Part shown: positions 1-64,000 of the stretch, in pieces
How the letters are laid out: every line of letters begins with the position of its first letter
Numbering within the stretch: position 1 is the first letter of the stretch
Source of the DNA: Seonamhaeicola algicola
GTDB lineage: Bacteria > Bacteroidota > Bacteroidia > Flavobacteriales > Flavobacteriaceae
DNA: 64,000 nt
Assembly: GCF_007997385.1 (NCBI RefSeq)
Contig: NZ_VOSC01000012.1
Location: 496,001-560,000 of the forward strand
Direction: 5' to 3'
Position numbers and translations under genes: made by a program
Notes under the pieces: generated by a model
The model's input: the letters and a program-made list of their open reading frames with translations, nothing else
Database searches by the model: none
What the model was told of the DNA's origin: nothing

Positions 1-744
1 ATATTTATCAACCACTTCATTTACCTGATCTAACCAATATTGGTCAAATTCTTTTTGTGGCATGTTACCATAAAACATTTTAAGTTTTTCATCTTCAGAA
101 GATGTTGGGTAATCTGGATGGTAAGCAAAATGGCTATTGTAAGTATCCCATTTAGTAGAGTCTCCATCATGGCGTTGTCTTAATCTAGCATGGTGAAAAG
201 AGGTCATTGTTTTTAAACCACGCTTTTTTATTGCTGTTAAAATTTCACCAGTAATATCTTTTTTCGGTCCCATGTCGGCAGAGTTCCATGGGTTTATTTC
301 ACTATCCCACATAGCAAAACCATCATGGTGTTGCGCTACCGGACCAGCAAATTTAGCACCAGCTGCTTTAAATAATTCGGCCCAATTTTCAGCATCAAAA
401 TTTTCAGCTTTAAACATTGGTATAAAATCATGGTAACCAAACTCTTCTAATTTGCCATAATTTTTTTCATGGTATTCTTTATAGTCAGGGTACTCATTTA
501 CTCTATATAACCTGTATGGGTACCATTCTGAGCCATAAGCAGGAACACTATATACACCCCAGTGAAAGTATATACCTAGTTTTGAATCATGAAACCATTC
601 AGGGTCTGCAGTGTGTTTTGCTAAAGATTCCCAATTAGGCTCAAATTTATTTGAGTCACTCTCATTAGCCATGGCTATTTTTTCTTCTTGTTTACAAGAA
701 ACCAATAGAACACCAACAGCTAAAATTTTTAAAAAATTTTTCAT
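1..744 (-). CDS. Alpha-L-fucosidase, GH29 family (5' part, runs off the window)
   Basis: The first 248 codons of a secreted glycosidase read without a stop from an ATG at 744 to the window edge. The N-terminus is a short hydrophobic stretch ending in LLVSC, a lipobox that would anchor it as a lipoprotein at Cys17. The body has the GH29 fucosidase pattern: WFHDSKLGIYFHWGVYSVPAYGSEWY, then FKAENFDAENWAELFKAAGAKF, then HHDGFAMWDS. GH29 enzymes release terminal alpha-L-fucose from glycans with retention, using an Asp nucleophile that should lie beyond the window edge. Family assignment is strong; the fucose linkage is unknown. It is transcribed away from tex and probably belongs to a polysaccharide locus to the left. 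Confidence 0.9.
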   Translation of the reverse strand, partial: MKNFLKILAVGVLLVSCKQEEKIAMANESDSNKFEPNWESLAKHTADPEWFHDSKLGIYFHWGVYSVPAYGSEWYPYRLYRVNEYPDYKEYHEKNYGKLEEFGYHDFIPMFKAENFDAENWAELFKAAGAKFAGPVAQHHDGFAMWDSEINPWNSADMGPKKDITGEILTAIKKRGLKTMTSFHHARLRQRHDGDSTKWDTYNSHFAYHPDYPTSSEDEKLKMFYGNMPQKEFDQYWLDQVNEVVDKY

Positions 745-1011
745 CTCTTAAGTTTATTTACATTTGGTTAGAATACATGGCAAATTAAATTAATATTAAA
801 CGTTTTAAGAGTAACAATCGTTTTTAAAAGTAGAACTAATGGTTATTTTACTGAAGATTGATTAGATTTTACTGTTCATTAACGCTGTAAAACAATGCTG
901 ATTATCAGTTAAAAGCAAAAATGTCTAGTTTTTAACTAGACATAAATGGCTTTAATAATGTAAAAAAAGAGTTTCTTTTCTAAATTGCGTGTGTTTCAAA
1001 AAGTCAAAAGC

Positions 1012-3135
1012 ATGCAATTACTAAACTACATATATACACATACACAATTACCTGAAAGGGCCATACAAAACACCATTAATTTACTTAATGATGCGTGTAC
1101 CGTACCGTTTATTTCTCGTTACCGTAAGGAAGCCACAGGAAATTTAGATGAAGTACAAATTGGTGATATTGTAAAATATAAAGAACAATTTGAAACTTTA
1201 GAAAAACGAAAAGCAGCCATTTTAAAAGCTTTAGATGAACAAGGTGTTTTAACTTCAGATTTAGAAAAGAAAATAACTTCAGCAACAGATTTAACGGCGC
1301 TGGAAGATTTATACTTGCCTTACAAAAAAAGCCGAAAAACGAAGGCTGAAAAAGCACGCCAGTTAGGTTTAGAGCCTTTGGCCAAAATATTAATGAGCCA
1401 AAATGCAAGAGATGTAGAATCTGTGGCATTTCGTTATGTAAAAGGTGATGTAAGTTCTGCTGAAGACGCTCTGGAAGGCGCGCGCCACATAATTGCCGAA
1501 TGGATAAACGAGCGTACCGATATTCGTAATAACATGCGGCATCAATTAGAGCGTTTCGCTATTATTTCAACAAAGGTTATAAAAACAAAAGAAAACGAAG
1601 AAGACGCCCAAAAATTTAAAGATTATTTTAATTGGGAAGAATCGCTTAGCAGAATTCCGTCGCACCGTTTACTCGCCATTCTTAGAGCAGAAAAAGAAGG
1701 TTTTATTCGTGTGAAAATTGAAATTGATGACGACAGAGCGTTAAACAAGATTGAACAACGTATTATAAAATCGAATAACGACTGCGCCGAACAAATAGAA
1801 ATAGCCATAAAAGATGCTTACAAACGTTTGTTGTTGCCATCTTTAAGTAACGAAGCGTTGCAACAAGCTAAACAAAAAGCCGATGAAGCTGCTATTACTG
1901 TGTTTGCTAAAAACTTAAAACAATTATTACTAGGTTCGCCGTTAGGAGAAAAGCGTGTTTTAGCAATAGATCCAGGATTTCGTACAGGTTGTAAAATTGT
2001 GTGTTTAGATGCGCAAGGGCAATTAAAACACAATGAAACCATTTATCCGCATCCACCAAAAAATGATAGCACAGGTGCTATTAAAAAAATTAGCACCTTA
2101 GCTGAAGCTTATAAAATTGAAGCTATAGCTATTGGAAACGGAACAGCCTCACGCGAAACCGAAGCTTTGGTGCGTAAAATTAGGTTTAAAAACAATATGC
2201 AAGTATTTGTGGTTAGCGAAGCAGGAGCAAGTATTTATTCAGCATCAAAAATTGCACGCGATGAGTTTCCAAACTACGATGTAACGGTGCGAGGAGCCGT
2301 GTCTATTGGGCGCCGTTTACAAGATCCGTTGGCAGAATTGGTTAAAATTGATGCTAAAAGTATTGGTGTTGGGCAATATCAACATGATGTAGATCAAACT
2401 AAATTAAAAAGCGAGCTTGATACCGTTGTTGAACATTGTGTAAATGCTGTTGGCGTAAACTTAAATACAGCTTCTAAAAGTTTGTTAAGTTATGTGTCTG
2501 GCATTGGCCCAAAACTTGCTGAAAATATTGTGACTTATCGTGATGAGAACGGAGCATTTAAATCGCGAACCGATTTAAAAAGTGTACCACGCCTTGGCGG
2601 AAAGGCTTTCGAGCAAGGTTCGGCGTTTCTTCGTATTAAAGATGCTAAAAATCCGTTAGACGATTCTGCGGTGCATCCAGAAAGTTATCATATTGTAAAA
2701 ACCATTGCCAAAAACGAAGGCAAAACCGTTAGCGAACTTATTGGTAATGCTTCGGTTTTAAAAAATATTAATTTAAACCAATATGTTTCAGATAAAGTAG
2801 GGTTGCCAACGCTTCAAGATATTGTAAAAGAATTAGAAAAACCTGGATTAGATATTCGTGAGCAAGCCAAAGTGTTTACTTTCAATCAAAACATAAAAAC
2901 CATAACCGATGTGCAAGAAGGGCAATTATTACCAGGAATTGTAAATAATGTTACCAATTTTGGTGCTTTTGTTGATATTGGAATAAAGGAAAGCGGCTTA
3001 ATTCATATTTCAAATTTATCCGAAGGTTTTGTAAGCGATGTAAACGAACACATTAGTTTGCATCAGCAAGTTATTGTTAAGGTTTTAGAGGTAGATTTTC
3101 CGCGAAAGCGTATTCAATTAAAATTACACAAATAA
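1012..3135 (+). CDS. Tex-family RNA-binding transcription accessory protein
   Basis: A 707-residue cytoplasmic protein with the full Tex/YhgF layout: an N-terminal helical region (TVPFISRYRKEATGNLDE motif near the start), a YqgF/RNase H-like domain from about residue 315 (VLAIDPGFRTGCK), helix-hairpin-helix repeats from about 480 (GVNLNTASKSLLSYVSGIGP), and a C-terminal S1 RNA-binding domain from about 636 (GIVNNVTNFGAFVDIGI). Tex proteins bind nucleic acid and affect transcription and RNA turnover. The frame is open back to a TTG at 985, but homologues begin near the ATG at 1012 (MQLLNYI), which I prefer. It appears to stand alone, with the AraC gene 30 bases downstream. Confidence 0.95.
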   Translation: MQLLNYIYTHTQLPERAIQNTINLLNDACTVPFISRYRKEATGNLDEVQIGDIVKYKEQFETLEKRKAAILKALDEQGVLTSDLEKKITSATDLTALEDLYLPYKKSRKTKAEKARQLGLEPLAKILMSQNARDVESVAFRYVKGDVSSAEDALEGARHIIAEWINERTDIRNNMRHQLERFAIISTKVIKTKENEEDAQKFKDYFNWEESLSRIPSHRLLAILRAEKEGFIRVKIEIDDDRALNKIEQRIIKSNNDCAEQIEIAIKDAYKRLLLPSLSNEALQQAKQKADEAAITVFAKNLKQLLLGSPLGEKRVLAIDPGFRTGCKIVCLDAQGQLKHNETIYPHPPKNDSTGAIKKISTLAEAYKIEAIAIGNGTASRETEALVRKIRFKNNMQVFVVSEAGASIYSASKIARDEFPNYDVTVRGAVSIGRRLQDPLAELVKIDAKSIGVGQYQHDVDQTKLKSELDTVVEHCVNAVGVNLNTASKSLLSYVSGIGPKLAENIVTYRDENGAFKSRTDLKSVPRLGGKAFEQGSAFLRIKDAKNPLDDSAVHPESYHIVKTIAKNEGKTVSELIGNASVLKNINLNQYVSDKVGLPTLQDIVKELEKPGLDIREQAKVFTFNQNIKTITDVQEGQLLPGIVNNVTNFGAFVDIGIKESGLIHISNLSEGFVSDVNEHISLHQQVIVKVLEVDFPRKRIQLKLHK

Positions 3136-3170
3136 TGTAATGTTTTATTGTGTTTTTAGACTGAGTGTAC

Positions 3171-4013
3171 ATGATACATGCATTTACCGAGTTTACTACA
3201 AACGCTTTATTAAAAATAGGAAACGAAACGCTTTTGCAGCCTTTTAAAACAGCAAAACCGTTAGAGGTTTACGCCTTTATTTGTACAGATGAAGTTGAGG
3301 CTAATGTAGAGGTAGATAGCATACCAATTACCTTGGCGCCACATAGTATTTTAGCCTTAACCAATGTGCAATATTTTAAGTTTGTAAATGGCGAAAATTT
3401 AAGAGTATATTTTTTTAACAGAGAGTTTTACTGCATAAAAGACCACGATAAAGAGGTTGGTTGTGCGGGTATTTTATTCTTTGGAAATGAGCCAAACCCC
3501 ATAATAACGTTAAACGAAAAGGAGCAAACAAAGTTTAACATACTTCATGATATTTTTCTGGATGAATTAGAAACTAAAGACAATATTCAGGCAGAAATGT
3601 TGCGAATGCTCATGGCAAGATTTATTATAAAAACCACACGTTTGCTAAAGGATAAAAAGGATATTGATACTAATAAACAAGATACTAAAACCGAACTGCT
3701 AAGAGCTTTTAATGTGTTGGTAGAAACACATTTTAGAGAACAACATAGTGTACAGTTTTATGCCGATGCTTTATTTAAATCGGCTAAAACGTTATCAAAT
3801 TCTTTCTCAAAATTCAATAAAAGTCCTTTAAAAATAATTCATGAACGTATTATTTTAGAAGCTAAACGTTTGTTAATGTATACAAATAAAACGGCTAAAG
3901 AAATAGCTTTTGAATTAGGGTTTGAAGATGCTTCACATTTAAGCCGTTTGTTTAAAAAATACACTAACGTTTCACCATCAGACTTCAAAAAGCAATTAGA
4001 AACTACTTCTTAG
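3171..4013 (+). CDS. AraC-family transcriptional regulator
   Basis: A cytoplasmic DNA-binding regulator of about 280 residues. The last 100 residues form the two-HTH AraC domain: DALFKSAKTLSNSFSKF for the first helix-turn-helix, and TAKEIAFELGFEDASHLSRLFKKY with following FKK for the second. The first 170 residues have no recognisable enzyme motif and look like a cupin-type sensor domain. A GTG at 3165 is also possible as a start, but the ATG at 3171 gives a normal N-terminus. It lies directly upstream of the small ORF, the AhpD-like gene and the cupredoxin-like gene on the same strand, so it may control them; the ligand is unknown. Confidence 0.85.
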   Translation: MIHAFTEFTTNALLKIGNETLLQPFKTAKPLEVYAFICTDEVEANVEVDSIPITLAPHSILALTNVQYFKFVNGENLRVYFFNREFYCIKDHDKEVGCAGILFFGNEPNPIITLNEKEQTKFNILHDIFLDELETKDNIQAEMLRMLMARFIIKTTRLLKDKKDIDTNKQDTKTELLRAFNVLVETHFREQHSVQFYADALFKSAKTLSNSFSKFNKSPLKIIHERIILEAKRLLMYTNKTAKEIAFELGFEDASHLSRLFKKYTNVSPSDFKKQLETTS

Positions 4014-4104
4014 GGAAAAATTGACAAACACTTGGGTGTTTCGTCTATGGTTATGCCTTTCCTTTTAATTCATCTTTGCATTGTAATTATAAAACAACAA
4101 AGCG

Positions 4105-4263
4105 ATGAATTTAAAACACATATCAATATTCAATTTAATTGAAATATTCAGAGGAAAAAAACAACAAGTGTTTAATACTATTAGTGCTAAAACACATTGT
4201 GAACAAAAGCATATACATGATTTTTATTGTGATGCAGAACGTCCATTTATAAATAAAAATTAA
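4105..4263 (+). CDS. Small ORF of 52 residues with a Cys/His cluster, unknown function
   Basis: An ATG-started ORF of 52 codons fills an otherwise empty 379-base gap between the AraC gene and the AhpD-like gene. It has no signal peptide or membrane segment. The C-terminal half carries HCEQKHIHDFYCDAE, two Cys and three His within 15 residues, which would suit a metal site. A -7-like element (CATCTTTG) sits about 25 bases before the ATG. I do not recognise the family. It could be a real small protein or a chance ORF; its placement and the Cys/His spacing argue mildly for a real gene. Confidence 0.4.
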   Translation: MNLKHISIFNLIEIFRGKKQQVFNTISAKTHCEQKHIHDFYCDAERPFINKN

Positions 4264-4392
4264 GCATTAAATAAAGCAAAGGGAAAAAATGACATGTCAT
4301 CGGGATATGTTTACATGGTGTAACTTCTAAGCATGTTGCAACTTTGTACCAAGATTTAAAACAATAAACACAACAATTTAAAATTAATAATT

Positions 4393-4941
4393 ATGAGCAC
4401 ATTTAATGTACCAACAAGAGAGGAAGTAACAGAAAACAACCAAGCAATTTTTGATAATTTGCAAAAAGCATTAGGCTTTGTGCCAAATTTATACGCTACT
4501 ATGGCACACTCAAAAACTGCTTTAGGTGCTTTTTTACAATTTTCAGACACAAAATTATCGCTTTCGGCTAAAGAAAAAGAGGTGATAGACTTAGCGGTAA
4601 GTCAGGTAAACGCATGTAAATATTGTCAGTCTGCGCATACTGCAACAAGTAAATTAAAAGGTTTTACAGACGAGCAAATTTTAGAACTTAGACAAGGAAA
4701 AGCTTCATGGGATACCAAATATAATGCTTTAGCAGTATTAGCTAAAGAAGTTGCTGAAAATGGCGGTAAAGCGTCTGAAGTTTCAAAGGAAGCCTTTTTT
4801 AATGCAGGTTACACCAAAGAAAACTTAGTAGATTTAACATTGGCTTATGCAATGATTACTGTTACAAATACTTTACACAATTTAACCGAAGTAGCTATAG
4901 ATTTTCCTTTAGCTCAAGAACTTGAAACAGCAAACGTATAA
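4393..4941 (+). CDS. Carboxymuconolactone decarboxylase / AhpD-like protein
   Basis: A 182-residue cytoplasmic protein of the AhpD/CMD fold. The signature is CKYCQSAH at residues 75-82, giving the redox pair Cys75/Cys78 and His82, preceded by LSAKEKEVIDLAVSQVNAC, the typical helix before the motif. Members with CxxC and a downstream His act as alkylhydroperoxidases or related peroxidases rather than lactone decarboxylases. The gene sits between an AraC regulator and a secreted cupredoxin-like protein on the same strand, with only 32 bases to the latter, so the two are probably co-transcribed. The physiological substrate cannot be read from sequence. Confidence 0.85.
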   Translation: MSTFNVPTREEVTENNQAIFDNLQKALGFVPNLYATMAHSKTALGAFLQFSDTKLSLSAKEKEVIDLAVSQVNACKYCQSAHTATSKLKGFTDEQILELRQGKASWDTKYNALAVLAKEVAENGGKASEVSKEAFFNAGYTKENLVDLTLAYAMITVTNTLHNLTEVAIDFPLAQELETANV

Positions 4942-4973
4942 ATAATTTGAACCAAAATAATAATAACAGAAAG

Positions 4974-5342
4974 ATGAAAAAAGTAGTATCAATTATAGTA
5001 GTAGCTTTAGCATTTATAGTAAATGTAAACGCACAAGAGGTAAAAACCATTACTTTAGAACAAACTAAAGGTGAGTTTACACAAAAATCTGTAACAGTAA
5101 ACGCAGGTACTTATGTTTTTGCCATTGCAAACAATAACGTAGGTAAAGATGTAGGTTTGGTTTTAGTAAAAAAAGGAGCAGATGCTAGTAATGCAGAAAG
5201 CCATATTAAAACAGCTTATGTTACACAAGTTGTAAAAGACGGAAAGGTAGAAAAATCTAACCCAACAAAATTAACAAAAGGTGAATACGTATACTTTTGT
5301 CCGTTAAACCCAACACCACAATATACGCTAACAGTAAAGTAA
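4974..5342 (+). CDS. Secreted cupredoxin-like protein lacking most copper ligands
   Basis: A protein of 122 residues. Residues 1-19 form a signal peptide ending VNVNAQ, so it is exported. The rest is beta-rich and reads like a small cupredoxin: TVNAGTYVFAIANNNVGKDVGLVLV for the first sheet and KGEYVYFCPLNPTPQYTLTVK at the end. Only Cys109 of the usual His-Cys-His-Met copper set is in place: the position where His is expected before VGLVL is Lys-Asp, and no His or Met follows the Cys. It may bind copper differently or not at all. The frame is open to a TTG at 4947, but the ATG at 4974 starts the signal peptide. Confidence 0.65.
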   Translation: MKKVVSIIVVALAFIVNVNAQEVKTITLEQTKGEFTQKSVTVNAGTYVFAIANNNVGKDVGLVLVKKGADASNAESHIKTAYVTQVVKDGKVEKSNPTKLTKGEYVYFCPLNPTPQYTLTVK

Positions 5343-5363
5343 CAAGTTAACAGTTAGTATATT

Positions 5364-5402
5364 AAAAACCTCAAAGAACAAATGTTTTTTGAGGTTTTTT
5401 TA
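5364..5402 (+). terminator. Intrinsic terminator after the cupredoxin-like gene
   Basis: The arms AAAACCTCAAA and TTTGAGGTTTTT are complementary around a short loop and end in a T-run, about 20 bases after the stop codon. This closes the AraC/AhpD/cupredoxin cluster. Confidence 0.85.
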
Positions 5403-5476
5403 ATTTGGGTGCGTGGGTATTTTCCTAAAAAAAATAATTCAATATTTAGAAATATGGCACCAAATACAGCATTTTT

Positions 5477-5507
5477 TTTGTGAAAGTTTAATTTAAATGT
5501 ACATTTA
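5477..5507 (+). promoter_or_regulatory. Bacteroidetes-type promoter of the first ECF sigma gene
   Basis: TTTG at 5477-5480, a 19-base spacer, and TACATTTA at 5500-5507 match the Bacteroidetes housekeeping consensus TTTG-N19-TAnnTTTG with one mismatch. It lies 33 bases before the sigma gene start, so that gene would be expressed by the main sigma factor. Confidence 0.6.
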
Positions 5508-5539
5508 TTGCAACACAACTAAACTAAACAACTATAAAA

Positions 5540-6127
5540 TTGCCATTACCAACTAAGCATATTACTAATGCAGAATTTTTGCTATTGAGTATAAAACAAG
5601 GCGATTGCAAATCCTATAAAAAATTATTTGATTTGTATTGGGAGTCTATGTTTACAAATGCAAAATCTATTGTAGGTAATGATAATAATGCCAAAGATAT
5701 AGTACAAGATATTTGGGTTAAACTTTGGCAAAATAGAGCACAGCTCGACATAAAAAACTTTGATGCTTACATATATGTAGCAGTACGTAATGCTTCTTTT
5801 AAGTTTTTAAAAAGCAAAAAATTTACCAGATTAGAAAAGCAAGTTATCAATTCATTAAAATTATCTGTTGAGCCTGATGTGAAAAAGCAAATAGATTTTG
5901 ATGAAAAACTAAGTGTTATTAAAATGGCGCTAAATAATTTGCCAAAACGTTGCGCCCAAATATTTGAGTTAAGCCGATTAAAGCATTACACCAATGATGA
6001 AATAGCTATTAAATTAGGTATTTCAAAAAAATCGGTTGAAAACCAGATCTCTATAGCTACAAAATCTATTAAACACACATTAACATCGTTACTTTCTCTT
6101 TTATGTGTGCTTTTGTCTAATTTCTAG
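5540..6127 (+). CDS. RNA polymerase ECF sigma factor, FecI-like (first SusCD locus)
   Basis: A sigma factor of about 195 residues. Region 2 is visible as YKKLFDLYWESMFTNAKSIVGN and DIVQDIWVKLWQNR, and region 4 as LPKRCAQIFELSRLKHYTNDEIAIKLGISKKSVENQI, with the HTH at roughly 150-175. It is of the type that Bacteroidetes use with FecR anti-sigma factors to switch on TonB-dependent receptors. No ATG is available at the right place: the start is probably the TTG at 5540, with a stop codon five codons upstream. It precedes fecR by about 100 bases and heads the sigma-FecR-SusC-SusD-sulfatase order. Confidence 0.9.
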   Translation: MPLPTKHITNAEFLLLSIKQGDCKSYKKLFDLYWESMFTNAKSIVGNDNNAKDIVQDIWVKLWQNRAQLDIKNFDAYIYVAVRNASFKFLKSKKFTRLEKQVINSLKLSVEPDVKKQIDFDEKLSVIKMALNNLPKRCAQIFELSRLKHYTNDEIAIKLGISKKSVENQISIATKSIKHTLTSLLSLLCVLLSNF

Positions 6128-6229
6128 ACAGTTTTTAAACACTTCTAAAATGTTAAAAAAATGTTAAAACTCGAAATGCAGCGGGAGTACATGTCTGTTT
6201 TTTAGAACATAATAATACAAGCATTAATT

Positions 6230-7342
6230 ATGAAAGAAAAAGAGTTTAGAAAACTTTTAAACAAAGCTATTCATGGTACATTAAATAACCATGAAAAGAT
6301 GCTAATTGAAACATATCAAAAAAAAATGCTTGTATTAGCTAATAAAAAACAAGATTTTAAAAAAAATAATAGCAGCATTAAGGATACTTTATGGAATGAT
6401 ATTCAAAATAATATAAAACCTAAAACAAAGGTTTTAACCATAGTATCATCAGTAGCAGCTATTTTAATAGTAGCATTGGTTTTATCGCAAGTAATATTTT
6501 ATTCAGATAAAACACCAACAGTAGATCCTGCTAAAGTAATTACCTTAAAATTAGATGACGGAACAATTAAAGTTTTAAATGAAAATACAAATACAACTAT
6601 TAAAAGTAACCTAGGCAATACTGTTGTTACCCAGCAAAAAACTAAACTACAGTACAATAACACAAAAGCAAAGATAGAAACCTTAGTATATAATACCTTA
6701 ACAATACCTTACGGAAAGAAATTTGAGGTAGTACTTTCTGATGGTACTACGGCATTTTTAAATTCAGGGTCATCATTAAAATACCCTGTACACTTTATAA
6801 AAGGAAAAGAACGAAAAGTGTTTGTTGATGGCGAAGTGTTTTTTGATGTAGCTAAAAATCCCAAATCAGCTTTTATAGTTAATGCAAAAGCGCTTAATGT
6901 AAAAGTTTATGGTACAAAATTTAATGTTCAAGCTTATACTGAAGATACACAAACTGAAGTGGTTTTAGTTGAAGGTTCAGTAGGGCTTTACACAGGCCAC
7001 AAAGTTGTTAATGATAAAGATGTAAAACGCCTAAAACCAGGTTATAAAGCAACGTTTAATAAACAAAATAAAGCCATAGTTAATAGTAAAGTTAACACAA
7101 GTATATATACATCATGGATGGATGGTGAATTGGTTTTTAGAGATATGACTTTTCACAATATTCTAAAAAAACTAGAACGTCATTATAATGTAGAAATCAT
7201 TAATAATAACACCAGCATATCTTTTGATAAGTTTAATGCAAGCTTTGGTAAAAACCCACCAATACACGTTGTTTTACAGGAGATTAAGCAAAATTATAAT
7301 ATAGATTATACAATAACAGAACATAAAATAATTATAAACTAA
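6230..7342 (+). CDS. FecR-family anti-sigma factor (first SusCD locus)
   Basis: A 370-residue inner-membrane protein. Residues 1-67 are the cytoplasmic sigma-binding part, one membrane helix spans about 68-90 (IVSSVAAILIVALVLSQVIF), and the rest is periplasmic. The FecR domain lies at about 155-255 (TIPYGKKFEVVLSDGTTAFL, then VFVDGEVFFDVAKNP), followed by a C-terminal DUF4974-type domain (DMTFHNILKKLERHYNVEI). In such systems the N-terminal domain of the SusC receptor touches FecR, which then releases or activates the sigma factor. It lies between the sigma gene and susC on the same strand, as expected. Confidence 0.93.
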   Translation: MKEKEFRKLLNKAIHGTLNNHEKMLIETYQKKMLVLANKKQDFKKNNSSIKDTLWNDIQNNIKPKTKVLTIVSSVAAILIVALVLSQVIFYSDKTPTVDPAKVITLKLDDGTIKVLNENTNTTIKSNLGNTVVTQQKTKLQYNNTKAKIETLVYNTLTIPYGKKFEVVLSDGTTAFLNSGSSLKYPVHFIKGKERKVFVDGEVFFDVAKNPKSAFIVNAKALNVKVYGTKFNVQAYTEDTQTEVVLVEGSVGLYTGHKVVNDKDVKRLKPGYKATFNKQNKAIVNSKVNTSIYTSWMDGELVFRDMTFHNILKKLERHYNVEIINNNTSISFDKFNASFGKNPPIHVVLQEIKQNYNIDYTITEHKIIIN

Positions 7343-7412
7343 AACAACAGGCTTATGTAAAATTACAATTACTAACTAAAGTCGTTTTTGTTCTTAAGAA
7401 GAATAAAAAAAA

Positions 7413-7440
7413 ATCGGAAAATGCTGCAACATTTCCCGAT
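7413..7440 (+). promoter_or_regulatory. Leader hairpin between fecR and susC
   Basis: ATCGGAAAATG (7413-7423) pairs with CATTTCCCGAT (7430-7440) around a 6-base loop, with a single mismatch. No T-run follows, so it is not a standard terminator. It lies 55 bases upstream of the susC start and could be an mRNA leader element or stability hairpin. Confidence 0.45.
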
Positions 7441-7495
7441 GATATGACGCAATTAAACTAAATAATAGATTAACCACATTTAACATCACAAAAGT

Positions 7496-10400
7496 ATGAA
7501 AAAAAAATCTCCTACAATTAGGGGCCGATTTTGTCCTTCACTAAAATTCGATTTAAAAATGAAGCTAAGTGTCCTTTTCTTTTTCGTATCATTTATGACA
7601 CTTCAAGCAAATGATACCTATTCACAACAAACTAAAATTACATTAGAGCTAAATAATGTAACAGTTAGTGAATTGTTAGATGAAATTGAAGCATCAACTC
7701 AATTTCGTTTCATATATAAACTAAAAGACATTAATTTAAACAGAAAAGTTTCTGTTAACGTAAATAAACAAGAAATAACAACCATTTTAGAGTCGGTTTT
7801 TAAAACTACCACAACCGATTATAACGTTATAAAAAAGCGTGTTTATTTAATAGAAAAAAAAGATAAACCTGCAGTAAATATAAATAACTTAAATACAAGT
7901 GTTTTAAAACCTCAAAAAATAACAATAAAAGGCATTGTTACAGATGAAAACGGTGTACCACTACCCGGAGCTAATATTTTAGAAAAAGGAACAAGTAATG
8001 GTACACAAACAGATTTTGATGGTAACTATACTTTAAATGTTGAAAACACAAATGCCATTTTAGTGGTGTCATACCTAGGGTATGTTACAAAAGAAATTCC
8101 TGTTAACAATAAATCTACTATTAATGTAGTAATGATTGAAGACTCTGCAAAATTAGACGAGGTAGTGGTAGTAGGTTATGGAAAGCAAAAAAGAGCAACT
8201 ATTACAGGTTCAGTTGCTACAGTTCAATCTAAAGACTTAGTTCAAACTCCAACAACTAATACCACACAGTCTCTAGCGGGGCGTTTACCAGGTTTAGTGG
8301 TAACACAAAATGATGGTCAACCTGGAGGAGACCAAGCAAATGTTAGAATTAGAGGGTTTGGTAACGCTTTAGTAATTGTTGATGGTGTACCAAGAGATTA
8401 CCAACAACTAGACCCTAATGAAATTGAATCTATATCTGTTTTAAAAGATGCTTCTGCAGCAGTATACGGAGCTAGAGCTGGTAATGGAGTTATTCTTGTA
8501 ACAACCAAAAGGGGTAAAATAGGAAGGCCCAAAATTAATTTTTCAAGCAGTATTACATTTCAACAACCAACATTTTTACCTGAAATAGCTGATGCTGCTA
8601 GTTACGCAGATTATGTTCAAAGAGCAGAGAGGTTAGAAGGGGTAGCGGAAGCTGACCTTACTTATTCTAATGAAGATATTGTAAGGTTTAAAGCTGGTAC
8701 AGAAGAAGGCTTTAAAGGTACAGATTGGCAAGATGTTGTTCTTAAAGACTGGTCTATGATGCATCAACATAATGTTAACGTAAGAGGTGGAACTGAAAAA
8801 GTTAAGTATTTTGGGTCTGTTGGAGCTTTACAACAAAACTCTTTATTAGAGTCTGGTGATGGTAAGTTTGAAAGATATAATATTGGTTTAACTTTAGATG
8901 CTGATATTTCAGATAGATTAACAGTAGGTCTTAATCTAAAATATAGAGAACAAGAAACAGAAACACCTGTAAATGTTGATAATGGAGAAGATGCTTACCG
9001 TAGAATTTTTCGGTTTATAGCATCATCAAACCCAGCAATTCAAAGAAATCCAGATGGTTTATTAACAGCATCTCATCCGTTAGGACAAAGTGCAGTAGCC
9101 TATTCCAATAGTTCTATCACAGGATTTTTTCTTGATAAAAGAAAACAGTTTGATTTAATTGCTAATTTTGATTACGATATTCCTGTAAGTGGTTTAAGTG
9201 CTTTTGGAAAGCTTGCATTTCAAAGATCAAGTAATTTAAGCCGAAAAATTAGAACACCCTTTACAACTTATGATCATGATTTTGTTACTGGAGAAAGCAC
9301 AGAGTCTTTTACTACAAATATAGCAGATACTAGGGTTTCTAATGATGATTTTAGTAGAATAACAACACAAGTAGGGTTAGATTTTAGCCGTACTTTTGGA
9401 GTCCATAATTTATCTGCAAAAGCCATTTATGAAAATATTTATACAGATACTTATAACTTTTATGCACTAAGAAATAATCCGCTAACTATAGATCAACCGT
9501 TTTTATTCGCAGCTATTGGAGAACAGCAAGTTGGTGACAACTTTTCTCAAAACGGACGATCTGCTTTTATTGGTCGCGTTAATTATGACTATAAAGAAAA
9601 GTTTTTATTAGAAGCGTTATATAGATTAGATGCAAACATACAATTTCCAACAGAAACACGTTGGGGGTTATTTCCAGGGATTTCATTAGGATGGGTAATG
9701 TCTAAAGAAGATTTCTTGAGCGATTCTTCAACAGTTGACTTTTTAAAAATAAGAGCTTCTGTAGCTAGCCTTGGATTTGATAACATCTCTAATTTTGATT
9801 ACTTAAGTGGTTATAGTTTAAGAAATGCAATTAACCAGCAATATCTCTATGAAGGGCAGGAGTTTTTAACAACACTTAGAACAGAAGGACTTGCTAATCC
9901 TAATATAACTTGGGAAGAAATGACTACTTACAATTTAGGTTTAGATGCAACATTCTGGAATAGTGCATTAGGAATAGAGTTTGACGCTTTTTATCGAAAA
10001 AGAACAGGGCTTTTAGCCACAAGACAAGATGCTCTTCCAGATACCTTTGGAGCCGTTTTACCAAGAGAAAATCTTGAAGAACGAGATAATAGAGGTTTTG
10101 AACTAGTATTAACGCATAAAAACACCATAGGTGACTTAAACATTAATATATCCGGTAATGTTACTTGGACACGAGAAAAATTTGTAAAAGTAATAGAAAG
10201 AGAGTTTGATTTAGATGATCCTGACGATGCTAGGTTAAATCAAAGAACTGGCCAATGGGTTAATCGTAGGTTTGGTTATAGAACAGATGGATTTTATGAT
10301 ACACAAGAAGAAATAGATAATGATGGTTTAGAATACCCACAATTAGGTGAACCTAAATTAGGAGATGTTAAGTACGTTGATAGAAACGGAGATAATATTA

Positions 10401-10933
10401 TTGATTTTAGAGATCAAGAAGTAATTGGTAGGAATCAAACTCCAGAATGGTTTTTTGGGTTAAACGTAAACTTAGAATACAAAGGGTTTGATTTTGCTAT
10501 GTTATGGCAAGGAGCTACAAATTTTGATGTAGTACCTAATGATCTTGAATTAGCTGCTACAACTAGTATTGGTTTTGTACCATTTCAATATCAAGTAGAT
10601 CATAGTTGGAATCCAGATAATCCCTCTGCAGCTAAACTACCCGCTCCAAGTACAATAGGTCTTAACCAACATAATGATGCAACATTAGATATTTACCAAA
10701 GAGATGCAACTTATGCAAGATTAAAATCTTTAACACTCGGATATTCAATTCCTCAAAGTTTTTTAAATAAAATTAATGTTAAAAATGCAAGAATTTATCT
10801 TGCGGGTTATAACCTTTTAACTCTACAAAAAAAGAATATTTTTAATATAGATCCCGAGGCCAGAAGTCAAGATGGTATAGCTACTTATCCTGTTCAAAGA
10901 AATGTAAGTTTAGGTATTAATGTTGGATTATAA
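7496..10933 (+). CDS. SusC/RagA-type TonB-dependent receptor with STN domain (first locus)
   Basis: A 1145-residue outer-membrane transporter. The N-terminal extension to about residue 40 contains the signal sequence (LSVLFFFVSFMTLQAN). An STN signalling domain follows (about 45-125, ITLELNNVTVSELLDEIEAS), then a CarboxypepD-regulatory-like domain (about 142-225, GIVTDENGVPLPGANILEKG), the TonB box region (LDEVVVVGYGKQKRATITGS) and the plug (LAGRLPGLVVTQNDGQPGGD). The remainder is the 22-strand barrel. STN domains signal to FecR, matching the sigma/FecR pair upstream. It works with SusD as a glycan importer; the sulfatase downstream suggests a sulfated substrate, which is inference. Confidence 0.95.
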   Translation: MKKKSPTIRGRFCPSLKFDLKMKLSVLFFFVSFMTLQANDTYSQQTKITLELNNVTVSELLDEIEASTQFRFIYKLKDINLNRKVSVNVNKQEITTILESVFKTTTTDYNVIKKRVYLIEKKDKPAVNINNLNTSVLKPQKITIKGIVTDENGVPLPGANILEKGTSNGTQTDFDGNYTLNVENTNAILVVSYLGYVTKEIPVNNKSTINVVMIEDSAKLDEVVVVGYGKQKRATITGSVATVQSKDLVQTPTTNTTQSLAGRLPGLVVTQNDGQPGGDQANVRIRGFGNALVIVDGVPRDYQQLDPNEIESISVLKDASAAVYGARAGNGVILVTTKRGKIGRPKINFSSSITFQQPTFLPEIADAASYADYVQRAERLEGVAEADLTYSNEDIVRFKAGTEEGFKGTDWQDVVLKDWSMMHQHNVNVRGGTEKVKYFGSVGALQQNSLLESGDGKFERYNIGLTLDADISDRLTVGLNLKYREQETETPVNVDNGEDAYRRIFRFIASSNPAIQRNPDGLLTASHPLGQSAVAYSNSSITGFFLDKRKQFDLIANFDYDIPVSGLSAFGKLAFQRSSNLSRKIRTPFTTYDHDFVTGESTESFTTNIADTRVSNDDFSRITTQVGLDFSRTFGVHNLSAKAIYENIYTDTYNFYALRNNPLTIDQPFLFAAIGEQQVGDNFSQNGRSAFIGRVNYDYKEKFLLEALYRLDANIQFPTETRWGLFPGISLGWVMSKEDFLSDSSTVDFLKIRASVASLGFDNISNFDYLSGYSLRNAINQQYLYEGQEFLTTLRTEGLANPNITWEEMTTYNLGLDATFWNSALGIEFDAFYRKRTGLLATRQDALPDTFGAVLPRENLEERDNRGFELVLTHKNTIGDLNINISGNVTWTREKFVKVIEREFDLDDPDDARLNQRTGQWVNRRFGYRTDGFYDTQEEIDNDGLEYPQLGEPKLGDVKYVDRNGDNIIDFRDQEVIGRNQTPEWFFGLNVNLEYKGFDFAMLWQGATNFDVVPNDLELAATTSIGFVPFQYQVDHSWNPDNPSAAKLPAPSTIGLNQHNDATLDIYQRDATYARLKSLTLGYSIPQSFLNKINVKNARIYLAGYNLLTLQKKNIFNIDPEARSQDGIATYPVQRNVSLGINVGL

Positions 10934-10946
10934 TAAAAAAAATATT

Positions 10947-12746
10947 ATGAAAAAAATAAAATTATTTATAGCAATTTTCACATTAGGCATTATAGTCTTA
11001 TCATGTGAAGATCCATTAGAAAGAACAGCTGTTGGTCGTTTTTCTGAAGATAGCGTTTTTAACGACGAGACTTTGACTGATTTAGTTGTAGCAAATTTAT
11101 TTGCTAGAGCAAGATTCTTACCTGGCTCAAATGATTTAAACCCAAGTAGGTTGGTTGTAGATGCCTGTGCTGGTGGTTACAGTAGAACATTTGGAGGGTG
11201 GCCAGGGGGCTATCAATTTACTCGTGGTTTATTTACAGAGCTAGGTACTGGCGGGCAGGGAACCAATGAATATTGGGACTGGGCTTTAGTAAGAGAAATT
11301 AATGAAGTAATTTTTAAATTAAAAAGCGAAGGTAACACATTGCCTCAAGAATATACAGATACTAGAATAGGCGAATTACATTTTTTAAGAGCTTGGGTTT
11401 ATTTTCAAAAAGTGAAACGTTATGGAGGCGTACCAATTATAACTGAGCCACAAAGCTTTGACCTAGCCTTAGATGAATTGCAGATACCTAGAAATTCTGA
11501 AGAAGAAACCTATGACTTTATTGCTGAAGAATGTGATTTAGCAGTGTCACTTTTGGCTGATAAAATGCAACAAGGAGGAAGGCCTACCCATTGGGCTGCA
11601 TTAGCTTTAAAAAGTAGGGCAATGTTGTATGCGGGCAGTATTGGAGAGTTTGGCAATATGCAATTAAACGGATTGTTAGGAATCAGCAATCCAGATAAAT
11701 ATTGGCAATTATCCTATGATGCTTCTAAAAAAATAATTAATGAAGGTCCGTTTACATTGTATGGAGATAATCCTAGCTCTTTTGAAGAAGCTGAAAACTT
11801 ATATTATGATTTGTTTACTAAAGATGCTGAATTAGGAAACAATAATGAGGCCATCTTCACTGAGGTTTTTGGAGGACAAGGCGCAAGGCCAGAAGATTGG
11901 GAGCGCTGGTGTGCACCGGCAGTAGTGAGTGGAACTACATTTTTAAATACCTATCTAGAAACTTTCGAAATGTATGAATACATTGATGGTACACCAGGCA
12001 CACTTGATAGGTCTACATTAGTACCAGGTGTATTTCATGATATGGATAACTTTATAGGAAGAAAAGATCCTAGATGTAGAGCCAATATTTTCTTACCAGA
12101 AGTTGAATACGGTGGTCAAACTGTATGGATGCATGAGGGCTTGTATGTTAATGGCGTTTTAGAAACATCAAATATTGACGGTATTGATGTTCCTGCAAAA
12201 GGTCCGTCAAGAGATATTGAACGAACAGGAATGTTCAATAGAAAAAGATGTAACGAACAATTTTTAGTAGGCCCTTCAAGAGGGCAAGGTGGAACTGATT
12301 ATATGGTTTTCCGCTTAGGAGAAATGTATTTAAATCTTGCAGAAGCGGCGTATGCTTTAGGTCGTGATAGTGAAGGTTTAGAGGCGTTAAATAGAATTAG
12401 AAGACGTGTAAATATGCCTGATAAATTAACCATAAATTGGTCAGTTATTCAAAATGAAAGGGCTGTAGAATTAGCATTTGAGCAGCATCGTTATTGGGAT
12501 TTGCGCAGGTGGCGTATAGCTCACATAGAGTTAGATCGTAGAGCTAGTAAAGGCAATAAGTATACTGGTGTTAGATGGCGAAAAGATTATGATAACCCAG
12601 GAATGTATGAAATAATTCATACTACAACAGGAACAGCTACTGATAGTTGGGATAGAATATTTGAAGAGCACCATTATTATTTTCCTATTGGGCTGGCTAG
12701 AATACAGAGAAGTCCTGCTTTAGTTGAAAATCCAGGTTATGAGTAA
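10947..12746 (+). CDS. SusD/RagB-type nutrient-binding outer-membrane lipoprotein (first locus)
   Basis: A 599-residue lipoprotein. The signal peptide ends in IIVLSC with Cys20 as the lipidated residue. The SusD fold is recognised by LHFLRAWVYFQKVKRYGGVPI in the TPR region and the C-terminal pattern NERAVELAFEQHRYWDLRRWRIAH. SusD proteins sit as a lid on the SusC barrel and bind the ligand at the cell surface. The start is the ATG 13 bases after the susC stop; the open frame extends to a TTG at 10920, inside susC, which I reject. No glycan specificity can be read. Confidence 0.94.
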   Translation: MKKIKLFIAIFTLGIIVLSCEDPLERTAVGRFSEDSVFNDETLTDLVVANLFARARFLPGSNDLNPSRLVVDACAGGYSRTFGGWPGGYQFTRGLFTELGTGGQGTNEYWDWALVREINEVIFKLKSEGNTLPQEYTDTRIGELHFLRAWVYFQKVKRYGGVPIITEPQSFDLALDELQIPRNSEEETYDFIAEECDLAVSLLADKMQQGGRPTHWAALALKSRAMLYAGSIGEFGNMQLNGLLGISNPDKYWQLSYDASKKIINEGPFTLYGDNPSSFEEAENLYYDLFTKDAELGNNNEAIFTEVFGGQGARPEDWERWCAPAVVSGTTFLNTYLETFEMYEYIDGTPGTLDRSTLVPGVFHDMDNFIGRKDPRCRANIFLPEVEYGGQTVWMHEGLYVNGVLETSNIDGIDVPAKGPSRDIERTGMFNRKRCNEQFLVGPSRGQGGTDYMVFRLGEMYLNLAEAAYALGRDSEGLEALNRIRRRVNMPDKLTINWSVIQNERAVELAFEQHRYWDLRRWRIAHIELDRRASKGNKYTGVRWRKDYDNPGMYEIIHTTTGTATDSWDRIFEEHHYYFPIGLARIQRSPALVENPGYE

Positions 12747-12858
12747 ATGTCAAATTTAAATGTAATATTGTTTTCACTATTAAAATTATTTTAACAATAA
12801 AATCCTCCTAAAATTCAAAAGCATTAATATATAAGTTAGCTTTTGAGTTTTAGTTTGA

Positions 12859-12891
12859 AAATGCACCGGAGTGTTTTGCTTCGGTGCATTT
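12859..12891 (+). terminator. Hairpin after susD, weak terminator
   Basis: AAATGCACCG (12859-12868) pairs with CGGTGCATTT (12882-12891). The tail is only AT-rich without a T-run. It lies 112 bases after the susD stop and could reduce read-through into the sulfatase gene. Confidence 0.5.
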
Positions 12892-12963
12892 ATAAATATT
12901 GTAAAAACGGCTTTAAAAATTAAATAAGTTATATCTTTAAATTAATAATCAACTTGTAAAACA

Positions 12964-14598
12964 ATGACGTTTAAAACACTAAAAAACCTAATGCCAATAG
13001 TACTAGCATCAGTACTATTTTCATGTAAAAACGAAACTATAATAGAAAAGCCAAACATTATTTATATTATGGCAGATGATCATACCTCGCAAGCCATTGG
13101 TGCTTATGGTAAAAGGTTAGCATCATTAAACCCAACACCAACTATAGATAGGTTAGCAACAGAAGGTATTTTATTAGAAAATGTTTTTTGTACTAATTCC
13201 ATTTGTACACCATCAAGAGCCAGTATATTAACAGGTCAATACGGGCAGGTTAATGGTGTTGTAGATTTAAGTGGAGCGCTTTCAGCAGATAAACAATATT
13301 TGCCAATTGAAGTAAAAAAACAAGGCTATCAAACAGCCATGGTAGGTAAATGGCATTTAAAACATGCGCCAGAAGCTTTTGATTATTATAACGTTTTACC
13401 AGGTCAAGGTGATTATTTTAATCCAACCCTTTACAGTAGAGATGGTGGTACAAAAACAAAAATTAGGTTTGAAGCCGATTTAGTTAGAGAGGTTAATGCC
13501 ACAAAATATCAAGGGCATTCATCAGATGTAATTACAGATATATCTTTAGATTGGCTTAAAAACAAAAGAGATAAAACCAAGCCTTTCTTTTTAATGCACC
13601 ACTTTAAAGCACCCCATGATTTTTTTGAATATGCACCCAGATATGAAACATATTTAAAAGATCATGTTATCCCAGAGCCGTCAAGTATGTGGTATAATGC
13701 AAATAACGGCTCTATTGCTACCCGCGGTATTAATAACTCATTAACTGATACAATAGGCTCATCCATAGGGCATAGAAATGTAATAAGAAACATGGGAATG
13801 CATATGAATATAGACCCCAATATACCAGACCCGAAGTATAAAGAATTAGCATACCAAGAATATTTAAAACGCTATTTAAGATGTGTAAAAGGTGTTGATG
13901 ATAATGTAAAACGCCTATTAGATTATTTAGAAGAAGAAGGCCTTTTAGATAACACAATAATTATGTACACCGGAGATCAAGGTTTCATGTTAGGTGAACA
14001 CGATTATATTGATAAACGATGGATGTATGAAGAATCTCAAAGAATGCCATTTTTAGTACGCTATCCAAAAACAATAAAAGCAGGTTCACGGTCAAATGCC
14101 ATAATAAATAATACTGATTTTGCACCAACAATTATAGATATGGCAGGCGGTAAAACACCAGATTATATGCAAGGAGCAAGTTTTAAATCAATTTTAGAAA
14201 CAACCCAAGAACCCAAGGGTTGGAAACAAGACACATACTACAGGTACTGGATGCACATGGCACACAAGCATAACAACCCTGCTCATTTTGGTATTAGAAC
14301 TAAAGACTATAAACTTATCTTTTTCTATGGGCGCGATTATTTAGTAAATAGAGATTCCGGTGAACAAAAATGGGCACACAACCCAGAATCAATGTCAGAT
14401 TTTGTTACACCAGTAGCTTGGGAGTTTTATGATTTAAATAAAGACCCCAATGAAATGGATAATAGGTATGATGACCCACAATATGCTTCAATAATTACCA
14501 ATTTAAAAAGCAGGCTTAAAAAGTTAAGAGAGGAAGTAAAAGAAAATGACGCTCAATACCCACAAATACAACAAGTAATTGATGAAAGCTGGAACTAA
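12964..14598 (+). CDS. Arylsulfatase-type sulfatase (S1 family), lipoprotein
   Basis: A 544-residue exported sulfatase. The signal peptide ends SVLFSC, with Cys21 as lipid anchor. The metal-binding motif MADDH is at 36-40, and CTPSR at residues 81-85 is the site where Cys81 is converted to formylglycine by a maturase. Further active-site segments are VGKWHLK and YTGDQGFMLGEH. S1 sulfatases hydrolyse sulfate esters, here probably from an algal or animal glycan. It follows susC/susD on the same strand, so desulfation of the imported glycan is the likely role. The exact subfamily and the sulfated sugar are unknown, and no maturase gene is in the window. Confidence 0.93.
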   Translation: MTFKTLKNLMPIVLASVLFSCKNETIIEKPNIIYIMADDHTSQAIGAYGKRLASLNPTPTIDRLATEGILLENVFCTNSICTPSRASILTGQYGQVNGVVDLSGALSADKQYLPIEVKKQGYQTAMVGKWHLKHAPEAFDYYNVLPGQGDYFNPTLYSRDGGTKTKIRFEADLVREVNATKYQGHSSDVITDISLDWLKNKRDKTKPFFLMHHFKAPHDFFEYAPRYETYLKDHVIPEPSSMWYNANNGSIATRGINNSLTDTIGSSIGHRNVIRNMGMHMNIDPNIPDPKYKELAYQEYLKRYLRCVKGVDDNVKRLLDYLEEEGLLDNTIIMYTGDQGFMLGEHDYIDKRWMYEESQRMPFLVRYPKTIKAGSRSNAIINNTDFAPTIIDMAGGKTPDYMQGASFKSILETTQEPKGWKQDTYYRYWMHMAHKHNNPAHFGIRTKDYKLIFFYGRDYLVNRDSGEQKWAHNPESMSDFVTPVAWEFYDLNKDPNEMDNRYDDPQYASIITNLKSRLKKLREEVKENDAQYPQIQQVIDESWN

Positions 14599-14621
14599 AC
14601 TTTAATCAACAATAAGCAAAC

Positions 14622-14654
14622 AAAAAAGCGAAACCTATTTGGTTTCGCTTTTTT
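14622..14654. terminator. Bidirectional terminator between sulfatase and TerB-like gene
   Basis: AAAAAAGCGAAACC and GGTTTCGCTTTTTT form a 13-14 bp stem around a 5-base loop, with A- and T-runs on the two sides. It sits between two convergent genes and can serve both. Confidence 0.9.
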
Positions 14655-14675
14655 ATTATTTTAAAGTTTAAAAAA

Positions 14676-15107
14676 CTATCTATTCATATTTTTAATAGCA
14701 TCAACAAACGTATCAAGGTCAGCCCCTTGTTTAACAAGCGTTGAGGCCTTATCAATAATATACTTAACATTAACCGCATGAAAACCTAAACCTACTGCAA
14801 TTTTGTTAAGTAAAGTATCTTCAGCTTCACCATGAATATCATCAACATAAACCATTCTAACAAGGTCATATAAACGCTCTAAACGCAAATCGTAAGACGC
14901 CGGCGGATTAATAGGATGTTTAGCATAATCCTTCAAAATAATTTTATAATCAACCTCACTAATATCCAATCTATTAGCTAATCTATCTAAAAAAGCACGC
15001 TCATCATCAGTAATCACACCATCGGCCATGGCAACTCTTACAATAGAAGCAAAATGGCTCTCATTACGCTTTTTAAAACCACTGTCAAATAAATCTGAAA
15101 ACGACAT
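14676..15107 (-). CDS. TerB-like domain protein (tellurite-resistance TerB family)
   Basis: A 143-residue soluble, all-helical protein. The TerB pattern is visible as FASIVRVAMADGVITDDERAFLDRLANRL, a helix pair with acidic residues (ADG, DDE), and again as LVRMVYVDDIHGEAEDTLLNKIAVGLGF. TerB-type domains bind divalent metal and are thought to serve membrane-associated stress responses; most genomic copies have no link with tellurite. The open frame begins at a TTG at 15116, but the ATG at 15107 (MSFSDLF) is preferred. It is convergent with the sulfatase gene and has no partner genes beside it. Confidence 0.75.
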   Translation of the reverse strand: MSFSDLFDSGFKKRNESHFASIVRVAMADGVITDDERAFLDRLANRLDISEVDYKIILKDYAKHPINPPASYDLRLERLYDLVRMVYVDDIHGEAEDTLLNKIAVGLGFHAVNVKYIIDKASTLVKQGADLDTFVDAIKNMNR

Positions 15108-15179
15108 AATTATCAATTTTTTAAGTGCTGCAAACCTACATATTTTTTTAATAAATGTAGCTTAAAAAAACAATTTTTT

Positions 15180-15260
15180 GGGCGTTCCCTGCGGGCGGGC
15201 TTTCGCTACTCGCTGCCTCCTGCGTCAGCGAGCTCAAACACACCGCTCAATCCCTAACGC
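15180..15260. repeat. GC-rich interspersed repeat-like element
   Basis: A compact block far richer in G+C than its surroundings runs from GGGCGTTCCC to CCCTAACGC. Its ends contain the short inverted pair GCGTT/AACGC. Inside, CTCGCTG (15209-15215) and CAGCGAG (15226-15232) form a hairpin, and CCC-TGC-GGG is another. From general knowledge, elements that begin GGGCGTT and end CTAACGC are scattered between genes in many flavobacterial genomes. No second copy is visible here and there is no transposase or ORF. Confidence 0.55.
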
Positions 15261-15323
15261 AAACATAACCCAATAACCCATGTATTTTAACCCCGTATAT
15301 TACTTAAAATAAAGTACAAGCCT

Positions 15324-15331
15324 TATCTTTG
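15324..15331 (+). promoter_or_regulatory. -7 element of the mfd promoter
   Basis: TATCTTTG matches TAnnTTTG exactly, 21 bases before the GTG start of mfd. I see no convincing TTTG at the -33 distance, so only the -7 box is called. Confidence 0.5.
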
Positions 15332-15352
15332 CAGTTTTAAAAACATAATTAG

Positions 15353-18300
15353 GTGAGTAAAACCCATATTTCTCAAGCCTATTTACAGGTTTTGCAAACG
15401 CATAATCTGCAAGATGCTATTGCCCAAAAACAATCAAAAACACATTTAAAAGGCCTTGTAGGCTCATCATTATCATTTGTAATTGCCAACGCATTTAAGC
15501 AGGCAAAAAAACCATTTCTATTAGTATTTGATGATAAAGAAGAAGCCGCACATTACCTAAACGATTTTGAGCAACTCTGCGATAAAACTGATGTGCTTTT
15601 CTATCCAGGCAGTTACCGTAGGCCGTATCAAATAGAAGAAACAGATAACGCCAATGTACTATTACGTGCCGAGGTTTTAAACCGTATAAATTCACAAAAA
15701 AAACCAGCATTAATAGTAACCTACCCCGATGCGCTTTTTGAGCAAGTAGTTACCCGTAAAGAGCTTGAGCGTAACACCCTTAAAATTGCTGTAGCCGATA
15801 ACTTATCAATAGATTTTGTAAATGAAGTATTGTTTGAATACAAATTTAAACGCGTAGATTTTGTAACAGAACCTGGTGAGTTTTCTGTGCGTGGTGGTAT
15901 TGTAGATGTGTTTTCGTTCTCAAATGATGAACCTTACCGTATAGAGTTTTTTGGTGATGAGGTTGACAGTATTAGAACATTTGATGTAGCATCTCAACTA
16001 TCTATAAATCAAATTAAAAAAATAAACATTATACCTAATGTTGCTAATAAACTTTTAGAAGAAAGACGCCAAAGTTTTTTAAGATACATAGCTCAAAAAA
16101 CAGTGGTTGGTATAAAAAATGCCAATATGCTTTTTTCTAGAATTGATGATTTTTTTGAAAAAGCCGAGGCTGCATTTACAAACCTTTCGCCCGATATTAA
16201 ACATAGTAAACCACAAGAATTATTTTGTAATTCAGCATTATTAAAAAGTCAACTTTTAGAATTTTCAATATTAGAGTTTGGTACGCAAAATATTTTTACT
16301 AATTCAACAAAAGAAACGCATCAAACCCTAGCGTTTAATACCGCACCACAACCATCTTTCAACAAACAATTTAATTTGTTAATTGAAGATTTAAATACAA
16401 ACCACAACAACGGTTATACAAATTACATAGCTTGTATTAGTGAACAACAAGCTAAACGCTTTCATGATATTTTTGATGATTCAAATTTAGAAGTCGCACC
16501 ATATAACACAGTAATTTTATCACTACATCAAGGTTTTGTAGATCATGAAAATAAAATAGTTTGTTACACCGATCATCAAATATTTGAACGTTACCATAAA
16601 TTCAGTATAAAAAATGGTTATGCCAAAAAGCAAGCCATAACTTTAAAGGAGCTTACTAATTTAGATATTGGAGATTACGTTACACATATTGATCATGGTA
16701 TTGGGCGTTTTGGCGGACTTCAAAAAATTGATGTTGAAGGCAAAAAACAAGAGGCAATAAAGCTTATTTATGGAGAGCGCGATGTGCTGTATTTAAGCAT
16801 ACATTCACTTCATAAAATAACAAAATATAATGGTAAAGATGGCAAGCCACCAAAGGTATACAAACTAGGTAGCAATGCTTGGAAAACCTTAAAACAAAAA
16901 ACAAAAGCAAAAGTAAAACACATTGCTTTTAACCTTATAAAACTTTATGCAAAGCGTAAAACCGAAAAAGGCTATCAATACAAGCCAGATAGTTATATGC
17001 AGCATGAATTAGAAGCGTCTTTTATTTATGAAGACACACCAGACCAAAGTACCGCAACGGCCGATATTAAAGCCGATATGGAAAGCGAGCGCCCAATGGA
17101 TAGACTTATTTGCGGCGATGTTGGTTTTGGTAAAACAGAGGTAGCCATTCGTGCTGCTTTTAAAGCGGTAGATAATGGTAAACAAGTAGCCGTTTTGGTG
17201 CCTACAACCATTTTAGCATACCAACATGCACGCACGTTTAGAAAACGTTTAAAAGATTTTCCTGTAACGGTAGATTATGTAAACCGTTTTAGAACTGCCA
17301 AACAAAAACGTGAAACTTTAGAGCAGTTAGAAAAAGGAGGTGTAGATATTATTATTGGCACACACCAATTGGTAAACAAAAACGTGAAATTTAAAGATTT
17401 AGGTCTTTTAATTGTTGACGAAGAACAAAAATTTGGAGTTGCCGTAAAAGAAAAACTAAAAACCATAAAAGAAAACGTTGATGTGTTAACATTAACCGCA
17501 ACACCAATACCAAGAACGCTTCAGTTTAGTTTAATGGCAGCGCGTGATTTATCGGTTATTACAACACCGCCACCAAACCGTTACCCAATTGAAAGTCATG
17601 TTATTCGTTTTAACGAAGAAACCATTCGTGATGCCGTAAGCTATGAAATTGAACGTGGCGGACAAATATTTTTTATTCACAACCGTATTGAAAACATAAA
17701 AGAAGTTGCAGGCATGATTCAGCGTTTAGTGCCCGATGCAAAAATAGGCGTGGGCCATGGGCAAATGGAAGGCAAAAAGCTAGAAGAACTTATGCTACAA
17801 TTTATGGATGGCGGTTTTGATGTTTTAGTTAGTACCACCATTATTGAAAGTGGTTTAGATGTGCCCAATGCCAATACCATTTTTATAAATAATGCCAATA
17901 ATTTTGGGTTGAGTGATTTGCACCAAATGCGCGGTCGTGTTGGCCGAAGCAATAAAAAAGCATTCTGTTATTTTATTACACCAGAATATAGTGCCATGAC
18001 TGAAGATGCCCGTAAACGTATTTCAGCCTTAGAACAATTTACAGATTTAGGTAGCGGATTTAACATTGCAATGAAAGACCTTGAAATTCGTGGTGCTGGC
18101 GATTTGTTGGGTGGTGAACAAAGCGGATTTATAAATGAAATAGGTTTTGATACCTACCAAAAAATATTAAACGAGGCTATTGAAGAACTTAAAGAAAATG
18201 AGTTTAAAGATTTATATGATACACCCGAAGAAAACAAAACATACGTAAAAGATGTAACTATTGATACAGATTTTGAATTGCTATTTCCTGATAGCTATAT

Positions 18301-18709
18301 AAATAATATTGCAGAAAGATTAAGTTTATACACCAAACTTAATGAACTTGAAACCGAAGAAGAACTAACAAGGTTTGAAAATGATTTAATTGATAGGTTT
18401 GGGGAATTACCACCACAAGTGACCGATTTGTTAAACAGTGTCAAAATAAAGTGGTTAGCAACCAAAATAGGTTTTGAAAAAATAATAATGAAAAAAGGTA
18501 AACTTATAGGGTATTTTATAAGCAACCAACAAAGTAGTTTTTATCAAAGTAACACGTTTACAAATGTTTTAAAATACGTGCAAACACATCCTAATATTTG
18601 CAAAATGAAAGAGAAAGAAACACGTCAAGGCTTAAGATTAATACTTACCTTTAATGCAGTAAACTCAGTACAAAAAGCTTTAACATTATTAAAACCAATT
18701 ATGGCGTAA
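15353..18709 (+). CDS. mfd: Transcription-repair coupling factor Mfd
   Basis: A 1118-residue DNA translocase that removes RNA polymerase stalled at lesions and recruits UvrA. The UvrB-like N-terminal module contains FYPGSYRRPYQIEETDNANVL and EFSVRGGIVDVFS. The RNA-polymerase-interacting CarD-like domain begins near residue 439 (GDYVTHIDHGIGRFGGL). The RecG-like motor has Walker A GFGKTE near 590 and the DEEQ box near 689, then motif VI in the region HQMRGRVGRS, and the TRCF C-terminal domain near 970-1080. The start is a GTG at 15353. It is full length and intact, and is followed 19 bases later by the TlpA-like gene. Confidence 0.97.
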   Translation: MSKTHISQAYLQVLQTHNLQDAIAQKQSKTHLKGLVGSSLSFVIANAFKQAKKPFLLVFDDKEEAAHYLNDFEQLCDKTDVLFYPGSYRRPYQIEETDNANVLLRAEVLNRINSQKKPALIVTYPDALFEQVVTRKELERNTLKIAVADNLSIDFVNEVLFEYKFKRVDFVTEPGEFSVRGGIVDVFSFSNDEPYRIEFFGDEVDSIRTFDVASQLSINQIKKINIIPNVANKLLEERRQSFLRYIAQKTVVGIKNANMLFSRIDDFFEKAEAAFTNLSPDIKHSKPQELFCNSALLKSQLLEFSILEFGTQNIFTNSTKETHQTLAFNTAPQPSFNKQFNLLIEDLNTNHNNGYTNYIACISEQQAKRFHDIFDDSNLEVAPYNTVILSLHQGFVDHENKIVCYTDHQIFERYHKFSIKNGYAKKQAITLKELTNLDIGDYVTHIDHGIGRFGGLQKIDVEGKKQEAIKLIYGERDVLYLSIHSLHKITKYNGKDGKPPKVYKLGSNAWKTLKQKTKAKVKHIAFNLIKLYAKRKTEKGYQYKPDSYMQHELEASFIYEDTPDQSTATADIKADMESERPMDRLICGDVGFGKTEVAIRAAFKAVDNGKQVAVLVPTTILAYQHARTFRKRLKDFPVTVDYVNRFRTAKQKRETLEQLEKGGVDIIIGTHQLVNKNVKFKDLGLLIVDEEQKFGVAVKEKLKTIKENVDVLTLTATPIPRTLQFSLMAARDLSVITTPPPNRYPIESHVIRFNEETIRDAVSYEIERGGQIFFIHNRIENIKEVAGMIQRLVPDAKIGVGHGQMEGKKLEELMLQFMDGGFDVLVSTTIIESGLDVPNANTIFINNANNFGLSDLHQMRGRVGRSNKKAFCYFITPEYSAMTEDARKRISALEQFTDLGSGFNIAMKDLEIRGAGDLLGGEQSGFINEIGFDTYQKILNEAIEELKENEFKDLYDTPEENKTYVKDVTIDTDFELLFPDSYINNIAERLSLYTKLNELETEEELTRFENDLIDRFGELPPQVTDLLNSVKIKWLATKIGFEKIIMKKGKLIGYFISNQQSSFYQSNTFTNVLKYVQTHPNICKMKEKETRQGLRLILTFNAVNSVQKALTLLKPIMA

Positions 18710-18728
18710 TTATTGCCTAAAAAATAAT

Positions 18729-20060
18729 ATGAAACACTGTTTAAAACTTATTCTATCACTATTAATATTTCCCGCAATAGTTTGGGGGCAACACACAATT
18801 AAAGGTAAGTTTTCACCTCCCGAAGATTATAAAATTGCGCTTCTTTACAAAGTAACACCAACAGTTTCACAATACATTACAAATGCTAGTGTAAATACAG
18901 ATGGTACGTTTCAGTTAAAATTAGACTCTACAGCCACAAAAGGCATGTATAGGTTAGTGTATGCCATACCGCAAGAAGATTATAATTTTGATATTATTTA
19001 CAACAAAAATGAAGATATTGAACTTACATTTAACTCTGAAACAGGCGTAAAATTTCAAAAATCTGTTGAAAACAAATTACTCACATCATACACCAATAGC
19101 ATGTCTATGGTTACGCATAGTATTGGCAAGTTTTACGCTGAAAAAAGTAAAGATACATTAGCACTTCTTAAAATTTTTGATACCCAAAGAAAAACACAAA
19201 AAAGCTATGAAGAAGCCGCTAAAGATCTTATAGTTTTAAACTTCATAAAAGCAAATAAGCCATACATTCCCTCAACTTTTGAAAATGTAAAAACCTACAT
19301 TAATAATTTAAAAAAGCATTATTTTGATTATGTAGATTTTACCAACAAAACCTTGCAAAGCTCTAATATTTTAGAAGAAAAAATGCTAAACTATGTTTTT
19401 GGTATGAATACCGATGCTAAAAACGAAGTTGAAAATTATAAAGCAAACATTAACACGGTAGCTAACGCTATGAAACCTGCACACAACAAAGTAAAACGTA
19501 TTTTGTTGGTAAGTTTATGGCAGCAAATGGTAGATTTAAACCAAGAAGCTGTAGCTAATTATATTTCAGAAACGTATTTAATGGATATTGCAGTAGCCTT
19601 AAATGACCAAGAGCTTGTAAATAGTTTGATAACTTTTGAAAATTTATCACTTGGTAAAGTTGCACCAGATTTTGATATTGAAATAACACAAAACGGAAAA
19701 AAAGTAACTAAAAAACTAACTGAACTTCAAGGTTCAGATAAATATGTTATTGTTTTTTGGAGCAGTGCTTGCTCACATTGTTTAGATGAAATTCCTATGT
19801 TACAAAAGTTTATGAAGTCTCAAACAAATGTAAAAGTAGTTGCTGTAGCTTTAGAAAATGAACCTTATAAATGGAAAAGTTTAACTTATGATTATCCAGA
19901 TTTTATACATGTTTACGGTGAAGGAAAATGGGATAATCCTATAGGCGATGATTATGCTGTAACAGCCACACCAACCTATTTTGTTTTAGATAAAGACAAA
20001 AAAATTATTGCTAAACCAGAAGATTTTGATGCCTTTATAAAGTTTTTTCAAGAAGAATAG
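18729..20060 (+). CDS. Exported TlpA-like thiol-disulfide oxidoreductase with DUF4369-type N-terminus
   Basis: A 443-residue exported protein. The signal peptide (about 1-20) ends IVWGQ. The N-terminal 100 residues are beta-rich (TIKGKFSPPEDYKIALLYKV) like DUF4369 domains, a helical middle follows, and the thioredoxin fold starts near residue 313 (GKVAPDFDIEI). The redox site is CSHC (Cys348, Cys351) in the context WSSACSHCLDEIPML. The cis-Pro region is VTATPTYFVLD. Such proteins reduce or exchange disulfides in the periplasm. It lies just after mfd on the same strand and may be transcribed with it; no functional link is evident. Confidence 0.85.
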   Translation: MKHCLKLILSLLIFPAIVWGQHTIKGKFSPPEDYKIALLYKVTPTVSQYITNASVNTDGTFQLKLDSTATKGMYRLVYAIPQEDYNFDIIYNKNEDIELTFNSETGVKFQKSVENKLLTSYTNSMSMVTHSIGKFYAEKSKDTLALLKIFDTQRKTQKSYEEAAKDLIVLNFIKANKPYIPSTFENVKTYINNLKKHYFDYVDFTNKTLQSSNILEEKMLNYVFGMNTDAKNEVENYKANINTVANAMKPAHNKVKRILLVSLWQQMVDLNQEAVANYISETYLMDIAVALNDQELVNSLITFENLSLGKVAPDFDIEITQNGKKVTKKLTELQGSDKYVIVFWSSACSHCLDEIPMLQKFMKSQTNVKVVAVALENEPYKWKSLTYDYPDFIHVYGEGKWDNPIGDDYAVTATPTYFVLDKDKKIIAKPEDFDAFIKFFQEE

Positions 20061-20065
20061 TAGCA

Positions 20066-20425
20066 TTAAAAATGATAAAAAGCATCCTTTAAATGTTCAA
20101 TTTTAAAGGTTTTGTTGTCTTTCACAATAGCAATAATATCAAAACGTACTTCAACGTTTAAGCTATTAACGGTTACATACTCATCAACCGCTTTTACTAA
20201 ATTTTTTATTTGTTTTGGTTTTACAAAATCTTGCGGATTACCAAAATCTGTGTTAGACCGGGTTTTTACCTCAATAATAGCAAGTATGTCTTTTTTTGAA
20301 GCAATTATATCAACTTCGGCTTTGTTAAAACGGTAGTTGCGCTCAATAATATTGTAATTGTTTTCAATAAGAAAATCAACCGCTAGTTGTTCGCCTTTTT
20401 TACCTAATTCGTTGTGTTGTGCCAT
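20066..20425 (-). CDS. YraN/UPF0102 family endonuclease-like protein
   Basis: A 119-residue cytoplasmic protein of the YraN (UPF0102) family, close to the usual length. It carries the nuclease-like set of residues Glu12 (GKKGEQLAVDFL), Asp39 (KAEVDIIA) and Glu52-x-Lys54 (IIEVKTR), the pattern of the PD-(D/E)xK/Holliday-resolvase-like fold. The cellular role of the family is not settled. It is convergent with the TlpA-like gene with five bases between the two stops. Confidence 0.9.
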   Translation of the reverse strand: MAQHNELGKKGEQLAVDFLIENNYNIIERNYRFNKAEVDIIASKKDILAIIEVKTRSNTDFGNPQDFVKPKQIKNLVKAVDEYVTVNSLNVEVRFDIIAIVKDNKTFKIEHLKDAFYHF

Positions 20426-20542
20426 GAAATAAAGGTAAAAATTTTTATTTTTTTAATAGGAAGAACTAATTAATACTTCTAAGAATTGAATATAGTTTTA
20501 CAATTTATCAAATATCTCCAACCAAATCAAGAATAGATATTA

Positions 20543-21703
20543 TTATCCTCTAAACAAAAAGAAATCATCTTTCATGTCTTCAATTTGAGCATCTTCGTTG
20601 GTAATGATATAATCAATGGCTTGCGAAGTAAAAGCGTCGCCTTTTTCGGTCAACGACACAATGTTTTTATTAAACTTAATCATATTGTTTTTTAAAGCTA
20701 AATCTAACACGGTTTTACTTCTTACTTTTTGCCAATTTATATGTTCGTTTAAGTGGTTTACATGGCGCTCTCTTTCATCGGTATGATTTTTTAAATGCAA
20801 TAAAAACGTTAGTAAAAGTACTTCGGTGCGTTGTTGTTTTTCGCGGTATAAAACAGCAATAACACCTTTGTTTGGAGCAAATAAATACACCAATAAAAAG
20901 ATGATGCCTAACATGGTGGTTATGGAGCCAGATATGGAAGCATCTAAACCATGTGCTAACCAATAGCCAGAAATAGCCGAAAACACACCAAAACCAACCG
21001 AGTACAAAAGCATCTTTTTTAAATTGGTAGTTAATAAGTAGGCTGTTGCGGGTGGCGCAATCATTAAAGCAACTACTAAAATGGCTCCAACGGCATCAAA
21101 AGCTCCAACGGTTGTAATAGATGAGACTGTCATGAGTCCGTAATGAATTACAGCCGGCGAAAACCCAAGTGAAGCTGCTAAACCAACATCAAAAGTGCTT
21201 ACTTTAAGTTCTTTAAAAAAGGTAAAAAGTAGTGCGATGGTAATAATTAGAATGCTACCGATAATCCATAAGGATTTCGGACCAACATCTGCACCAGAAA
21301 TTACCATTCTATCGAAAGGTGCAAAGGCGAGTTCGCCAAGTAAAACAGCATCGACATCTAAATGGACATCGTTAGCATTTTTAGCAATTAAAATAACACC
21401 AGCACTAAATAAGGTTGGGAATACTAAACCAATAGCGGTATCTTCTTTTACTAAACCCGTTTTTTGAATGTATTCTACTAAAACAACGGTTATAATGCCG
21501 GTTAATGCAGCTAGTAAAATAAGTAATGGCGAATTTAAATCTTGGGTAATAAAAAAACCAATGACTATGCCTGGTAAAATAGAATGGCTAATAGCATCGC
21601 TTATCATGGCCATTTTACGAAGCACCAAAAATGTACCCGGAATAGCGCAAGCAATTGCAACAATACTTGCAATAAGTTGTATTTCTAATTGTGCGTTACT
21701 CAT
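20543..21703 (-). CDS. Metal ABC transporter permease with C-terminal winged-helix-like tail (second permease)
   Basis: A 386-residue protein. The first 285 residues are a ZnuB/TroC-type permease with about eight or nine membrane helices (PGTFLVLRKMAMISDAISHS, then GLVFPTLFSAGVILIA). After the last helix (LVYLFAPNKGVIAVLYR) comes a soluble tail of about 95 residues, including DLALKNNMIKFNKNIVSLTEKGDAF. The LTEKG wing resembles the one in the DtxR-type repressor of this locus (LKLTEKGNKMA). The gene overlaps the upstream permease by 8 bases, so translation is coupled. Substrate is probably manganese, zinc or iron. The tail may sense metal or be a scaffold; that is inference. Confidence 0.9.
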   Translation of the reverse strand: MSNAQLEIQLIASIVAIACAIPGTFLVLRKMAMISDAISHSILPGIVIGFFITQDLNSPLLILLAALTGIITVVLVEYIQKTGLVKEDTAIGLVFPTLFSAGVILIAKNANDVHLDVDAVLLGELAFAPFDRMVISGADVGPKSLWIIGSILIITIALLFTFFKELKVSTFDVGLAASLGFSPAVIHYGLMTVSSITTVGAFDAVGAILVVALMIAPPATAYLLTTNLKKMLLYSVGFGVFSAISGYWLAHGLDASISGSITTMLGIIFLLVYLFAPNKGVIAVLYREKQQRTEVLLLTFLLHLKNHTDERERHVNHLNEHINWQKVRSKTVLDLALKNNMIKFNKNIVSLTEKGDAFTSQAIDYIITNEDAQIEDMKDDFFLFRG

Positions 21704-22823
21704 TGGTTTTGTTTTGCTGATTGTATAAATTTGAAGCCGTTTTGTAACCTTCTTCGGTTAAGCTCCACATGTTTCCATCTAACTTTACAAAATTCTTTTT
21801 TTCTAGTTTTTGAAGTGTTCCGCGGGTGTATCCGTGGAAATTATTTAAAATTTTAATAGCATGCGGATGTGAAATATTATCGTGATCTTCGGCGATATGA
21901 AACATAAACGTTAGGGTTTTATGAAGCTGTAAATCGCGACGGTTTTTTATAAATCGTATTTGTTTAAATAGTAATCCGCGGCTTGGTGAAAATACAAACG
22001 AAAATAGTACAAAAACACCTGCGATTATAACGATTACCGGACCAGTAGATAAATTGTTTTGTGTGGCGCTAATAGCAGTTCCAAATACACCAGAAAACGC
22101 ACCAAATAGAGCTGCTAAAAACACCATAGTGCTTAGTTTGTTTGTCCATTGGCGAGCTGCTGCTGCTGGCGCCAGTAACATAGCACTCATTAAAACTACG
22201 CCAACTGTTTGCAAGCCTAAAACAATGGCTAAAACTATAAACGAGGTTATTAAAACATCGATAAACTTGGTATTAAAACCGAGTGTTTTGGTATAATCGG
22301 CATCAAATAAAAGTATTTTAAACTCTTTCCAGAAAAACAATAATACCAGTAAACATATACCTGAAACTAAAGCCATAAGCCATACATCGCTTTCAACAAG
22401 TGTTGCGGCTTGACCAAATAAATATTTATCTAATCCTGCTTGATTGGCATTGGGTTGTTTTTGAATAAACGTGAGTAGTAACATACCGAAACCAAAAAAC
22501 AAGGATAGAATTAAACCTAAAGCAGTATCGGATTTTAAATGCGTTTTTTTAACAATGCCTCGAATCCAGAACGTGCCAATTAAGCCGCTAACCAAAGCAC
22601 CAATTAATAAAATGTTTGAATCTTTTGTTCCGGTTAATAAAAAAGCAATGGCTATACCTGGTAATGCAGCATGAGAAATAGCATCGCCCAACAAACTTTG
22701 TTTTCGTAATACTGCAAAACTGCCCAACATACCTGTTACCGCACCTAAAATGGCTGTGCCCAATGTTATGGTACGCAGTGTGTAGTCTGTAAAAAGAAGT
22801 TCTATGTATTCTTTAATGTTCAA
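21696..22823 (-). CDS. Metal ABC transporter permease with C-terminal winged-helix-like tail (first permease)
   Basis: A 375-residue protein with the same plan as its neighbour. The ZnuB/TroC-type membrane domain shows GSFAVLRKQSLLGDAISHAALPG and PAAAARQWTNKLSTMVFL, and is followed after FSPSRGLLFKQ by a tail of about 85 residues containing HAIKILNNFHGYTRGTLQKLEKKN and WSLTEEGYKTA. This tail looks like a winged helix of the DtxR/MarR kind. It starts 19 bases after the ATPase stop and overlaps the second permease, so the two permeases probably form a heterodimer in the inner membrane with the ATPase at 22843-23598. Confidence 0.9.
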   Translation of the reverse strand: MNIKEYIELLFTDYTLRTITLGTAILGAVTGMLGSFAVLRKQSLLGDAISHAALPGIAIAFLLTGTKDSNILLIGALVSGLIGTFWIRGIVKKTHLKSDTALGLILSLFFGFGMLLLTFIQKQPNANQAGLDKYLFGQAATLVESDVWLMALVSGICLLVLLFFWKEFKILLFDADYTKTLGFNTKFIDVLITSFIVLAIVLGLQTVGVVLMSAMLLAPAAAARQWTNKLSTMVFLAALFGAFSGVFGTAISATQNNLSTGPVIVIIAGVFVLFSFVFSPSRGLLFKQIRFIKNRRDLQLHKTLTFMFHIAEDHDNISHPHAIKILNNFHGYTRGTLQKLEKKNFVKLDGNMWSLTEEGYKTASNLYNQQNKTNE

Positions 22824-22842
22824 TTAATTATTTTTTATAGAT

Positions 22843-23598
22843 TTATTTCTGCAAACTTACTTTATAGTTAATACCATAGGTTTTTGTTAAATAATCGTCG
22901 TTAAATATATCTTTTACTGGGCCTGTGGCTATTTTTTTTACGTTTAAAAAGGTTACCCAATCGAAATATTCGGGAACAGTTTGCAAATCGTGATGCACAA
23001 CAATTACTGTTTTTCCGGCTTTTCGTAAGGCTTTTAAAATGTTTATAATGGCTATTTCGGTGGTGGCATCTACACCTTGAAACGGTTCATCCATAAAATA
23101 AATTGAGGCATTTTGCACCAAGGCTCTGGCTAAAAATATACGTTGTTGCTGGCCGCCAGATAACTGACTTATTTGTCGGTTTTTAAAAGGAAGCATACCA
23201 ACTTTTTCTAAAGCTTCAAGCGCTTCTTTTTTTTGTTTTTGCCCTGGGCGTTTTATCCAACCCAAATTGCCGTAAGTTCCCATCATAACAACATCGAGTG
23301 CTGTGGTAGGAAAATCCCAATCTACACTGCCTTTTTGAGGAACGTAGGCTACTAATTTTCGTTGCTTATCGTATGGCTTGCCGTAAATGGAAACACTTCC
23401 AGCAATAGGTTTTAAAATACCTAAAATAGATTTTATTAGGGTTGATTTTCCGGCACCGTTGGGCCCAACAATAGCCATAAGAACGCCTTCGGGAATTTCT
23501 AAATCGATATCCCAAAGCACCGGTTTGTAATTGTAGGCTACAGTAAGGTCGTCTACTTTTACAGCTATTGGTGTTGCTTTATTTTTATTATCAATCAT
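22843..23598 (-). CDS. Metal ABC transporter ATP-binding protein
   Basis: A 251-residue ABC ATPase. Walker A is GPNGAGKST (residues 45-53), the signature is LSGGQQQR, Walker B is [12 protein letters not shown], and the switch His is in VIVVHHDL. It is of the ZnuC/MntB/TroB class, powering import of Mn, Zn or Fe through the two permeases encoded immediately downstream. A 284-base gap with a repeat-like element separates it from the binding-protein gene upstream, so it may have its own promoter or depend on read-through. Confidence 0.93.
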
Positions 23599-23635
23599 AA
23601 CCTATTGTTCTGTTGACTGTTTGTTTTTTTATTTT

Positions 23636-23848
23636 GTTTCATTCATTTTTTGCTTGTCCAAAAAACGAATCAAAAAAGGACATTCAAGTCGAGGAATTTT
23701 TTATTTCGATAAAAAAATCGAAATAAAAACCGATTTGAAAACTCCGCGTCGAACGCCGTTCTCCCGATTTCGGAGCTTTTCTTCATCTATTCTGCGCCTT
23801 GACTTTCAATTCAAAAGAATTGATTTGGGACTTTACTTTTTGCTTTTT
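23636..23848. repeat. Interspersed repeat-like element in the metal operon
   Basis: Between the ATPase and the binding-protein gene lies a segment whose ends read TTTTTGCTTGTCC…AAAAAAGGACA and GCCTTGACTTTC…GGGACTTTACTTTTTGC. It contains a hairpin from ATTTCGATAAAAAAATCGAAAT at its left part. From general knowledge, flavobacterial genomes carry scattered elements that start near 'GCTTGTCCAAAAA-CGAA' and end near 'CTTGACTTT…GGGACTTT'. A 78-codon ORF across it (23621-23857) looks like a by-product. I saw no second copy in the window, so the repeat status is from memory and unproven. Confidence 0.45.
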
Positions 23849-23882
23849 TTAGTTTAAACACAAGGAACAGTTGTAGATTACT

Positions 23883-24812
23883 CTACTCGTTCGAGGCTTT
23901 TAGTGCTTCAATAATAGTTTTTACATTATACTTGTACATGCCAATATACGTGCCTTCTACTGTTGCTGTTGTTCCTAATGCATCAGAATATAAAGTTCCG
24001 CCAATAGCAACCTCGTGATTTTTCGATTTTACTGCGGCTTGCAAAGCTTCAATGGTGCGTTTGGGTACCGAGCTTTCTACAAAAATAGCATTCACCTTAT
24101 TCTCAATAATAAAGGCTGCGAGCTTTTGTACGTCTTGCACACCAGCTTCGGTTGCTGTTGATAAACCTTGTAAGCCTACAACTTCAAAATGAAACGATTT
24201 TCCGAAATAGTTAAACGCATCATGTGCTGTTACCAATATGCGTTTTTCCTGCGGAAGCGTTTCAATTATTCCTGAAATTTCCTGTTTTAAAGTTACTAAT
24301 TGCGCATGATAACTTTCCCAATTTTTTCTGAAAGTTTCTGCTTGTTCGGGTAATTCAACTTCAAGGGTTTTCGTTACAAAAGCTCCTGCTTGTAACCAAT
24401 AATCGATGTTAAACCAAATGTGCGGATCATAGTTTGATGCAAAATACTCAGAGCCAATTAATGTGTTTTTATCTAAAGCATTGGCAATAGCAATGGTTTT
24501 TTTGTTTTTCATTTTTTCAAAAACTTCAACCAACTTACCTTCTAAATGTAAACCGTTATAAAAGATTATATCGGCATTGGCTAACTTGGTAACATCGCCT
24601 TCGCTGGCTTTGTATAGGTGCGGATCTACACCGCTTCCCATTAAACCTTTTATGTCTACAACATCGCCACCAATATTTTTAACCAAATCGGTAATCATGG
24701 TGGTTGTGGTTACTATTTGTAGTTTTCCTGATGATTTTTTGTTGCTTTTACAGCTAAAAACCATACTTAAAACACATAAGATTAAAACTACTTTTTTCAT
24801 ATTGGTATTCAT
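23883..24812 (-). CDS. Metal ABC transporter substrate-binding lipoprotein (ZnuA/TroA class)
   Basis: A protein of about 309 residues. The lipobox MVFSC gives Cys21 as the lipidated residue in the numbering from the ATG at 24812; a second ATG lies at 24800. It has the TroA/ZnuA ligands: His65 in VDPHLYKAS, the second His in NYDPHIWFN, and the Asp/Glu pair in the C-terminal lobe (VTAHDAFNYFG, NAIFVESSVPKRT). It lacks the long His-rich loop of many Zn-specific proteins, so manganese or iron is as likely as zinc. It starts only 7 bases after the stop of the TonB-dependent receptor, which supports one transcript. Confidence 0.93.
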   Translation of the reverse strand: MNTNMKKVVLILCVLSMVFSCKSNKKSSGKLQIVTTTTMITDLVKNIGGDVVDIKGLMGSGVDPHLYKASEGDVTKLANADIIFYNGLHLEGKLVEVFEKMKNKKTIAIANALDKNTLIGSEYFASNYDPHIWFNIDYWLQAGAFVTKTLEVELPEQAETFRKNWESYHAQLVTLKQEISGIIETLPQEKRILVTAHDAFNYFGKSFHFEVVGLQGLSTATEAGVQDVQKLAAFIIENKVNAIFVESSVPKRTIEALQAAVKSKNHEVAIGGTLYSDALGTTATVEGTYIGMYKYNVKTIIEALKASNE

Positions 24813-24819
24813 TTTAATA

Positions 24820-27075
24820 TTAATTTATGGTGTATCGTAATCCTAAAAATAAGCGTCGCCCTTGGTTTGGAGCATATACATACGACGGGTCAAAAGTTAA
24901 TGCATACGGGTTATTACTTGTTGGTATTACATTGCCTTGGGCATTAAATTGTACATTTTTATCAAAAGGATCTTGACTTCTGGCTATTATAAACGGGTTG
25001 CCTTCATTGGGTGTCCAATTTAATAGGTTTTTTACACCTAAATAGAATTCTAAATTAGCTTTACTGGTGTAGGTTAATTGAATGTTTTGAATGCTCCAAG
25101 TTGGTGAATAATCGCTACGCGGATCTAAATCGCCTAGTGTTGGTAAGCGCATAGGGCCGTAAATATTACCGGTATAATCTATAGTAATATTGCTTGGATA
25201 ATGTTTGTATGACAGAGACCAAACACCTGTATAACGCTCGGTTAAAATTTGTTGGGTAGTAATGTTATTTTCGGTTTGCGATACATCTTGAAGTGTGCCG
25301 CCAATAGATGCTTTAATACCGCTGCCTAAAACGGCATCAATATTTAAACTCATACCTTTTGAGGTTGAATGTCCATTTAAATTATCGTAAATAATTTGGT
25401 TTGGGTTCGTATCATAATCTGGTATTATAGCATTTGTAAAATGTGTGTACCAAGCCGATGCATCAACAGTGATTATTTGTCCTGTTTTAGTGTAAATTTT
25501 CTTTAAATAATTTAGGTTAATGTTGTATGATTGTTCTGGGTTTAGGGCTTCTTCAATAACAACATCGCGAGAGCCCGTTAATGCTGCGTGGTCTTCTGTA
25601 AATAAATTTACAACCCTAAAACCGGTACCGGCATTTAGTCTTAAAATATCATCATCAGTAGGTTTAAAGCGGTATGCTATTCGTGGTGTAAAAATAGCGC
25701 CATGCCTATCATCATAATCATAACGGGCACCTAAAAGCAAATGGTGTTTTTTTGCTATAGCAATTTCATCTTGAATAAAAATTGAAGGAATTACTATTTC
25801 ATCTGATGTTGTGGTTGCAGGCGTATTATCGTTATAATAATTATAGCGTGCTGCGAGTCCAAAAAGTAAATCGTGATTTTTTAAAGGTTTATCCCAAATA
25901 AGTTGACCAAAACCAATGCGTTGTTTGGCTAAATATGGTGTATTACCGTAAACTGAATTTTGGTCGTGATCGGAATATGAAAACTGAACATTAATTTTTT
26001 CATGAGTTGGTAATTGGTAGTTTCCTAACAGCTCGAAACGCGAAGTGTAAATGCTTTCGCCGTAAACCTCATTACCACCACGAAATGTTGGGTTCCATTG
26101 CATTTCGCCACCCCAGCGGTCTTCATAAAAATAACGACCTGCAAGTGAAAATAAACGATTGTTTTTTCGTTTAAAATTCCATTTTTGAAATACCGAAATG
26201 CGATCTTGTAAGGTTACATCGGTAAAATTATCATTATTATTATCAATTGGGTTAGCGTATTTAAAATAATTGGCACCAACTAAAACTGTAGCTTTTTTTC
26301 CGACTTTCGATTTAAAACCAACATCAAAATTAGCTTCGCCCCAACCTGTTACAAAACTATCATAAAAAAACGTGGGAGCATGTTCGGGTAATTTGGTGAT
26401 AATATTAATTAAACCACCAACTGCTTCGCTACCGTATAGCGATGATGCAGGACCTTTTACCACTTCAACTTGCTCAATTAATGAATTAGGAATTCCCGAT
26501 AAACCATAAACAGTAGATAAGCCACTTACAATAGGCATACCATCTATTAAAACCAGAGTGTAAGGGCCTTCAAGACCATTAATGTGTATGTCGCCTGTGT
26601 TACAAACATTACAATTAAGTTGCGGGCGTACACCATTTACGTTTTGCAAAGCTTCAAAAACATTTGCTGTTGGGTTTTTTTTAAAGAATGTAGGGGCGTA
26701 CACTTCAACAGGTACAGGACTTTCTAATCGTGACACTGCTTTTAGAGTTCCTGTAACAATAACTTCGTTTAAAAGTTGCGCTTCTTCTAAATTAAAATTT
26801 ACGGTAAGCGTTTCATCATTTTTTATGGTAATTTGTTTTTCAACCGTTTTAAAACCTGTAAACGATGCCACAAGTGTATAATTTCCTGCGGAAACGTTTT
26901 GTATTTTAAAAGCACCCTCTTCATTTGAAGCATTTCCTTTGCTAGTGCCTTTTAAATATACGTTTACAAAAGGAAGTGCTTCATTTTTATGGGTAACCTT
27001 ACCCTTAATATTTTGAGCATTTATAGTAGTTAGTAAAATACTATTTAATATGAAAAACATTTTAATTGTTTTCAT
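24820..27075 (-). CDS. TonB-dependent outer-membrane receptor, metal-linked
   Basis: A 751-residue receptor. The signal peptide is about residues 1-20 (INAQ), followed by a CarboxypepD-regulatory-like domain (GKVTHKNEALPFVNVYLKG), a TonB-box region (LLNEVIVTGTLKAVSRLES), the plug (GLEGPYTLVLIDGMPIVSG) and the 22-strand barrel ending in a Phe-free GLRYTIN. The plug carries the pair NCNVCNTGDIHINGLEG. The start codon lies 14 bases inside the end of the DtxR-type gene and the binding-protein gene follows 7 bases later. That context makes it the outer-membrane entry for the metal or metallophore handled by the ABC system; which metal is unknown. Confidence 0.93.
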   Translation of the reverse strand: MKTIKMFFILNSILLTTINAQNIKGKVTHKNEALPFVNVYLKGTSKGNASNEEGAFKIQNVSAGNYTLVASFTGFKTVEKQITIKNDETLTVNFNLEEAQLLNEVIVTGTLKAVSRLESPVPVEVYAPTFFKKNPTANVFEALQNVNGVRPQLNCNVCNTGDIHINGLEGPYTLVLIDGMPIVSGLSTVYGLSGIPNSLIEQVEVVKGPASSLYGSEAVGGLINIITKLPEHAPTFFYDSFVTGWGEANFDVGFKSKVGKKATVLVGANYFKYANPIDNNNDNFTDVTLQDRISVFQKWNFKRKNNRLFSLAGRYFYEDRWGGEMQWNPTFRGGNEVYGESIYTSRFELLGNYQLPTHEKINVQFSYSDHDQNSVYGNTPYLAKQRIGFGQLIWDKPLKNHDLLFGLAARYNYYNDNTPATTTSDEIVIPSIFIQDEIAIAKKHHLLLGARYDYDDRHGAIFTPRIAYRFKPTDDDILRLNAGTGFRVVNLFTEDHAALTGSRDVVIEEALNPEQSYNINLNYLKKIYTKTGQIITVDASAWYTHFTNAIIPDYDTNPNQIIYDNLNGHSTSKGMSLNIDAVLGSGIKASIGGTLQDVSQTENNITTQQILTERYTGVWSLSYKHYPSNITIDYTGNIYGPMRLPTLGDLDPRSDYSPTWSIQNIQLTYTSKANLEFYLGVKNLLNWTPNEGNPFIIARSQDPFDKNVQFNAQGNVIPTSNNPYALTFDPSYVYAPNQGRRLFLGLRYTIN

Positions 27076-27721
27076 TAACGTATATGATATTTGTGAAATC
27101 GCTGTTAAGTACGATAGTATTATTATTTATTGAAATTTGTGTCATTTTACTACTTGTAAATTGTTTTGACACTTGAATGGTGTTACCATATTTTAAAGCA
27201 TTTGCCGAACAGAAATCGAAAAATTCCTTATCTGTACTTAATAGCCTAGAAATAATATAACTTTTACCTTCTGAAGCTTTTGAAAGCGGCATAGATGTAT
27301 CTACTGTAGTAATGTCGCCATTGGCATTTGGTATAGGGTCTCCATGCGGATCAAATTTAGGATTGCCTAAATATTCACTTATTTTTTCAGCTAACAAATC
27401 AGAGGTTTGGTGCTCTAATAATTCGGCTTCTCTATGAATATCATGTAATGATAAATCGAACAATTTAAACAATAAACTTTCCCATAACCTATGTTTACGC
27501 ACAATTGTCAAGGCCATTTTATTGCCCTTTTCTGTAAGTTTTAAAGGCTGATATTTTTGATAGACTATAATATCTTTAGCGGCAAGTTTTTGAGCCATAT
27601 CGGTGGCTGCGGCGCTAGAAATATTTAATGCTTTGGCAATATTACCAGGCTTAGTATTGTTTGTATTACTTTTTCCGTTTTTGTAAATGGCTTTTACAAA
27701 GTTTTCAATAGCTACAGACAT
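27062..27721 (-). CDS. DtxR/MntR-family metal-dependent transcriptional repressor
   Basis: A 219-residue regulator. The N-terminal winged helix is visible as GNIAKALNISSAAATDMAQKLAAKDII with the wing LKLTEKGNKMA, then the metal-binding and dimer domain with RKHRLWESLLFKLF and IHREAELLEHQTSDLLAEKI, DPHGDPIP, and a C-terminal SH3-like FeoA-type part from about 150. These are the usual DtxR ligand segments (His/Glu around REAELLEH). It is the first gene of the operon, with a palindrome over its promoter, so it probably represses its own receptor and ABC transporter genes when metal is plentiful. Confidence 0.93.
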   Translation of the reverse strand: MSVAIENFVKAIYKNGKSNTNNTKPGNIAKALNISSAAATDMAQKLAAKDIIVYQKYQPLKLTEKGNKMALTIVRKHRLWESLLFKLFDLSLHDIHREAELLEHQTSDLLAEKISEYLGNPKFDPHGDPIPNANGDITTVDTSMPLSKASEGKSYIISRLLSTDKEFFDFCSANALKYGNTIQVSKQFTSSKMTQISINNNTIVLNSDFTNIIYVNENN

Positions 27722-27739
27722 TTAATTTGCTTTAAATTA

Positions 27740-27796
27740 TTTTTAAGCTTACTTAAAAATTTATTCAAATGTAGTTAAAAATATGATAAAGCAATA
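27740..27796 (-). promoter_or_regulatory. Promoter and putative DtxR operator of the metal operon
   Basis: On the minus strand TTG (27794-27792), an 18-base spacer and TACATTTG (27773-27766) match the Bacteroidetes promoter pattern. Just downstream lies a perfect inverted repeat, TTTTTAAG-N4-CTTAAAAA at 27740-27759, which would cover the start of transcription. The position and the DtxR-type first gene make it the likely autoregulatory operator. Confidence 0.65.
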
Positions 27797-27798
27797 AA

Positions 27799-27833
27799 AA
27801 AAACCTTTGTATTTATTTTATACAAAGGTTTTT
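27799..27833. terminator. Terminator of the DUF1080 gene
   Basis: AAAAACCTTTGTAT and ATACAAAGGTTTTT are complementary around a short AT loop, with T-runs on both strands, 24 bases after the stop of the DUF1080 gene. It also shields the metal-operon promoter beside it. Confidence 0.85.
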
Positions 27834-27856
27834 AAACTATTATAGTTTTTTAAAAC

Positions 27857-28729
27857 TTATTTAAACTTAACGTTTTTTCTAATGTTTTTAGGGAATTTTT
27901 TTATTGGTGTAATGGTTAAGTCTTTATAATAACACTCGGCAGCTTCCGATTGTATTTGTATTTGGCCACTAGTTAAAGGTTTGCCTGTTTCTGGGTTTAT
28001 GGCGTTTTCAACAACCATTACAATATGACCATTAACAATATGTACAGCATCATTACCTATTACGTAAATTTCTAAATGATTCCATTGACCATGAGGAGCA
28101 TCGGGTTCCATTGAGGCTTGAATGTAACCACTACCATCTGAATAGATATTAGATTTTGGATCAAACTTTTTTATTTTAGAAAAATCGCCTCTAATTTCAA
28201 CTTTTGGTCCGCCTACATTGGGTGTTGCAGTATTGCCAGAAATTGGAATAAAATCGCCAATATCACTTTCTTGAACTTGGTATTCAAGTGATGTTTTCCA
28301 AGTTTTCCAAAAACGCCCGTGTTCTCCGTAGCAATGGTATAAAATTCCGCTATCGCGTTTAGCATTTAATCTTGGTTCCCATTTTTTATCGCCCCACTTA
28401 AACATAACACTTAGGTGATAATTTTCAAAAGAAGCTTTAGTAGTTAAGCCACCGTAAATTTCGCCGGTAATTTTTAAAACAGGTTGGTTGTTTTCAGTAA
28501 TTATTGTAAAAACATTCTTAATATCGTTATTTAAACCTAGTGGTGTGCCGTTGTGTACGTTGGTAGATTGGTAAGTGCCTTCGGGTAAGTTTTTTACTGT
28601 TTCATGCGGAACACCGTTCCATTTTTCAAAATGACTTAAGTTAGTATCAAATAATTTAATGGCTTTTTTTTGTGCGAAGCTATTCAAACTTAAAATTAAA
28701 GCAGAATATATTAATAGCTTTTGATTCAT
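27857..28729 (-). CDS. Exported DUF1080 / 3-keto-disaccharide hydrolase-like protein
   Basis: A 290-residue secreted protein with signal peptide to about residue 19 ([10 protein letters not shown]). It has the DUF1080 lectin-like (LamG/concanavalin-type) fold: [31 protein letters not shown], then [17 protein letters not shown] at the end. DUF1080 proteins include 3-keto-glycoside hydrolases and carbohydrate-binding proteins in Bacteroidetes. Here it is alone, between the metal and iron operons, and bracketed by a terminator downstream. A link with iron is not suggested by its sequence; glycan handling is the likely role. Confidence 0.8.
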
Positions 28730-28801
28730 TAGTTGTTGGGTTTTTTGTTTAGATGTTATAAAAGTAACACGCTAAAACTAATAAATCAAAATAAAAAAGG
28801 T

Positions 28802-28939
28802 TTAATGGCAACCGCAATTAGAATTTGTGCCACAACCTTTATTGGTTTTGGTTTTTTTTGGCATAAATTTTTTAACCAAAAATACAAAAGCTATTGCTAC
28901 GGTTGAAAAAACAAGTATGTTTTGTATTAAGGTGTTCAT
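28802..28939 (-). CDS. FeoB-associated Cys-rich small membrane protein
   Basis: A 45-residue protein with an N-terminal membrane helix (NILVFSTVAIAFVFLVKKF), a basic stretch (MPKKTKTNKG) and a Cys-rich end (CGTNSNCGCH). This is the plan of the small Cys-rich protein encoded after feoB in many Bacteroidetes. It lies 40 bases after the feoB stop on the same strand. The three Cys and His near the membrane suggest Fe(II) or Fe-S binding at FeoB's cytoplasmic side, but the role is not established. Confidence 0.8.
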   Translation of the reverse strand: MNTLIQNILVFSTVAIAFVFLVKKFMPKKTKTNKGCGTNSNCGCH

Positions 28940-28979
28940 GCTACTTTGGTCGGTATAAATAGGTTAAATTACAAACATT

Positions 28980-31082
28980 TTATTTTAAAAACTGAAATGC
29001 TATTAAAGCTGTTATGTATGCAAAACTGCTCATTACAACTAATTGTAGTATGGGCCATTTCCAGCTGTTTGTTTCACGTTTTACTATGGCTAAAGTACTC
29101 ATACACTGCATAGCAAAGGCATAAAATAGTAACAGTGAAATACCTGATGCTAAGGTGAATACTTTGGTGCCATTGCTATGTACTTCGGCAGCCATTTTGC
29201 TTTTAATGGTATCTTCATCTTCATTATCACTAGCGCTTCCAACACTGTAAATGGTTGCTAGAGTGCCTACAAAAACTTCGCGTGCAGCAAATGATGTTAC
29301 AAGGCCAATACCAATTTTCCAGTCGTAACCTAAAGGTCTAATAGCTGGTTCAATAGCTCTACCAATAATACCAATATAGCTGTATTGTAGCTTGTGGGCT
29401 GCTATTTTATCATCTAACTCAGGTTCAGAAATTGATGGGTTTTCAGTTTTTATAATACTTTCAGCATTATTAAAATTATCTCCAGGGCCGTTTGAGGCTA
29501 ATACCCAAAGAATAATAGAAATGGCTAAAATTATTTTACCGGCTTCTAAAACAAAAGTTTTTGTTTTTTCTACAACTGTAAATACAACGTTTTTAAATAG
29601 CGGTATTTTATAACTTGGCATTTCAATTACAAAGTAGGTTTTACTTTTTATTTTTAAAACTTTGTTTAAAATGTAAGCCGATATTATGGCGGTTAAAAAG
29701 CCTATAATATATAAGCCCATTAGGGTGAGCGCTTTATAGCTCATGCCTAAAAATGTACCTTGCGGAATTACTAAAGCAATTATTATAACATACACGGGTA
29801 AACGTGCTGAACAGGTGGTGAAAGGTGTTACTAAAATGGTAATAAGGCGTTCTTTCCAGTTTTCAATATTACGGGCGGCCATTACAGCAGGAATTGCACA
29901 GGCATTTCCTGAAATTAAAGGCACAACACTTTTACCACTTAGGCCAAAGCGTTTCATTATATTATCCATTAGGAATACTACACGGCTCATATAACCGCTT
30001 TCTTCTAACAATGAAATAAACAAAAACAGGAAAGCAATAGGAGGGATAAATACCATAACACCGCCAATACCTGCAATTATACCTTCGGAAAGTAAATTAG
30101 TAAATGCACCTGCTGGCATTGTGTTTTTCACCCAATTAGCTAATGATGCAAAGGCTTCATCAATTAAATCTGTGGGGTAGGTTGCCCAATCATAAACCGC
30201 TTGAAACATTAAAAATAAAATAACAAAAAAGATGAGGTAACCCCATATTTTGTGTGTTAATATACGGTCTAGTTTTATGCGTAAATCTGTAGCGTTTGCC
30301 AAATTTACTATCAATCCTTTTTTAAGGACATTGTTTATAAATTGATAGCGTTTAATGGTTTCTTTTTGTTGTAAACGTTTTAAATCTGCATTACTTTTCG
30401 TTTTAAAATCGTTTAGAGCATCAAAATCATTTCGCTGGATTTTTCCAAAGTTAACATCTTGGGTAATTACCAACCATAATTTATAAAGTAGTTGGTTAGA
30501 AAATGTTTTTTTTAAGTTTTGAAAGTAGGTGGTATCAATGGTGCTAATATCTAAACAGGGTTTGGTGTTTAGCATACCATAATTTGTAATAAGTTCTTTT
30601 AAGGTATCAATACCTTGATTTTTTCGGGTGCTAACTACAGCAATTTTAGTGTGTAATTGTGTTTCTAAATAATTAATATCTAATGAAATGCCTTTTTTTT
30701 GCATTCTATCGGCCATATTAATAACCAGCAATGTTGGTATTTCTAAATCTTTAATTTGTGTAAAAAGTAGTAGGTTTCGTTTAAGGTTTTCAACATCTGT
30801 AACTACTACTGCTACATCAGGAAAGTCTTTATCATTTTTATTTAAAAGAAGTTCAATAACAACGTTTTCATCAAGTGATGAGGCGTTTAAGCTGTAGGTT
30901 CCGGGTAAATCTAAAACGTGGGCTTTTAAACCACGTGGTAGTTTGCAAATACCTTCTTTTTTATCAACAGTAATACCAGGGTAATTACCAACTTTTTGGT
31001 TTAAACCAGTTAAAGCGTTAAAAACCGATGTTTTTCCAGTATTGGGGTTTCCAATTAAAGCAACGTTTATTTGTTTACTCAT
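28980..31082 (-). CDS. feoB: Ferrous iron transport protein FeoB
   Basis: A 700-residue inner-membrane Fe(II) transporter of normal length. The N-terminal G domain has G1 GNPNTGKT, G3 DLPGTYSLN and G4 NMAD, and a GDI-like helical region to about 270. The membrane part has the two Gate segments with GNACAIPAVMAARN and TFLTTCSARLP-type sequence (here TPFTTCSARLPVYV), whose Cys is conserved in FeoB. It overlaps feoA by 4 bases. The operon order is feoA, feoB, Cys-rich small protein. Confidence 0.97.
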   Translation of the reverse strand: MSKQINVALIGNPNTGKTSVFNALTGLNQKVGNYPGITVDKKEGICKLPRGLKAHVLDLPGTYSLNASSLDENVVIELLLNKNDKDFPDVAVVVTDVENLKRNLLLFTQIKDLEIPTLLVINMADRMQKKGISLDINYLETQLHTKIAVVSTRKNQGIDTLKELITNYGMLNTKPCLDISTIDTTYFQNLKKTFSNQLLYKLWLVITQDVNFGKIQRNDFDALNDFKTKSNADLKRLQQKETIKRYQFINNVLKKGLIVNLANATDLRIKLDRILTHKIWGYLIFFVILFLMFQAVYDWATYPTDLIDEAFASLANWVKNTMPAGAFTNLLSEGIIAGIGGVMVFIPPIAFLFLFISLLEESGYMSRVVFLMDNIMKRFGLSGKSVVPLISGNACAIPAVMAARNIENWKERLITILVTPFTTCSARLPVYVIIIALVIPQGTFLGMSYKALTLMGLYIIGFLTAIISAYILNKVLKIKSKTYFVIEMPSYKIPLFKNVVFTVVEKTKTFVLEAGKIILAISIILWVLASNGPGDNFNNAESIIKTENPSISEPELDDKIAAHKLQYSYIGIIGRAIEPAIRPLGYDWKIGIGLVTSFAAREVFVGTLATIYSVGSASDNEDEDTIKSKMAAEVHSNGTKVFTLASGISLLLFYAFAMQCMSTLAIVKRETNSWKWPILQLVVMSSFAYITALIAFQFLK

Positions 31083-31312
31083 AGCGTGCTTTTTTCAATT
31101 AAAATAAGTTGTGCTGTTTCTTTTCTAATAGCTACATGCGATCCGTTTATGTTTAAGTAAATAGGGTCTGTAAATGGCGCTACTTGTAATAATTGTACTG
31201 TATTACCAGGTAAGCAACCCATTTCTAGTAATTTTAATGGAATTTCGGTTGATGAAACATCAGTAATAACAGCAGTTTCACCTTTTTTAAGATGAGCTAA
31301 GGTATATTGCAA
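31079..31312 (-). CDS. feoA: FeoA-like ferrous iron transport protein
   Basis: A 77-residue SH3-like protein (LAHLKKGETAVITDVSST, LEMGCLPGNTVQLLQVAPF, HVAIRKETAQLIL). FeoA is thought to bind FeoB in the cytoplasm and modulate its GTPase. Length and domain are normal. It is the first gene of the feo operon; the stop overlaps the start of feoB by 4 bases, so translation is coupled. Confidence 0.93.
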   Translation of the reverse strand: MQYTLAHLKKGETAVITDVSSTEIPLKLLEMGCLPGNTVQLLQVAPFTDPIYLNINGSHVAIRKETAQLILIEKSTL

Positions 31313-31338
31313 ACTTATTTAGATTGATTTTAAAGAAG

Positions 31339-31391
31339 CAAAGTAAACTAAAAGTTTAAACTTTTAAAAGTTTAAGGGTTTAAAGTTTACT
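31339..31391 (-). promoter_or_regulatory. feo promoter with nested palindromes
   Basis: On the minus strand, a -7-like TTACTTTG (31346-31339) lies 19 bases from a T-rich -33 (31369-31366). The perfect palindrome AAAAGTTTAAACTTTT (31350-31365) falls inside that spacer and overlaps a second one, AAACTTTTAAAAGTTT (31358-31373). The outer arms AGTAAACT (31342-31349) and AGTTTACT (31384-31391) are inverted too. A repressor (DtxR or Fur) bound here would block RNA polymerase. The protein that binds is inferred. Confidence 0.55.
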
Positions 31392-31408
31392 TAAAATTTA
31401 TGGTGTGT

Positions 31409-32083
31409 TTATTTACTGGTTTCCTTTTGTAAGTGTCTTATGTCGTTTAAAAGTTTTTCAATATCAGCTTTATTAGTGCCGTCATAAAACCCACGAATTT
31501 GACGTTTTTTATCAATTAACATAAAGTTTTCAGTGTGTACCATATCAAAAGGGCCGCCATCACCATTATCTTTTACTGCTAAATAGCTTTTTCGGGCCAT
31601 AGCGTAAATATCTTTTTTATTACCTGTAACTAAATTCCATTTAGCATCATTAACACCTTTTTTTATGGCGTAGCGTTTTAGTTGCGCAACGGTATCAATT
31701 TCGGGTGTTACCGAGTGCGATAGCAGCATAACATCATCATCGTTTAAAATTTCGCTTTGTATTTGCTCCATATTTTTTGTCATTATAGGGCAAATAGTTT
31801 GGCAAGTTGTAAAAAAGAAATCGGCCACATAAATTTTACCTTCATAATCTTTTTGTGTAACAGTTTTTCCGTTTTGGTTGGTAAAAGAAAAATCGGCTAT
31901 TTTATGATATTTTTTTTTGTATTGAATAGTACTATCAACAAGCTCAGTGCTAACCATAGCTGGTTGATAAATTGGTAGTGGTTGGTAAACATTAAGTGTA
32001 TTATAAATTAGGGCTATTATTATTACTGAAATAACACCAAAAACAATAGCAAATACTTTATAACCTTTAAAAAAATTAAGCAT
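31409..32083 (-). CDS. SCO1/SenC-family copper-related protein
   Basis: A 224-residue membrane-anchored protein with an N-terminal helix (VFAIVFGVISVIIIALIY). The thioredoxin-like domain has the copper-binding Cys pair TTCQTICPIM (Cys94, Cys98 from the ATG at 32083) and the conserved His in MVHTENFMLID. Sco proteins deliver copper to cytochrome c oxidase or act as thiol reductases. The open frame goes back to a TTG at 32131, but the ATG at 32083 is the natural start, 24 bases from a -7 box. No cytochrome oxidase genes are nearby. Confidence 0.9.
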   Translation of the reverse strand: MLNFFKGYKVFAIVFGVISVIIIALIYNTLNVYQPLPIYQPAMVSTELVDSTIQYKKKYHKIADFSFTNQNGKTVTQKDYEGKIYVADFFFTTCQTICPIMTKNMEQIQSEILNDDDVMLLSHSVTPEIDTVAQLKRYAIKKGVNDAKWNLVTGNKKDIYAMARKSYLAVKDNGDGGPFDMVHTENFMLIDKKRQIRGFYDGTNKADIEKLLNDIRHLQKETSK

Positions 32084-32106
32084 GGTAATTGGTAAAATAA
32101 TTGTTA

Positions 32107-32114
32107 CAAAAATA
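32107..32114 (-). promoter_or_regulatory. -7 element of the SCO1/SenC gene
   Basis: On the minus strand TATTTTTG matches TAnnTTTG exactly, 24 bases before the ATG at 32083. A TTG lies about 19-20 bases upstream of it. Confidence 0.5.
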
Positions 32115-32253
32115 CAACGAAATAGAGACAACTTAGGTAATGTATGTTACTTAAATTCGTGTTAAATAGGTGTGCAATACATAAATGTCTTTTTATACTT
32201 GGTTTAAAAGATTACTTTTGTGCGGTTATCAAAAAAATTTTGATTAAAAATAT

Positions 32254-33600
32254 ATGGAGTTTGTTATAAAAATATCTCAGTTTTTACTGAGTTTATCATT
32301 ATTAATAGTTTTACACGAATTAGGGCATTTTATTCCTGCCAAAGCTTTTAAAACTAGAGTAGAAAAGTTTTACCTGTTTTTTGATGTTAAGTTTTCACTA
32401 TTTAAAAAGAAAATAGGAGAAACCGTTTATGGTATTGGTTGGTTGCCACTTGGCGGCTATGTAAAAATATCTGGGATGATTGATGAAAGCATGGATACCG
32501 AGCAAATGGCACAAGAGCCACAACCTTGGGAGTTTCGCTCTAAACCTGCATGGCAACGTTTAATAATTATGCTTGGTGGTGTAACCGTTAACTTTATTTT
32601 AGCAATACTTATTTATGTAGGTATGAGCTATTTTTATGGTGATACCTTTTTGCCAAATGAAAACATAAAAGATGGCCTTTTAATAGATAATAAAGTAGCT
32701 AATGATGCGGGGTTATTAACAGGAGATAAAATACTAACGGTTGATGGTGAAACTATTGAAAAATATTCTGAAATATCTGAAAAAGTATTGTTTGGAAAAA
32801 ATGTTACTATAGAGCGAAATGGCCAGCAAACTACTATTACATTACCTGAAGATTTTTTAGCACAATTAATAGATTCTAAAGAACGAAAATTTATAGACTT
32901 AAGAACACCTTTTGCCATTGTTGAAGTGCCAGACACCTCATTTAATAAAGGTAGCGGACTTAAAAAAGGCGATATCATTATTGGTTTAAATGATGTAAAT
33001 ACTAAGTATGGGGATGAGGTTGTTGCAAACCTATCAAAATTTAAAGGACAAAACGTTACAGCTAAGGTTTTAAGAGATAAATCTGAAATTAATCTAACCT
33101 TAAAAGTGAGTGATAGCGCTAAACTAGGCTTAGTTTACGCAGCAGGGTCTACACCTGAAACCCTTGAAGCATTAGGATATTATAATTTTGAAAAAATAAA
33201 CTATAGTTTTTTTGAGTCTTTCCCAGTTGGCTTAAAAAAGGCAAAAGATAGAGTAGTGTCTTATTGGGATCAATTAGGGGCTATATTTACACCAAGTACT
33301 GGTGCTTATAAAGGTGTAGGTGGTTTTAAAGCCATTTATGATATTTTTCCTAAAACTTGGAGCTGGCAATCATTTTGGAGTATAACTGCCTTTTTATCTA
33401 TTATGCTTGGGGTTTTAAACTTATTACCAATTCCTGCTCTAGATGGTGGCCATGTTATGTTTTTATTGTATGAAATGGTTTCAGGAAGAAAACCTGGTGA
33501 TAAATTTATGGAGTATGCACAAATGGTTGGTTTCTTTATTTTAATAGCTTTAGTACTGTTTGCAAACGGCAATGATATCTACAAAGCAATATTTGATTAA
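32254..33600 (+). CDS. rseP: RIP metalloprotease RseP (site-2 protease)
   Basis: A 448-residue inner-membrane zinc protease. HELGH is at residues 21-25 within the first helix, and the third ligand segment is LLPIPALDGGHV near the C-terminus. Between them are two PDZ-like regions (GLLTGDKILTVDGETI and GSGLKKGDIIIGL). The size matches RseP/YaeL of other Bacteroidetes. It cleaves membrane anti-sigma factors inside the bilayer, and so could act on FecR-type proteins like the two encoded in this window. A -7 box (TACTTTTG, 32213-32220) precedes it. Confidence 0.93.
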   Translation: MEFVIKISQFLLSLSLLIVLHELGHFIPAKAFKTRVEKFYLFFDVKFSLFKKKIGETVYGIGWLPLGGYVKISGMIDESMDTEQMAQEPQPWEFRSKPAWQRLIIMLGGVTVNFILAILIYVGMSYFYGDTFLPNENIKDGLLIDNKVANDAGLLTGDKILTVDGETIEKYSEISEKVLFGKNVTIERNGQQTTITLPEDFLAQLIDSKERKFIDLRTPFAIVEVPDTSFNKGSGLKKGDIIIGLNDVNTKYGDEVVANLSKFKGQNVTAKVLRDKSEINLTLKVSDSAKLGLVYAAGSTPETLEALGYYNFEKINYSFFESFPVGLKKAKDRVVSYWDQLGAIFTPSTGAYKGVGGFKAIYDIFPKTWSWQSFWSITAFLSIMLGVLNLLPIPALDGGHVMFLLYEMVSGRKPGDKFMEYAQMVGFFILIALVLFANGNDIYKAIFD

Positions 33601-33618
33601 AATTTTTTTAAAAAAGTA

Positions 33619-33648
33619 TTGTGGGAACTAAAATAATATATATATTTG
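33619..33648 (+). promoter_or_regulatory. Promoter of tRNA-Asn
   Basis: TTG at 33619-33621, a 19-base spacer and TATATTTG at 33641-33648 match the Bacteroidetes promoter consensus. It ends 25 bases before the tRNA. Confidence 0.75.
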
Positions 33649-33673
33649 CGCTCGCAAAAGCGAAACAAAACCT

Positions 33674-33747
33674 TCCTCAGTAGCTCAGTTGGTTAGAGCA
33701 TCTGACTGTTAATCAGAGGGTCGTTGGTTCGAGCCCAACCTGAGGAG
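33674..33747 (+). tRNA. tRNA-Asn (anticodon GTT)
   Basis: A 74-base tRNA. The acceptor stem pairs TCCTCAG with CTGAGGA, with G as discriminator base and no encoded CCA. The D arm is AGCTCAGTTGGTTAGAGC, the anticodon arm CTGACTGTTAATCAG shows anticodon GTT, and the T arm is GTTGGTTCGAGCCCAAC. Confidence 0.97.
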
Positions 33748-33758
33748 CGTTTAAAAAG

Positions 33759-33788
33759 AAGCCTTTACAGAAATGTAAAGGCTTTTTT
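33759..33788 (+). terminator. Terminator of tRNA-Asn
   Basis: AAGCCTTTACA pairs with TGTAAAGGCTT and is followed by a T-run, starting 12 bases after the tRNA. Confidence 0.9.
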
Positions 33789-34016
33789 AGTTTTATACGT
33801 TATTGTTACTAGTTATCTGTTATAATTGTTTTTTTGAAAATGTTAAGATGACAAGTTTCTTATTGAAAAAGGGGCTAAAAAGGGGAGAGGTTAGGTTAGT
33901 AGTGTTTTTAACCAAAATTCTTTATTTAATGTTACAGAAAACTACTAATAATACTAGCGTAACATTCATTCTCTTTAAAAACTGCAATTTGTATCATTAA
34001 TATTCTCTCTTTAAAA

Positions 34017-34631
34017 ATGATTAATTTACATTCTGCAACAATAAAAAAATTTCAAAATTTTGATGTTCACCAACACTTAAAAGAGCATTATCCTGATTTA
34101 GACAATTATGTTACTGAAACCATCAAATTAAAGGGAAATAATGTTTATAAGGCTATTTTTAGATCAAAAAACATTTACCAAATAGTGCGGGGCGCTGTAA
34201 AGTTGGGTACATATAACCAAGAAGGAAAACCCTTTATTTATGAAGTTTTAGGTGATGGAGACTTTTTTGGAAATTTTGAATATTTAGAAAATAAACAGTT
34301 TTATGAATACTCTAAAACAATGATAGATTGTAAGCTGCGTGTTTATAATTTAGACTTTATTAAACGCGTGGTAATGGACGATCCTATATTAACAGATTGG
34401 TTTATTCGCTATTTGGTAAAGCGCTGGTGTAATGCAGAAAAAAAAGTAAAAATGTCTAATGAAAAAGGCACTACAGAAAAGTTAAGATATTTAAGTACTT
34501 ATTTTGATAATAAAGTGCATGATTATTCTGGTAATGAATATGTGCTATTTAATTTATTAACTCAAAAAGATTTAGGAGATTTAATTGGTACTACTAGACA
34601 ATCGATTGCTGCGGCATTAGAAAAACTGTAA
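34017..34631 (+). CDS. Crp/Fnr-family transcriptional regulator
   Basis: A 204-residue regulator. The first 120 residues form a cyclic-nucleotide-binding-like beta barrel (FRSKNIYQIVRGAVKLGTYNQEGKPFIYEVLGDGDFFGN). A long helix (about 120-150) precedes the HTH at the C-terminus (LTQKDLGDLIGTTRQSIAAALEKL), where the protein stops right after the recognition helix, shorter than E. coli Crp. The residues that bind cAMP in Crp are not kept, so the ligand is unclear. It stands alone after tRNA-Asn. Confidence 0.85.
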   Translation: MINLHSATIKKFQNFDVHQHLKEHYPDLDNYVTETIKLKGNNVYKAIFRSKNIYQIVRGAVKLGTYNQEGKPFIYEVLGDGDFFGNFEYLENKQFYEYSKTMIDCKLRVYNLDFIKRVVMDDPILTDWFIRYLVKRWCNAEKKVKMSNEKGTTEKLRYLSTYFDNKVHDYSGNEYVLFNLLTQKDLGDLIGTTRQSIAAALEKL

Positions 34632-34721
34632 ATAAAAAAAGGGAACTTACCTTTTTAAAAGCAAATTCCCAATCTTTAAAAAAATTTAAAAACTCAAACT
34701 TTCTACATTTAAGCAATTGGT

Positions 34722-35744
34722 TTAGTTGTAAACTTGCACCAATTCCTGTTGTATAGTGTTATTATCTCCACGCATTTGCATAGTTACTTTTTTCTGTTTA
34801 AAATCAAAATATAAAGCGCCAAAGCTATAAGTGTGTATTACATCACCATGTCTTAAAGAATTAGCTTCTCCTTTAAAGTTAAAACTAGCATGTGTTAAAC
34901 CGCTAGAGGTAAAATCTATTAATGGATAAGGTATTGCTTTGTGTTTTAATTTTGAAAATTCTGAAATATGCCTGTCACCAGATAAAAGTATAACTCTTTT
35001 AGCGTTAGATGAGGCAATTAAATTTAGAAGCTTTTCTCGTTCATTAGGAAAGTTTGCCCATTTTTCATAAGGATGTTCTTGGGCTATGGTTTGTATACTA
35101 CTAACAATAACATTAAAATCAGCTGTAGAGTTATGTAATTCATTATTTAACCATTCCCATTGTTTTGTGCCTAACAAAGTTCTGTTTTCTTGTGAGCCAT
35201 TAATTTCAGCTTTTGAAATGCCAGTTCTAAAGTAGCGTGTATCAAGTAAAATAACTTTAATACTCCCTTTGTTAGTTTTAAAAATTTCAGAAGAATATAT
35301 GCCTTCTTGGTTTCTTCTAGGATCGTTTTTTGATACATTAAAGAAATCTAACATTAATTGTTGGCTTTCTTTCTTTTTAGGGTATTCTGTACCTGCATCA
35401 TTTTTACCAAAATCATGGTCATCCCAAATACCAATAATTTTAGTGTTTTTTACTAATTCAGCATAACCATTTTGTTTTTGTTGCATTTCATAATCGGCCT
35501 TTATTTTATTCATGTCTTCAGAATCTCCATAAATATTATCGCCTCCCCAAATCCATACATCAGGTTTTAAGTTTAAAACATCATCCCATAGTAAGTTGTT
35601 TTTATTTGGTTTGTTGCATGAACCAAATGTAAGTGTAAAGTCTGTAGTGTTTTTTTCTGAAAGTACTTCATTTTCATTATTTAGTTTAGTGCTTTTGCAA
35701 GCAAAAAAAAGTACTGTAAAAAAAAGTATACTTATATATTTCAT
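34722..35744 (-). CDS. PhoD-like alkaline phosphatase, lipoprotein
   Basis: A 340-residue exported protein with lipobox FFACK (Cys16). It has the PhoD-type metallophosphatase pattern: FGSCNKPNKNNLLWDDVLNLKPDVWIWGGDNIYGD, GIWDDHDFGKNDAG, VILLDTRYFR and ILLSGDRHISEF. PhoD enzymes release phosphate from phosphomonoesters or diesters outside the cell. It lies downstream of the Oar-like receptor gene on the same strand, though a strong terminator lies between them, so expression may be partly separate. A role in organic phosphate scavenging is inferred. Confidence 0.88.
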   Translation of the reverse strand: MKYISILFFTVLFFACKSTKLNNENEVLSEKNTTDFTLTFGSCNKPNKNNLLWDDVLNLKPDVWIWGGDNIYGDSEDMNKIKADYEMQQKQNGYAELVKNTKIIGIWDDHDFGKNDAGTEYPKKKESQQLMLDFFNVSKNDPRRNQEGIYSSEIFKTNKGSIKVILLDTRYFRTGISKAEINGSQENRTLLGTKQWEWLNNELHNSTADFNVIVSSIQTIAQEHPYEKWANFPNEREKLLNLIASSNAKRVILLSGDRHISEFSKLKHKAIPYPLIDFTSSGLTHASFNFKGEANSLRHGDVIHTYSFGALYFDFKQKKVTMQMRGDNNTIQQELVQVYN

Positions 35745-35777
35745 TATTATTTGTTTTATTATAATTAATTTCTGTTT

Positions 35778-35813
35778 AAAAGGTTTACAGAAGAAATAAA
35801 TCTTCTGTAAACC
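35778..35813 (-). terminator. Terminator between the Oar-like receptor and the PhoD-like gene
   Basis: GGTTTACAGAAGA (35782-35794) pairs perfectly with TCTTCTGTAAACC (35801-35813) around a 6-base loop. On the minus strand the stem is followed by TTTT (35781-35778). It follows the receptor stop by 53 bases. Confidence 0.85.
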
Positions 35814-35866
35814 AGCCTTTTTAGTTTAATAATTTCTCATTAAGCAAAGGCAACTAACAATGTTGT

Positions 35867-38800
35867 TTAAAAAGAGTATTTTGCGCCAAGTTGTAGCCTC
35901 CATGGTGTACCACCAATAGGCTCTGTACCTGCACCAGTTTGTACGTTGTATGAGTAAGAATTTGTTGCTTGGTCAAATCCATTTACTTTCATTAGTTCTC
36001 TGTTTCCGTAGTTGTGGCTTGTTCCCCATTCTTTGTTTAATAAGTTAGCTAAGTTAAATACATCGGCAGATAGTTGTAAGTTTTGTTTACCGTAAAACTT
36101 AATGTCTTTAGTTAAGCGCATATCTACAGTGTAATAAAAAGGGTTTTTACCACCATTTCGTTTTGCAAAACCACCAAAGCTTTCTCTTAAATAATCTTTA
36201 TAGCCTTTTGTAGTTTCAGGATCGTTTAATATTTGGTTGTAAGCTTCGGCTATTTCAGTTGGGGTATTTGGGTTGTTAGGGTCATAAACATAAGCTATAT
36301 CATTACTTAAATTAAAGTCTCCATTAACACTTGTGGTATTATCTACTTTAAATGAATACCTAGAACCACCTGTACCTATTGCAGTAAGGCCTAATTTAAA
36401 GCCTCTCCAGGTTGGAGTTGCACCGTTTAAAATAACTTTACTTCCAAAGTGATTATCTGAATATCCGTAATTTAAGGTTCTTGGGTCTCCTTCAACAGGT
36501 AAAAATGTAGAGGTGTTTGCAACGCAGCAGTTATATGAAGAGTTGTCTTTTGTTTTGTTAAATGTTATACTTGCATTTAAGTATCCATCTTTTCCAATTT
36601 TAGATCCGCCATTAATAATCAATGCAGCTTGGTCTAATATGCCATCTGATGTTAATAATAAAGCGCGTCCTACTTTATCAGTTTTTCTTGAGGCTTTCCA
36701 ATCTACCCTTCCATTACTACCAATGGTGTTTGCTGGTACAAAAACATCTCTTCCGTTAGGAGTTGTAAAAAAAGGATCGTCTACTAAATTAGCTTCTTGA
36801 TAGGTGTAGTTATTTTTTGTATGGCTTAATAAAGCATTAATGCCTAAATAAATACCGTTATCAAAAAAGTGTGTGTAGTTTAAATTAGCCTTAAAGGTTG
36901 TTGGAACTTCAAAATCATCACTTACAGCGTTAATTGTAGAAAAAGGTGTTTCGCCATCTGGCACACCTGGTACAGTAGATGGGTCTTGCCTATATGCTTC
37001 AAAATTTGGAGGAGGTACATTATCTCCAGATACATCAATGGCACCTAATAATACGCCACTATTTTGAATGTTGTTTACTTGGGCATAGTAATGTGGTTGC
37101 GATGAAAATACACCACCACCAAGTTTTAAAATATCTTTGTCATTACCATTTATATTCCAAGTCATTTGTAATCTTGGTTGAATATTATCAAAATCTGTAG
37201 GTTGATTGCTTGTTTTTATACCTAATTCGTCATACACAACAGGGTTGAATGCTCCTGCTTTTGAAAAAATAGTAGCATCCCAACGTAAACCTGCAATTAT
37301 ATTAATGTTTTTATGAATGTTAAAATCGGCTTCAGCAAATAAAGATAAATCATAAACGGTTTGTTCTACTACAGGAGGTACACCTGTTAAAGGTACTTCT
37401 CTTGCATATCTGCTTGCGGTTTCATTTTCAAAATCATCTAAAGAATCAAAAAAGAAGCGTCCGTTTTGCTCATTTGATAATAATGTTTCTAAATATGTAA
37501 TGGTGTTGTCTGTACCAAAAGTATAGTTTACATTATCTGTACTTAAGTAAGTAGTATTTGCAATATGTACTTGTTGTTCTAAATTGGTTTCAGGAGAATA
37601 ACGTTGGCCACCTAACTGAAAGGTTCTAGATCTAGTATTACCGTTTGGCAATTGAGATGTTACATCAACTATGGCTCTAGGAATGTTAGAACTAGGTAAT
37701 TGCGAACTTGGTAAATAAGCACGTTCTGCGTGTTGGTATTGTAGTTTAAATTCATTGGTTACTTTTTCTGAAAATACAGAGCGTAAGGATAACAATGTAC
37801 TGTTTTCATGAGACTCAAAGTCTGACCAAGATTCTGCAATTTCAAAGTTAGAATTGTCACTTGTGCTCATAGGGCTTTTGTACTGATTGTATAAATTTCT
37901 TAAAGTAAGCGTATGCTTATTGTTAATTTGCCAATCTAAACGCACAAATAAGTTGTGTGCTTGTGTTTCTCTGTCAAATTGCCCTACTTGTTTTGCATCA
38001 CTAACGCCGTATTGGTTTCCTGCAATGTCTAAAAATCTATCTAAATTTTCTTGTGTTACACCGTAACGGTTTTCATCATCTTCAGATTGAATATCTGCAA
38101 TGGTTACTGGGCTCCCTGCATCTTGTCTTTCATAAGTTGTAAAAAAGTGTAACTTGTCTTTAATAATTGGACCACCTAAGCTAATACCTGTTTGTAGGGT
38201 ATAAAAATCAGCATCTCTTTCTTGCCCCCTAATATCATATTTGCTTTGTAAAGCATCGGCTCTGTAAAAGCCAAAAGCACTACCGTGAAATTCATTTGTT
38301 CCAGATTTTGTTACTGCATTTAAAGAACCGCCACTTTGACGCCCTTGAGTTACTGTATAATCATTAGTGGAAACTTCAAATTCTCTAATAGCTTCTTGTG
38401 AAATGGTAAAAGGGCCACGGCCTACTTCGCCAGCAGTTAGTGTATTACGCGCGTTAGCTCCATCAATAGTAATATTGGTAGATGTTCTTCTTTGTCCTCC
38501 TAAGTTTAAAGATCCGCCTCCTTGTAGTGGAGATAAGCTAGTTAAACGTGTAAAGTTTCTACCTTCTGCAGGTAAGCTTTTAATTTGCTGACTGCTAATT
38601 TTTGTAGAAGCACCTAGTTGTTTTATACGTTTTGTCATGCCGCTGGTTTTTAGTACAACAGCTTCTAAATCATATGCGCTTTCTTCTAAATTAATATTTA
38701 ATACAATTTCATCACTTAAATTTAATTCTAAATCATTTTGAGTAACGGTTTTATAACCTATGTATGAAACTGTAATGGTGTAAGGGCCAAGAGGTAATTG

Positions 38801-39010
38801 TTTTAAAATAAAATCACCTTCCATGTTAGAGTTGGTACCCGTTTTAAAACCTGTAGCTGTGTTTTGTATTAAGATGTTTACTCCTAATAAAGGCGCGTTA
38901 TTAGTATCAGTTATTTTTCCTTTAATTGATGCATTGGTTGATTGGGAAAAGGTTGATACTGAGCATAAAACTATAGTTATTAAAACTAAAATTTTGTTCA
39001 TTGTTTTCAT
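35867..39010 (-). CDS. Oar-like TonB-dependent receptor
   Basis: A 1047-residue outer-membrane protein. Signal peptide to about residue 22 (CSVSTFSQ), then a CarboxypepD-regulatory-like domain (IKGKITDTNNAPLLGVNILIQ), a region SGMTKRIKQLGASTKISSQQ before the plug, the plug (LPAEGRNFTRLTSLSP, INIDGANARN-like TNITIDGANARN), and a long barrel ending QLGAKYSF. The long plug with SGGSLNAVTKSGTNEFHGS is typical of Oar-type receptors, which have no SusD partner. The PhoD-like gene follows, and a Pho-box-like repeat lies upstream, so uptake of a phosphate-containing compound is a reasonable guess. Confidence 0.9.
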   Translation of the reverse strand: MKTMNKILVLITIVLCSVSTFSQSTNASIKGKITDTNNAPLLGVNILIQNTATGFKTGTNSNMEGDFILKQLPLGPYTITVSYIGYKTVTQNDLELNLSDEIVLNINLEESAYDLEAVVLKTSGMTKRIKQLGASTKISSQQIKSLPAEGRNFTRLTSLSPLQGGGSLNLGGQRRTSTNITIDGANARNTLTAGEVGRGPFTISQEAIREFEVSTNDYTVTQGRQSGGSLNAVTKSGTNEFHGSAFGFYRADALQSKYDIRGQERDADFYTLQTGISLGGPIIKDKLHFFTTYERQDAGSPVTIADIQSEDDENRYGVTQENLDRFLDIAGNQYGVSDAKQVGQFDRETQAHNLFVRLDWQINNKHTLTLRNLYNQYKSPMSTSDNSNFEIAESWSDFESHENSTLLSLRSVFSEKVTNEFKLQYQHAERAYLPSSQLPSSNIPRAIVDVTSQLPNGNTRSRTFQLGGQRYSPETNLEQQVHIANTTYLSTDNVNYTFGTDNTITYLETLLSNEQNGRFFFDSLDDFENETASRYAREVPLTGVPPVVEQTVYDLSLFAEADFNIHKNINIIAGLRWDATIFSKAGAFNPVVYDELGIKTSNQPTDFDNIQPRLQMTWNINGNDKDILKLGGGVFSSQPHYYAQVNNIQNSGVLLGAIDVSGDNVPPPNFEAYRQDPSTVPGVPDGETPFSTINAVSDDFEVPTTFKANLNYTHFFDNGIYLGINALLSHTKNNYTYQEANLVDDPFFTTPNGRDVFVPANTIGSNGRVDWKASRKTDKVGRALLLTSDGILDQAALIINGGSKIGKDGYLNASITFNKTKDNSSYNCCVANTSTFLPVEGDPRTLNYGYSDNHFGSKVILNGATPTWRGFKLGLTAIGTGGSRYSFKVDNTTSVNGDFNLSNDIAYVYDPNNPNTPTEIAEAYNQILNDPETTKGYKDYLRESFGGFAKRNGGKNPFYYTVDMRLTKDIKFYGKQNLQLSADVFNLANLLNKEWGTSHNYGNRELMKVNGFDQATNSYSYNVQTGAGTEPIGGTPWRLQLGAKYSF

Positions 39011-39099
39011 TTCTGTTGTTTAAATTTTGTTTTTTTCAGCAGGCAAAACTATACAACAGGTTTAGCTAACTAATGTTAATTTTTAACACGCCGCAAAAG

Positions 39100-39128
39100 T
39101 TAACATTCACTTAAGGTTTTCATAACAT
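39100..39128 (-). promoter_or_regulatory. Pho-box-like 11-bp repeat upstream of the Oar-like receptor
   Basis: On the plus strand TTAACAT, TTAAGGT and ATAACAT begin at 39100, 39111 and 39122, exactly 11 bases apart. Read on the coding (minus) strand they are ATGTTAT, ACCTTAA and ATGTTAA with 4-base gaps, close to the PhoB-type layout of 7-base half-sites every 11 bases. It lies 90-118 bases before the start codon, rather far from the candidate -7 box at 39044-39051, so it is only a candidate. Confidence 0.35.
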
Positions 39129-39345
39129 TTTATAGTTTGTATCTTGTGTTAATTTTTGGTTTTCAAATGTTTATGTGTTTTATTTTAAAGCTTTAGTTAC
39201 GTGTTAAGCTTGAGTATAATTTGATATTTTTAATACTTTTGAAGTTGCTTATTTGTAGTTGTTTTTTTAAAAATTAATTTGGTTGTACATGTTATAATGG
39301 AAGTAAACCCTAGTTTTATTTATGTAATTATTACTAAGTAGTTAC

Positions 39346-39376
39346 AAAAAAAACCACGCTATAGCATGGTTTTTTT
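39346..39376 (-). terminator. Terminator after the thioredoxin-like gene
   Basis: AAAAAACCACGC and GCATGGTTTTTT pair with one C/A mismatch around TATA, with a T-run on the minus strand. It lies 25 bases after the stop of the thioredoxin-like gene and probably ends the second SusCD operon. Confidence 0.8.
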
Positions 39377-39400
39377 ATAGTAAGAAAGTGAACTAATTTT

Positions 39401-40609
39401 CTAAATAGTTTCTATAGCCCTTTTTAAGTTAGTAACTGATGGGTGCGTGTTATTACCGCCAGCTTTTTTATTTTCTTCAAAGAAAACATTAAATGCATTT
39501 AAGGCGTTTTCTTTTTCTTTTTTATGTAAATATAGCTTTGCTAACATTAAATTACCCATTATAATTCCTGTTTCTTTATCTGATGAAAAATCTTGAGCTT
39601 TCTTTAAAAAGTCATTAAAAATTGATGTTTCTGCAGCTAGTTTTGGGGTTCTTAAAATTTCATCGCAAATACTGTTATAAACGTATATGTATTTTTGGTC
39701 TCCTTTTAGTGCTTCTACATCTTCAATTTTACCGTTGTACCATTTTTTTAGTTGATTATTCTCTATATAAAAAGTGTAAGTTAAATTTTTTGAGATATCT
39801 CCGAAACCACTTATATCAAACTGTTTATTACATCTTTCAATTTCGGTATATAGTTTTTTTAAACTTTTACAGTTCTTTACATAAGCTTTTAAGTGTGCCA
39901 TTATGGGGCTTCCTAAAACACTGTTGTAAGTATAATCTTCAGCTATTTCTTTTATTTGTAATTTGTTTTCAAGCAAATAATTGTAAGCTTTTGAGTTGTA
40001 TGGGTATTGAGCTGATGCTATTATGTAAAACAAATCTTTTGTTATAAACTTATCTAAAGATGATAGTGCAATAATATCTTTAGCTACAATAGAAGCATTC
40101 TCTTTATCATATTGATCATTTAAAGCTTTTAAATAGGTTGTTAAAAAGTTGTAATCTCTATTGCCAGCTATGTATTTTTCTTTTAAAACATCAATTCGTA
40201 AGTTGGGGTTTAAGGCAGATTTTGCGCCCTCAATTAAATCTTCAGCTTGTTTACCGCCTACTAATTTGTGTACGGCATTTCCGTTACCATCAATAAATAA
40301 TAAAGTTGGGTAGGCTTGTACACCATATTTTTTGTTTAAATCTATACCTTCACCTTTTTCCATATCTACTTTAATACTTATAAAGTTTTCATTAAAAAAG
40401 TTGCCTACTTCTTCTTGCGGAAATATTTCTTTTGTCATCCATTTACAAGGGCCGCACCACGTAGTGAAGCAATCCATAAACAACAATTTATTTTCTTTTT
40501 TTGCCTTTGCTAGTGCTTCGTTAAATGATGAATGTTCAAACGAAACCCCTTGAGCAAATGACACGTTGCAAACTAGTACAACTGCTAGTAGTGTTAAAAT
40601 TTTTTTCAT
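39401..40609 (-). CDS. Exported thioredoxin-domain protein
   Basis: A 402-residue exported protein with signal peptide to about residue 20 (VLVCNVSFAQ). The thioredoxin fold is at the N-terminus, with the active site WCGPC (Cys52, Cys55) in FTTWCGPCKWMTKEIFP and the cis-Pro segment YPTLLFIDGNG. It is followed by about 260 helical residues of no recognised family, with possible TPR-like helices. The layout (thioredoxin first, helical tail) differs from TlpA. It is the last gene of a run SusC, SusD, TlpA, TlpA, thioredoxin on the minus strand, and precedes a terminator. Confidence 0.85.
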   Translation of the reverse strand: MKKILTLLAVVLVCNVSFAQGVSFEHSSFNEALAKAKKENKLLFMDCFTTWCGPCKWMTKEIFPQEEVGNFFNENFISIKVDMEKGEGIDLNKKYGVQAYPTLLFIDGNGNAVHKLVGGKQAEDLIEGAKSALNPNLRIDVLKEKYIAGNRDYNFLTTYLKALNDQYDKENASIVAKDIIALSSLDKFITKDLFYIIASAQYPYNSKAYNYLLENKLQIKEIAEDYTYNSVLGSPIMAHLKAYVKNCKSLKKLYTEIERCNKQFDISGFGDISKNLTYTFYIENNQLKKWYNGKIEDVEALKGDQKYIYVYNSICDEILRTPKLAAETSIFNDFLKKAQDFSSDKETGIIMGNLMLAKLYLHKKEKENALNAFNVFFEENKKAGGNNTHPSVTNLKRAIETI

Positions 40610-40715
40610 TATTTTGTTTTTATTTTTACGTAACTATGACGCTATATTTTTAAAACCCTCTCGTTATAAAAATGTTAAAGTTTATTTTAGATTACGGTTA
40701 TAAAACTGCACCTAT

Positions 40716-42119
40716 TTAGTTTAGTAGTGTGTTTAATAACGGCCTAATTTCTTTGCTTGATGGCCTTGGTGCATTTGCGCTAACTATGTTACCGTTTGGA
40801 TCTATTAAAATAAATTTAGGAATACCATTTACTTTATAATCTTTAATGAATTTTGAGTTGAAAGCTTTATCTGCTAAAAGCTGCACACCTCCCATATTAT
40901 TATTAGTTACCATGTTTTTCCATGTGTTGTAAGCTTTTTTAGTATCTACAGATATGCTTACAAAGGCAATGTTTTTATTGTGAAATTCTTTTTCTACTTT
41001 TTCCAAAAAAGGAATTTCGTATTTACATGGGCCACACCAAGTTGCCCAAACATCAATGTAAACATATTTACCTTTAAAATCTTTTAAAGATGTGGATCCA
41101 CCAGCATGATTTTCGTAGTTTTCAAACGTTGGTGATGGCTGTCCTTTACTTAAAACTTTTAGTTCATTATAAAGTTTTGTTATAGTTGCTTTATCAGTTT
41201 CATTAGTAGCATTTGTTGCATAATAATTATAAATCGGTTCTAATACATCTTCTCTAGGTAAACCTGTGTTAGTTTCATAAAACAACATTTTATTTTTAAT
41301 GAATTCACTAGGGATGGTATTATAAACTTTTAAGCGCTCTAATATAGGAGGATTGTTTTTTTTAGTATTTTTTACCGTAATATCCTTATAAAAATTAAAC
41401 AATTGGTATTGATACAATCTTGAAAACATAAAATCTTCATCTCTATCATAAGTTAAAGTATCTAAAGTCTTTGTTAAAGTTTTTGAAGGTGTGTATGTAG
41501 AATCTTTACTTAAGTATGGGTATACATTTTTGTACCTAGCAATAAAATCTATGTATTGATAATTTATAGCTCTTTTTTCCTTGTTTTTTATACTGTTTGG
41601 TATACTATCTGTGTTTGATAATGCTGTTTCTAAACTGGCCTTTATACTGTTTATTTTAGAAATAAAATTAGCTTCTTGTAATGAAAAAATACTTGCGTTT
41701 CCAGTTGGGTTTTTATAAGCATTGTTTACAATGCTATCTTTTTTTACATGGTATTTAGCAACTCCTGAACCTTCGCCATTTAGTTTTAATGAATTTTTGA
41801 AATTATTTGCGTTATAGTTAATGCTAAGGTTTGCGCCATTGTAAAGATGCAGAGTCATTTTATTGTTGCCTTGGGCATACCAATAGATACCGTTTAATAT
41901 GTTTAATGTATCTCTAAATGTACCATCTTCAGAAATTTTAATACTGTGTTTTGGGTTCGGGTTTACATCAAACATTAAATCACTAGTTAAGGTGATATTT
42001 TTTTGATTTGAATTATCAATTTTTCCAGAAATCACAATATAATCTACTGGTTTAGTTTGGGTTTGTTTACATGCAACTACACTAAATGCTATACTAAATG
42101 CTAAAAGAAGTTTTTTCAT
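40716..42119 (-). CDS. TlpA-family thiol-disulfide oxidoreductase, lipoprotein with DUF4369-type domain
   Basis: A 467-residue lipoprotein (lipobox FSVVAC, Cys17). The N-terminal 110 residues are beta-rich and DUF4369-like (YIVISGKIDNSNQKNITLTS), the middle is helical, and the last 150 residues form a TlpA thioredoxin domain with WCGPC (Cys362, Cys365) in WATWCGPCKYEIPFL and cis-Pro in VNGIPKFILID. It probably faces the periplasm and works on disulfides. It lies 7 bases after the gene at 42127-43200, with which it is probably co-translated, and 106 bases before the third thioredoxin gene. Confidence 0.88.
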   Translation of the reverse strand: MKKLLLAFSIAFSVVACKQTQTKPVDYIVISGKIDNSNQKNITLTSDLMFDVNPNPKHSIKISEDGTFRDTLNILNGIYWYAQGNNKMTLHLYNGANLSINYNANNFKNSLKLNGEGSGVAKYHVKKDSIVNNAYKNPTGNASIFSLQEANFISKINSIKASLETALSNTDSIPNSIKNKEKRAINYQYIDFIARYKNVYPYLSKDSTYTPSKTLTKTLDTLTYDRDEDFMFSRLYQYQLFNFYKDITVKNTKKNNPPILERLKVYNTIPSEFIKNKMLFYETNTGLPREDVLEPIYNYYATNATNETDKATITKLYNELKVLSKGQPSPTFENYENHAGGSTSLKDFKGKYVYIDVWATWCGPCKYEIPFLEKVEKEFHNKNIAFVSISVDTKKAYNTWKNMVTNNNMGGVQLLADKAFNSKFIKDYKVNGIPKFILIDPNGNIVSANAPRPSSKEIRPLLNTLLN

Positions 42120-42126
42120 TTTTATT

Positions 42127-43200
42127 TTAGTTTAAAATTTTTGCTAATTCATCTGTTAAATTATCGGTGTATTGGTGCTTGTAAATTATTTTTCCTTCGG
42201 GTGATACTAATATTAAATGCGGAATAGCAACTACAGCATATTTAGAGCCAACATCAACAGGTAAATTAGCATCATCTATAACTTGTGGCCATGGTAATTT
42301 GTGTTGTTTTACAGCTTCAACCCACTTGTCGTAATTTTTATCTGTACTAATACTTAAAATGGCTAGCTTTTCTTCAGAATATGATTTTCTTATTTCTTTT
42401 AATTCAGGAAAACCTTTAATACATGGCCCACACCAATAGGCCCAAAAATCTATTAAAAGATGTTTACCTTTATAATCTGATAATGAAATGTCTTTATTTT
42501 CTATACTTTTTAATGTGAAATTTGGTGCTGGTTGCCCTACTTTTACTAAGTCTAAATTTTTACGACGTTCCACCAAGGGTTCTAAAAAGTAATTGTTGAG
42601 TAAACTAACATCAAAACTATTTATAACTTTATCTAATGTTGTTGCATCTGCACTCCAAAATTGCGCATAAGCCGTTTGCGCTAGTGCCACATTTTCTGGG
42701 TGCTTTTTAATGGTTTCAATAAGTTTATTGGCGTAATTGTTTATAAAATTAGTTTCGGCTTCGGTTGGGTCTTTTTTGTATTTTAAGCGTTCCATTTTAG
42801 CTATTCCTAAAGCGTTACTAATTTTTAAAAACTCATTGTGTTTTGGTGTGCCTTCAACAATAAGACTATCGTTTTCAATAATTAATTTATATGTTCCTAC
42901 ACCAGTAAAAAGTTGGGTGCTGTAAGTTTTGTTGTTATGCCTTAGGGTTACACGTCTTAAAGCTTGGGTTGTATCTATTTCAATAATTGATACGTTGTTT
43001 TTTAAAGAATCTTTTATGGTAAATTTATTGTATTCTTCCATACTTTGAACGCGTTGGTAGGGAGCAATAGATATTTCACCTGTGCCAACACCACTAGTAT
43101 GTACTTCTATTTTACAGGTGCTTAATGGTGTTTCTTTTTTTGTGTTACAAGCTGTAATTATCAAAAAAAGAAACAATAGTTTTATTGTTATTTTTTTCAT
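42127..43200 (-). CDS. TlpA-family thiol-disulfide oxidoreductase, lipoprotein
   Basis: A 357-residue lipoprotein (lipobox LIITAC, Cys18). The first 100 residues are beta-rich (CKIEVHTSGVGTGEISIAP) and distinct from the DUF4369 domain next door; the C-terminal thioredoxin domain has WCGPC (Cys257, Cys260) in WAYWCGPCIKGFPELKEI and cis-Pro in VVAIPHLILV. It is the first of the three thioredoxin-fold genes after the second SusD gene, separated from it by a hairpin of 13 base pairs. Confidence 0.88.
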   Translation of the reverse strand: MKKITIKLLFLFLIITACNTKKETPLSTCKIEVHTSGVGTGEISIAPYQRVQSMEEYNKFTIKDSLKNNVSIIEIDTTQALRRVTLRHNNKTYSTQLFTGVGTYKLIIENDSLIVEGTPKHNEFLKISNALGIAKMERLKYKKDPTEAETNFINNYANKLIETIKKHPENVALAQTAYAQFWSADATTLDKVINSFDVSLLNNYFLEPLVERRKNLDLVKVGQPAPNFTLKSIENKDISLSDYKGKHLLIDFWAYWCGPCIKGFPELKEIRKSYSEEKLAILSISTDKNYDKWVEAVKQHKLPWPQVIDDANLPVDVGSKYAVVAIPHLILVSPEGKIIYKHQYTDNLTDELAKILN

Positions 43201-43272
43201 AAATAATGGAATTATTGAAGCGGTTTTAAATAAAATTTAAACCTTTATAAAGCTTCGTTTTTTTTGATGAAA

Positions 43273-43304
43273 GAAGCCAAATAGCGTAATTGCTATTTAG
43301 CTTC
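43273..43304 (-). terminator. Hairpin between the second susD and the thioredoxin genes
   Basis: GAAGCCAAATAGC (43273-43285) pairs with GCTATTTAGCTTC (43292-43304) with one mismatch. On the minus strand the tail TTTC is a weak T-run, so it would stop only part of the transcripts and lower thioredoxin expression relative to SusCD. Confidence 0.6.
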
Positions 43305-43332
43305 TTAAGCTTAAAAGGAATTAGAAAACTTT

Positions 43333-44745
43333 TTAATCTCTTATATTTTCGCCAATTTCAGGGTTTTGCGAAATATATTTTTGAGCTATTGGTAAAGCCC
43401 AATTATTGCTGTTTGCAGGCAATGTATATGTAGTGCCATTGTACGTGTGTGTAATATCTATAGTAGGTGTATCAAATACATTATAACGTTTTAAATCGAA
43501 GAAGCGATGCCCTTTCATTATAAGCTCTAAACGTCTTTCTCTTTTTGCCCAAGCCAGTACTTCAGCTTGATCTGTGCTAGATAGAGGTGTAAATTTACCT
43601 GTATCCATGCGTTTTTCGCGTAGTGTATTCAAATCTGCCAAGGCGGCATCTAAATTGTTTAATCTTGCATAACATTCTGCCCTGGTAACATACATTTCTG
43701 GCGTAGAAGGCCCAATAGGTTTAAAGTTTCTTATAAAACCAACGGCATAAATTTTCTCAGGTCCAGTAAGTCCGTAAAGTTCAGGGCCTGCAAATGTTCG
43801 TCTACGTTGGTCATTGTCTTCTAAAAGGCTTAAATAATCATCAGAAGCTATTGTAAAACTATACGTTGCATTTGATGCTTTGTGCCAAATAATTTCTGGA
43901 TCTTCTTGTGGTTTATCACTTTGTCTTGCAATGCCAGGGAAAAACCAATCTGGATAGGTGTTAAAATCCACTACCGTGTTTGATAAAGCTAATGCATCAT
44001 TTGAAGCGTTAAGAGCATTCTCATAATCGCCCATGTATAAATAAACTCTTGCTAATAAACTATAAACACCCGCTTTAGATGGACGATGTACTAGCTCTGG
44101 GGTATCGGGTAAATATAAAACAGCCTCGTTTAAATCGTTCAAAATAAGTTCATATACCTCTTTTACTGTAGCACGTGGAAACTGAAGGCCTGTTAATTGA
44201 CTTGTGAGTCTTAAAGGTACGCCTAAATCAGTATCGGCTGTGGTTGGGTTGTAATGCTTACCATATAAATTTACAAGGTAAAAATATGCAAAAGCCCTAT
44301 GTGCTAATGCTTCGGCTTTTAGCGCCATTTGTTCATCTAAAGTACCGTCGGTTGTGTTTAAAATTTCTTCTAACACAATATTGGTAACATATATTTGGCC
44401 ATAAAGTGCAGACCAATCTGGATCTTCTTGTGCTGGTGTGTAAATGTTATCATTCCAAGTGAAGGTATTTGTACCAACATCTCCTTCAGGATAAAAACTA
44501 AGAAGGTTATCGGTAATCATAACATCATCACTTGCTAATTCTGTATTAGCAGCTGTATTAACAAAACCAGGGGATATTACTTGTAGGCCATCAACACCAA
44601 ATACGTCGGTTTGGTCTAAAAGTAGCCTATAATCATTAATTTTAGTGGGAATTACTTGACCTTTTGGTTGAATGTCTAAATATTCTTCTCTATCACAAGA
44701 AAACACTAAAAGCGCAAGACAAAGTATGTATATAGTATGTTTCAT
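43333..44745 (-). CDS. SusD/RagB-type outer-membrane lipoprotein (second locus)
   Basis: A 470-residue lipoprotein (lipobox LVFSC, Cys17). It begins REEYLDIQPKGQVIPT, like many SusD proteins, and shows AEALAHRAFAYFYLVNLYGKHYNP in the TPR core and KRERRLELIMKGHRFFDLKRYNVF at the C-terminal side. It is shorter than the other SusD in this window (599 residues). It starts 11 bases after the susC stop, so the two are coupled. The ligand is unknown and no glycan enzyme is beside it. Confidence 0.93.
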   Translation of the reverse strand: MKHTIYILCLALLVFSCDREEYLDIQPKGQVIPTKINDYRLLLDQTDVFGVDGLQVISPGFVNTAANTELASDDVMITDNLLSFYPEGDVGTNTFTWNDNIYTPAQEDPDWSALYGQIYVTNIVLEEILNTTDGTLDEQMALKAEALAHRAFAYFYLVNLYGKHYNPTTADTDLGVPLRLTSQLTGLQFPRATVKEVYELILNDLNEAVLYLPDTPELVHRPSKAGVYSLLARVYLYMGDYENALNASNDALALSNTVVDFNTYPDWFFPGIARQSDKPQEDPEIIWHKASNATYSFTIASDDYLSLLEDNDQRRRTFAGPELYGLTGPEKIYAVGFIRNFKPIGPSTPEMYVTRAECYARLNNLDAALADLNTLREKRMDTGKFTPLSSTDQAEVLAWAKRERRLELIMKGHRFFDLKRYNVFDTPTIDITHTYNGTTYTLPANSNNWALPIAQKYISQNPEIGENIRD

Positions 44746-44756
44746 GAGTTTATTAT

Positions 44757-47700
44757 TTAAAAGTTAGCATTTATACCAACCGTAAAAGTTGGTCTTTGTG
44801 AAAAAATGAAGCTTTCAGGGTCTACATTCCATTTATTGAAATTTATTAATGCTAAATTTCTGGCTTGCACATTGAAGCTTAGGTTGTTAAAGCCAATAGC
44901 GCTGGTTGTTTTAGGGTTTAAATTGTATGATAAAACAACTTCTTTTAAGCGTATGTGTGAAGCATCATCTATGTTTTGACTACCGTACCTGTAATATGTT
45001 AAATATGCATCTAGTCTAGCATCTGCTCTTGTAGTAGGTATTCTAGGAATTGTGGTTGTTAACTCATCACCTGGGTTTTGCCACCTGCTTTCAAAGTCTT
45101 CATGTATGTAGTGGTTACCACCAAACCTATTAGGAAGTTCTGCGTAGTCTAAGAAATTAGTGTTTCTAAATACATGGCCCAATTTAAAGGTTGTTAAGGC
45201 TCTTAAAGTAAACCCTTTGTAGGTGAATTGGTTTATCCAGCTGCCATAATATTTAGGCAGTGTGGTACCTTCATATTTTAAAGCTTCAACAACGTTAATG
45301 TCTTCATTAACTAAATCACCATTTTCATTTAAAAATAAAGGATCACCTTCGTCATTTAACCCTTCATATTGGTAGCTGTATAAATAGCGTAATGGTGTGT
45401 TTACTAGGGGTGTTTGAGTAATAGTGTAGGCAAATGGTGTGTCATTAGGAACATCAACTTTAGTTACCGTATTCTTGTTGTAGCTAAAATTTAACGTTGT
45501 GTTGTATTTAAAATCTTTTGCATCAACTACTAAGCCTCGTAAAGAAATATCTAGACCTTTGTTTTCCATTTCACCGGCATTAATTAGAGCAGAGTTAAAC
45601 CCAAGTATTGATGGGAAAATAACGTTAGATAACAGGTCTTCACTTTTTCTATTATAATACTCTATACTACCGTTAATTCGGTTGTTAAACAAACCAAAAT
45701 CTAAACCAAGGTTAGTTACATATACTTTTTCTAACCTTAATTCTGGGTTTTTTACGTTAGAAATAAAACCGTATTGGTTGCCCGTAAACGGATCACTAGA
45801 AATACCAACTTGTACAAATGGGCTTGTACTGTTATTTACATTACCGTTGCTACCGTAAGTGGCTCTAAGTGATAGGTTATTAATGGTTTTACTATTAAAA
45901 AAGTTTTCATTATGTATGGCCCATTTACCACCAATAGAGTATAACGGAATGTTTTTGTATTTTTTACTGGCACCAAAAAGGTTAGCATCATCTAAACGTA
46001 CACTGCCGGTTAAACTATATCTTCTGTCAAAAGCATATGCAGCATTACCGTAATAAGATATGTATCTGTTTTCTGCTTCTGTAATTCGGTCAATAAATGG
46101 TATTTGTCTTTCTCCAAAAAAGTACACCGTAGGGAACAAATCAGCATAATTTATGTTTTTTGCAAAATCTAACGATTGATCATCATACGCGTATAGCCTA
46201 TTGCTGTTGCTGTTAGACATAACTTTTCTAACCTCGTAACCACCAATGGCTGTAATGTTATGTAAGTTGTTGTTGAATGATTGGTTGTAGTTTAATTGTA
46301 ACCTACCAGATTGAGCGTTTTGATTGAAGTTTGATCTATCTAAAATACTACCTTCAGGTATAGCACTAACGGCACTACCTGTGGCAGTTGTTGTATAGGT
46401 ATTTATTAAATTTCTAACAAAAAAAGTGTTTTCGTTATACAAATTTCTGGTTTTTGAAGCGCCTTCTTCATACTGATAACGTCCCTCAACAGATAAATAA
46501 TTTGTTATGTTATATTTTAAAGCAGCCTGTAAACGTATTTGAGAAAAGGTTGATTTGTTGTTTTTATTCTCAAACTCTTGTAGTAAATTATAATCCCAGT
46601 TATAAGGGTATCCATTTTCTACGCTACGAGCATCTTTAAATTCTTGATAAAACCCTTGCGATTGTGTTAAGTAATTACCGTTTTCATCAATTATATTTTG
46701 ATATTGATCTAAACCTTGTGCATCTCCTATAGACATACCGTTAAACTTATTTCTTGTATGCGAATAGTTTATTCTACCAGTAAAAGTAAGTTTTGGTGAA
46801 ATGTCTATTTGATTACTTATGTTAGCAATAATTTGATCACTATTATTATTTAAAAGAGAATTATCGTTCTTATTTTGATTGTATACTATGGATGCTTGAT
46901 AACTACTATTAGCGCCGCCACCGCCAACACTTAAATTATGTTGTATCCAAGTTTGGTTAGAAAGAAACAAGTCTTCAAACTGTTGCCTGCTGTCAATATT
47001 TTGAAGTCTGTTTATTGTTTCATCAGCTTCAGCCTGGGTAATGTTACCGTTATTTAAAAGAAGGTATGTGTTTAGCCCTTCGCTTATGTTAGAAGGATTA
47101 AAGGCATTAGGTAGGTTTCTCCAAGCATTATCAGCCATGTGTTTTTCAAACTCTAAAAAACTAGCTGTTGATGCATAGGGAAGTTCGTGTAAATCAGTTT
47201 GTGGAGTTATTGAAAAGTTTGATGAATAATTAACCATGGTTTTGCTGTTTCTTTCACCTTTTCTGGTAACAACAACTATAACACCGTTAGCCGCTCTAAT
47301 ACCCCAAATAGATGCCGCAGCTGCATCTTTTAAAATGGTTATACTTTCTACATCGTTGGGGTTTATAGTCTCTAAACCTTGCTCTATAGGAAACCCATCT
47401 ACAACCACTAAAGGCTGGCTTACAGAATTTATAGTACTAATACCTCTAATAATTGCAGAGCTACCTCCATTAGTATCAAATAAAACCCCAGCAACTTCAC
47501 CTTCAATTTTATCAAATACATTTTGAGTGGTTTTTATGCCAAGTGTTTTTTGGTTAATTTTTTCAAACGAGCCAGTAGTGCGTTCTTTTGAAATTTTTTG
47601 GTAACCCGTACTAAGTACAACTTCGTCTAGTTTGTTGGCATTTTCTTGGAGTACTACATTAAGTTCGGTTTGGTTGTTTACCACAAACTCTTGAGTTAAA

Positions 47701-48266
47701 AAACCAATAAAAGATACTTTAATAATATGGCCTTTTAAGGCTGTAACGGTGAAGCCGCCATCAAAATCTGAAGCCACACCTTTAATAAAATCACCACTGG
47801 CAGTTGTAATAGTTATGTTTGCACCTGGTAGTGGTGCTCCGTTTTTATCGGTTACAGTACCTTTTATTTGTTGCTGGTAAACATCTTGCCTAATAAACTC
47901 TTTTTGTTTTAAAACAATTGTTTTATTAGGTGTTAATTCATACACGTAATTACTAAACGATAGGCTTTTTGATAGTAAGTTATGAACTGTTATAGTGCCT
48001 TTTTTTAAGTGAATTTCTGGGGCATTTTTAAAATCTTCGGTTTTGTAAATGAACCTATAATTTGTTTTTTCTTTTATAAGTTCAAAAACTTCTATAACAG
48101 ATATTTCTTGTTCTTTATCAATGTTTATTTTGATATTTTGTGAAAAACTGTTGTTAGAATTAAACCCAAAGGATAAGGCGCAAAATAAAAAAATGAGAGT
48201 TTTCATAAGCATCAAAGAGAGTTGTTTCCTATATTTTATAGGAACTCGAATAAATTTAATTTTCAT
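44757..48266 (-). CDS. SusC/RagA-type TonB-dependent receptor with STN domain (second locus)
   Basis: A 1169-residue outer-membrane transporter. After an N-terminal extension (MKIKFIRVPIKYRKQLSLM) and the signal sequence (IFLFCALSFGFNSNNSFSQ) come the STN domain (about 45-125, KEQEISVIEVFELIKEKTNY), a CarboxypepD-regulatory-like domain (about 135-215, GTVTDKNGAPLPGANITIT), and the plug (VEGEVAGVLFD, NGVIVVVTRKG). The barrel ends FTVGINANF. The STN domain should contact the FecR protein encoded just upstream. Unlike the first locus, the genes downstream of its SusD are thioredoxin-fold proteins. Confidence 0.94.
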   Translation of the reverse strand: MKIKFIRVPIKYRKQLSLMLMKTLIFLFCALSFGFNSNNSFSQNIKINIDKEQEISVIEVFELIKEKTNYRFIYKTEDFKNAPEIHLKKGTITVHNLLSKSLSFSNYVYELTPNKTIVLKQKEFIRQDVYQQQIKGTVTDKNGAPLPGANITITTASGDFIKGVASDFDGGFTVTALKGHIIKVSFIGFLTQEFVVNNQTELNVVLQENANKLDEVVLSTGYQKISKERTTGSFEKINQKTLGIKTTQNVFDKIEGEVAGVLFDTNGGSSAIIRGISTINSVSQPLVVVDGFPIEQGLETINPNDVESITILKDAAAASIWGIRAANGVIVVVTRKGERNSKTMVNYSSNFSITPQTDLHELPYASTASFLEFEKHMADNAWRNLPNAFNPSNISEGLNTYLLLNNGNITQAEADETINRLQNIDSRQQFEDLFLSNQTWIQHNLSVGGGGANSSYQASIVYNQNKNDNSLLNNNSDQIIANISNQIDISPKLTFTGRINYSHTRNKFNGMSIGDAQGLDQYQNIIDENGNYLTQSQGFYQEFKDARSVENGYPYNWDYNLLQEFENKNNKSTFSQIRLQAALKYNITNYLSVEGRYQYEEGASKTRNLYNENTFFVRNLINTYTTTATGSAVSAIPEGSILDRSNFNQNAQSGRLQLNYNQSFNNNLHNITAIGGYEVRKVMSNSNSNRLYAYDDQSLDFAKNINYADLFPTVYFFGERQIPFIDRITEAENRYISYYGNAAYAFDRRYSLTGSVRLDDANLFGASKKYKNIPLYSIGGKWAIHNENFFNSKTINNLSLRATYGSNGNVNNSTSPFVQVGISSDPFTGNQYGFISNVKNPELRLEKVYVTNLGLDFGLFNNRINGSIEYYNRKSEDLLSNVIFPSILGFNSALINAGEMENKGLDISLRGLVVDAKDFKYNTTLNFSYNKNTVTKVDVPNDTPFAYTITQTPLVNTPLRYLYSYQYEGLNDEGDPLFLNENGDLVNEDINVVEALKYEGTTLPKYYGSWINQFTYKGFTLRALTTFKLGHVFRNTNFLDYAELPNRFGGNHYIHEDFESRWQNPGDELTTTIPRIPTTRADARLDAYLTYYRYGSQNIDDASHIRLKEVVLSYNLNPKTTSAIGFNNLSFNVQARNLALINFNKWNVDPESFIFSQRPTFTVGINANF

Positions 48267-48318
48267 AAATTTGAGTGTTTTTAGTTAGTTAAACATTTAA
48301 TTAATTAAATACGCCTTA

Positions 48319-48367
48319 AAAAGGAACTGAGAATGGTACGGTAGGATGTCTAAACTCTGTTCCTTTT
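48319..48367 (-). promoter_or_regulatory. Leader hairpin between the second fecR and susC
   Basis: AAAAGGAAC (48319-48327) pairs with GTTCCTTTT (48359-48367) across a 31-base loop that can fold further through GAG/CTC. On the minus strand the stem is followed by a T-run, so it could act as an attenuator or partial terminator. It lies 52 bases upstream of susC, the same position as the hairpin of the first locus. Confidence 0.5.
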
Positions 48368-48376
48368 CCCTTTTTA

Positions 48377-49513
48377 TTATTCTATAATTACTTGTCCATT
48401 TTGAATAATAAAAGACATATTTGTTGCGTTTTGTATCATTGTTAAAATTTCTTCTATATTTTGTGTTTTATCAAAAGAGCCTCCAAAAAGCTCATGCTCA
48501 ATATTTTTGTTTTTAAAGTTTACATCAACATTATACCATCTAGATAAAACCATCATTATTTCTTTTAAAGGCTTGTTTTTAAAGCTAAATACGCCGTCTT
48601 TCCACGAAATTTCATTGTAAACATTAATGGTGTTTACTATAATTTTGTTGTTGTTAGGGGTAATTATTGATTGCTGATTGGGTTTTAAAACGGTACTATT
48701 TGTATGGTTAGTAACCATTACTTTTCCTTCAACCAAAGTGGTTAAAATATGTGTGTCTTCTTTATAGGCTTTTATATTAAATTCTGTTCCTAAAACTTCA
48801 ATAGTTTGGTGGTTGTTTAATACTTTAAATTTAGTGCCATTGTTAATAGTACTTGGTGATACATCAAAATAAGCTTCGCCATATACAAGCTCTACAGTTC
48901 TGGTTTCTCCTTCAATAAAATTTGTTGGGTATTTTAATTGCGAATCTGAATTTAACCAAACTTTAGTACCGTCTGATAGGTTTACCAAAAATTGTCCGCC
49001 TCTTGGAATGGTTAAATAATTGTAAGATATACTTTGTTTTGTGGTAGCGGGTGTACTGTAAATTAATTCTTTACCATTACTTTTAATATTGTTGTTAATA
49101 TAATTTTGCCCTTTTTCTAGGGCTATTTTACTGCCGTCTTCAAGAGTTAGAGTAGCTTTATTTGTACCAGCATGTATGTTGTTTTGTGTAGCAACTTTAA
49201 CACTGTTTGTATTATTGTTTAGCATAAAATAACCAAAACCAAGTAGTGCAATTACAGATGCTGCAATGCCGTACCTAAATAACCTTTTAACATGTAAACG
49301 TTTTTTGTTAATTTGCTGTAAGCTTTTATTTAGCGCATTGGTATAAGGAAATTTGTGAAGCGCATTGGTTAAATGGTTAACTTCTACAAATGCGTTGAAA
49401 TATTCAAGGTTGGCTTTGTTTTGTAACCAAGCTTTAAGTATTTCAGACTCTTTTTCAGAGATAGTATTATCTATTAATTTAACAATAATTCTATCTATTT
49501 TTTTTTGGTTCAT
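48377..49513 (-). CDS. FecR-family anti-sigma factor (second locus)
   Basis: A 378-residue inner-membrane protein. The cytoplasmic part is about residues 1-78 with the typical start IDRIIVKLIDNTISEKESEIL. One membrane helix lies at about 83-98 (GIAASVIALLGFGYFML). The periplasmic FecR domain (LTIPRGGQFLVNLSDGTKVWL, VELVYGEAYFDVSPS) and a DUF4974-type domain (NKPLKEIMMVLSRWYNVDV) follow. It is divergent from its sigma gene and heads the fecR-susC-susD-thioredoxin order. Confidence 0.93.
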   Translation of the reverse strand: MNQKKIDRIIVKLIDNTISEKESEILKAWLQNKANLEYFNAFVEVNHLTNALHKFPYTNALNKSLQQINKKRLHVKRLFRYGIAASVIALLGFGYFMLNNNTNSVKVATQNNIHAGTNKATLTLEDGSKIALEKGQNYINNNIKSNGKELIYSTPATTKQSISYNYLTIPRGGQFLVNLSDGTKVWLNSDSQLKYPTNFIEGETRTVELVYGEAYFDVSPSTINNGTKFKVLNNHQTIEVLGTEFNIKAYKEDTHILTTLVEGKVMVTNHTNSTVLKPNQQSIITPNNNKIIVNTINVYNEISWKDGVFSFKNKPLKEIMMVLSRWYNVDVNFKNKNIEHELFGGSFDKTQNIEEILTMIQNATNMSFIIQNGQVIIE

Positions 49514-49620
49514 TTTTTTGTAAGCTTATTTATGGTAATGACGTAAATTTTTTAAAACCCCCTTGGTTTTAATTTATTTTTTTAACATTTGTATTACAAA
49601 AACATAATATTTTAGTTAAG

Positions 49621-50157
49621 CTGAAAGATAAAAATATCATATTAGAACGTATTAAAAAAGGCGATCAAAGTGCTTTTGAACAGTTGTATAAAACATACTA
49701 CGAGAACCTTTGTGTGTACTTAAAAAGTTATACCTCAGACCACGCAAAGATTGAAGATACGGTTCAAGATGTTTTTATTAAATTATGGCATAAAAGAAAA
49801 CGCTTATCTGTTAAAAAATCATTAAAAAGTTATCTTTATAGAGCTGCTTATAATACGCTTATGGATAGTTATAGAAAGCAACAGCGAAATGATGAAATGC
49901 TATCTTCATATTACCACACTGCAGTAATGAGAGCTATTGAAACAGATACTACAATTAAAACAGATAAGATTACTAAAATGAAATCTTGTATAGAATTGTT
50001 ACCAGGTAAGTGTAAACAGGTTTTTGTAGAAAGTAAAATTTCGGGTTTAAAGCGTGCCCAAGTTGCCGAAAATTTAAACATTACTATTAAAACGGTTGAA
50101 GGGCATATTACAAAAGCATATGCATTATTAAAAATGTGTTTAGAAACAACAACTTAG
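49621..50157 (+). CDS. RNA polymerase ECF sigma factor, FecI-like (second locus), non-standard start
   Basis: Region 2 begins before the first usable start codon: ILERIKKGDQSAFEQLYKTYYENLCVYLKSYTSDHAKIEDTVQDVFIKLWHKRKRL is normal for the family only if translation begins near 49609-49621. There is no ATG, GTG or TTG upstream in frame before a stop codon at 49570-49572. Candidates are CTG at 49621 or ATT at 49609; the TTG at 49684 would remove part of region 2. Region 4 is LPGKCKQVFVESKISGLKRAQVAENLNITIKTVEGHITKA. The gene diverges from fecR with about 100 bases between. Confidence 0.8.
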   Translation: MKDKNIILERIKKGDQSAFEQLYKTYYENLCVYLKSYTSDHAKIEDTVQDVFIKLWHKRKRLSVKKSLKSYLYRAAYNTLMDSYRKQQRNDEMLSSYYHTAVMRAIETDTTIKTDKITKMKSCIELLPGKCKQVFVESKISGLKRAQVAENLNITIKTVEGHITKAYALLKMCLETTT

Positions 50158-50160
50158 CCT

Positions 50161-50607
50161 TTACACCTTTTTAATAACATTAGTTACAATGCCCCAAATA
50201 ACAAATTCATTTTCTGGAGTTATTTTAATTATTGGATAATTAGGGTTTTCTGGTTGTAACCATACCTCGTTATTTTCTACTTTTAGGCGTTTTACGGTAA
50301 ACTCACCATCTAAAAAGCAAACAGCTATTTTGTTGTTTGCAGGTTCAATACTGCGGTCTATTACTAGTAAATCGTTGTCATCTAAACCTGCGCCAATCAT
50401 AGATTGTCCGCTAACACGTGCAAAAAATGTGGCTTCTTTGTTTTTAATAAGTTCTTTGTCTAATGATAGGCGTTGCTCTTTAAAATCTTCGGCAGGTGAT
50501 GGAAACCCTGCTGAAATTCCAGCATCAATAAATAAGGCACCTAAGGCATCATCATGAGCGTCTTCGGGTGTGAAGAAGGTTAAATTTGCAGATTTATGTA
50601 ATATCAT
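50161..50607 (-). CDS. umuD: UmuD-like autoproteolytic subunit of DNA polymerase V
   Basis: A 148-residue protein without a DNA-binding domain, as in UmuD. The self-cleavage site is Ala33-Gly34 in ISAGFPSPAEDF, the catalytic Ser is Ser69 in VSGQSM and the Lys is Lys96 in EFTVKRL. The cleaved form joins UmuC to make error-prone polymerase V. It lies downstream of umuC on the minus strand, the reverse of the usual umuDC order, with a 76-base gap that contains a possible -7 box. Its stop is 3 bases from that of the convergent sigma gene. Confidence 0.93.
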   Translation of the reverse strand: MILHKSANLTFFTPEDAHDDALGALFIDAGISAGFPSPAEDFKEQRLSLDKELIKNKEATFFARVSGQSMIGAGLDDNDLLVIDRSIEPANNKIAVCFLDGEFTVKRLKVENNEVWLQPENPNYPIIKITPENEFVIWGIVTNVIKKV

Positions 50608-50683
50608 TTATTCTCTCGTGTTATTTTGCGTTAGGTATTCAAACCTAAAGTAAACCCTTGCGGTAATGCCATAAAGATACTAA

Positions 50684-51940
50684 TTATTTTACCACAATAA
50701 TATCTTTTATATTGGTTGTGTATTTGGGTGAAAGGTGTTCTTGCCGCATTTTCCAGGTGCGTTTTAAATCTTGGCTAGCTAATTTTATTTTATAGTGTCC
50801 GTATTTGTTGTTTAGCTTATCTATTGATTGCATGAGAGGTTGGTGCTTGGGGTTTTCTTTTTTAAACATATTAAGCTGAAAATTATTGGTTGGCACTAAG
50901 CCTGATACTACTACGCCTGCTTTTTTGTATTTAATGTTTTTTTTAAAAATTGAGGTTACTGCTTTTACAGCCTCTGTACTAATTACTAACGATGAGTTTG
51001 TTGGGTAAGGTAGGTTTATAACAGCACTACCACGGTGTTGTTCTGTGTTTTTTTTGTGCCTATCACTACTAAGGGTTACATAAATTACGTAACAACTAGA
51101 GTGTTGTTTGCGTAGTTTTTCGGCACAGGTAGCTGCAAATGTTGCAATGCGTTCTTTTATGTAGTTTATGTTGTTGTATGAAAAATCAAAACTACGTGTT
51201 GTTGCAATGGCTTTTTTGTTTGTAGGCTCATCAAGTGCTATTTGGGGTATACCCTCTAAATCTTTTTTTAGTTTGAAGCCTGTGGTGCCAAAGTTGTTGC
51301 GTACCCAAGTATCGGGTAAATTTACAAAGTGTATGGCTTTTTTGCAGCCTTTAGCGCTAAGGCTTTTGTGAAAACCCCGGCCAATACCCCAAACATCTTC
51401 TATGTTAATCCAGTTTAAGGCTTTTAGGCGTTTTTCTTCAGAATCAATTACATAAATACCACCGGTTTCTTTTGGGAATTTTCGGGCTATTTTATTGGCA
51501 ATTTTACTAAGCGATTTGGTGGGCGCAATGCCTACGCAGGTTGGTATACCTGTCCATTTTAAAATGCGTGTTCGCATTTGATGTCCGTAATTGTTAAGGT
51601 TGTAGTTTTCAAAACCTTTAAATTCTACAAAGGCTTCATCTATGCTATATACTTCAACATCGGGTGTAAATTGTTTTAGTATATTCATAACCCTGCTGCT
51701 CATATCACCATAAAGCGGATAGTTAGATGATAACACGGTAATGTTATTTGCTTTACAGAAACTATTCCATTTAAAAATAGGAGCTCCCATAGGCAAATTT
51801 AAAGCTTTGGCTTCATCACTACGTGAAATTACGCAACCATCATTATTACTAAGTATAGCAATGGGTTTTCCTTGTAAATTAGGGTTAAAAACACGTTCGC
51901 ATGAAGCATAGAAATTATTACAATCTATTAGTGCAAACAT
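50684..51940 (-). CDS. umuC: UmuC-like Y-family DNA polymerase
   Basis: A 418-residue translesion polymerase. It begins MFALIDCNNFYASCERVF with the first catalytic Asp at residue 6, then SIDEAFVEF carries the second catalytic acid, with TPTCVGIAPTKSLSKIANKIARK for the palm/helical part and a C-terminal little-finger region with ATTRSFDFS. It is of the UmuC length. It precedes umuD on the minus strand; both would be expected under SOS control, but no obvious LexA box of a known type can be recognised. Confidence 0.95.
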   Translation of the reverse strand: MFALIDCNNFYASCERVFNPNLQGKPIAILSNNDGCVISRSDEAKALNLPMGAPIFKWNSFCKANNITVLSSNYPLYGDMSSRVMNILKQFTPDVEVYSIDEAFVEFKGFENYNLNNYGHQMRTRILKWTGIPTCVGIAPTKSLSKIANKIARKFPKETGGIYVIDSEEKRLKALNWINIEDVWGIGRGFHKSLSAKGCKKAIHFVNLPDTWVRNNFGTTGFKLKKDLEGIPQIALDEPTNKKAIATTRSFDFSYNNINYIKERIATFAATCAEKLRKQHSSCYVIYVTLSSDRHKKNTEQHRGSAVINLPYPTNSSLVISTEAVKAVTSIFKKNIKYKKAGVVVSGLVPTNNFQLNMFKKENPKHQPLMQSIDKLNNKYGHYKIKLASQDLKRTWKMRQEHLSPKYTTNIKDIIVVK

Positions 51941-51982
51941 AGGCCGTAAAGATACAAGAAAATGATATTGTTTGTGGTGTTT

Positions 51983-52525
51983 TTAAAAATTTAAAATAAC
52001 CAGATTTAAATTTTTTTCGTCTTGCGAAAATGTTTTTAAAGTTTTAAATCCAACTGCTTTGTGGGCATTTATTGAGCGTATGTTTTTACTATCAATAAGT
52101 GTAATAATACAACTAAATTGGTTTTTAAGGGTATGTGTCATGTGGTTGTAAAGTCCTTTAAAAACACCTTGGCCTCTAAAATTTTTATCAATACAAATTT
52201 GCCCCATAACTATGTAGTTTAGGTTGGCGTTTACAGTGGTTTCAATGTGGTTAAACATAGGTTTTAAAATATCAATATCATTTTTAAAATCTTTAACCAT
52301 TGTAAGCGCATACCCAACCACGTTGTTTTTGTGCTTTGCAATTATATGTGGGCAAACGGTGTTCATGGTTTGTAAAATTTCAAAAGAATGATGCACGGTT
52401 ACAAAGCCTTCTTTTTGTTTTACGGTTTCAGAAACGTTTGTTATTAAATTGGCTTTTTGAAGTTCTAAAATTTGAAGTAATTCATTTTTAGTTGAAGCGC
52501 GTGTATATGTTATGTTTGTTTGCAA
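51983..52525 (-). CDS. GNAT-family N-acetyltransferase
   Basis: A 180-residue cytoplasmic protein of the Gcn5 acetyltransferase fold. The acetyl-CoA loop is DKNFRGQGVFKGLYNHM, followed by IITLIDSKNIRSINAHKAVGFKTL, the usual motif-A and motif-B order. The substrate is not evident. Its first codon overlaps the start of the divergent ORF at 52520-53125, so that gene's true start is probably further in. Confidence 0.85.
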   Translation of the reverse strand: MQTNITYTRASTKNELLQILELQKANLITNVSETVKQKEGFVTVHHSFEILQTMNTVCPHIIAKHKNNVVGYALTMVKDFKNDIDILKPMFNHIETTVNANLNYIVMGQICIDKNFRGQGVFKGLYNHMTHTLKNQFSCIITLIDSKNIRSINAHKAVGFKTLKTFSQDEKNLNLVILNF

Positions 52526-52579
52526 AAGTGTGGTTTAAATTTACAGGATAAAGATATGCTTTTTTATATATTTGTTTTG

Positions 52580-53125
52580 ATGGCTATAAAAACAGATTTG
52601 ATTATTGAAGAACCTAGTAAACCTTTAATTAATAGGGTTGTAGTTTCGTTTATATATGCTTTATTTTTTACATATACATTTTACCTACTTAAGTATAAAA
52701 ACATATTAGAGCATCCTGAAAAACATACAATATTGGTGTTGCTAGTTTTACTACTGTTAATTATATTTTTTTCAAGTTTTATGGCTATAGCATCTCATAG
52801 TATTCATATAAGCTTACAAGAAAATAAAATACAGCATCAGTATAGAATAGGAAGGTTCAGATACAAAGAGGTTTGGCAAGTTTTAAAAGATATTGAGTAT
52901 GTTTCAGTATATAAAAACAGTGGCTATTATTTAGTAAACTTATGGTATGAAAAAAATGGGATATTAAATTTAATGGCTTTAAAAGATTATGAATTATCTA
53001 TTGAAAAAGGCCTTTTTATTGCAGAAAAGTTGAATACAGATTTACTAGATGCTAGAGAAAAAGGCTATAATAAATGGATAAACAAAGCTGCAACCAAGCA
53101 ACAAGGTAAAATAGTTTATTTTTAA
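52580..53125 (+). CDS. Small membrane protein of unknown family
   Basis: The open frame begins at 52520, but I place the start at the ATG at 52580; an ATG at 52556 is also possible. About 181 residues. Two membrane helices (VVSFIYALFFTYTFYLL and LVLLVLLLLIIFFSSFMAIA) are followed by a soluble C-terminal half, HISLQENKIQHQYRIGRF, that resembles a beta-sandwich sensor or PH-like domain. I do not recognise the family. It lies between two minus-strand genes and may be a simple membrane-anchored protein. Confidence 0.65.
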   Translation: MAIKTDLIIEEPSKPLINRVVVSFIYALFFTYTFYLLKYKNILEHPEKHTILVLLVLLLLIIFFSSFMAIASHSIHISLQENKIQHQYRIGRFRYKEVWQVLKDIEYVSVYKNSGYYLVNLWYEKNGILNLMALKDYELSIEKGLFIAEKLNTDLLDAREKGYNKWINKAATKQQGKIVYF

Positions 53126-53134
53126 AAGTAGTGG

Positions 53135-54166
53135 TTAGTCTACCTCATGTAGTAAACTTTTTATGTGTTTGTTTTGTAAAAAACCGTTAGTAATCATGTT
53201 CATTGATTGTAAGTGTGGCGATGTGTTTGCTTCAATAATTACAGGGCCGTTTGGTGTAATTGCAATATCCCAACCAATTAACCTATCAGGAAAATAATTA
53301 ACCGCATTAATAACAGTGTTGCAGGCTTCTTTAAAATAAGGTATTTTAAAACCTTCAAATGTAATATTACTATCGGGGTGTTTTGTTATTAGGTGTCCGC
53401 CATATTCTGGAAAATAATAGCCGTGTTTTTGTAATGTGCCATCATTAATATTAATGCCAACAAAAAAACCACCCGATGCAGAGTTATCTACAATACTATT
53501 TCCAACACCAAACCTAATAATAGCAGCAACAATTTTGGTAGTACCTTCTTGTGTTATAACAGTTATAATTCTTAGGGTGTTTAATGAGTTACTGTGTATT
53601 TTATTAATTAATTCATGTTGTTTAATAATTTCAGTAAATACAAAATTGCCATTAACTATAGTGTTATGATATTTTTCTTTTAATTCTTCTTTGTAATTTT
53701 TAGCTGTTATTTTAAAGCAGCCTCTGCCACCATAATCTGCCGGAGGTCTTACAAAAATAGCTTCAATGTTTTCTGTATTAAAAATAAGTTCAAATGTTTT
53801 AATAGCAGATGTTAGCGTGCTTAAATTGTGTAATTGACCATTGTAAAAAAAGCTGTTATAAAAGTTGTGGCCAATAAGTTTTGGTGTTTTAATGTTGTTT
53901 AACCTACTCATTAAAGCAAAAAACAGTTTGTTGTTTACGGCATTTGTAAGTGCCGGATTATGCAGTTTTTTGTGGGTTTGTAGTTTTTGTTGTTCTTTTA
54001 AGCTAAGGTGTTCAAGAAAATTTTTGGCATCTTTTCTGTATAAAAATTTAAAATAGTAATACGGTATTTCTCTTTTTTTAATTGCTAGAATTATAACCTC
54101 TTTAAGTATTGTGAAAACACTTTTTTTATTTGGGTATTTTATAAAAACTTTTAACCTGTTTTGCAT
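53135..54166 (-). CDS. Sugar-transfer-associated ATP-grasp domain protein
   Basis: A 343-residue cytoplasmic protein. The ATP-grasp pattern is visible as FVRPPADYGGRGCFKIT (glycine-rich nucleotide loop), FTEIIKQHELINKIHSNSLNTLRIITV and GWDIAITPNGPVIIEANTSPHLQ (metal-binding Glu and Asn). This arrangement is that of the ATP-grasp family linked with sugar transfer (ATPgrasp_ST). Such enzymes join a carboxyl group to an amine or hydroxyl with ATP. The acceptor and product are unknown, and no polysaccharide genes are beside it. The start at 54166 is the only good one. Confidence 0.8.
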   Translation of the reverse strand: MQNRLKVFIKYPNKKSVFTILKEVIILAIKKREIPYYYFKFLYRKDAKNFLEHLSLKEQQKLQTHKKLHNPALTNAVNNKLFFALMSRLNNIKTPKLIGHNFYNSFFYNGQLHNLSTLTSAIKTFELIFNTENIEAIFVRPPADYGGRGCFKITAKNYKEELKEKYHNTIVNGNFVFTEIIKQHELINKIHSNSLNTLRIITVITQEGTTKIVAAIIRFGVGNSIVDNSASGGFFVGININDGTLQKHGYYFPEYGGHLITKHPDSNITFEGFKIPYFKEACNTVINAVNYFPDRLIGWDIAITPNGPVIIEANTSPHLQSMNMITNGFLQNKHIKSLLHEVD

Positions 54167-54176
54167 AGTGTAATTT

Positions 54177-54617
54177 CTAAAAAATATCTAACTTTTTTGC
54201 AAAACTGTGCCCCGTGCGTTTATATGTTGTTTTGGTGCCGTTAGCACAAAAATTATATATAGCGGTGGCTTTACTTTCTTTAACTGATATGAGTATAACA
54301 TCATTAACAGTGCATTTGTAATCTTTAGCAACACGTTTTTTTATGTGGTTTATGGTTGCGCGCCCCTTTTTTAATTGTGTTTGTATTTTTTTATCAAGTT
54401 TTGGCTCGTTAAAATCTGCTGGTAAATTACAAGTATTACTGTTTTTAGCAATAATGCTGGTTTGTGTGTTTTTTGGGGCTTCTAAATCAATGTATTCCCA
54501 AGTAAAATCGGCTTTAAGTAAAACACGACGGCCATCTTCAGTTTTAACAATATGGTTGTTTTGAGATAGGGCAGAATATGATATTAAAAATACAATAACA
54601 ATAAAAAAATGTTTCAT
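54177..54617 (-). CDS. Small exported protein, DUF3157-like
   Basis: The open frame begins at 54713, but the natural start is the ATG at 54617, which gives a signal peptide (FFIVIVFLISYSALSQ). About 127 residues follow: NNHIVKTEDGRRVLLKADFTWEYID at the start and a basic, helix-rich end. The EDGRRVLLKADFTWEY pattern resembles DUF3157, whose function is unknown. It lies between the ATP-grasp gene and the MocR gene. Confidence 0.65.
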   Translation of the reverse strand: MKHFFIVIVFLISYSALSQNNHIVKTEDGRRVLLKADFTWEYIDLEAPKNTQTSIIAKNSNTCNLPADFNEPKLDKKIQTQLKKGRATINHIKKRVAKDYKCTVNDVILISVKESKATAIYNFCANGTKTTYKRTGHSFAKKLDIF

Positions 54618-54682
54618 AATATAAATGCTTAGGTTAAATTCAAAAGTACAATTTATATAATAGTAACATTTAAATAATGTTG

Positions 54683-56176
54683 TTAATTTACCACATTGCA
54701 GTAGGAAAGCCACAGTTTTTCAGCCACCGTTTTAATTTCTTTTTCATTTAGGTGCCCAAAACCAAAACGGATGGCACAAGTATTTTTATCTTGGTATAAA
54801 ATGGTTTTTGGTAAAAATACATTTTGTTTTTGGCTAGCTTCAGCCAGTTTTATCAATGAAATTTTAGGTTTAAATTGCAACCAAATAGCTAAACCACCGT
54901 TTGGAATTTCCCATGATATCTTATTCTTGAAATAAGCATAAAGGTATTGGCACAACCAATCACGGCGCTGTTTGTATACAATTACGTTTTTTTTAGTGAG
55001 CCTGTAAATTTCACCTTCATCAATTAATTCGGCTAGCATTTGTTTTTGTATAATATCACCTTGTTCATCAAGTAGCTGTAAATAGTTTTTGGCTTCAGCA
55101 ATTAAATTTTCAGGTGCTACTACAAATCCTGTTTGAAAACTAGGAAATAATGACTGCCCTAATTTACCCAAGTAAATTACCATACCATTAACATCGGCAC
55201 TAGCCATAGGTAACATGGCAGAACCTTCAAACTGAAAATCATAATCAAAATCATCTTCAATAATAGCAAATTTGTAGGTTTTTGCTAAGTTTAAAAGCTC
55301 TAAACGCCTTTTAGCACTTAGGGTTTGTGTGGTTGGGTAGTGCCTATTGGCGCAAATATAAACGCACCTTATACTGTGTTTTATAAAATGCGTTTTAATG
55401 TATTCAATGTTTAAACCATCAGTATCAACAGGAATTGTTTTTATTATTGCACCGGCTTGCTGAAAAATCATATTTGCTGCATAATTACTTAAATTACCAA
55501 CTAAAACAATATCATTTGGTTTTATAAGAATTTGAGATACAATGTACAAACTCATTTCAGTACTTCGGGTACTCATAAAGTTGTTTGGTTTTATGTGAAA
55601 CCCTCGTGTGGCGTTTAAGTAATTGCAAATATGTGTTTCAAAAATTGAAGCTGAAGCATTGGCGTTATTCCATTTATTAACAACCAATTTACGTTTCATT
55701 ACGGCACTATACCATCGTGAAAATTGATGTACAGGATGTAACCGTAAATCGGGCTTGCCGTCATTAATTATAAATTTTGCATTGGTTTTTTCGGTAGTTG
55801 AAGCCAAATGTAATGATTGCTGAAACGGAAATCCGGTAGTTTTAGAGTATTCATAGGCATTATCAATATTACGTTGGGCAGCAGCCTTAATAGGCGTGTT
55901 GTTTTGTTTAGGCACTAATACAAACGTACCTTTGTTTGGTATAATTTCTACCCAACCTTGTGATGCCAACTCATCATAAACAGCCACGGCGGTATTGCGG
56001 TGTATTTTTAATAAATTACTAAAGGTACGTGTTCCGGGTAATACGGTGCCTTTTAATAAATACCCGCGCTGAATGGCATTTATAATTTGTTGTGCAATTT
56101 GAATGTAAACAGGGTTAGTGCTTGTTTTTTCAATTGTTATTAACTGTTCTAAAATATTTACAACCGGACTATTCAT
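54683..56176 (-). CDS. MocR/PdxR-like GntR regulator with aminotransferase domain, PLP lysine position Gln
   Basis: A 497-residue regulator. The GntR winged helix is at about 12-85 (GTVLPGTRTFSNLLKIHRNTAVAVYDEL). It is followed by an aminotransferase-type domain with RHYPTTQTLSAKRRLELL and IIEDDFDYDFQFEG. In other MocR proteins the PLP Schiff-base Lys lies in a segment like GTFSKSLFPS; here the segment is LGKLGQSLFPS, and the expected Lys is Gln341. The nearest Lys is three residues earlier. Either PLP binding is lost or shifted, or this is a different clade. It is divergent from a TonB-dependent receptor, with an inverted repeat between. Confidence 0.9.
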   Translation of the reverse strand: MNSPVVNILEQLITIEKTSTNPVYIQIAQQIINAIQRGYLLKGTVLPGTRTFSNLLKIHRNTAVAVYDELASQGWVEIIPNKGTFVLVPKQNNTPIKAAAQRNIDNAYEYSKTTGFPFQQSLHLASTTEKTNAKFIINDGKPDLRLHPVHQFSRWYSAVMKRKLVVNKWNNANASASIFETHICNYLNATRGFHIKPNNFMSTRSTEMSLYIVSQILIKPNDIVLVGNLSNYAANMIFQQAGAIIKTIPVDTDGLNIEYIKTHFIKHSIRCVYICANRHYPTTQTLSAKRRLELLNLAKTYKFAIIEDDFDYDFQFEGSAMLPMASADVNGMVIYLGKLGQSLFPSFQTGFVVAPENLIAEAKNYLQLLDEQGDIIQKQMLAELIDEGEIYRLTKKNVIVYKQRRDWLCQYLYAYFKNKISWEIPNGGLAIWLQFKPKISLIKLAEASQKQNVFLPKTILYQDKNTCAIRFGFGHLNEKEIKTVAEKLWLSYCNVVN

Positions 56177-56186
56177 TGTTTTAAAA

Positions 56187-56208
56187 CTGGACTATAATAA
56201 TCGTCCGG
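56187..56208. promoter_or_regulatory. Putative MocR operator between the regulator and the receptor
   Basis: CTGGAC (56187-56192) and GTCCGG (56203-56208) form an inverted repeat, five of six pairs matching, in the 78-base divergent gap. This is a typical position for a MocR/GntR site controlling both genes. The binding is inferred. Confidence 0.45.
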
Positions 56209-56254
56209 AAAGTTACGAATTTTGCACCGCTTTTTTAATTATCAATTTTAATAC

Positions 56255-58075
56255 ATGAAAACAACAGTAGTTTTTACAGCATTTTTAGCATTATTAACGG
56301 TAACTGGTTTTGCACAACAAACACCGCAAGATCAAAAACTTGATACCGTTTTAATTGCTTCAACCAGAATAGATTTACCTTTTAAAGAAAATTCTAGAAC
56401 CATAGAAGTTATTACAGCAACGCATATAAAAAACAGTGCCGCAACAACAGTAGCAGAATTATTACAGCAAGTAGCAGGGGTTGATATTCGCCGAAGAGGT
56501 ACCGCTGGTAGTCAAGCAGATTTATACATTCGCGGCGGTAGTTTTGATCAAACCTTGTTGTTAATAGACGGCATAAAAATGGACGATGCTCAAACAGGGC
56601 ACCACACCATGAATGCTGCATTACCCATAGAAGTTATTGAGCGTATTGAAATTATAAAAGGGCCAGCAGCCCGTGTATTTGGGCAAAATGCATTTACAGG
56701 AGCCATAAATATTGTAACTAAAAAACAGTTAAAAAACACGGTATCTGCAAATTTTGAAACGGGCTCTTTTGGGCAGTTAAATGGTTCGGTAACTGTGGGA
56801 TCATCATTAGAAAATTCATCGCATATTATACATGCTGGTAAATTAACTTCTGAAGGTTATAGAGTAAATTCAGATTATGAAAACGCTAACTACTTTTTAA
56901 AGAGTGTGTTCAATAAAAACGAACAACCTATTGAAATGATTGCTACGTTTTTTGATAGAAAGTTTGGTGCCGAAAATTTTTATACCACCAATCCTACTTT
57001 TAACGAATACGAAGAAACACAAAACAGTTTGTTAGGTTTTACAACAGCATTCAAATCAAACCGATTAAAAATTAAACCGCGTGTTTACTGGAAACGTAAT
57101 CAAGATATGTTTTTGTTAAGACGAAACGAGCCTAATTTTTATAGAAATCTTCATATAACTAACAAAATAGGGGCAGAGGTTAATACATCATACAACTCTA
57201 AAATAGGCGTTACAGGTTTTGGTGTTGATGTATCAAAAATTTACATAAGAAGTAACAACCTAGGAAACCGTAATAGGTTTATGGCTAATATGTTTTTAGA
57301 GCATCAGTTTAAAATATTCAATAATAAACTAGATATTACACCAGGTGTAGCTGTAACCTATTTTTCAGATTTTAAATTTCATGCCTTTCCTGGTTTAGAT
57401 GTTGGTTACAAACTAACCAATAATTTTAAACTTTATGCAAACACAGGTTATACGTACAGAATACCAACGTATACAGATTTGTATTATGCAGATCCTGCCA
57501 CCGTTGGAAATGAAAATTTAGAGCCAGAAGAGGCGTTATCAGCAGAGTTTGGTGGTAAATATTTTTCACCAAAATTAACCGCATCGTTCGCTCTTTTTTA
57601 CAGAGATGCCAGTAAATTAATAGACTATGTTAAGGTTTTAGAAGATGACCCTTTTACCGCAACAAACCTAAGAGATTTGTACACAAAAGGTTTTGAGCTT
57701 AATGCAGGTTACAACTTTACAATAGCAAATAAACCACAAAATATAGCTTTTGGTTATACGTTTATTGAAGATGAAGTTGGCACGTTAAATATACCGTTTT
57801 CAAGGTATTCAATAAACTCATTAAAACATCATTTTACAGGGCGTTTAAATGCAAAAGTATCAAACAACATTAACCTAAATATAGTATATAAACATGCCGA
57901 ACGTACCCAAGGCTTAAGCTATAATGTTTGGGATGCCTCGGCAATTATAAACCTAAACCAGTTAGAATTTACTGTAACTGCAGCTAATATTTTTGATGCA
58001 GATTATATAGAGTCTGGTGTAGTGCCAATGCCACCAAGCAATGTGTTATTTGGGTTGCGCTATAATTTTAACTAA
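56255..58075 (+). CDS. TonB-dependent outer-membrane receptor (606 residues)
   Basis: A classical receptor without CarboxypepD-regulatory or STN domain. The signal peptide ends VTGFAQ. A TonB-box-like LDTVLIASTRI precedes the plug, which has VAELLQQVAGVDIRRRGT, SQADLYIRGGSFDQTLLLIDG and FTGAINIVTKKQ; the barrel ends FGLRYNFN, with terminal Asn rather than Phe. The size (606) is like BtuB-type vitamin or cofactor receptors, smaller than SusC. The MocR regulator beside it, divergent with an inverted repeat between, suggests a vitamin-like or amine ligand; this is speculative. Confidence 0.92.
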   Translation: MKTTVVFTAFLALLTVTGFAQQTPQDQKLDTVLIASTRIDLPFKENSRTIEVITATHIKNSAATTVAELLQQVAGVDIRRRGTAGSQADLYIRGGSFDQTLLLIDGIKMDDAQTGHHTMNAALPIEVIERIEIIKGPAARVFGQNAFTGAINIVTKKQLKNTVSANFETGSFGQLNGSVTVGSSLENSSHIIHAGKLTSEGYRVNSDYENANYFLKSVFNKNEQPIEMIATFFDRKFGAENFYTTNPTFNEYEETQNSLLGFTTAFKSNRLKIKPRVYWKRNQDMFLLRRNEPNFYRNLHITNKIGAEVNTSYNSKIGVTGFGVDVSKIYIRSNNLGNRNRFMANMFLEHQFKIFNNKLDITPGVAVTYFSDFKFHAFPGLDVGYKLTNNFKLYANTGYTYRIPTYTDLYYADPATVGNENLEPEEALSAEFGGKYFSPKLTASFALFYRDASKLIDYVKVLEDDPFTATNLRDLYTKGFELNAGYNFTIANKPQNIAFGYTFIEDEVGTLNIPFSRYSINSLKHHFTGRLNAKVSNNINLNIVYKHAERTQGLSYNVWDASAIINLNQLEFTVTAANIFDADYIESGVVPMPPSNVLFGLRYNFN

Positions 58076-58105
58076 AACCAAAACAACAAATATATTTGTT
58101 AACCG

Positions 58106-58137
58106 AAGCTGCTTTTTTAAGCAGCTTTAGTTTTTTT
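58106..58137 (+). terminator. Terminator of the 606-residue receptor gene
   Basis: AAGCTGCTT (58106-58114) pairs with AAGCAGCTT (58119-58127) around TTTT, and a T-run follows at 58131-58137. It begins 31 bases after the stop. Confidence 0.85.
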
Positions 58138-58214
58138 AACCCAATATTAATGTAACTAGTACGTTAAAATACAGGCAAAACAAAAAATAGTAATGTAGTT
58201 ACTTAACGTTTACT

Positions 58215-58222
58215 TAACTTTG
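58215..58222 (+). promoter_or_regulatory. -7 element of the JmjC-like cupin gene
   Basis: TAACTTTG matches TAnnTTTG exactly, 19 bases before the TTG start at 58242. A good -33 element is not evident. Confidence 0.5.
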
Positions 58223-58241
58223 CCAATTAATTTTAAGTAAA

Positions 58242-59108
58242 TTGAAATTGAACCTACAAGAAGTTCCAAGAGTAAAAACCATAACCAAACAAGAGTTTTT
58301 AAAAAACTACTTTAAGCCACAAAAACCAGTGGTTATTGAGCGTTTTATTGATGATTGGCCTGCATACAAAAAATGGAATTTAAATTATATTAAAGCCATT
58401 GCTGGCAATACTATGGTGCCGCTTTATGATGACAGACCGGTTGATTATAAAGAAGGTTTTAATGAGCCACATGCTAAAATGAAAATGGCCGATTATGTAG
58501 ATTTACTAAAAACCGAGCCCACAAAATATCGTATTTTTTTGTGGAATATTTTAAAAGAAATTCCGCAGTTACAAAAAGATTTTAAGTTTCCAGATTTTGG
58601 GCTAAAACTCATGAAAGGTATTCCAATGCTGTTTTTTGGTGGTACCAATTCGCATACATTCATGCATTATGATATAGATTTGGCAAACATTTTTCATTTT
58701 CATTTTGAAGGAAAAAAACAGTGTATTTTATTTAACCAACAGCAAAATAAGTTTCTGTATAAAATACCACACGCGCTAATAACCCGCGAAGATATAGATT
58801 TTAGTAATCCCGATTTTGAAAAATGGCCCGCATTAAAACATGCACAAGGCTATAAAACCGAACTAAAACATGGCGAAATTTTATATATGCCAGAAGGTTA
58901 TTGGCATTACATGAAATATATAACACCAGGCTTTTCAATGAGTTTGCGTGCCATAGCCCGTAACCCTAAAAACTTTAGTAAAGCACTTTACAACATACTT
59001 ATAATGCGCCATTTTGATAACGCTATGCGAAAAATAAAAGGCCAAAAATGGATAGATTGGAAAAACCAAAAAGCCATTACACGTACACATAAACATTTAA
59101 ATATTTAA
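58242..59108 (+). CDS. Cupin-like/JmjC-type Fe(II) dioxygenase-like protein
   Basis: A 288-residue cytoplasmic protein with the JmjC-like cupin pattern (FIH type): PVVIERFIDDWPAYKKWN, then TFMHYDIDLANIFHFHFEGKKQCILF and LYMPEGYWHYM. His142, Asp144 and His222 form the presumed HxD…H iron triad, so oxygenase chemistry with 2-oxoglutarate is likely. Targets in this family range from proteins to rRNA and small molecules, and cannot be told. The start is a TTG (58242), with another TTG at 58248; no ATG lies near. A -7 box is 20 bases upstream. Confidence 0.85.
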   Translation: MKLNLQEVPRVKTITKQEFLKNYFKPQKPVVIERFIDDWPAYKKWNLNYIKAIAGNTMVPLYDDRPVDYKEGFNEPHAKMKMADYVDLLKTEPTKYRIFLWNILKEIPQLQKDFKFPDFGLKLMKGIPMLFFGGTNSHTFMHYDIDLANIFHFHFEGKKQCILFNQQQNKFLYKIPHALITREDIDFSNPDFEKWPALKHAQGYKTELKHGEILYMPEGYWHYMKYITPGFSMSLRAIARNPKNFSKALYNILIMRHFDNAMRKIKGQKWIDWKNQKAITRTHKHLNI

Positions 59109-59110
59109 GG

Positions 59111-59139
59111 TTTGGTTTACAAAAGTTGTAGTATATTTG
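59111..59139 (+). promoter_or_regulatory. Promoter of the small outer-membrane protein gene
   Basis: TTTG at 59111-59114, a 17-base spacer and TATATTTG at 59132-59139 match the Bacteroidetes promoter pattern. It ends 27 bases before the ATG at 59166. Confidence 0.6.
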
Positions 59140-59165
59140 CTGCTTAAAATTAATTATCCCAAATA

Positions 59166-59660
59166 ATGAAAAAGAACATAGTTTTAGTAGTAGCTTTATT
59201 AAGCGTTGTATTTGTTAATGCACAGGCTTTTATTGGTAACACAGACAATAAATTTCAAGTAGGCGCTAATTTTCAAGACAACGGTACAGGTATTAATGTA
59301 ACCTATGATTATGGTATAGGTGAAAACATATCAATAGGTTTAGCGTCAACATACCTTTTAAGTGTTGAAGAAGCCATTGATGCCGATTTTGGTGATAGAA
59401 TTGATGTAAGAGCGCGTTTTAGTGCCAACTTAGGAAACGTTATTAATGTAGATGAAAATTTTGATGTGTATCCAGGTTTAAGTCTTGGCTTAAAAAACTT
59501 TGGTGGGCATTTAGGTTTACGTTATTTCTTTTCTAGTGGTTTTGGTATTTATTCTGAGCTTAATGCACCATTTGCAAAGTATAATAGTGATACTTTAACA
59601 CCTGCCGAAAAACTTCACAACCAATTTACTGTGAGTTTTGGTGCAAGTTTCAATATTTAA
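59166..59660 (+). CDS. Small outer-membrane beta-barrel-like protein, function unknown
   Basis: A 164-residue exported protein with signal peptide to about 20 (LSVVFVNAQ). The rest alternates short polar and aromatic strands typical of a small barrel (NKFQVGANFQDNGTGINVTYDYG, SLGLKNFGGHLGLRYFFSSGFGIY, QFTVSFGASFNI). It may be of the DUF6646 type known in Flavobacteria, but the name is from memory. It has its own promoter and terminator. Confidence 0.65.
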   Translation: MKKNIVLVVALLSVVFVNAQAFIGNTDNKFQVGANFQDNGTGINVTYDYGIGENISIGLASTYLLSVEEAIDADFGDRIDVRARFSANLGNVINVDENFDVYPGLSLGLKNFGGHLGLRYFFSSGFGIYSELNAPFAKYNSDTLTPAEKLHNQFTVSFGASFNI

Positions 59661-59681
59661 AATAAAGTAAAAACAATAATT

Positions 59682-59712
59682 AAAAAGATAGCTTCAAAAG
59701 CTATCTTTTTTT
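59682..59712 (+). terminator. Terminator of the small outer-membrane protein gene
   Basis: AAAAAGATAGCTT pairs with AGCTATCTTTTT around CAAA-type loop bases and ends in a T-run. Confidence 0.9.
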
Positions 59713-59820
59713 GTTTAATATAGTTTGTGTTGTTACAACACGCAAGTTTACAGCGTAGCTTTAAGCAATAAAAAAGCGTAGTTAACGTAAGCCAGCAATG
59801 ATATGTATTTCAAAAAAAAA

Positions 59821-60297
59821 TTAATGCACCAGTTCATTAGCTTTTTCGTACACCAAATGCGGTTCCCAGCCGCGGTATAGCAAAAAATCAATAAGTTTTT
59901 TTCGCTTTTTCATAATATTAGTTTCGGTAATACTATCCGCTTTTTTTTCGGCTAAAGTATTAAAAACTTCGTTGTAATCCGTTTCTGTAATTTCGGCAAG
60001 TGCACGGTTTATATTAACTTTGCTAATGTCCTTTAATTTAAGTTCTTGAGTTAAACGGCGCCGCCCCCATTTCTTAATTCTAAACTTACCGCTAACAAAT
60101 GTTTTGGCAAAACGTTCCTCATTAAGGTAGTTATGCTCTAATAGGTGTACAATAATAACATCTATAGCTTCGGGTATCATGTGCATACCTTGTAGCTTTT
60201 GCCTAACCTCTTTATGGCAGCGTTCTTGGTACGCGCAATAGTGCTCTAGTTTTTTTGTAGCCTCTTGTACCGTATATGTATTTTTTTGTTGCCGCAT
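59821..60297 (-). CDS. recX: RecX-family regulator of RecA
   Basis: A 158-residue cytoplasmic protein with the tandem helical RecX repeats: EHYCAYQERCHKEVRQKLQGM, YLNEERFAKTFVSGKFRIKKWGRRRLTQEL, and IDFLLYRGWEPHLVYEKANEL. RecX binds RecA filaments and inhibits or adjusts them. The open frame extends to 60399, but that stretch is hydrophobic and overlaps the gene on the other strand; the ATG at 60297 (MRQQKNTY) is right. Confidence 0.92.
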   Translation of the reverse strand: MRQQKNTYTVQEATKKLEHYCAYQERCHKEVRQKLQGMHMIPEAIDVIIVHLLEHNYLNEERFAKTFVSGKFRIKKWGRRRLTQELKLKDISKVNINRALAEITETDYNEVFNTLAEKKADSITETNIMKKRKKLIDFLLYRGWEPHLVYEKANELVH

Positions 60298-60379
60298 AAG
60301 CACCAAAAATATAAAAGCATTAGCAGTTTTAAAAGTATAAACATAAAACCCTAACAACAACAAACAACTAATTAACACC

Positions 60380-62743
60380 ATGAAACAACTAACCACCATT
60401 ATAACCTTGCTTTTGGCTTTAAATTTTAGTTTTGGGCAAGAAGTTTTTATTAGCCAATATATTGAAACTTCTTCTGGATCAACTCCAAAAGGATTAGAAA
60501 TATTTAATGCATCGGGTGTTGATATTACTTTTTCTGCTGCAAATAATTTACAGGTTTATCTAGGAAGAAATGGAGCCACATGTACACCTTTGCCTGGAAC
60601 CAATATAACAACAGGAACCTTAAGAGCTAATGAAGTTTGGATTATAGGAACCTCTGATTTAACAGCTTATGCAATTACAAATGGAGTTAATTTATCAGGA
60701 GTGACAGATTATGGTTTTGATTTTAATGGTGATGATGCATTACAATTATATTTAGGAGGAGTTTTACAAGATACTTTTGGAACATGTGGAATAGATCCAG
60801 GTGCATCTTGGTCTGGTAGTGGAGTTAGTACAGAAAATGATAATTTGCAAGTTAAATATGGTGTTTGTTCAGGTGATTTAATAGGGTGGTCAGACCCAAG
60901 TATTCGTTTTGATGCAATTGCTGTCGGAACAAATATGATTGGTTTTGGTGATGCCCCAATAGGATGTTGTACCTCGTCTACAACTTGGAATGCAGGTTGG
61001 AGTAACGGGACACCAGATTTATCAACCGAAGTTATTATTGCTTCAAATTATGATACAGCTCTTTATGGTAGTTTTAGTGCGTGTTCAATTACAGTTAGTT
61101 CTGGTGATTTAAATATTGATGATGGTGATTATGTTGAGGTACAAAATGATGTAATTGTAGATGCTAGTGCATCTATAGTTGTGCAACCATATGGTGCGTT
61201 TATTCAAAATAATGATACTGGTATTGTTACAAATAATGGCATTATGCAAGTTGATAAATTAACGGCTGAAATAGACAATTGGTATGAGTATACGTATTGG
61301 AGTTCGCCAGTTACAAATGTTACAGTTGGTACAGCGTTAAGTTATGCCGATAGTGATAGAATATTTACATACAATGGTGCACTTTTTAACGATTTATTAG
61401 CTGAAACAAACAATAGTAATGTATTTGTTACAGGGCAGGATGGTATTGATGATGAAGGTGATGATTGGCAATGGGTAAGTGGCACTAATATTATGATACC
61501 AGGTGTTGGTTACGCTGCAACACACTCTGAAGCAGCTATGTTACCTTTTCCGGGTGTAAACTATAGGTACTCGTTTAATGGTACTTTTAATAACGGTGTA
61601 GTAACAGTACCTGTTGATAGAAATGACACTAGTAATTTAGATTCTAACTGGAATTTTATTGGAAACCCGTATCCTTCAGCAATAAGTGTTAACGAGTTTA
61701 TGGCACAAAATTTATATCCGGCTGGTCCATTAGACGGAGCTGTTTATTTCTGGTCTCAAAACACAGATTATAATGGAACAGAAAATGGAAATAGTGCCTT
61801 AAATTTCTCAATATCAGATTATGCTGTTGAAAATGGCTCTGGTGGAACAACAGGAGGTGATGGTACAACAACAACAGGTTTTATACCATCTGGTCAGGGT
61901 TTCTTTGTGTCTTTCTCTGATAGTGCACCTTCAAATTCTGGTAATGTTGTATTCAATAACGCCATGAGGCGTTTAAGTTTTTCGCCAGATAACAGTGCGT
62001 TTTTTAAAAATGGTAATGCAAAAAATAAAACTGTTTCAGTAGACAATAAGTTTTGGATTAACTTAACATCAGATAACGGTGTGTTTAATCAAATTTTAGT
62101 TGCTTACGTTTCAGGAGCAACTAATAATGACGATGGTGCTTTTTATGATGCTAAAAAAATTATTGCCCCAAATACATATGCTGCATTATATTCACAAATA
62201 GAAAATTCAAACAAAACATTTGTTATTCAAGGTAAGGCACCAAACAGTTTAAATGAACAGGAGCAAATAGCTTTAGGTTTTAAAACTAGTATTGATGTTG
62301 CAACGCTTTATACCTTGTCTTTAGCAAAAATACAGGGCGATTTTTTAACCAATAACCCTGTGTATTTAAAAGATAATTTATTAGGGAAAACGCATAATTT
62401 ATCGGAGTCTGATTATACATTTACTTCAGAAACGGGTACGTTTAATGAGCGTTTTCAAATAGTATTTAGCAATGCTGCATTGCGTACAAATACAGCACTT
62501 GCCAATAATAATAGTTTAAAAATTACGGCCTTACAAGATGATTTTGTACAGTTTAGCACTAGCAATAATATAACAATTAAAACCGTAAAAATTTACGATG
62601 TTTTAGGTAGAACCTTGTATAACTTTAACGGTAATAGCAGCACAGAAACGTACAATGTATCAAAATTACAAAATAGCGTATTTGTGGCTAAAGTAACCTT
62701 ATCAAATGGTGTTGAAATTAGCCGTAAAGCTGTAAAGAGGTAG
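60380..62743 (+). CDS. Type IX secretion cargo protein with lamin-tail-like domain and sorting domain
   Basis: A 787-residue secreted protein. The signal peptide ends LNFSFGQ. The N-terminal domain (about 20-165) is like a lamin-tail domain: VFISQYIETSSGSTPKGLEIFNASGVDI, EVWIIGTSDLTAYA, FDFNGDDALQLYLGG. The middle is repetitive beta-rich sequence with a cysteine pair (CCTSSTTW). The last 80 residues are a type A T9SS sorting domain, containing IKTVKIYDVLGRTLYNF and YNVSKLQNSVFVAKVTLSNG, ending KAVKR. It should be exported by T9SS and attached at or released from the surface. It is divergent from recX. Confidence 0.88.
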   Translation: MKQLTTIITLLLALNFSFGQEVFISQYIETSSGSTPKGLEIFNASGVDITFSAANNLQVYLGRNGATCTPLPGTNITTGTLRANEVWIIGTSDLTAYAITNGVNLSGVTDYGFDFNGDDALQLYLGGVLQDTFGTCGIDPGASWSGSGVSTENDNLQVKYGVCSGDLIGWSDPSIRFDAIAVGTNMIGFGDAPIGCCTSSTTWNAGWSNGTPDLSTEVIIASNYDTALYGSFSACSITVSSGDLNIDDGDYVEVQNDVIVDASASIVVQPYGAFIQNNDTGIVTNNGIMQVDKLTAEIDNWYEYTYWSSPVTNVTVGTALSYADSDRIFTYNGALFNDLLAETNNSNVFVTGQDGIDDEGDDWQWVSGTNIMIPGVGYAATHSEAAMLPFPGVNYRYSFNGTFNNGVVTVPVDRNDTSNLDSNWNFIGNPYPSAISVNEFMAQNLYPAGPLDGAVYFWSQNTDYNGTENGNSALNFSISDYAVENGSGGTTGGDGTTTTGFIPSGQGFFVSFSDSAPSNSGNVVFNNAMRRLSFSPDNSAFFKNGNAKNKTVSVDNKFWINLTSDNGVFNQILVAYVSGATNNDDGAFYDAKKIIAPNTYAALYSQIENSNKTFVIQGKAPNSLNEQEQIALGFKTSIDVATLYTLSLAKIQGDFLTNNPVYLKDNLLGKTHNLSESDYTFTSETGTFNERFQIVFSNAALRTNTALANNNSLKITALQDDFVQFSTSNNITIKTVKIYDVLGRTLYNFNGNSSTETYNVSKLQNSVFVAKVTLSNGVEISRKAVKR

Positions 62744-62774
62744 CATTAATAAGTTAAATTTAAGTGCGTTTTTA

Positions 62775-64000
62775 TTACAAACTATATTTTAATGATAGAA
62801 TAAAATTACGGCCAGCAGCTGCAATACCCGATGAGTAGGTTTTATAGCGTTGGTCTGTAATGTTTTCTAAACTAGCTGTTAATAATGTAGATTGCCCTAT
62901 GTGGTATTGTGTGCGTAAATTGAGTGTGTACCATGATGGGCTGTAAGGGTTACCGTTAGCATCGGCAGCATATATGTAATCTTTTTCAACTTCCGAAGGT
63001 GCTAAATCGGCAAAAGCTATTTCATCATTAAAGTTAACGAACGCATCAACTTTAAAATTATTGTTTGTGTAAATTAAGTGCGCATTACCAAAATTAGGAG
63101 ACACATGACGTATGGGTACTTCAATAGCATTATCTTCTTCAGTACCACCTATAATATTGTATTGTGTGTTTAAATTTAGGTTTTTAGTTAGGTTTACAAG
63201 CAAGCCAGCTTCAAAACCATAAATCCATGCTTTTGAGGCATTTTGTATGGCTTGTACGTTGCTTAATTGGCCGTCATACATAATGGTTGTTTGGCCATTT
63301 AGCGAAAAATCTCTTCGTACTAAAGCATTATCTAAATAGGTGTAATAAGCATTCAAATCTAAAACAACTTTGTTGTTAAAATCTAGTTTTAAGCCAAGAT
63401 CTGCTCCGTAAGCATATTCAGGCTTAAGGTTTTCATTAGGTACTACAACAGAGCCAGGTTCAGAGTCAAAAACTTTTCCAATATCATCAATATTAGGTGC
63501 TCTAAATGCCGAAGAGGCGTTTAATTTCCATTGAATAATATCATTAGGAGACCAACTTACACCAGCGGTACCTGTTAAGGCGCTAGCGTTGTTTTTAGCC
63601 CTGTTGAAAGGTAAATTTAAGTAAGTGTTGTTGGCTTCAAAATTGGCTTTTGAAACTATATGGTTATACCGTAAACCAGATTGAAATACAAATTTAGTGT
63701 TGGGTTTGTATTTAATGCTACTATACACTGCTGCCGATTGCCAACTGGCACCATCAGGATATCTAGATACTGTTGGTGTTGTTGTGGTGGTGTTTATGTT
63801 TTCTTCTAAACCTTTTGAGTTTACTTGGTTATAAATGTACTCTACACCGTAAAAAAACTGCGTTTTTGGGCTAAAGGTTTTTTCAAAATCTATGTTTAAA
63901 GAGTAGGCGTTTAAACGCTCTTCTCTAATGTTTCGGGTTAATGATTGGTAGTTGCGGTCAATGCGGCTTTCTTCAAAATTTTGATAGGCTACTGATGCTA
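62775..64000 (-). CDS. TonB-dependent receptor (3' part, runs off the window)
   Basis: The frame is open from the stop at 62775 to the window edge, at least 407 codons; it does not start at 63728, since the reading continues upstream (VSRYPDGASWQSAAVYSSIK). This is the C-terminal barrel of a BtuB-like receptor: AFRAPNIDDIGKVFDSEPGSVVVPNENLKPEYAYGADLGLK and LENITDQRYKTYSSGIAAAGRNFILSLKYSL. The plug and signal peptide lie outside the window. The ligand is unknown. It is convergent with the T9SS cargo gene, with 31 bases between the two stops. Confidence 0.88.
   Translation of the reverse strand, partial: ASVAYQNFEESRIDRNYQSLTRNIREERLNAYSLNIDFEKTFSPKTQFFYGVEYIYNQVNSKGLEENINTTTTTPTVSRYPDGASWQSAAVYSSIKYKPNTKFVFQSGLRYNHIVSKANFEANNTYLNLPFNRAKNNASALTGTAGVSWSPNDIIQWKLNASSAFRAPNIDDIGKVFDSEPGSVVVPNENLKPEYAYGADLGLKLDFNNKVVLDLNAYYTYLDNALVRRDFSLNGQTTIMYDGQLSNVQAIQNASKAWIYGFEAGLLVNLTKNLNLNTQYNIIGGTEEDNAIEVPIRHVSPNFGNAHLIYTNNNFKVDAFVNFNDEIAFADLAPSEVEKDYIYAADANGNPYSPSWYTLNLRTQYHIGQSTLLTASLENITDQRYKTYSSGIAAAGRNFILSLKYSL

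Follow-up and report, generated by a model that had tools for sequence, protein, structure and literature searches.

Thioredoxin-linked SusCD genes in Seonamhaeicola algicola and other Bacteroidota suggest uptake and reduction of disulfide-bonded peptides

What might a SusCD pair import when its neighbours encode exported thioredoxin-fold proteins and no glycan-degrading enzymes? For many SusCD pairs that lack carbohydrate enzymes, no ligand is known to have been assigned. The locus considered here occupies positions 39401-50157 of a 64,000-nt stretch of Seonamhaeicola algicola DNA (the window) and consists of a sigma factor gene divergent from fecR-susC-susD-TlpA-TlpA-thioredoxin. The reading frames, gene order, strands and coordinates of an initial annotation were all borne out by the ORF listing (Table 1), as were its three CGPC motifs, with C..C starts at residues 52 (402 aa), 362 (467 aa) and 257 (357 aa). 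It had also stated that the locus contains no glycosidase, sulfatase or peptidase, and none of these families was matched in a Pfam/NCBIfam scan of the locus; the carbohydrate-active enzymes or sulfatases by which a polysaccharide utilisation locus is recognised were likewise not matched there. On balance, we lean towards sigma-controlled import of disulfide-bonded peptides or small proteins combined with periplasmic reduction and M16 proteolysis, that is, a Fus-like arrangement with an added reductive arm.

Table 1. Features of the S. algicola locus, with positions numbered along the window.
Feature	Position	Strand	Basis
ECF sigma factor, Bacteroidota sigma-70 family 1	49621..50157	+	ORF, Pfam/NCBIfam
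Promoter-like site before fecR	49538..49564	-	AAGGG-N16-CGTC (49540-49564) plus GGGTTTTAAAAA-N5-CGTCAT (49538-49560)
FecR-type anti-sigma factor, FecR and FecR_C	48377..49513	-	Pfam
SusC/RagA TonB-dependent transporter with N-terminal extension	44757..48266	-	TIGR04056, 561 bits
SusD/RagB lipoprotein, SusD-like_3 and SusD_RagB over cut-off	43333..44745	-	Pfam
TlpA-like lipoprotein, 357 aa, C-terminal thioredoxin domain, CGPC 257-260	42127..43200	-	Pfam/NCBIfam
TlpA-like lipoprotein, 467 aa, beta region, helical middle and thioredoxin domain, CGPC 362-365	40716..42119	-	
Promoter-like site before the 402-aa thioredoxin gene	40636..40658	-	GGGTTTTAAAAA-N5-CGTCAT
Exported thioredoxin, 402 aa, N-terminal thioredoxin domain (CGPC 52-55), all-helical C-terminal part	39401..40609	-	

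The ECF sigma factor and FecR adjoin the receptor genes, as in FecI/FecR-type signalling, and susC and susD are spaced by 11 bp, as befits a SusC/SusD importer. Sigma-70 regions 2 and 4 were found in the sigma factor, which with the ORF as listed, from a TTG at 49684, scored 123.8 bits against the Sig70_bacteroi1 cut-off of 126.4. Its open frame extends back past 49621, and the residues thereby added at its N-terminus are like those of relatives; conservation sets in near 49621, no ATG, GTG or TTG was found by eye in the extension, and the ORF is probably longer than the listed start implies. With E values up to 1 allowed, an STN signalling domain was matched by six of nine aligned SusC N-termini, that of the window SusC not among them, and the lipobox cysteine of SusD is followed by acidic residues. 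The same four gene types also make up a classical arrangement in the window, a sigma-fecR-susC-susD-sulfatase locus at 5540-14598, which differs in having a sulfatase where the present system has reductases and a peptidase. Predictions of intrinsic terminators (40 vs 55.2 in shuffles) and sigma-70 promoters (5 vs 6.2) in the locus were uninformative, and Rfam at gathering scores matched nothing except one tRNA.

The two TlpA-like proteins matched AhpC-TSA, Redoxin and Thioredoxin_8 (Pfam/NCBIfam), and TlpA-like reductases are indicated by the combination of an AhpC-TSA/Redoxin domain, CxxC and an export signal, the last predicted by eye. In the AlphaFold model of the 467-aa protein, a beta region at the N-terminus is followed by helices and then by a thioredoxin-like part at the C-terminus, while a fold search with the whole model of the 402-aa protein covered, among the matches listed, chiefly residues 19-135. 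A DUF4369 domain, which the initial annotation had placed in TlpA, was found by Pfam in neither the 357-aa nor the 467-aa protein up to E 1, and one of ten proteins aligned with the latter scores for it, at 0.0096. Thioredoxin folds with CxxC and supply by DsbD are shared with the TlpA/ResA/DsbE and DsbD pathways, in which ResA and DsbE serve cytochrome c maturation; the thioredoxins of the window differ in being multi-domain and tied to a receptor.

That the thioredoxins belong with the SusCD pair, as first proposed from the window, holds across several Bacteroidota classes, whichever way the search is run. A thioredoxin-fold gene lies in the same operon as 81 of the 117 SusD genes scoring at least 100 bits against the window SusD, a group set by bit score and not a tested clade, vs 0 of 40 scoring below 50 bits (Fisher P 2e-16). 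Another 17 SusD genes at 50-100 bits, five of them with a thioredoxin in the operon, were outside this test. The 174 SusD genes counted, from searches in which the best 10 or fewer candidates per genome were scored, remained after genes with less than 3 kb downstream and near-identical copies had been removed (198 to 186 to 174). Operons were defined as same-strand runs with gaps up to 400 bp, reaching at most six genes downstream and four upstream, with ORFs of at least 150 aa or profiled and with mechanical ORF starts; loci L181-L192, fetched for their thioredoxin, are outside the 117 and 40, and a further related locus (L052) had too little sequence for a call. The thioredoxin is downstream in 60 of the 81 operons and upstream only in 21 (16 of these in Sphingobacteriia), the linkage surviving this change of gene order, and CxxC is kept in 110 of 114 operon thioredoxins. 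In S. algicola itself, 2 of 24 SusD genes have an operon thioredoxin, one in the window and one at a second locus (L003). Conversely, full-length relatives of the 402-aa protein (E<=1e-30) occur at 19 places in 149 genomes of the family, of which 17 lie in a susCD run, one beside sigma-fecR-susCD (L181) and one elsewhere (L184).

The initial annotation had held that the link would be chance if thioredoxins were missing beside this pair in related genomes; the comparison of gene order found them there, with 36 of the 117 operons lacking one. Such absences count against our main reading, as do several other figures. Of 23 SusD operons scoring 300-600 bits, 9 have a thioredoxin, although for several of the others one is found beyond the sigma gene. 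A SusD without detectable similarity (L185) also has an operon thioredoxin, in a locus fetched for that thioredoxin, and so do 5 of the 34 SusD genes from loci drawn at random, all of them at 59-100 bits. These random loci were 33 drawn from 129, of which 32 were fetched and the 33rd replaced by a Flavivirga region; the 129 are those among the matches listed, minus the places of the related SusD group and several short or broken ones. In a separate selection, the best 80 of 129 confirmed places were kept. On the SusD tree the thioredoxin changes 19 times. Thioredoxin-like genes are common in these genomes, and the arrangement could in principle be chance or neutral co-location, but the contrast of 81/117 with 0/40, its extent over several classes and two gene orders, and the reciprocal linkage in the reverse search led us to reject this as hardly credible.

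A conserved neighbourhood might also mean that the thioredoxins mature or repair the receptor, as the initial annotation had considered, and the neighbourhood is the one point in favour of this. The proteins to be serviced offer few cysteines: the single one of the window SusC lies within its signal peptide region (residue 29), cysteines past residue 45 are absent from 97 of 111 SusCs, and the window SusD past its signal has one other than the lipobox cysteine. Receptor servicing was therefore set aside on cysteine content as very improbable.

More is learned from what relatives add. Their loci bring in M16, S9, HtrA-like or M1 peptidases, as well as DsbD; profiles built from single proteins, each identified by Pfam, gave counts in the 117 related operons of 25 for M16, 3 and 13 for two S9 types, 2 for HtrA-like and 11 for DsbD. 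Thioredoxin, M16 and DsbD stand in one operon in L035, L042, L044 and L103 (Aquimarina aquimarini), and in Ancylomarina salipaludis they share a strand in a single run broken by a 1.4-kb gap, with a 402-type thioredoxin adjoining susD. G115 and G006 have the three together with a PLP enzyme and thioredoxin reductase. S. algicola carries an M16-DsbD_N-DsbD operon elsewhere in the genome, unlinked to the window locus. Among 44 M16s compared, those nearest to this M16 are from a genome that is probably Flavivirga aquatica (76%), where the gene adjoins the orthologous locus, convergent with the sigma gene, and from Aquimarina (65%), where it lies inside the locus. The initial description of thioredoxins instead of enzymes is thus true of the locus itself and too narrow for the system, because a peptidase and a supply of reductant in trans look co-regulated with it.

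Where a genome has a thioredoxin-linked susCD from the group, a relative of the unlinked S. algicola M16 is nearly always present (13 of 14, vs 33 of the other 135; P 7e-7); the comparison was made by crossing locus maps by hand with an M16 search (best five or fewer candidates per genome) and is partly circular because some of the M16s lie in the susCD operons themselves. Other results run against the main reading. Within the SusD group the association of thioredoxin with M16 is not significant (P 0.09), tree-based independent pairs of thioredoxin with M16 or met-zincin were too few to compare, and 11 related operons have a met-zincin without a thioredoxin. M16 and DsbD also pair up away from susCD: of 15 stretches inspected, five (L225, L226, L227, L229 and L232) had M16 with DsbD or its N-domain but no susC or susD in view, and 31 genomes have M16 without a SusD match among the best 10 or fewer SusD candidates per genome. 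DsbD is near universal, in 148 of 149 family genomes among the matches listed, and its presence is therefore useless as a phylogenetic profile; thioredoxin reductase was found in 22 of 22 genomes.

Co-regulation is suggested by promoter-like sites. The motif GGGTTTTAAAAA-N5-CGTCAT is common to fecR and the 402-aa thioredoxin and occurs in exact form nowhere else in the S. algicola genome, whereas the three AAGGG-N16-CGTC sites of that genome precede fecR, the M16-DsbD operon and thioredoxin reductase, and may all be read by the sigma factor of the locus. The looser AGGG-N16-CGT[CA] was found within 120 bp upstream of 13 of 114 FecR genes vs 5 of 1110 unannotated genes. For AAGGG-N16-CGTC, the 22 genomes compared hold 118 sites, of which 4 are at most 700 bp upstream of M16/DsbD genes, where 0.039 would be expected (P 9e-8); without S. 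algicola the figures are 3 of 115 and 0.038 (P 9e-6). The test covered 79 M16/DsbD places among the matches listed, and its 700-bp limit was fixed after the first cases had been seen. The N16 spacing was likewise picked after the fecR and M16 sites had been seen, which weighs against the main reading. So does the number of sites, which shows no excess over the reversed control in S. algicola (3 vs 4), nor in most relatives, and only site position was therefore used. Further points against are that the thioredoxin reductase site is present in 1 of 24 copies in the 22 genomes, that no clear site precedes the Flavivirga 414-aa thioredoxin, and that the fecR of the second S. algicola locus (L003) lacks the AAGGG-N16-CGTC form. 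As the 106-bp gap before the 402-aa gene holds its own promoter-like site, this gene need not share the transcript. Independent transcription, which the initial annotation took as a sign of chance, may thus be half true of it, with a separate site that matches that of fecR.

From these gene ties we infer the following scheme, which points to a widespread uptake and dismantling of disulfide-bonded peptides. SusC and its SusD lid would bring the ligand across the outer membrane, driven by TonB, and binding would probably be relayed by SusC to FecR and on to the ECF sigma factor. Once in the periplasm, the ligand would have its disulfides reduced by the two putatively lipid-anchored TlpA proteins and the presumably soluble 402-aa thioredoxin, and would then unfold and could be cut by the insulinase-type M16 peptidase. 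Electrons would pass from NADPH through thioredoxin reductase and cytoplasmic thioredoxin to DsbD. In S. algicola, the predicted peptidase and DsbD partners would come from their separate operon, which shares the promoter-like sequence of fecR with thioredoxin reductase. A disulfide-containing peptide, one of the ligands listed in the initial annotation, is the best-supported class, given the peptidases and DsbD found in the operons of relatives.

The ligand could instead be a small thiol or disulfide compound, such as cystine, glutathione disulfide or a thiol-bearing metallophore, with the peptidases of relatives serving other ligands. This would suit a locus that has no peptidase of its own, as well as the 52 of 81 thioredoxin-bearing operons without any profiled peptidase, and the solved relatives do not favour peptides. 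RagAB of Porphyromonas gingivalis is a peptide SusCD, and the window SusC and SusD match RagA (4e-61) and RagB (2e-8), but the SusC homolog 8aa4 (1e-60) is as close as RagA, and several SusD-like structures outscore RagB. The solved structures closest by sequence to SusC (1e-86) and SusD (1e-32) are PDB 8ypt/8ypu, which are not named in the open PubMed Central papers searched. We regard the small ligand as unlikely, since relatives repeatedly add peptidases of four kinds and the S. algicola M16 both resembles M16s of SusCD loci and carries the fecR-type site. Quite improbable, too, is general defence against envelope redox stress, with the thioredoxins repairing envelope proteins at large and sharing a regulator with a nutrient importer. 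Thioredoxin reductase and DsbD are indeed general redox enzymes, and M16 often accompanies DsbD without susCD, but the linkage is confined to one SusD group, with none at the 40 distant SusD genes, and 18 of the 19 relatives of the 402-aa protein are at susCD.

The remaining alternative starts from Fus. In the passages concerned of PMC6793856 and PMC6071955, the gene of a TonB-dependent receptor is tied to that of a periplasmic M16 peptidase (FusA-FusC, YddB-PqqL), the association is patchy and modular, other proteases may substitute for M16, and protease-associated import is described in Proteobacteria with FusA-type receptors. A genetic tie of receptor and M16 that is patchy and modular likewise marks the relatives of the window locus, at which itself no peptidase was matched (Pfam/NCBIfam); the differences are that the receptor is a SusC with a SusD lid and that a thioredoxin/DsbD arm is present. 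A small cysteine-rich or iron-sulfur protein might then be imported as a source of metal or sulfur, in the way that Fus takes up ferredoxin. This cofactor piracy draws on the M16-receptor arrangement (PMC6793856) and on a class-V PLP enzyme resembling SufS that follows DsbD directly or a few genes on, in S. algicola, 6 of the 15 stretches inspected, and L067, L044 and L058. The enzyme scores far below the SufS cut-off (146 vs 475 bits), its match ending at 363 of 403 model positions, and no iron-uptake family was matched in the small selection of neighbours scanned; we consider such piracy rather unlikely.

No description of SusCD with TlpA or thioredoxin companions was found among the matches listed in open PubMed Central, the scope of the search being papers outside subscription, nor in passages of PMC9723704, PMC12731061, PMC11658791, PMC6071955, PMC10434189 and PMC9723794; in one word search, TlpA stood as a single row of a table among the first 12 of 41 matches. 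Joint mentions in open PubMed Central of SusD and thiol-disulfide concerned unrelated work only, and the words Bacteroidetes, SusD, thioredoxin and disulfide are all absent from the main text of PMC6793856 by word search.

Returning to the import of disulfide-bonded peptides, a wider version can be put forward tentatively, as a possibility somewhat short of even: that across the phylum an ECF sigma regulon couples SusCD and M16 to a full electron chain of thioredoxin reductase, DsbD, two TlpA lipoproteins and a two-domain thioredoxin, with disulfide-locked peptides or small proteins entering whole before periplasmic reduction and digestion. Perhaps cysteine sulfur then passes to the SufS-like PLP enzyme of the same trans operon. 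A definable group of SusCD pairs tied to disulfide reduction and peptidases gains a predicted regulon and a predicted class of ligand, cysteine-rich peptides or small proteins, for which insulin-like peptides, bacteriocins and iron-sulfur proteins are guesses. If true, the idea of import by receptor plus M16, known from Proteobacteria, would reach Bacteroidota, and the reductive step would explain how disulfide-bonded cargo could unfold.

Pfam and NCBIfam agreed on all seven genes of the locus and, together with the ORFs of the window, bore out the gene order described in the initial annotation, which had also placed the CGPC motifs correctly; its DUF4369 label found no support in Pfam. The reading frame of the sigma gene stays open 5' of its listed start, over 49573-49684, and holds none of ATG, GTG and TTG there; translation may begin at an unusual codon, CTG 49621 or ATT 49609. 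Inspection by eye shows a lipobox in each of the TlpA proteins and a standard signal peptide in the 402-aa protein. Acidic residues after the lipobox are a mark of surface export, and in a subset of the loci they averaged, at positions +2 to +6, 0.94 in thioredoxins with a lipobox-like motif versus 2.1 in SusDs, in keeping with SusD at the cell surface and thioredoxins that face the periplasm. The confident model of the 402-aa protein (pLDDT 90.5) has a thioredoxin domain whose nearest match is Bacteroides thetaiotaomicron protein 2kuc (52% identity over 116 columns), with DsbD C-domains also near; an all-helical part follows this domain. Cysteine 247 of this helical part is conserved by eye in the seven closest alignment sequences, window included; the extra cysteines 247, 260 and 315 are retained in most close relatives, and a second redox site in this part is possible. 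In the model of the 467-aa TlpA (87.5), the C-terminal part matches thioredoxin-type domains of Bacteroides vulgatus.

Coordinates of the locus and of other features (plain numbers, window; L, fetched loci; G000, own genome)
Feature	Coordinates	Strand	Remarks
Sigma factor gene	TTG 49684 to 50157	+	divergent from fecR; frame open further upstream
fecR	49513-48377	opposite to sigma gene	
susC	48266-44757	as fecR	
susD	44745-43333	as fecR	
TlpA, 357 aa	43200-42127	as fecR	
TlpA, 467 aa	42119-40716	as fecR	
Thioredoxin, 402 aa	40609-39401	as fecR	
Another sigma/fecR/susC/susD locus	5540-14598		with sulfatase; ordinary polysaccharide-type contrast
TlpA-like protein	18729-20060		weak DUF5106 match; directly after transcription-repair coupling factor gene, not near susCD
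Outer-membrane beta-barrel protein with CarboxypepD_reg domain, and PhoD-like phosphatase	34722-39010		390 bp downstream of locus
Second own-genome sigma/fecR/susCD locus	L003:4234-17642 (G000:C29)		five TlpA genes and stand-alone DsbD N-domain protein
Thioredoxin reductase gene	G000:C29:461785-462924 (L009:3569-4711)		AAGGG-N16-CGTC upstream
ABC transporter sets	L029:7962-10761, L223:3475-6866		ABC-2 type or with DUF4857; in some susCD-M16 clusters
PLP enzyme, class-V aminotransferase family	L066:12342-13913 and relatives		SufS-like yet below cut-off; after DsbD in several genomes

The linkage was assessed on SusD genes from 22 other loci of the own genome (out of 24 matches), 43 other places in 149 family genomes (E<=1e-30, at most 10 best candidates per genome), 32 loci drawn at random outside that E<=1e-30 group and 80 named loci from the species collection (the best 80 of 129 confirmed places), of which 174 genes were left once near-identical copies and genes with less than 3 kb downstream had been removed. 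Thioredoxin genes do stand beside this SusCD pair in related genomes: a thioredoxin-fold gene lay in the operon of 81/117 SusD genes with at least 100 bits to the window SusD, 5/17 at 50-100 bits and 0/40 below 50 bits (10/22 and 1/41 in the two lower bands when loci fetched for their thioredoxin were added). Counting against the link, nearer relatives were mixed, with a thioredoxin in 9/23 operons of the 300-600 bit band. By sample, the fractions were 25/43 for the E<=1e-30 family places, 5/34 for the randomly drawn loci, 2/24 for the own genome (the window locus and L003) and 53/71 for the named loci judged (Sphingobacteriia 19/20, Flavobacteriia 19/28, Bacteroidia 6/8, Chitinophagia 3/8, Cytophagia 3/3, Saprospiria 1/1, unplaced 2/3). 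As the thioredoxin was found only upstream of susC in 21 of the 81 operons, the partnership outlives gene order. The reverse test took the 19 relatives of the 402-aa protein at E<=1e-30 in the 149 genomes: 17 fell within a susCD run, judged by eye from the maps, one adjoins sigma-fecR-susCD and one lies elsewhere.

Pfam searches on selected neighbours in relatives identified M16, S9, HtrA-like, met-zincin (DUF4953/DUF5117) and M1 peptidases, as well as DsbD (N-domain, membrane domain, thioredoxin). Across the 117 related operons these companions amounted to M16 in 25, the two S9 types in 3 and 13, HtrA in 2, met-zincin in 11 and DsbD in 11, and HxxEH was present in all 44 M16s longer than 800 aa. 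Met-zincin accompanied thioredoxin in 0/81 operons versus 11/36 without thioredoxin (L031, L045, L047, L049, L053, L054, L056, L061-L063 and L178), an exclusion behind which lie few independent events, given only four met-zincin changes on the tree; these operons are possibly a sister peptide system. Thioredoxin, M16 and DsbD share one operon under the 400-bp rule in L035, L042, L044 and L103 (Aquimarina aquimarini). In Ancylomarina salipaludis, susD is followed by a 402-type thioredoxin (540 bits), with DsbD and M16 on the same strand past a 1.4-kb gap. Genome G115 has a single run of SusD, DUF4843, PKD-like, M16, DsbD N-domain, DsbD, thioredoxin, PLP enzyme, thioredoxin reductase and M1 peptidase, and genome G006 a cluster, interrupted by one small opposite-strand gene, of SusD, thioredoxin, M16, DsbD, three ABC-transporter genes, PLP enzyme and thioredoxin reductase; the reductase at or near the end of both clusters is a second copy. 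The SusD of Flavivirga aquatica is 71-72% identical to that of the window; in this species an M16 gene and the sigma gene converge, and the thioredoxin is directly followed, on the opposite strand, by thioredoxin reductase.

The own genome has one Pfam M16 N-domain match, on a separate contig in an operon of M16, DsbD N-domain, DsbD and class-V PLP enzyme, with no susCD within the 19.9 kb read. Among the 44 M16s read by then, it is closest to those of Flavivirga (76%), beside a SusCD locus, and Aquimarina (65%), inside one; a dozen other genomes hold M16s at 58-63% identity (at most five best candidates per genome). Of 15 M16 stretches fetched, susCD was joined in L223, L224 and L233-L236, and five carried M16 with DsbD or DsbD N-domain and no susC or susD in the stretch read (L225, L226, L227, L229 and L232, from genomes G071, G134, G061, G131 and G084). 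The module is thus often used by this SusCD kind and not private to it, and M16 with DsbD may serve protein turnover in the periplasm more broadly. A relative of the own-genome M16 was present in 13/14 genomes with a thioredoxin-linked SusCD of the related group versus 33/135 others, the 14 being counted by hand from maps and part of these M16s sitting in the susCD operons themselves; the one genome of the 14 that lacks it, G014, carries an HtrA-like protease in its operon.

A common sequence, GGGTTTTAAAAA-N5-CGTCAT, precedes both fecR and the 402-aa gene, 24 and 26 bp before the respective start codons. No other exact site occurs in the whole genome, the next best having two mismatches; since the pattern was derived from these two sites, the count expresses rarity and not independent discovery. 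A related form, AGGG-N16-CGT[CA], was found within 120 bp upstream of 13/114 FecR, 1/45 M16, 1/199 SusC, 5/1110 unannotated and 0/161 thioredoxin genes; at the 402-aa gene, AGGG lies two bases closer. Its strict version AAGGG-N16-CGTC, picked once the fecR and M16 sites had been seen, has three occurrences in the own genome, not above the reversed control (four): one precedes fecR, one the M16-DsbD operon (AGGG beginning 58 bp 5' of the ORF), and one lies 138 bp 5' of the thioredoxin reductase gene (TIGR01292, 378 bits). Across 22 genomes, 4/118 sites had an M16 or DsbD gene at most 700 bp downstream (own genome, Flavivirga, G115 and G144; 0.039 expected, P 9e-8); there were at least 79 M16/DsbD places, and the 700-bp limit was fixed after the first cases had been seen. 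Excluding the own genome gave 3/115 (0.038 expected, P 9e-6). A thioredoxin reductase gene with the site was found in the own genome alone of the 22 (0.012 expected). We infer that the sigma factor reads these promoter-like sites, which may be common to related ECF factors.

Among the matches listed from the open PubMed Central literature, no description of SusCD with TlpA or thioredoxin companions was found. Likeness to RagAB is limited to that of SusC/SusD pairs in general. In its working the system resembles the Fus protease-associated import system; it is not classed as one, because the window locus itself lacks M16 and its receptor is SusC-type. For the M16 enzyme FusC, partial unfolding of ferredoxin has been described (PMC6071955).

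The initial annotation had offered two roles for the thioredoxins, servicing of the receptors or disulfide reduction of whatever the SusCD pair imports. SusC is an unlikely target of servicing, since its single cysteine lies in the signal region. For reduction of an imported disulfide, electrons would pass from NADPH through thioredoxin reductase, cytoplasmic thioredoxin and DsbD to the TlpA lipoproteins and the 402-aa thioredoxin, which would reduce the disulfide ahead of M16. The chains that M16 enzymes enclose are short or unfolded, so that disulfide reduction beforehand would be useful.
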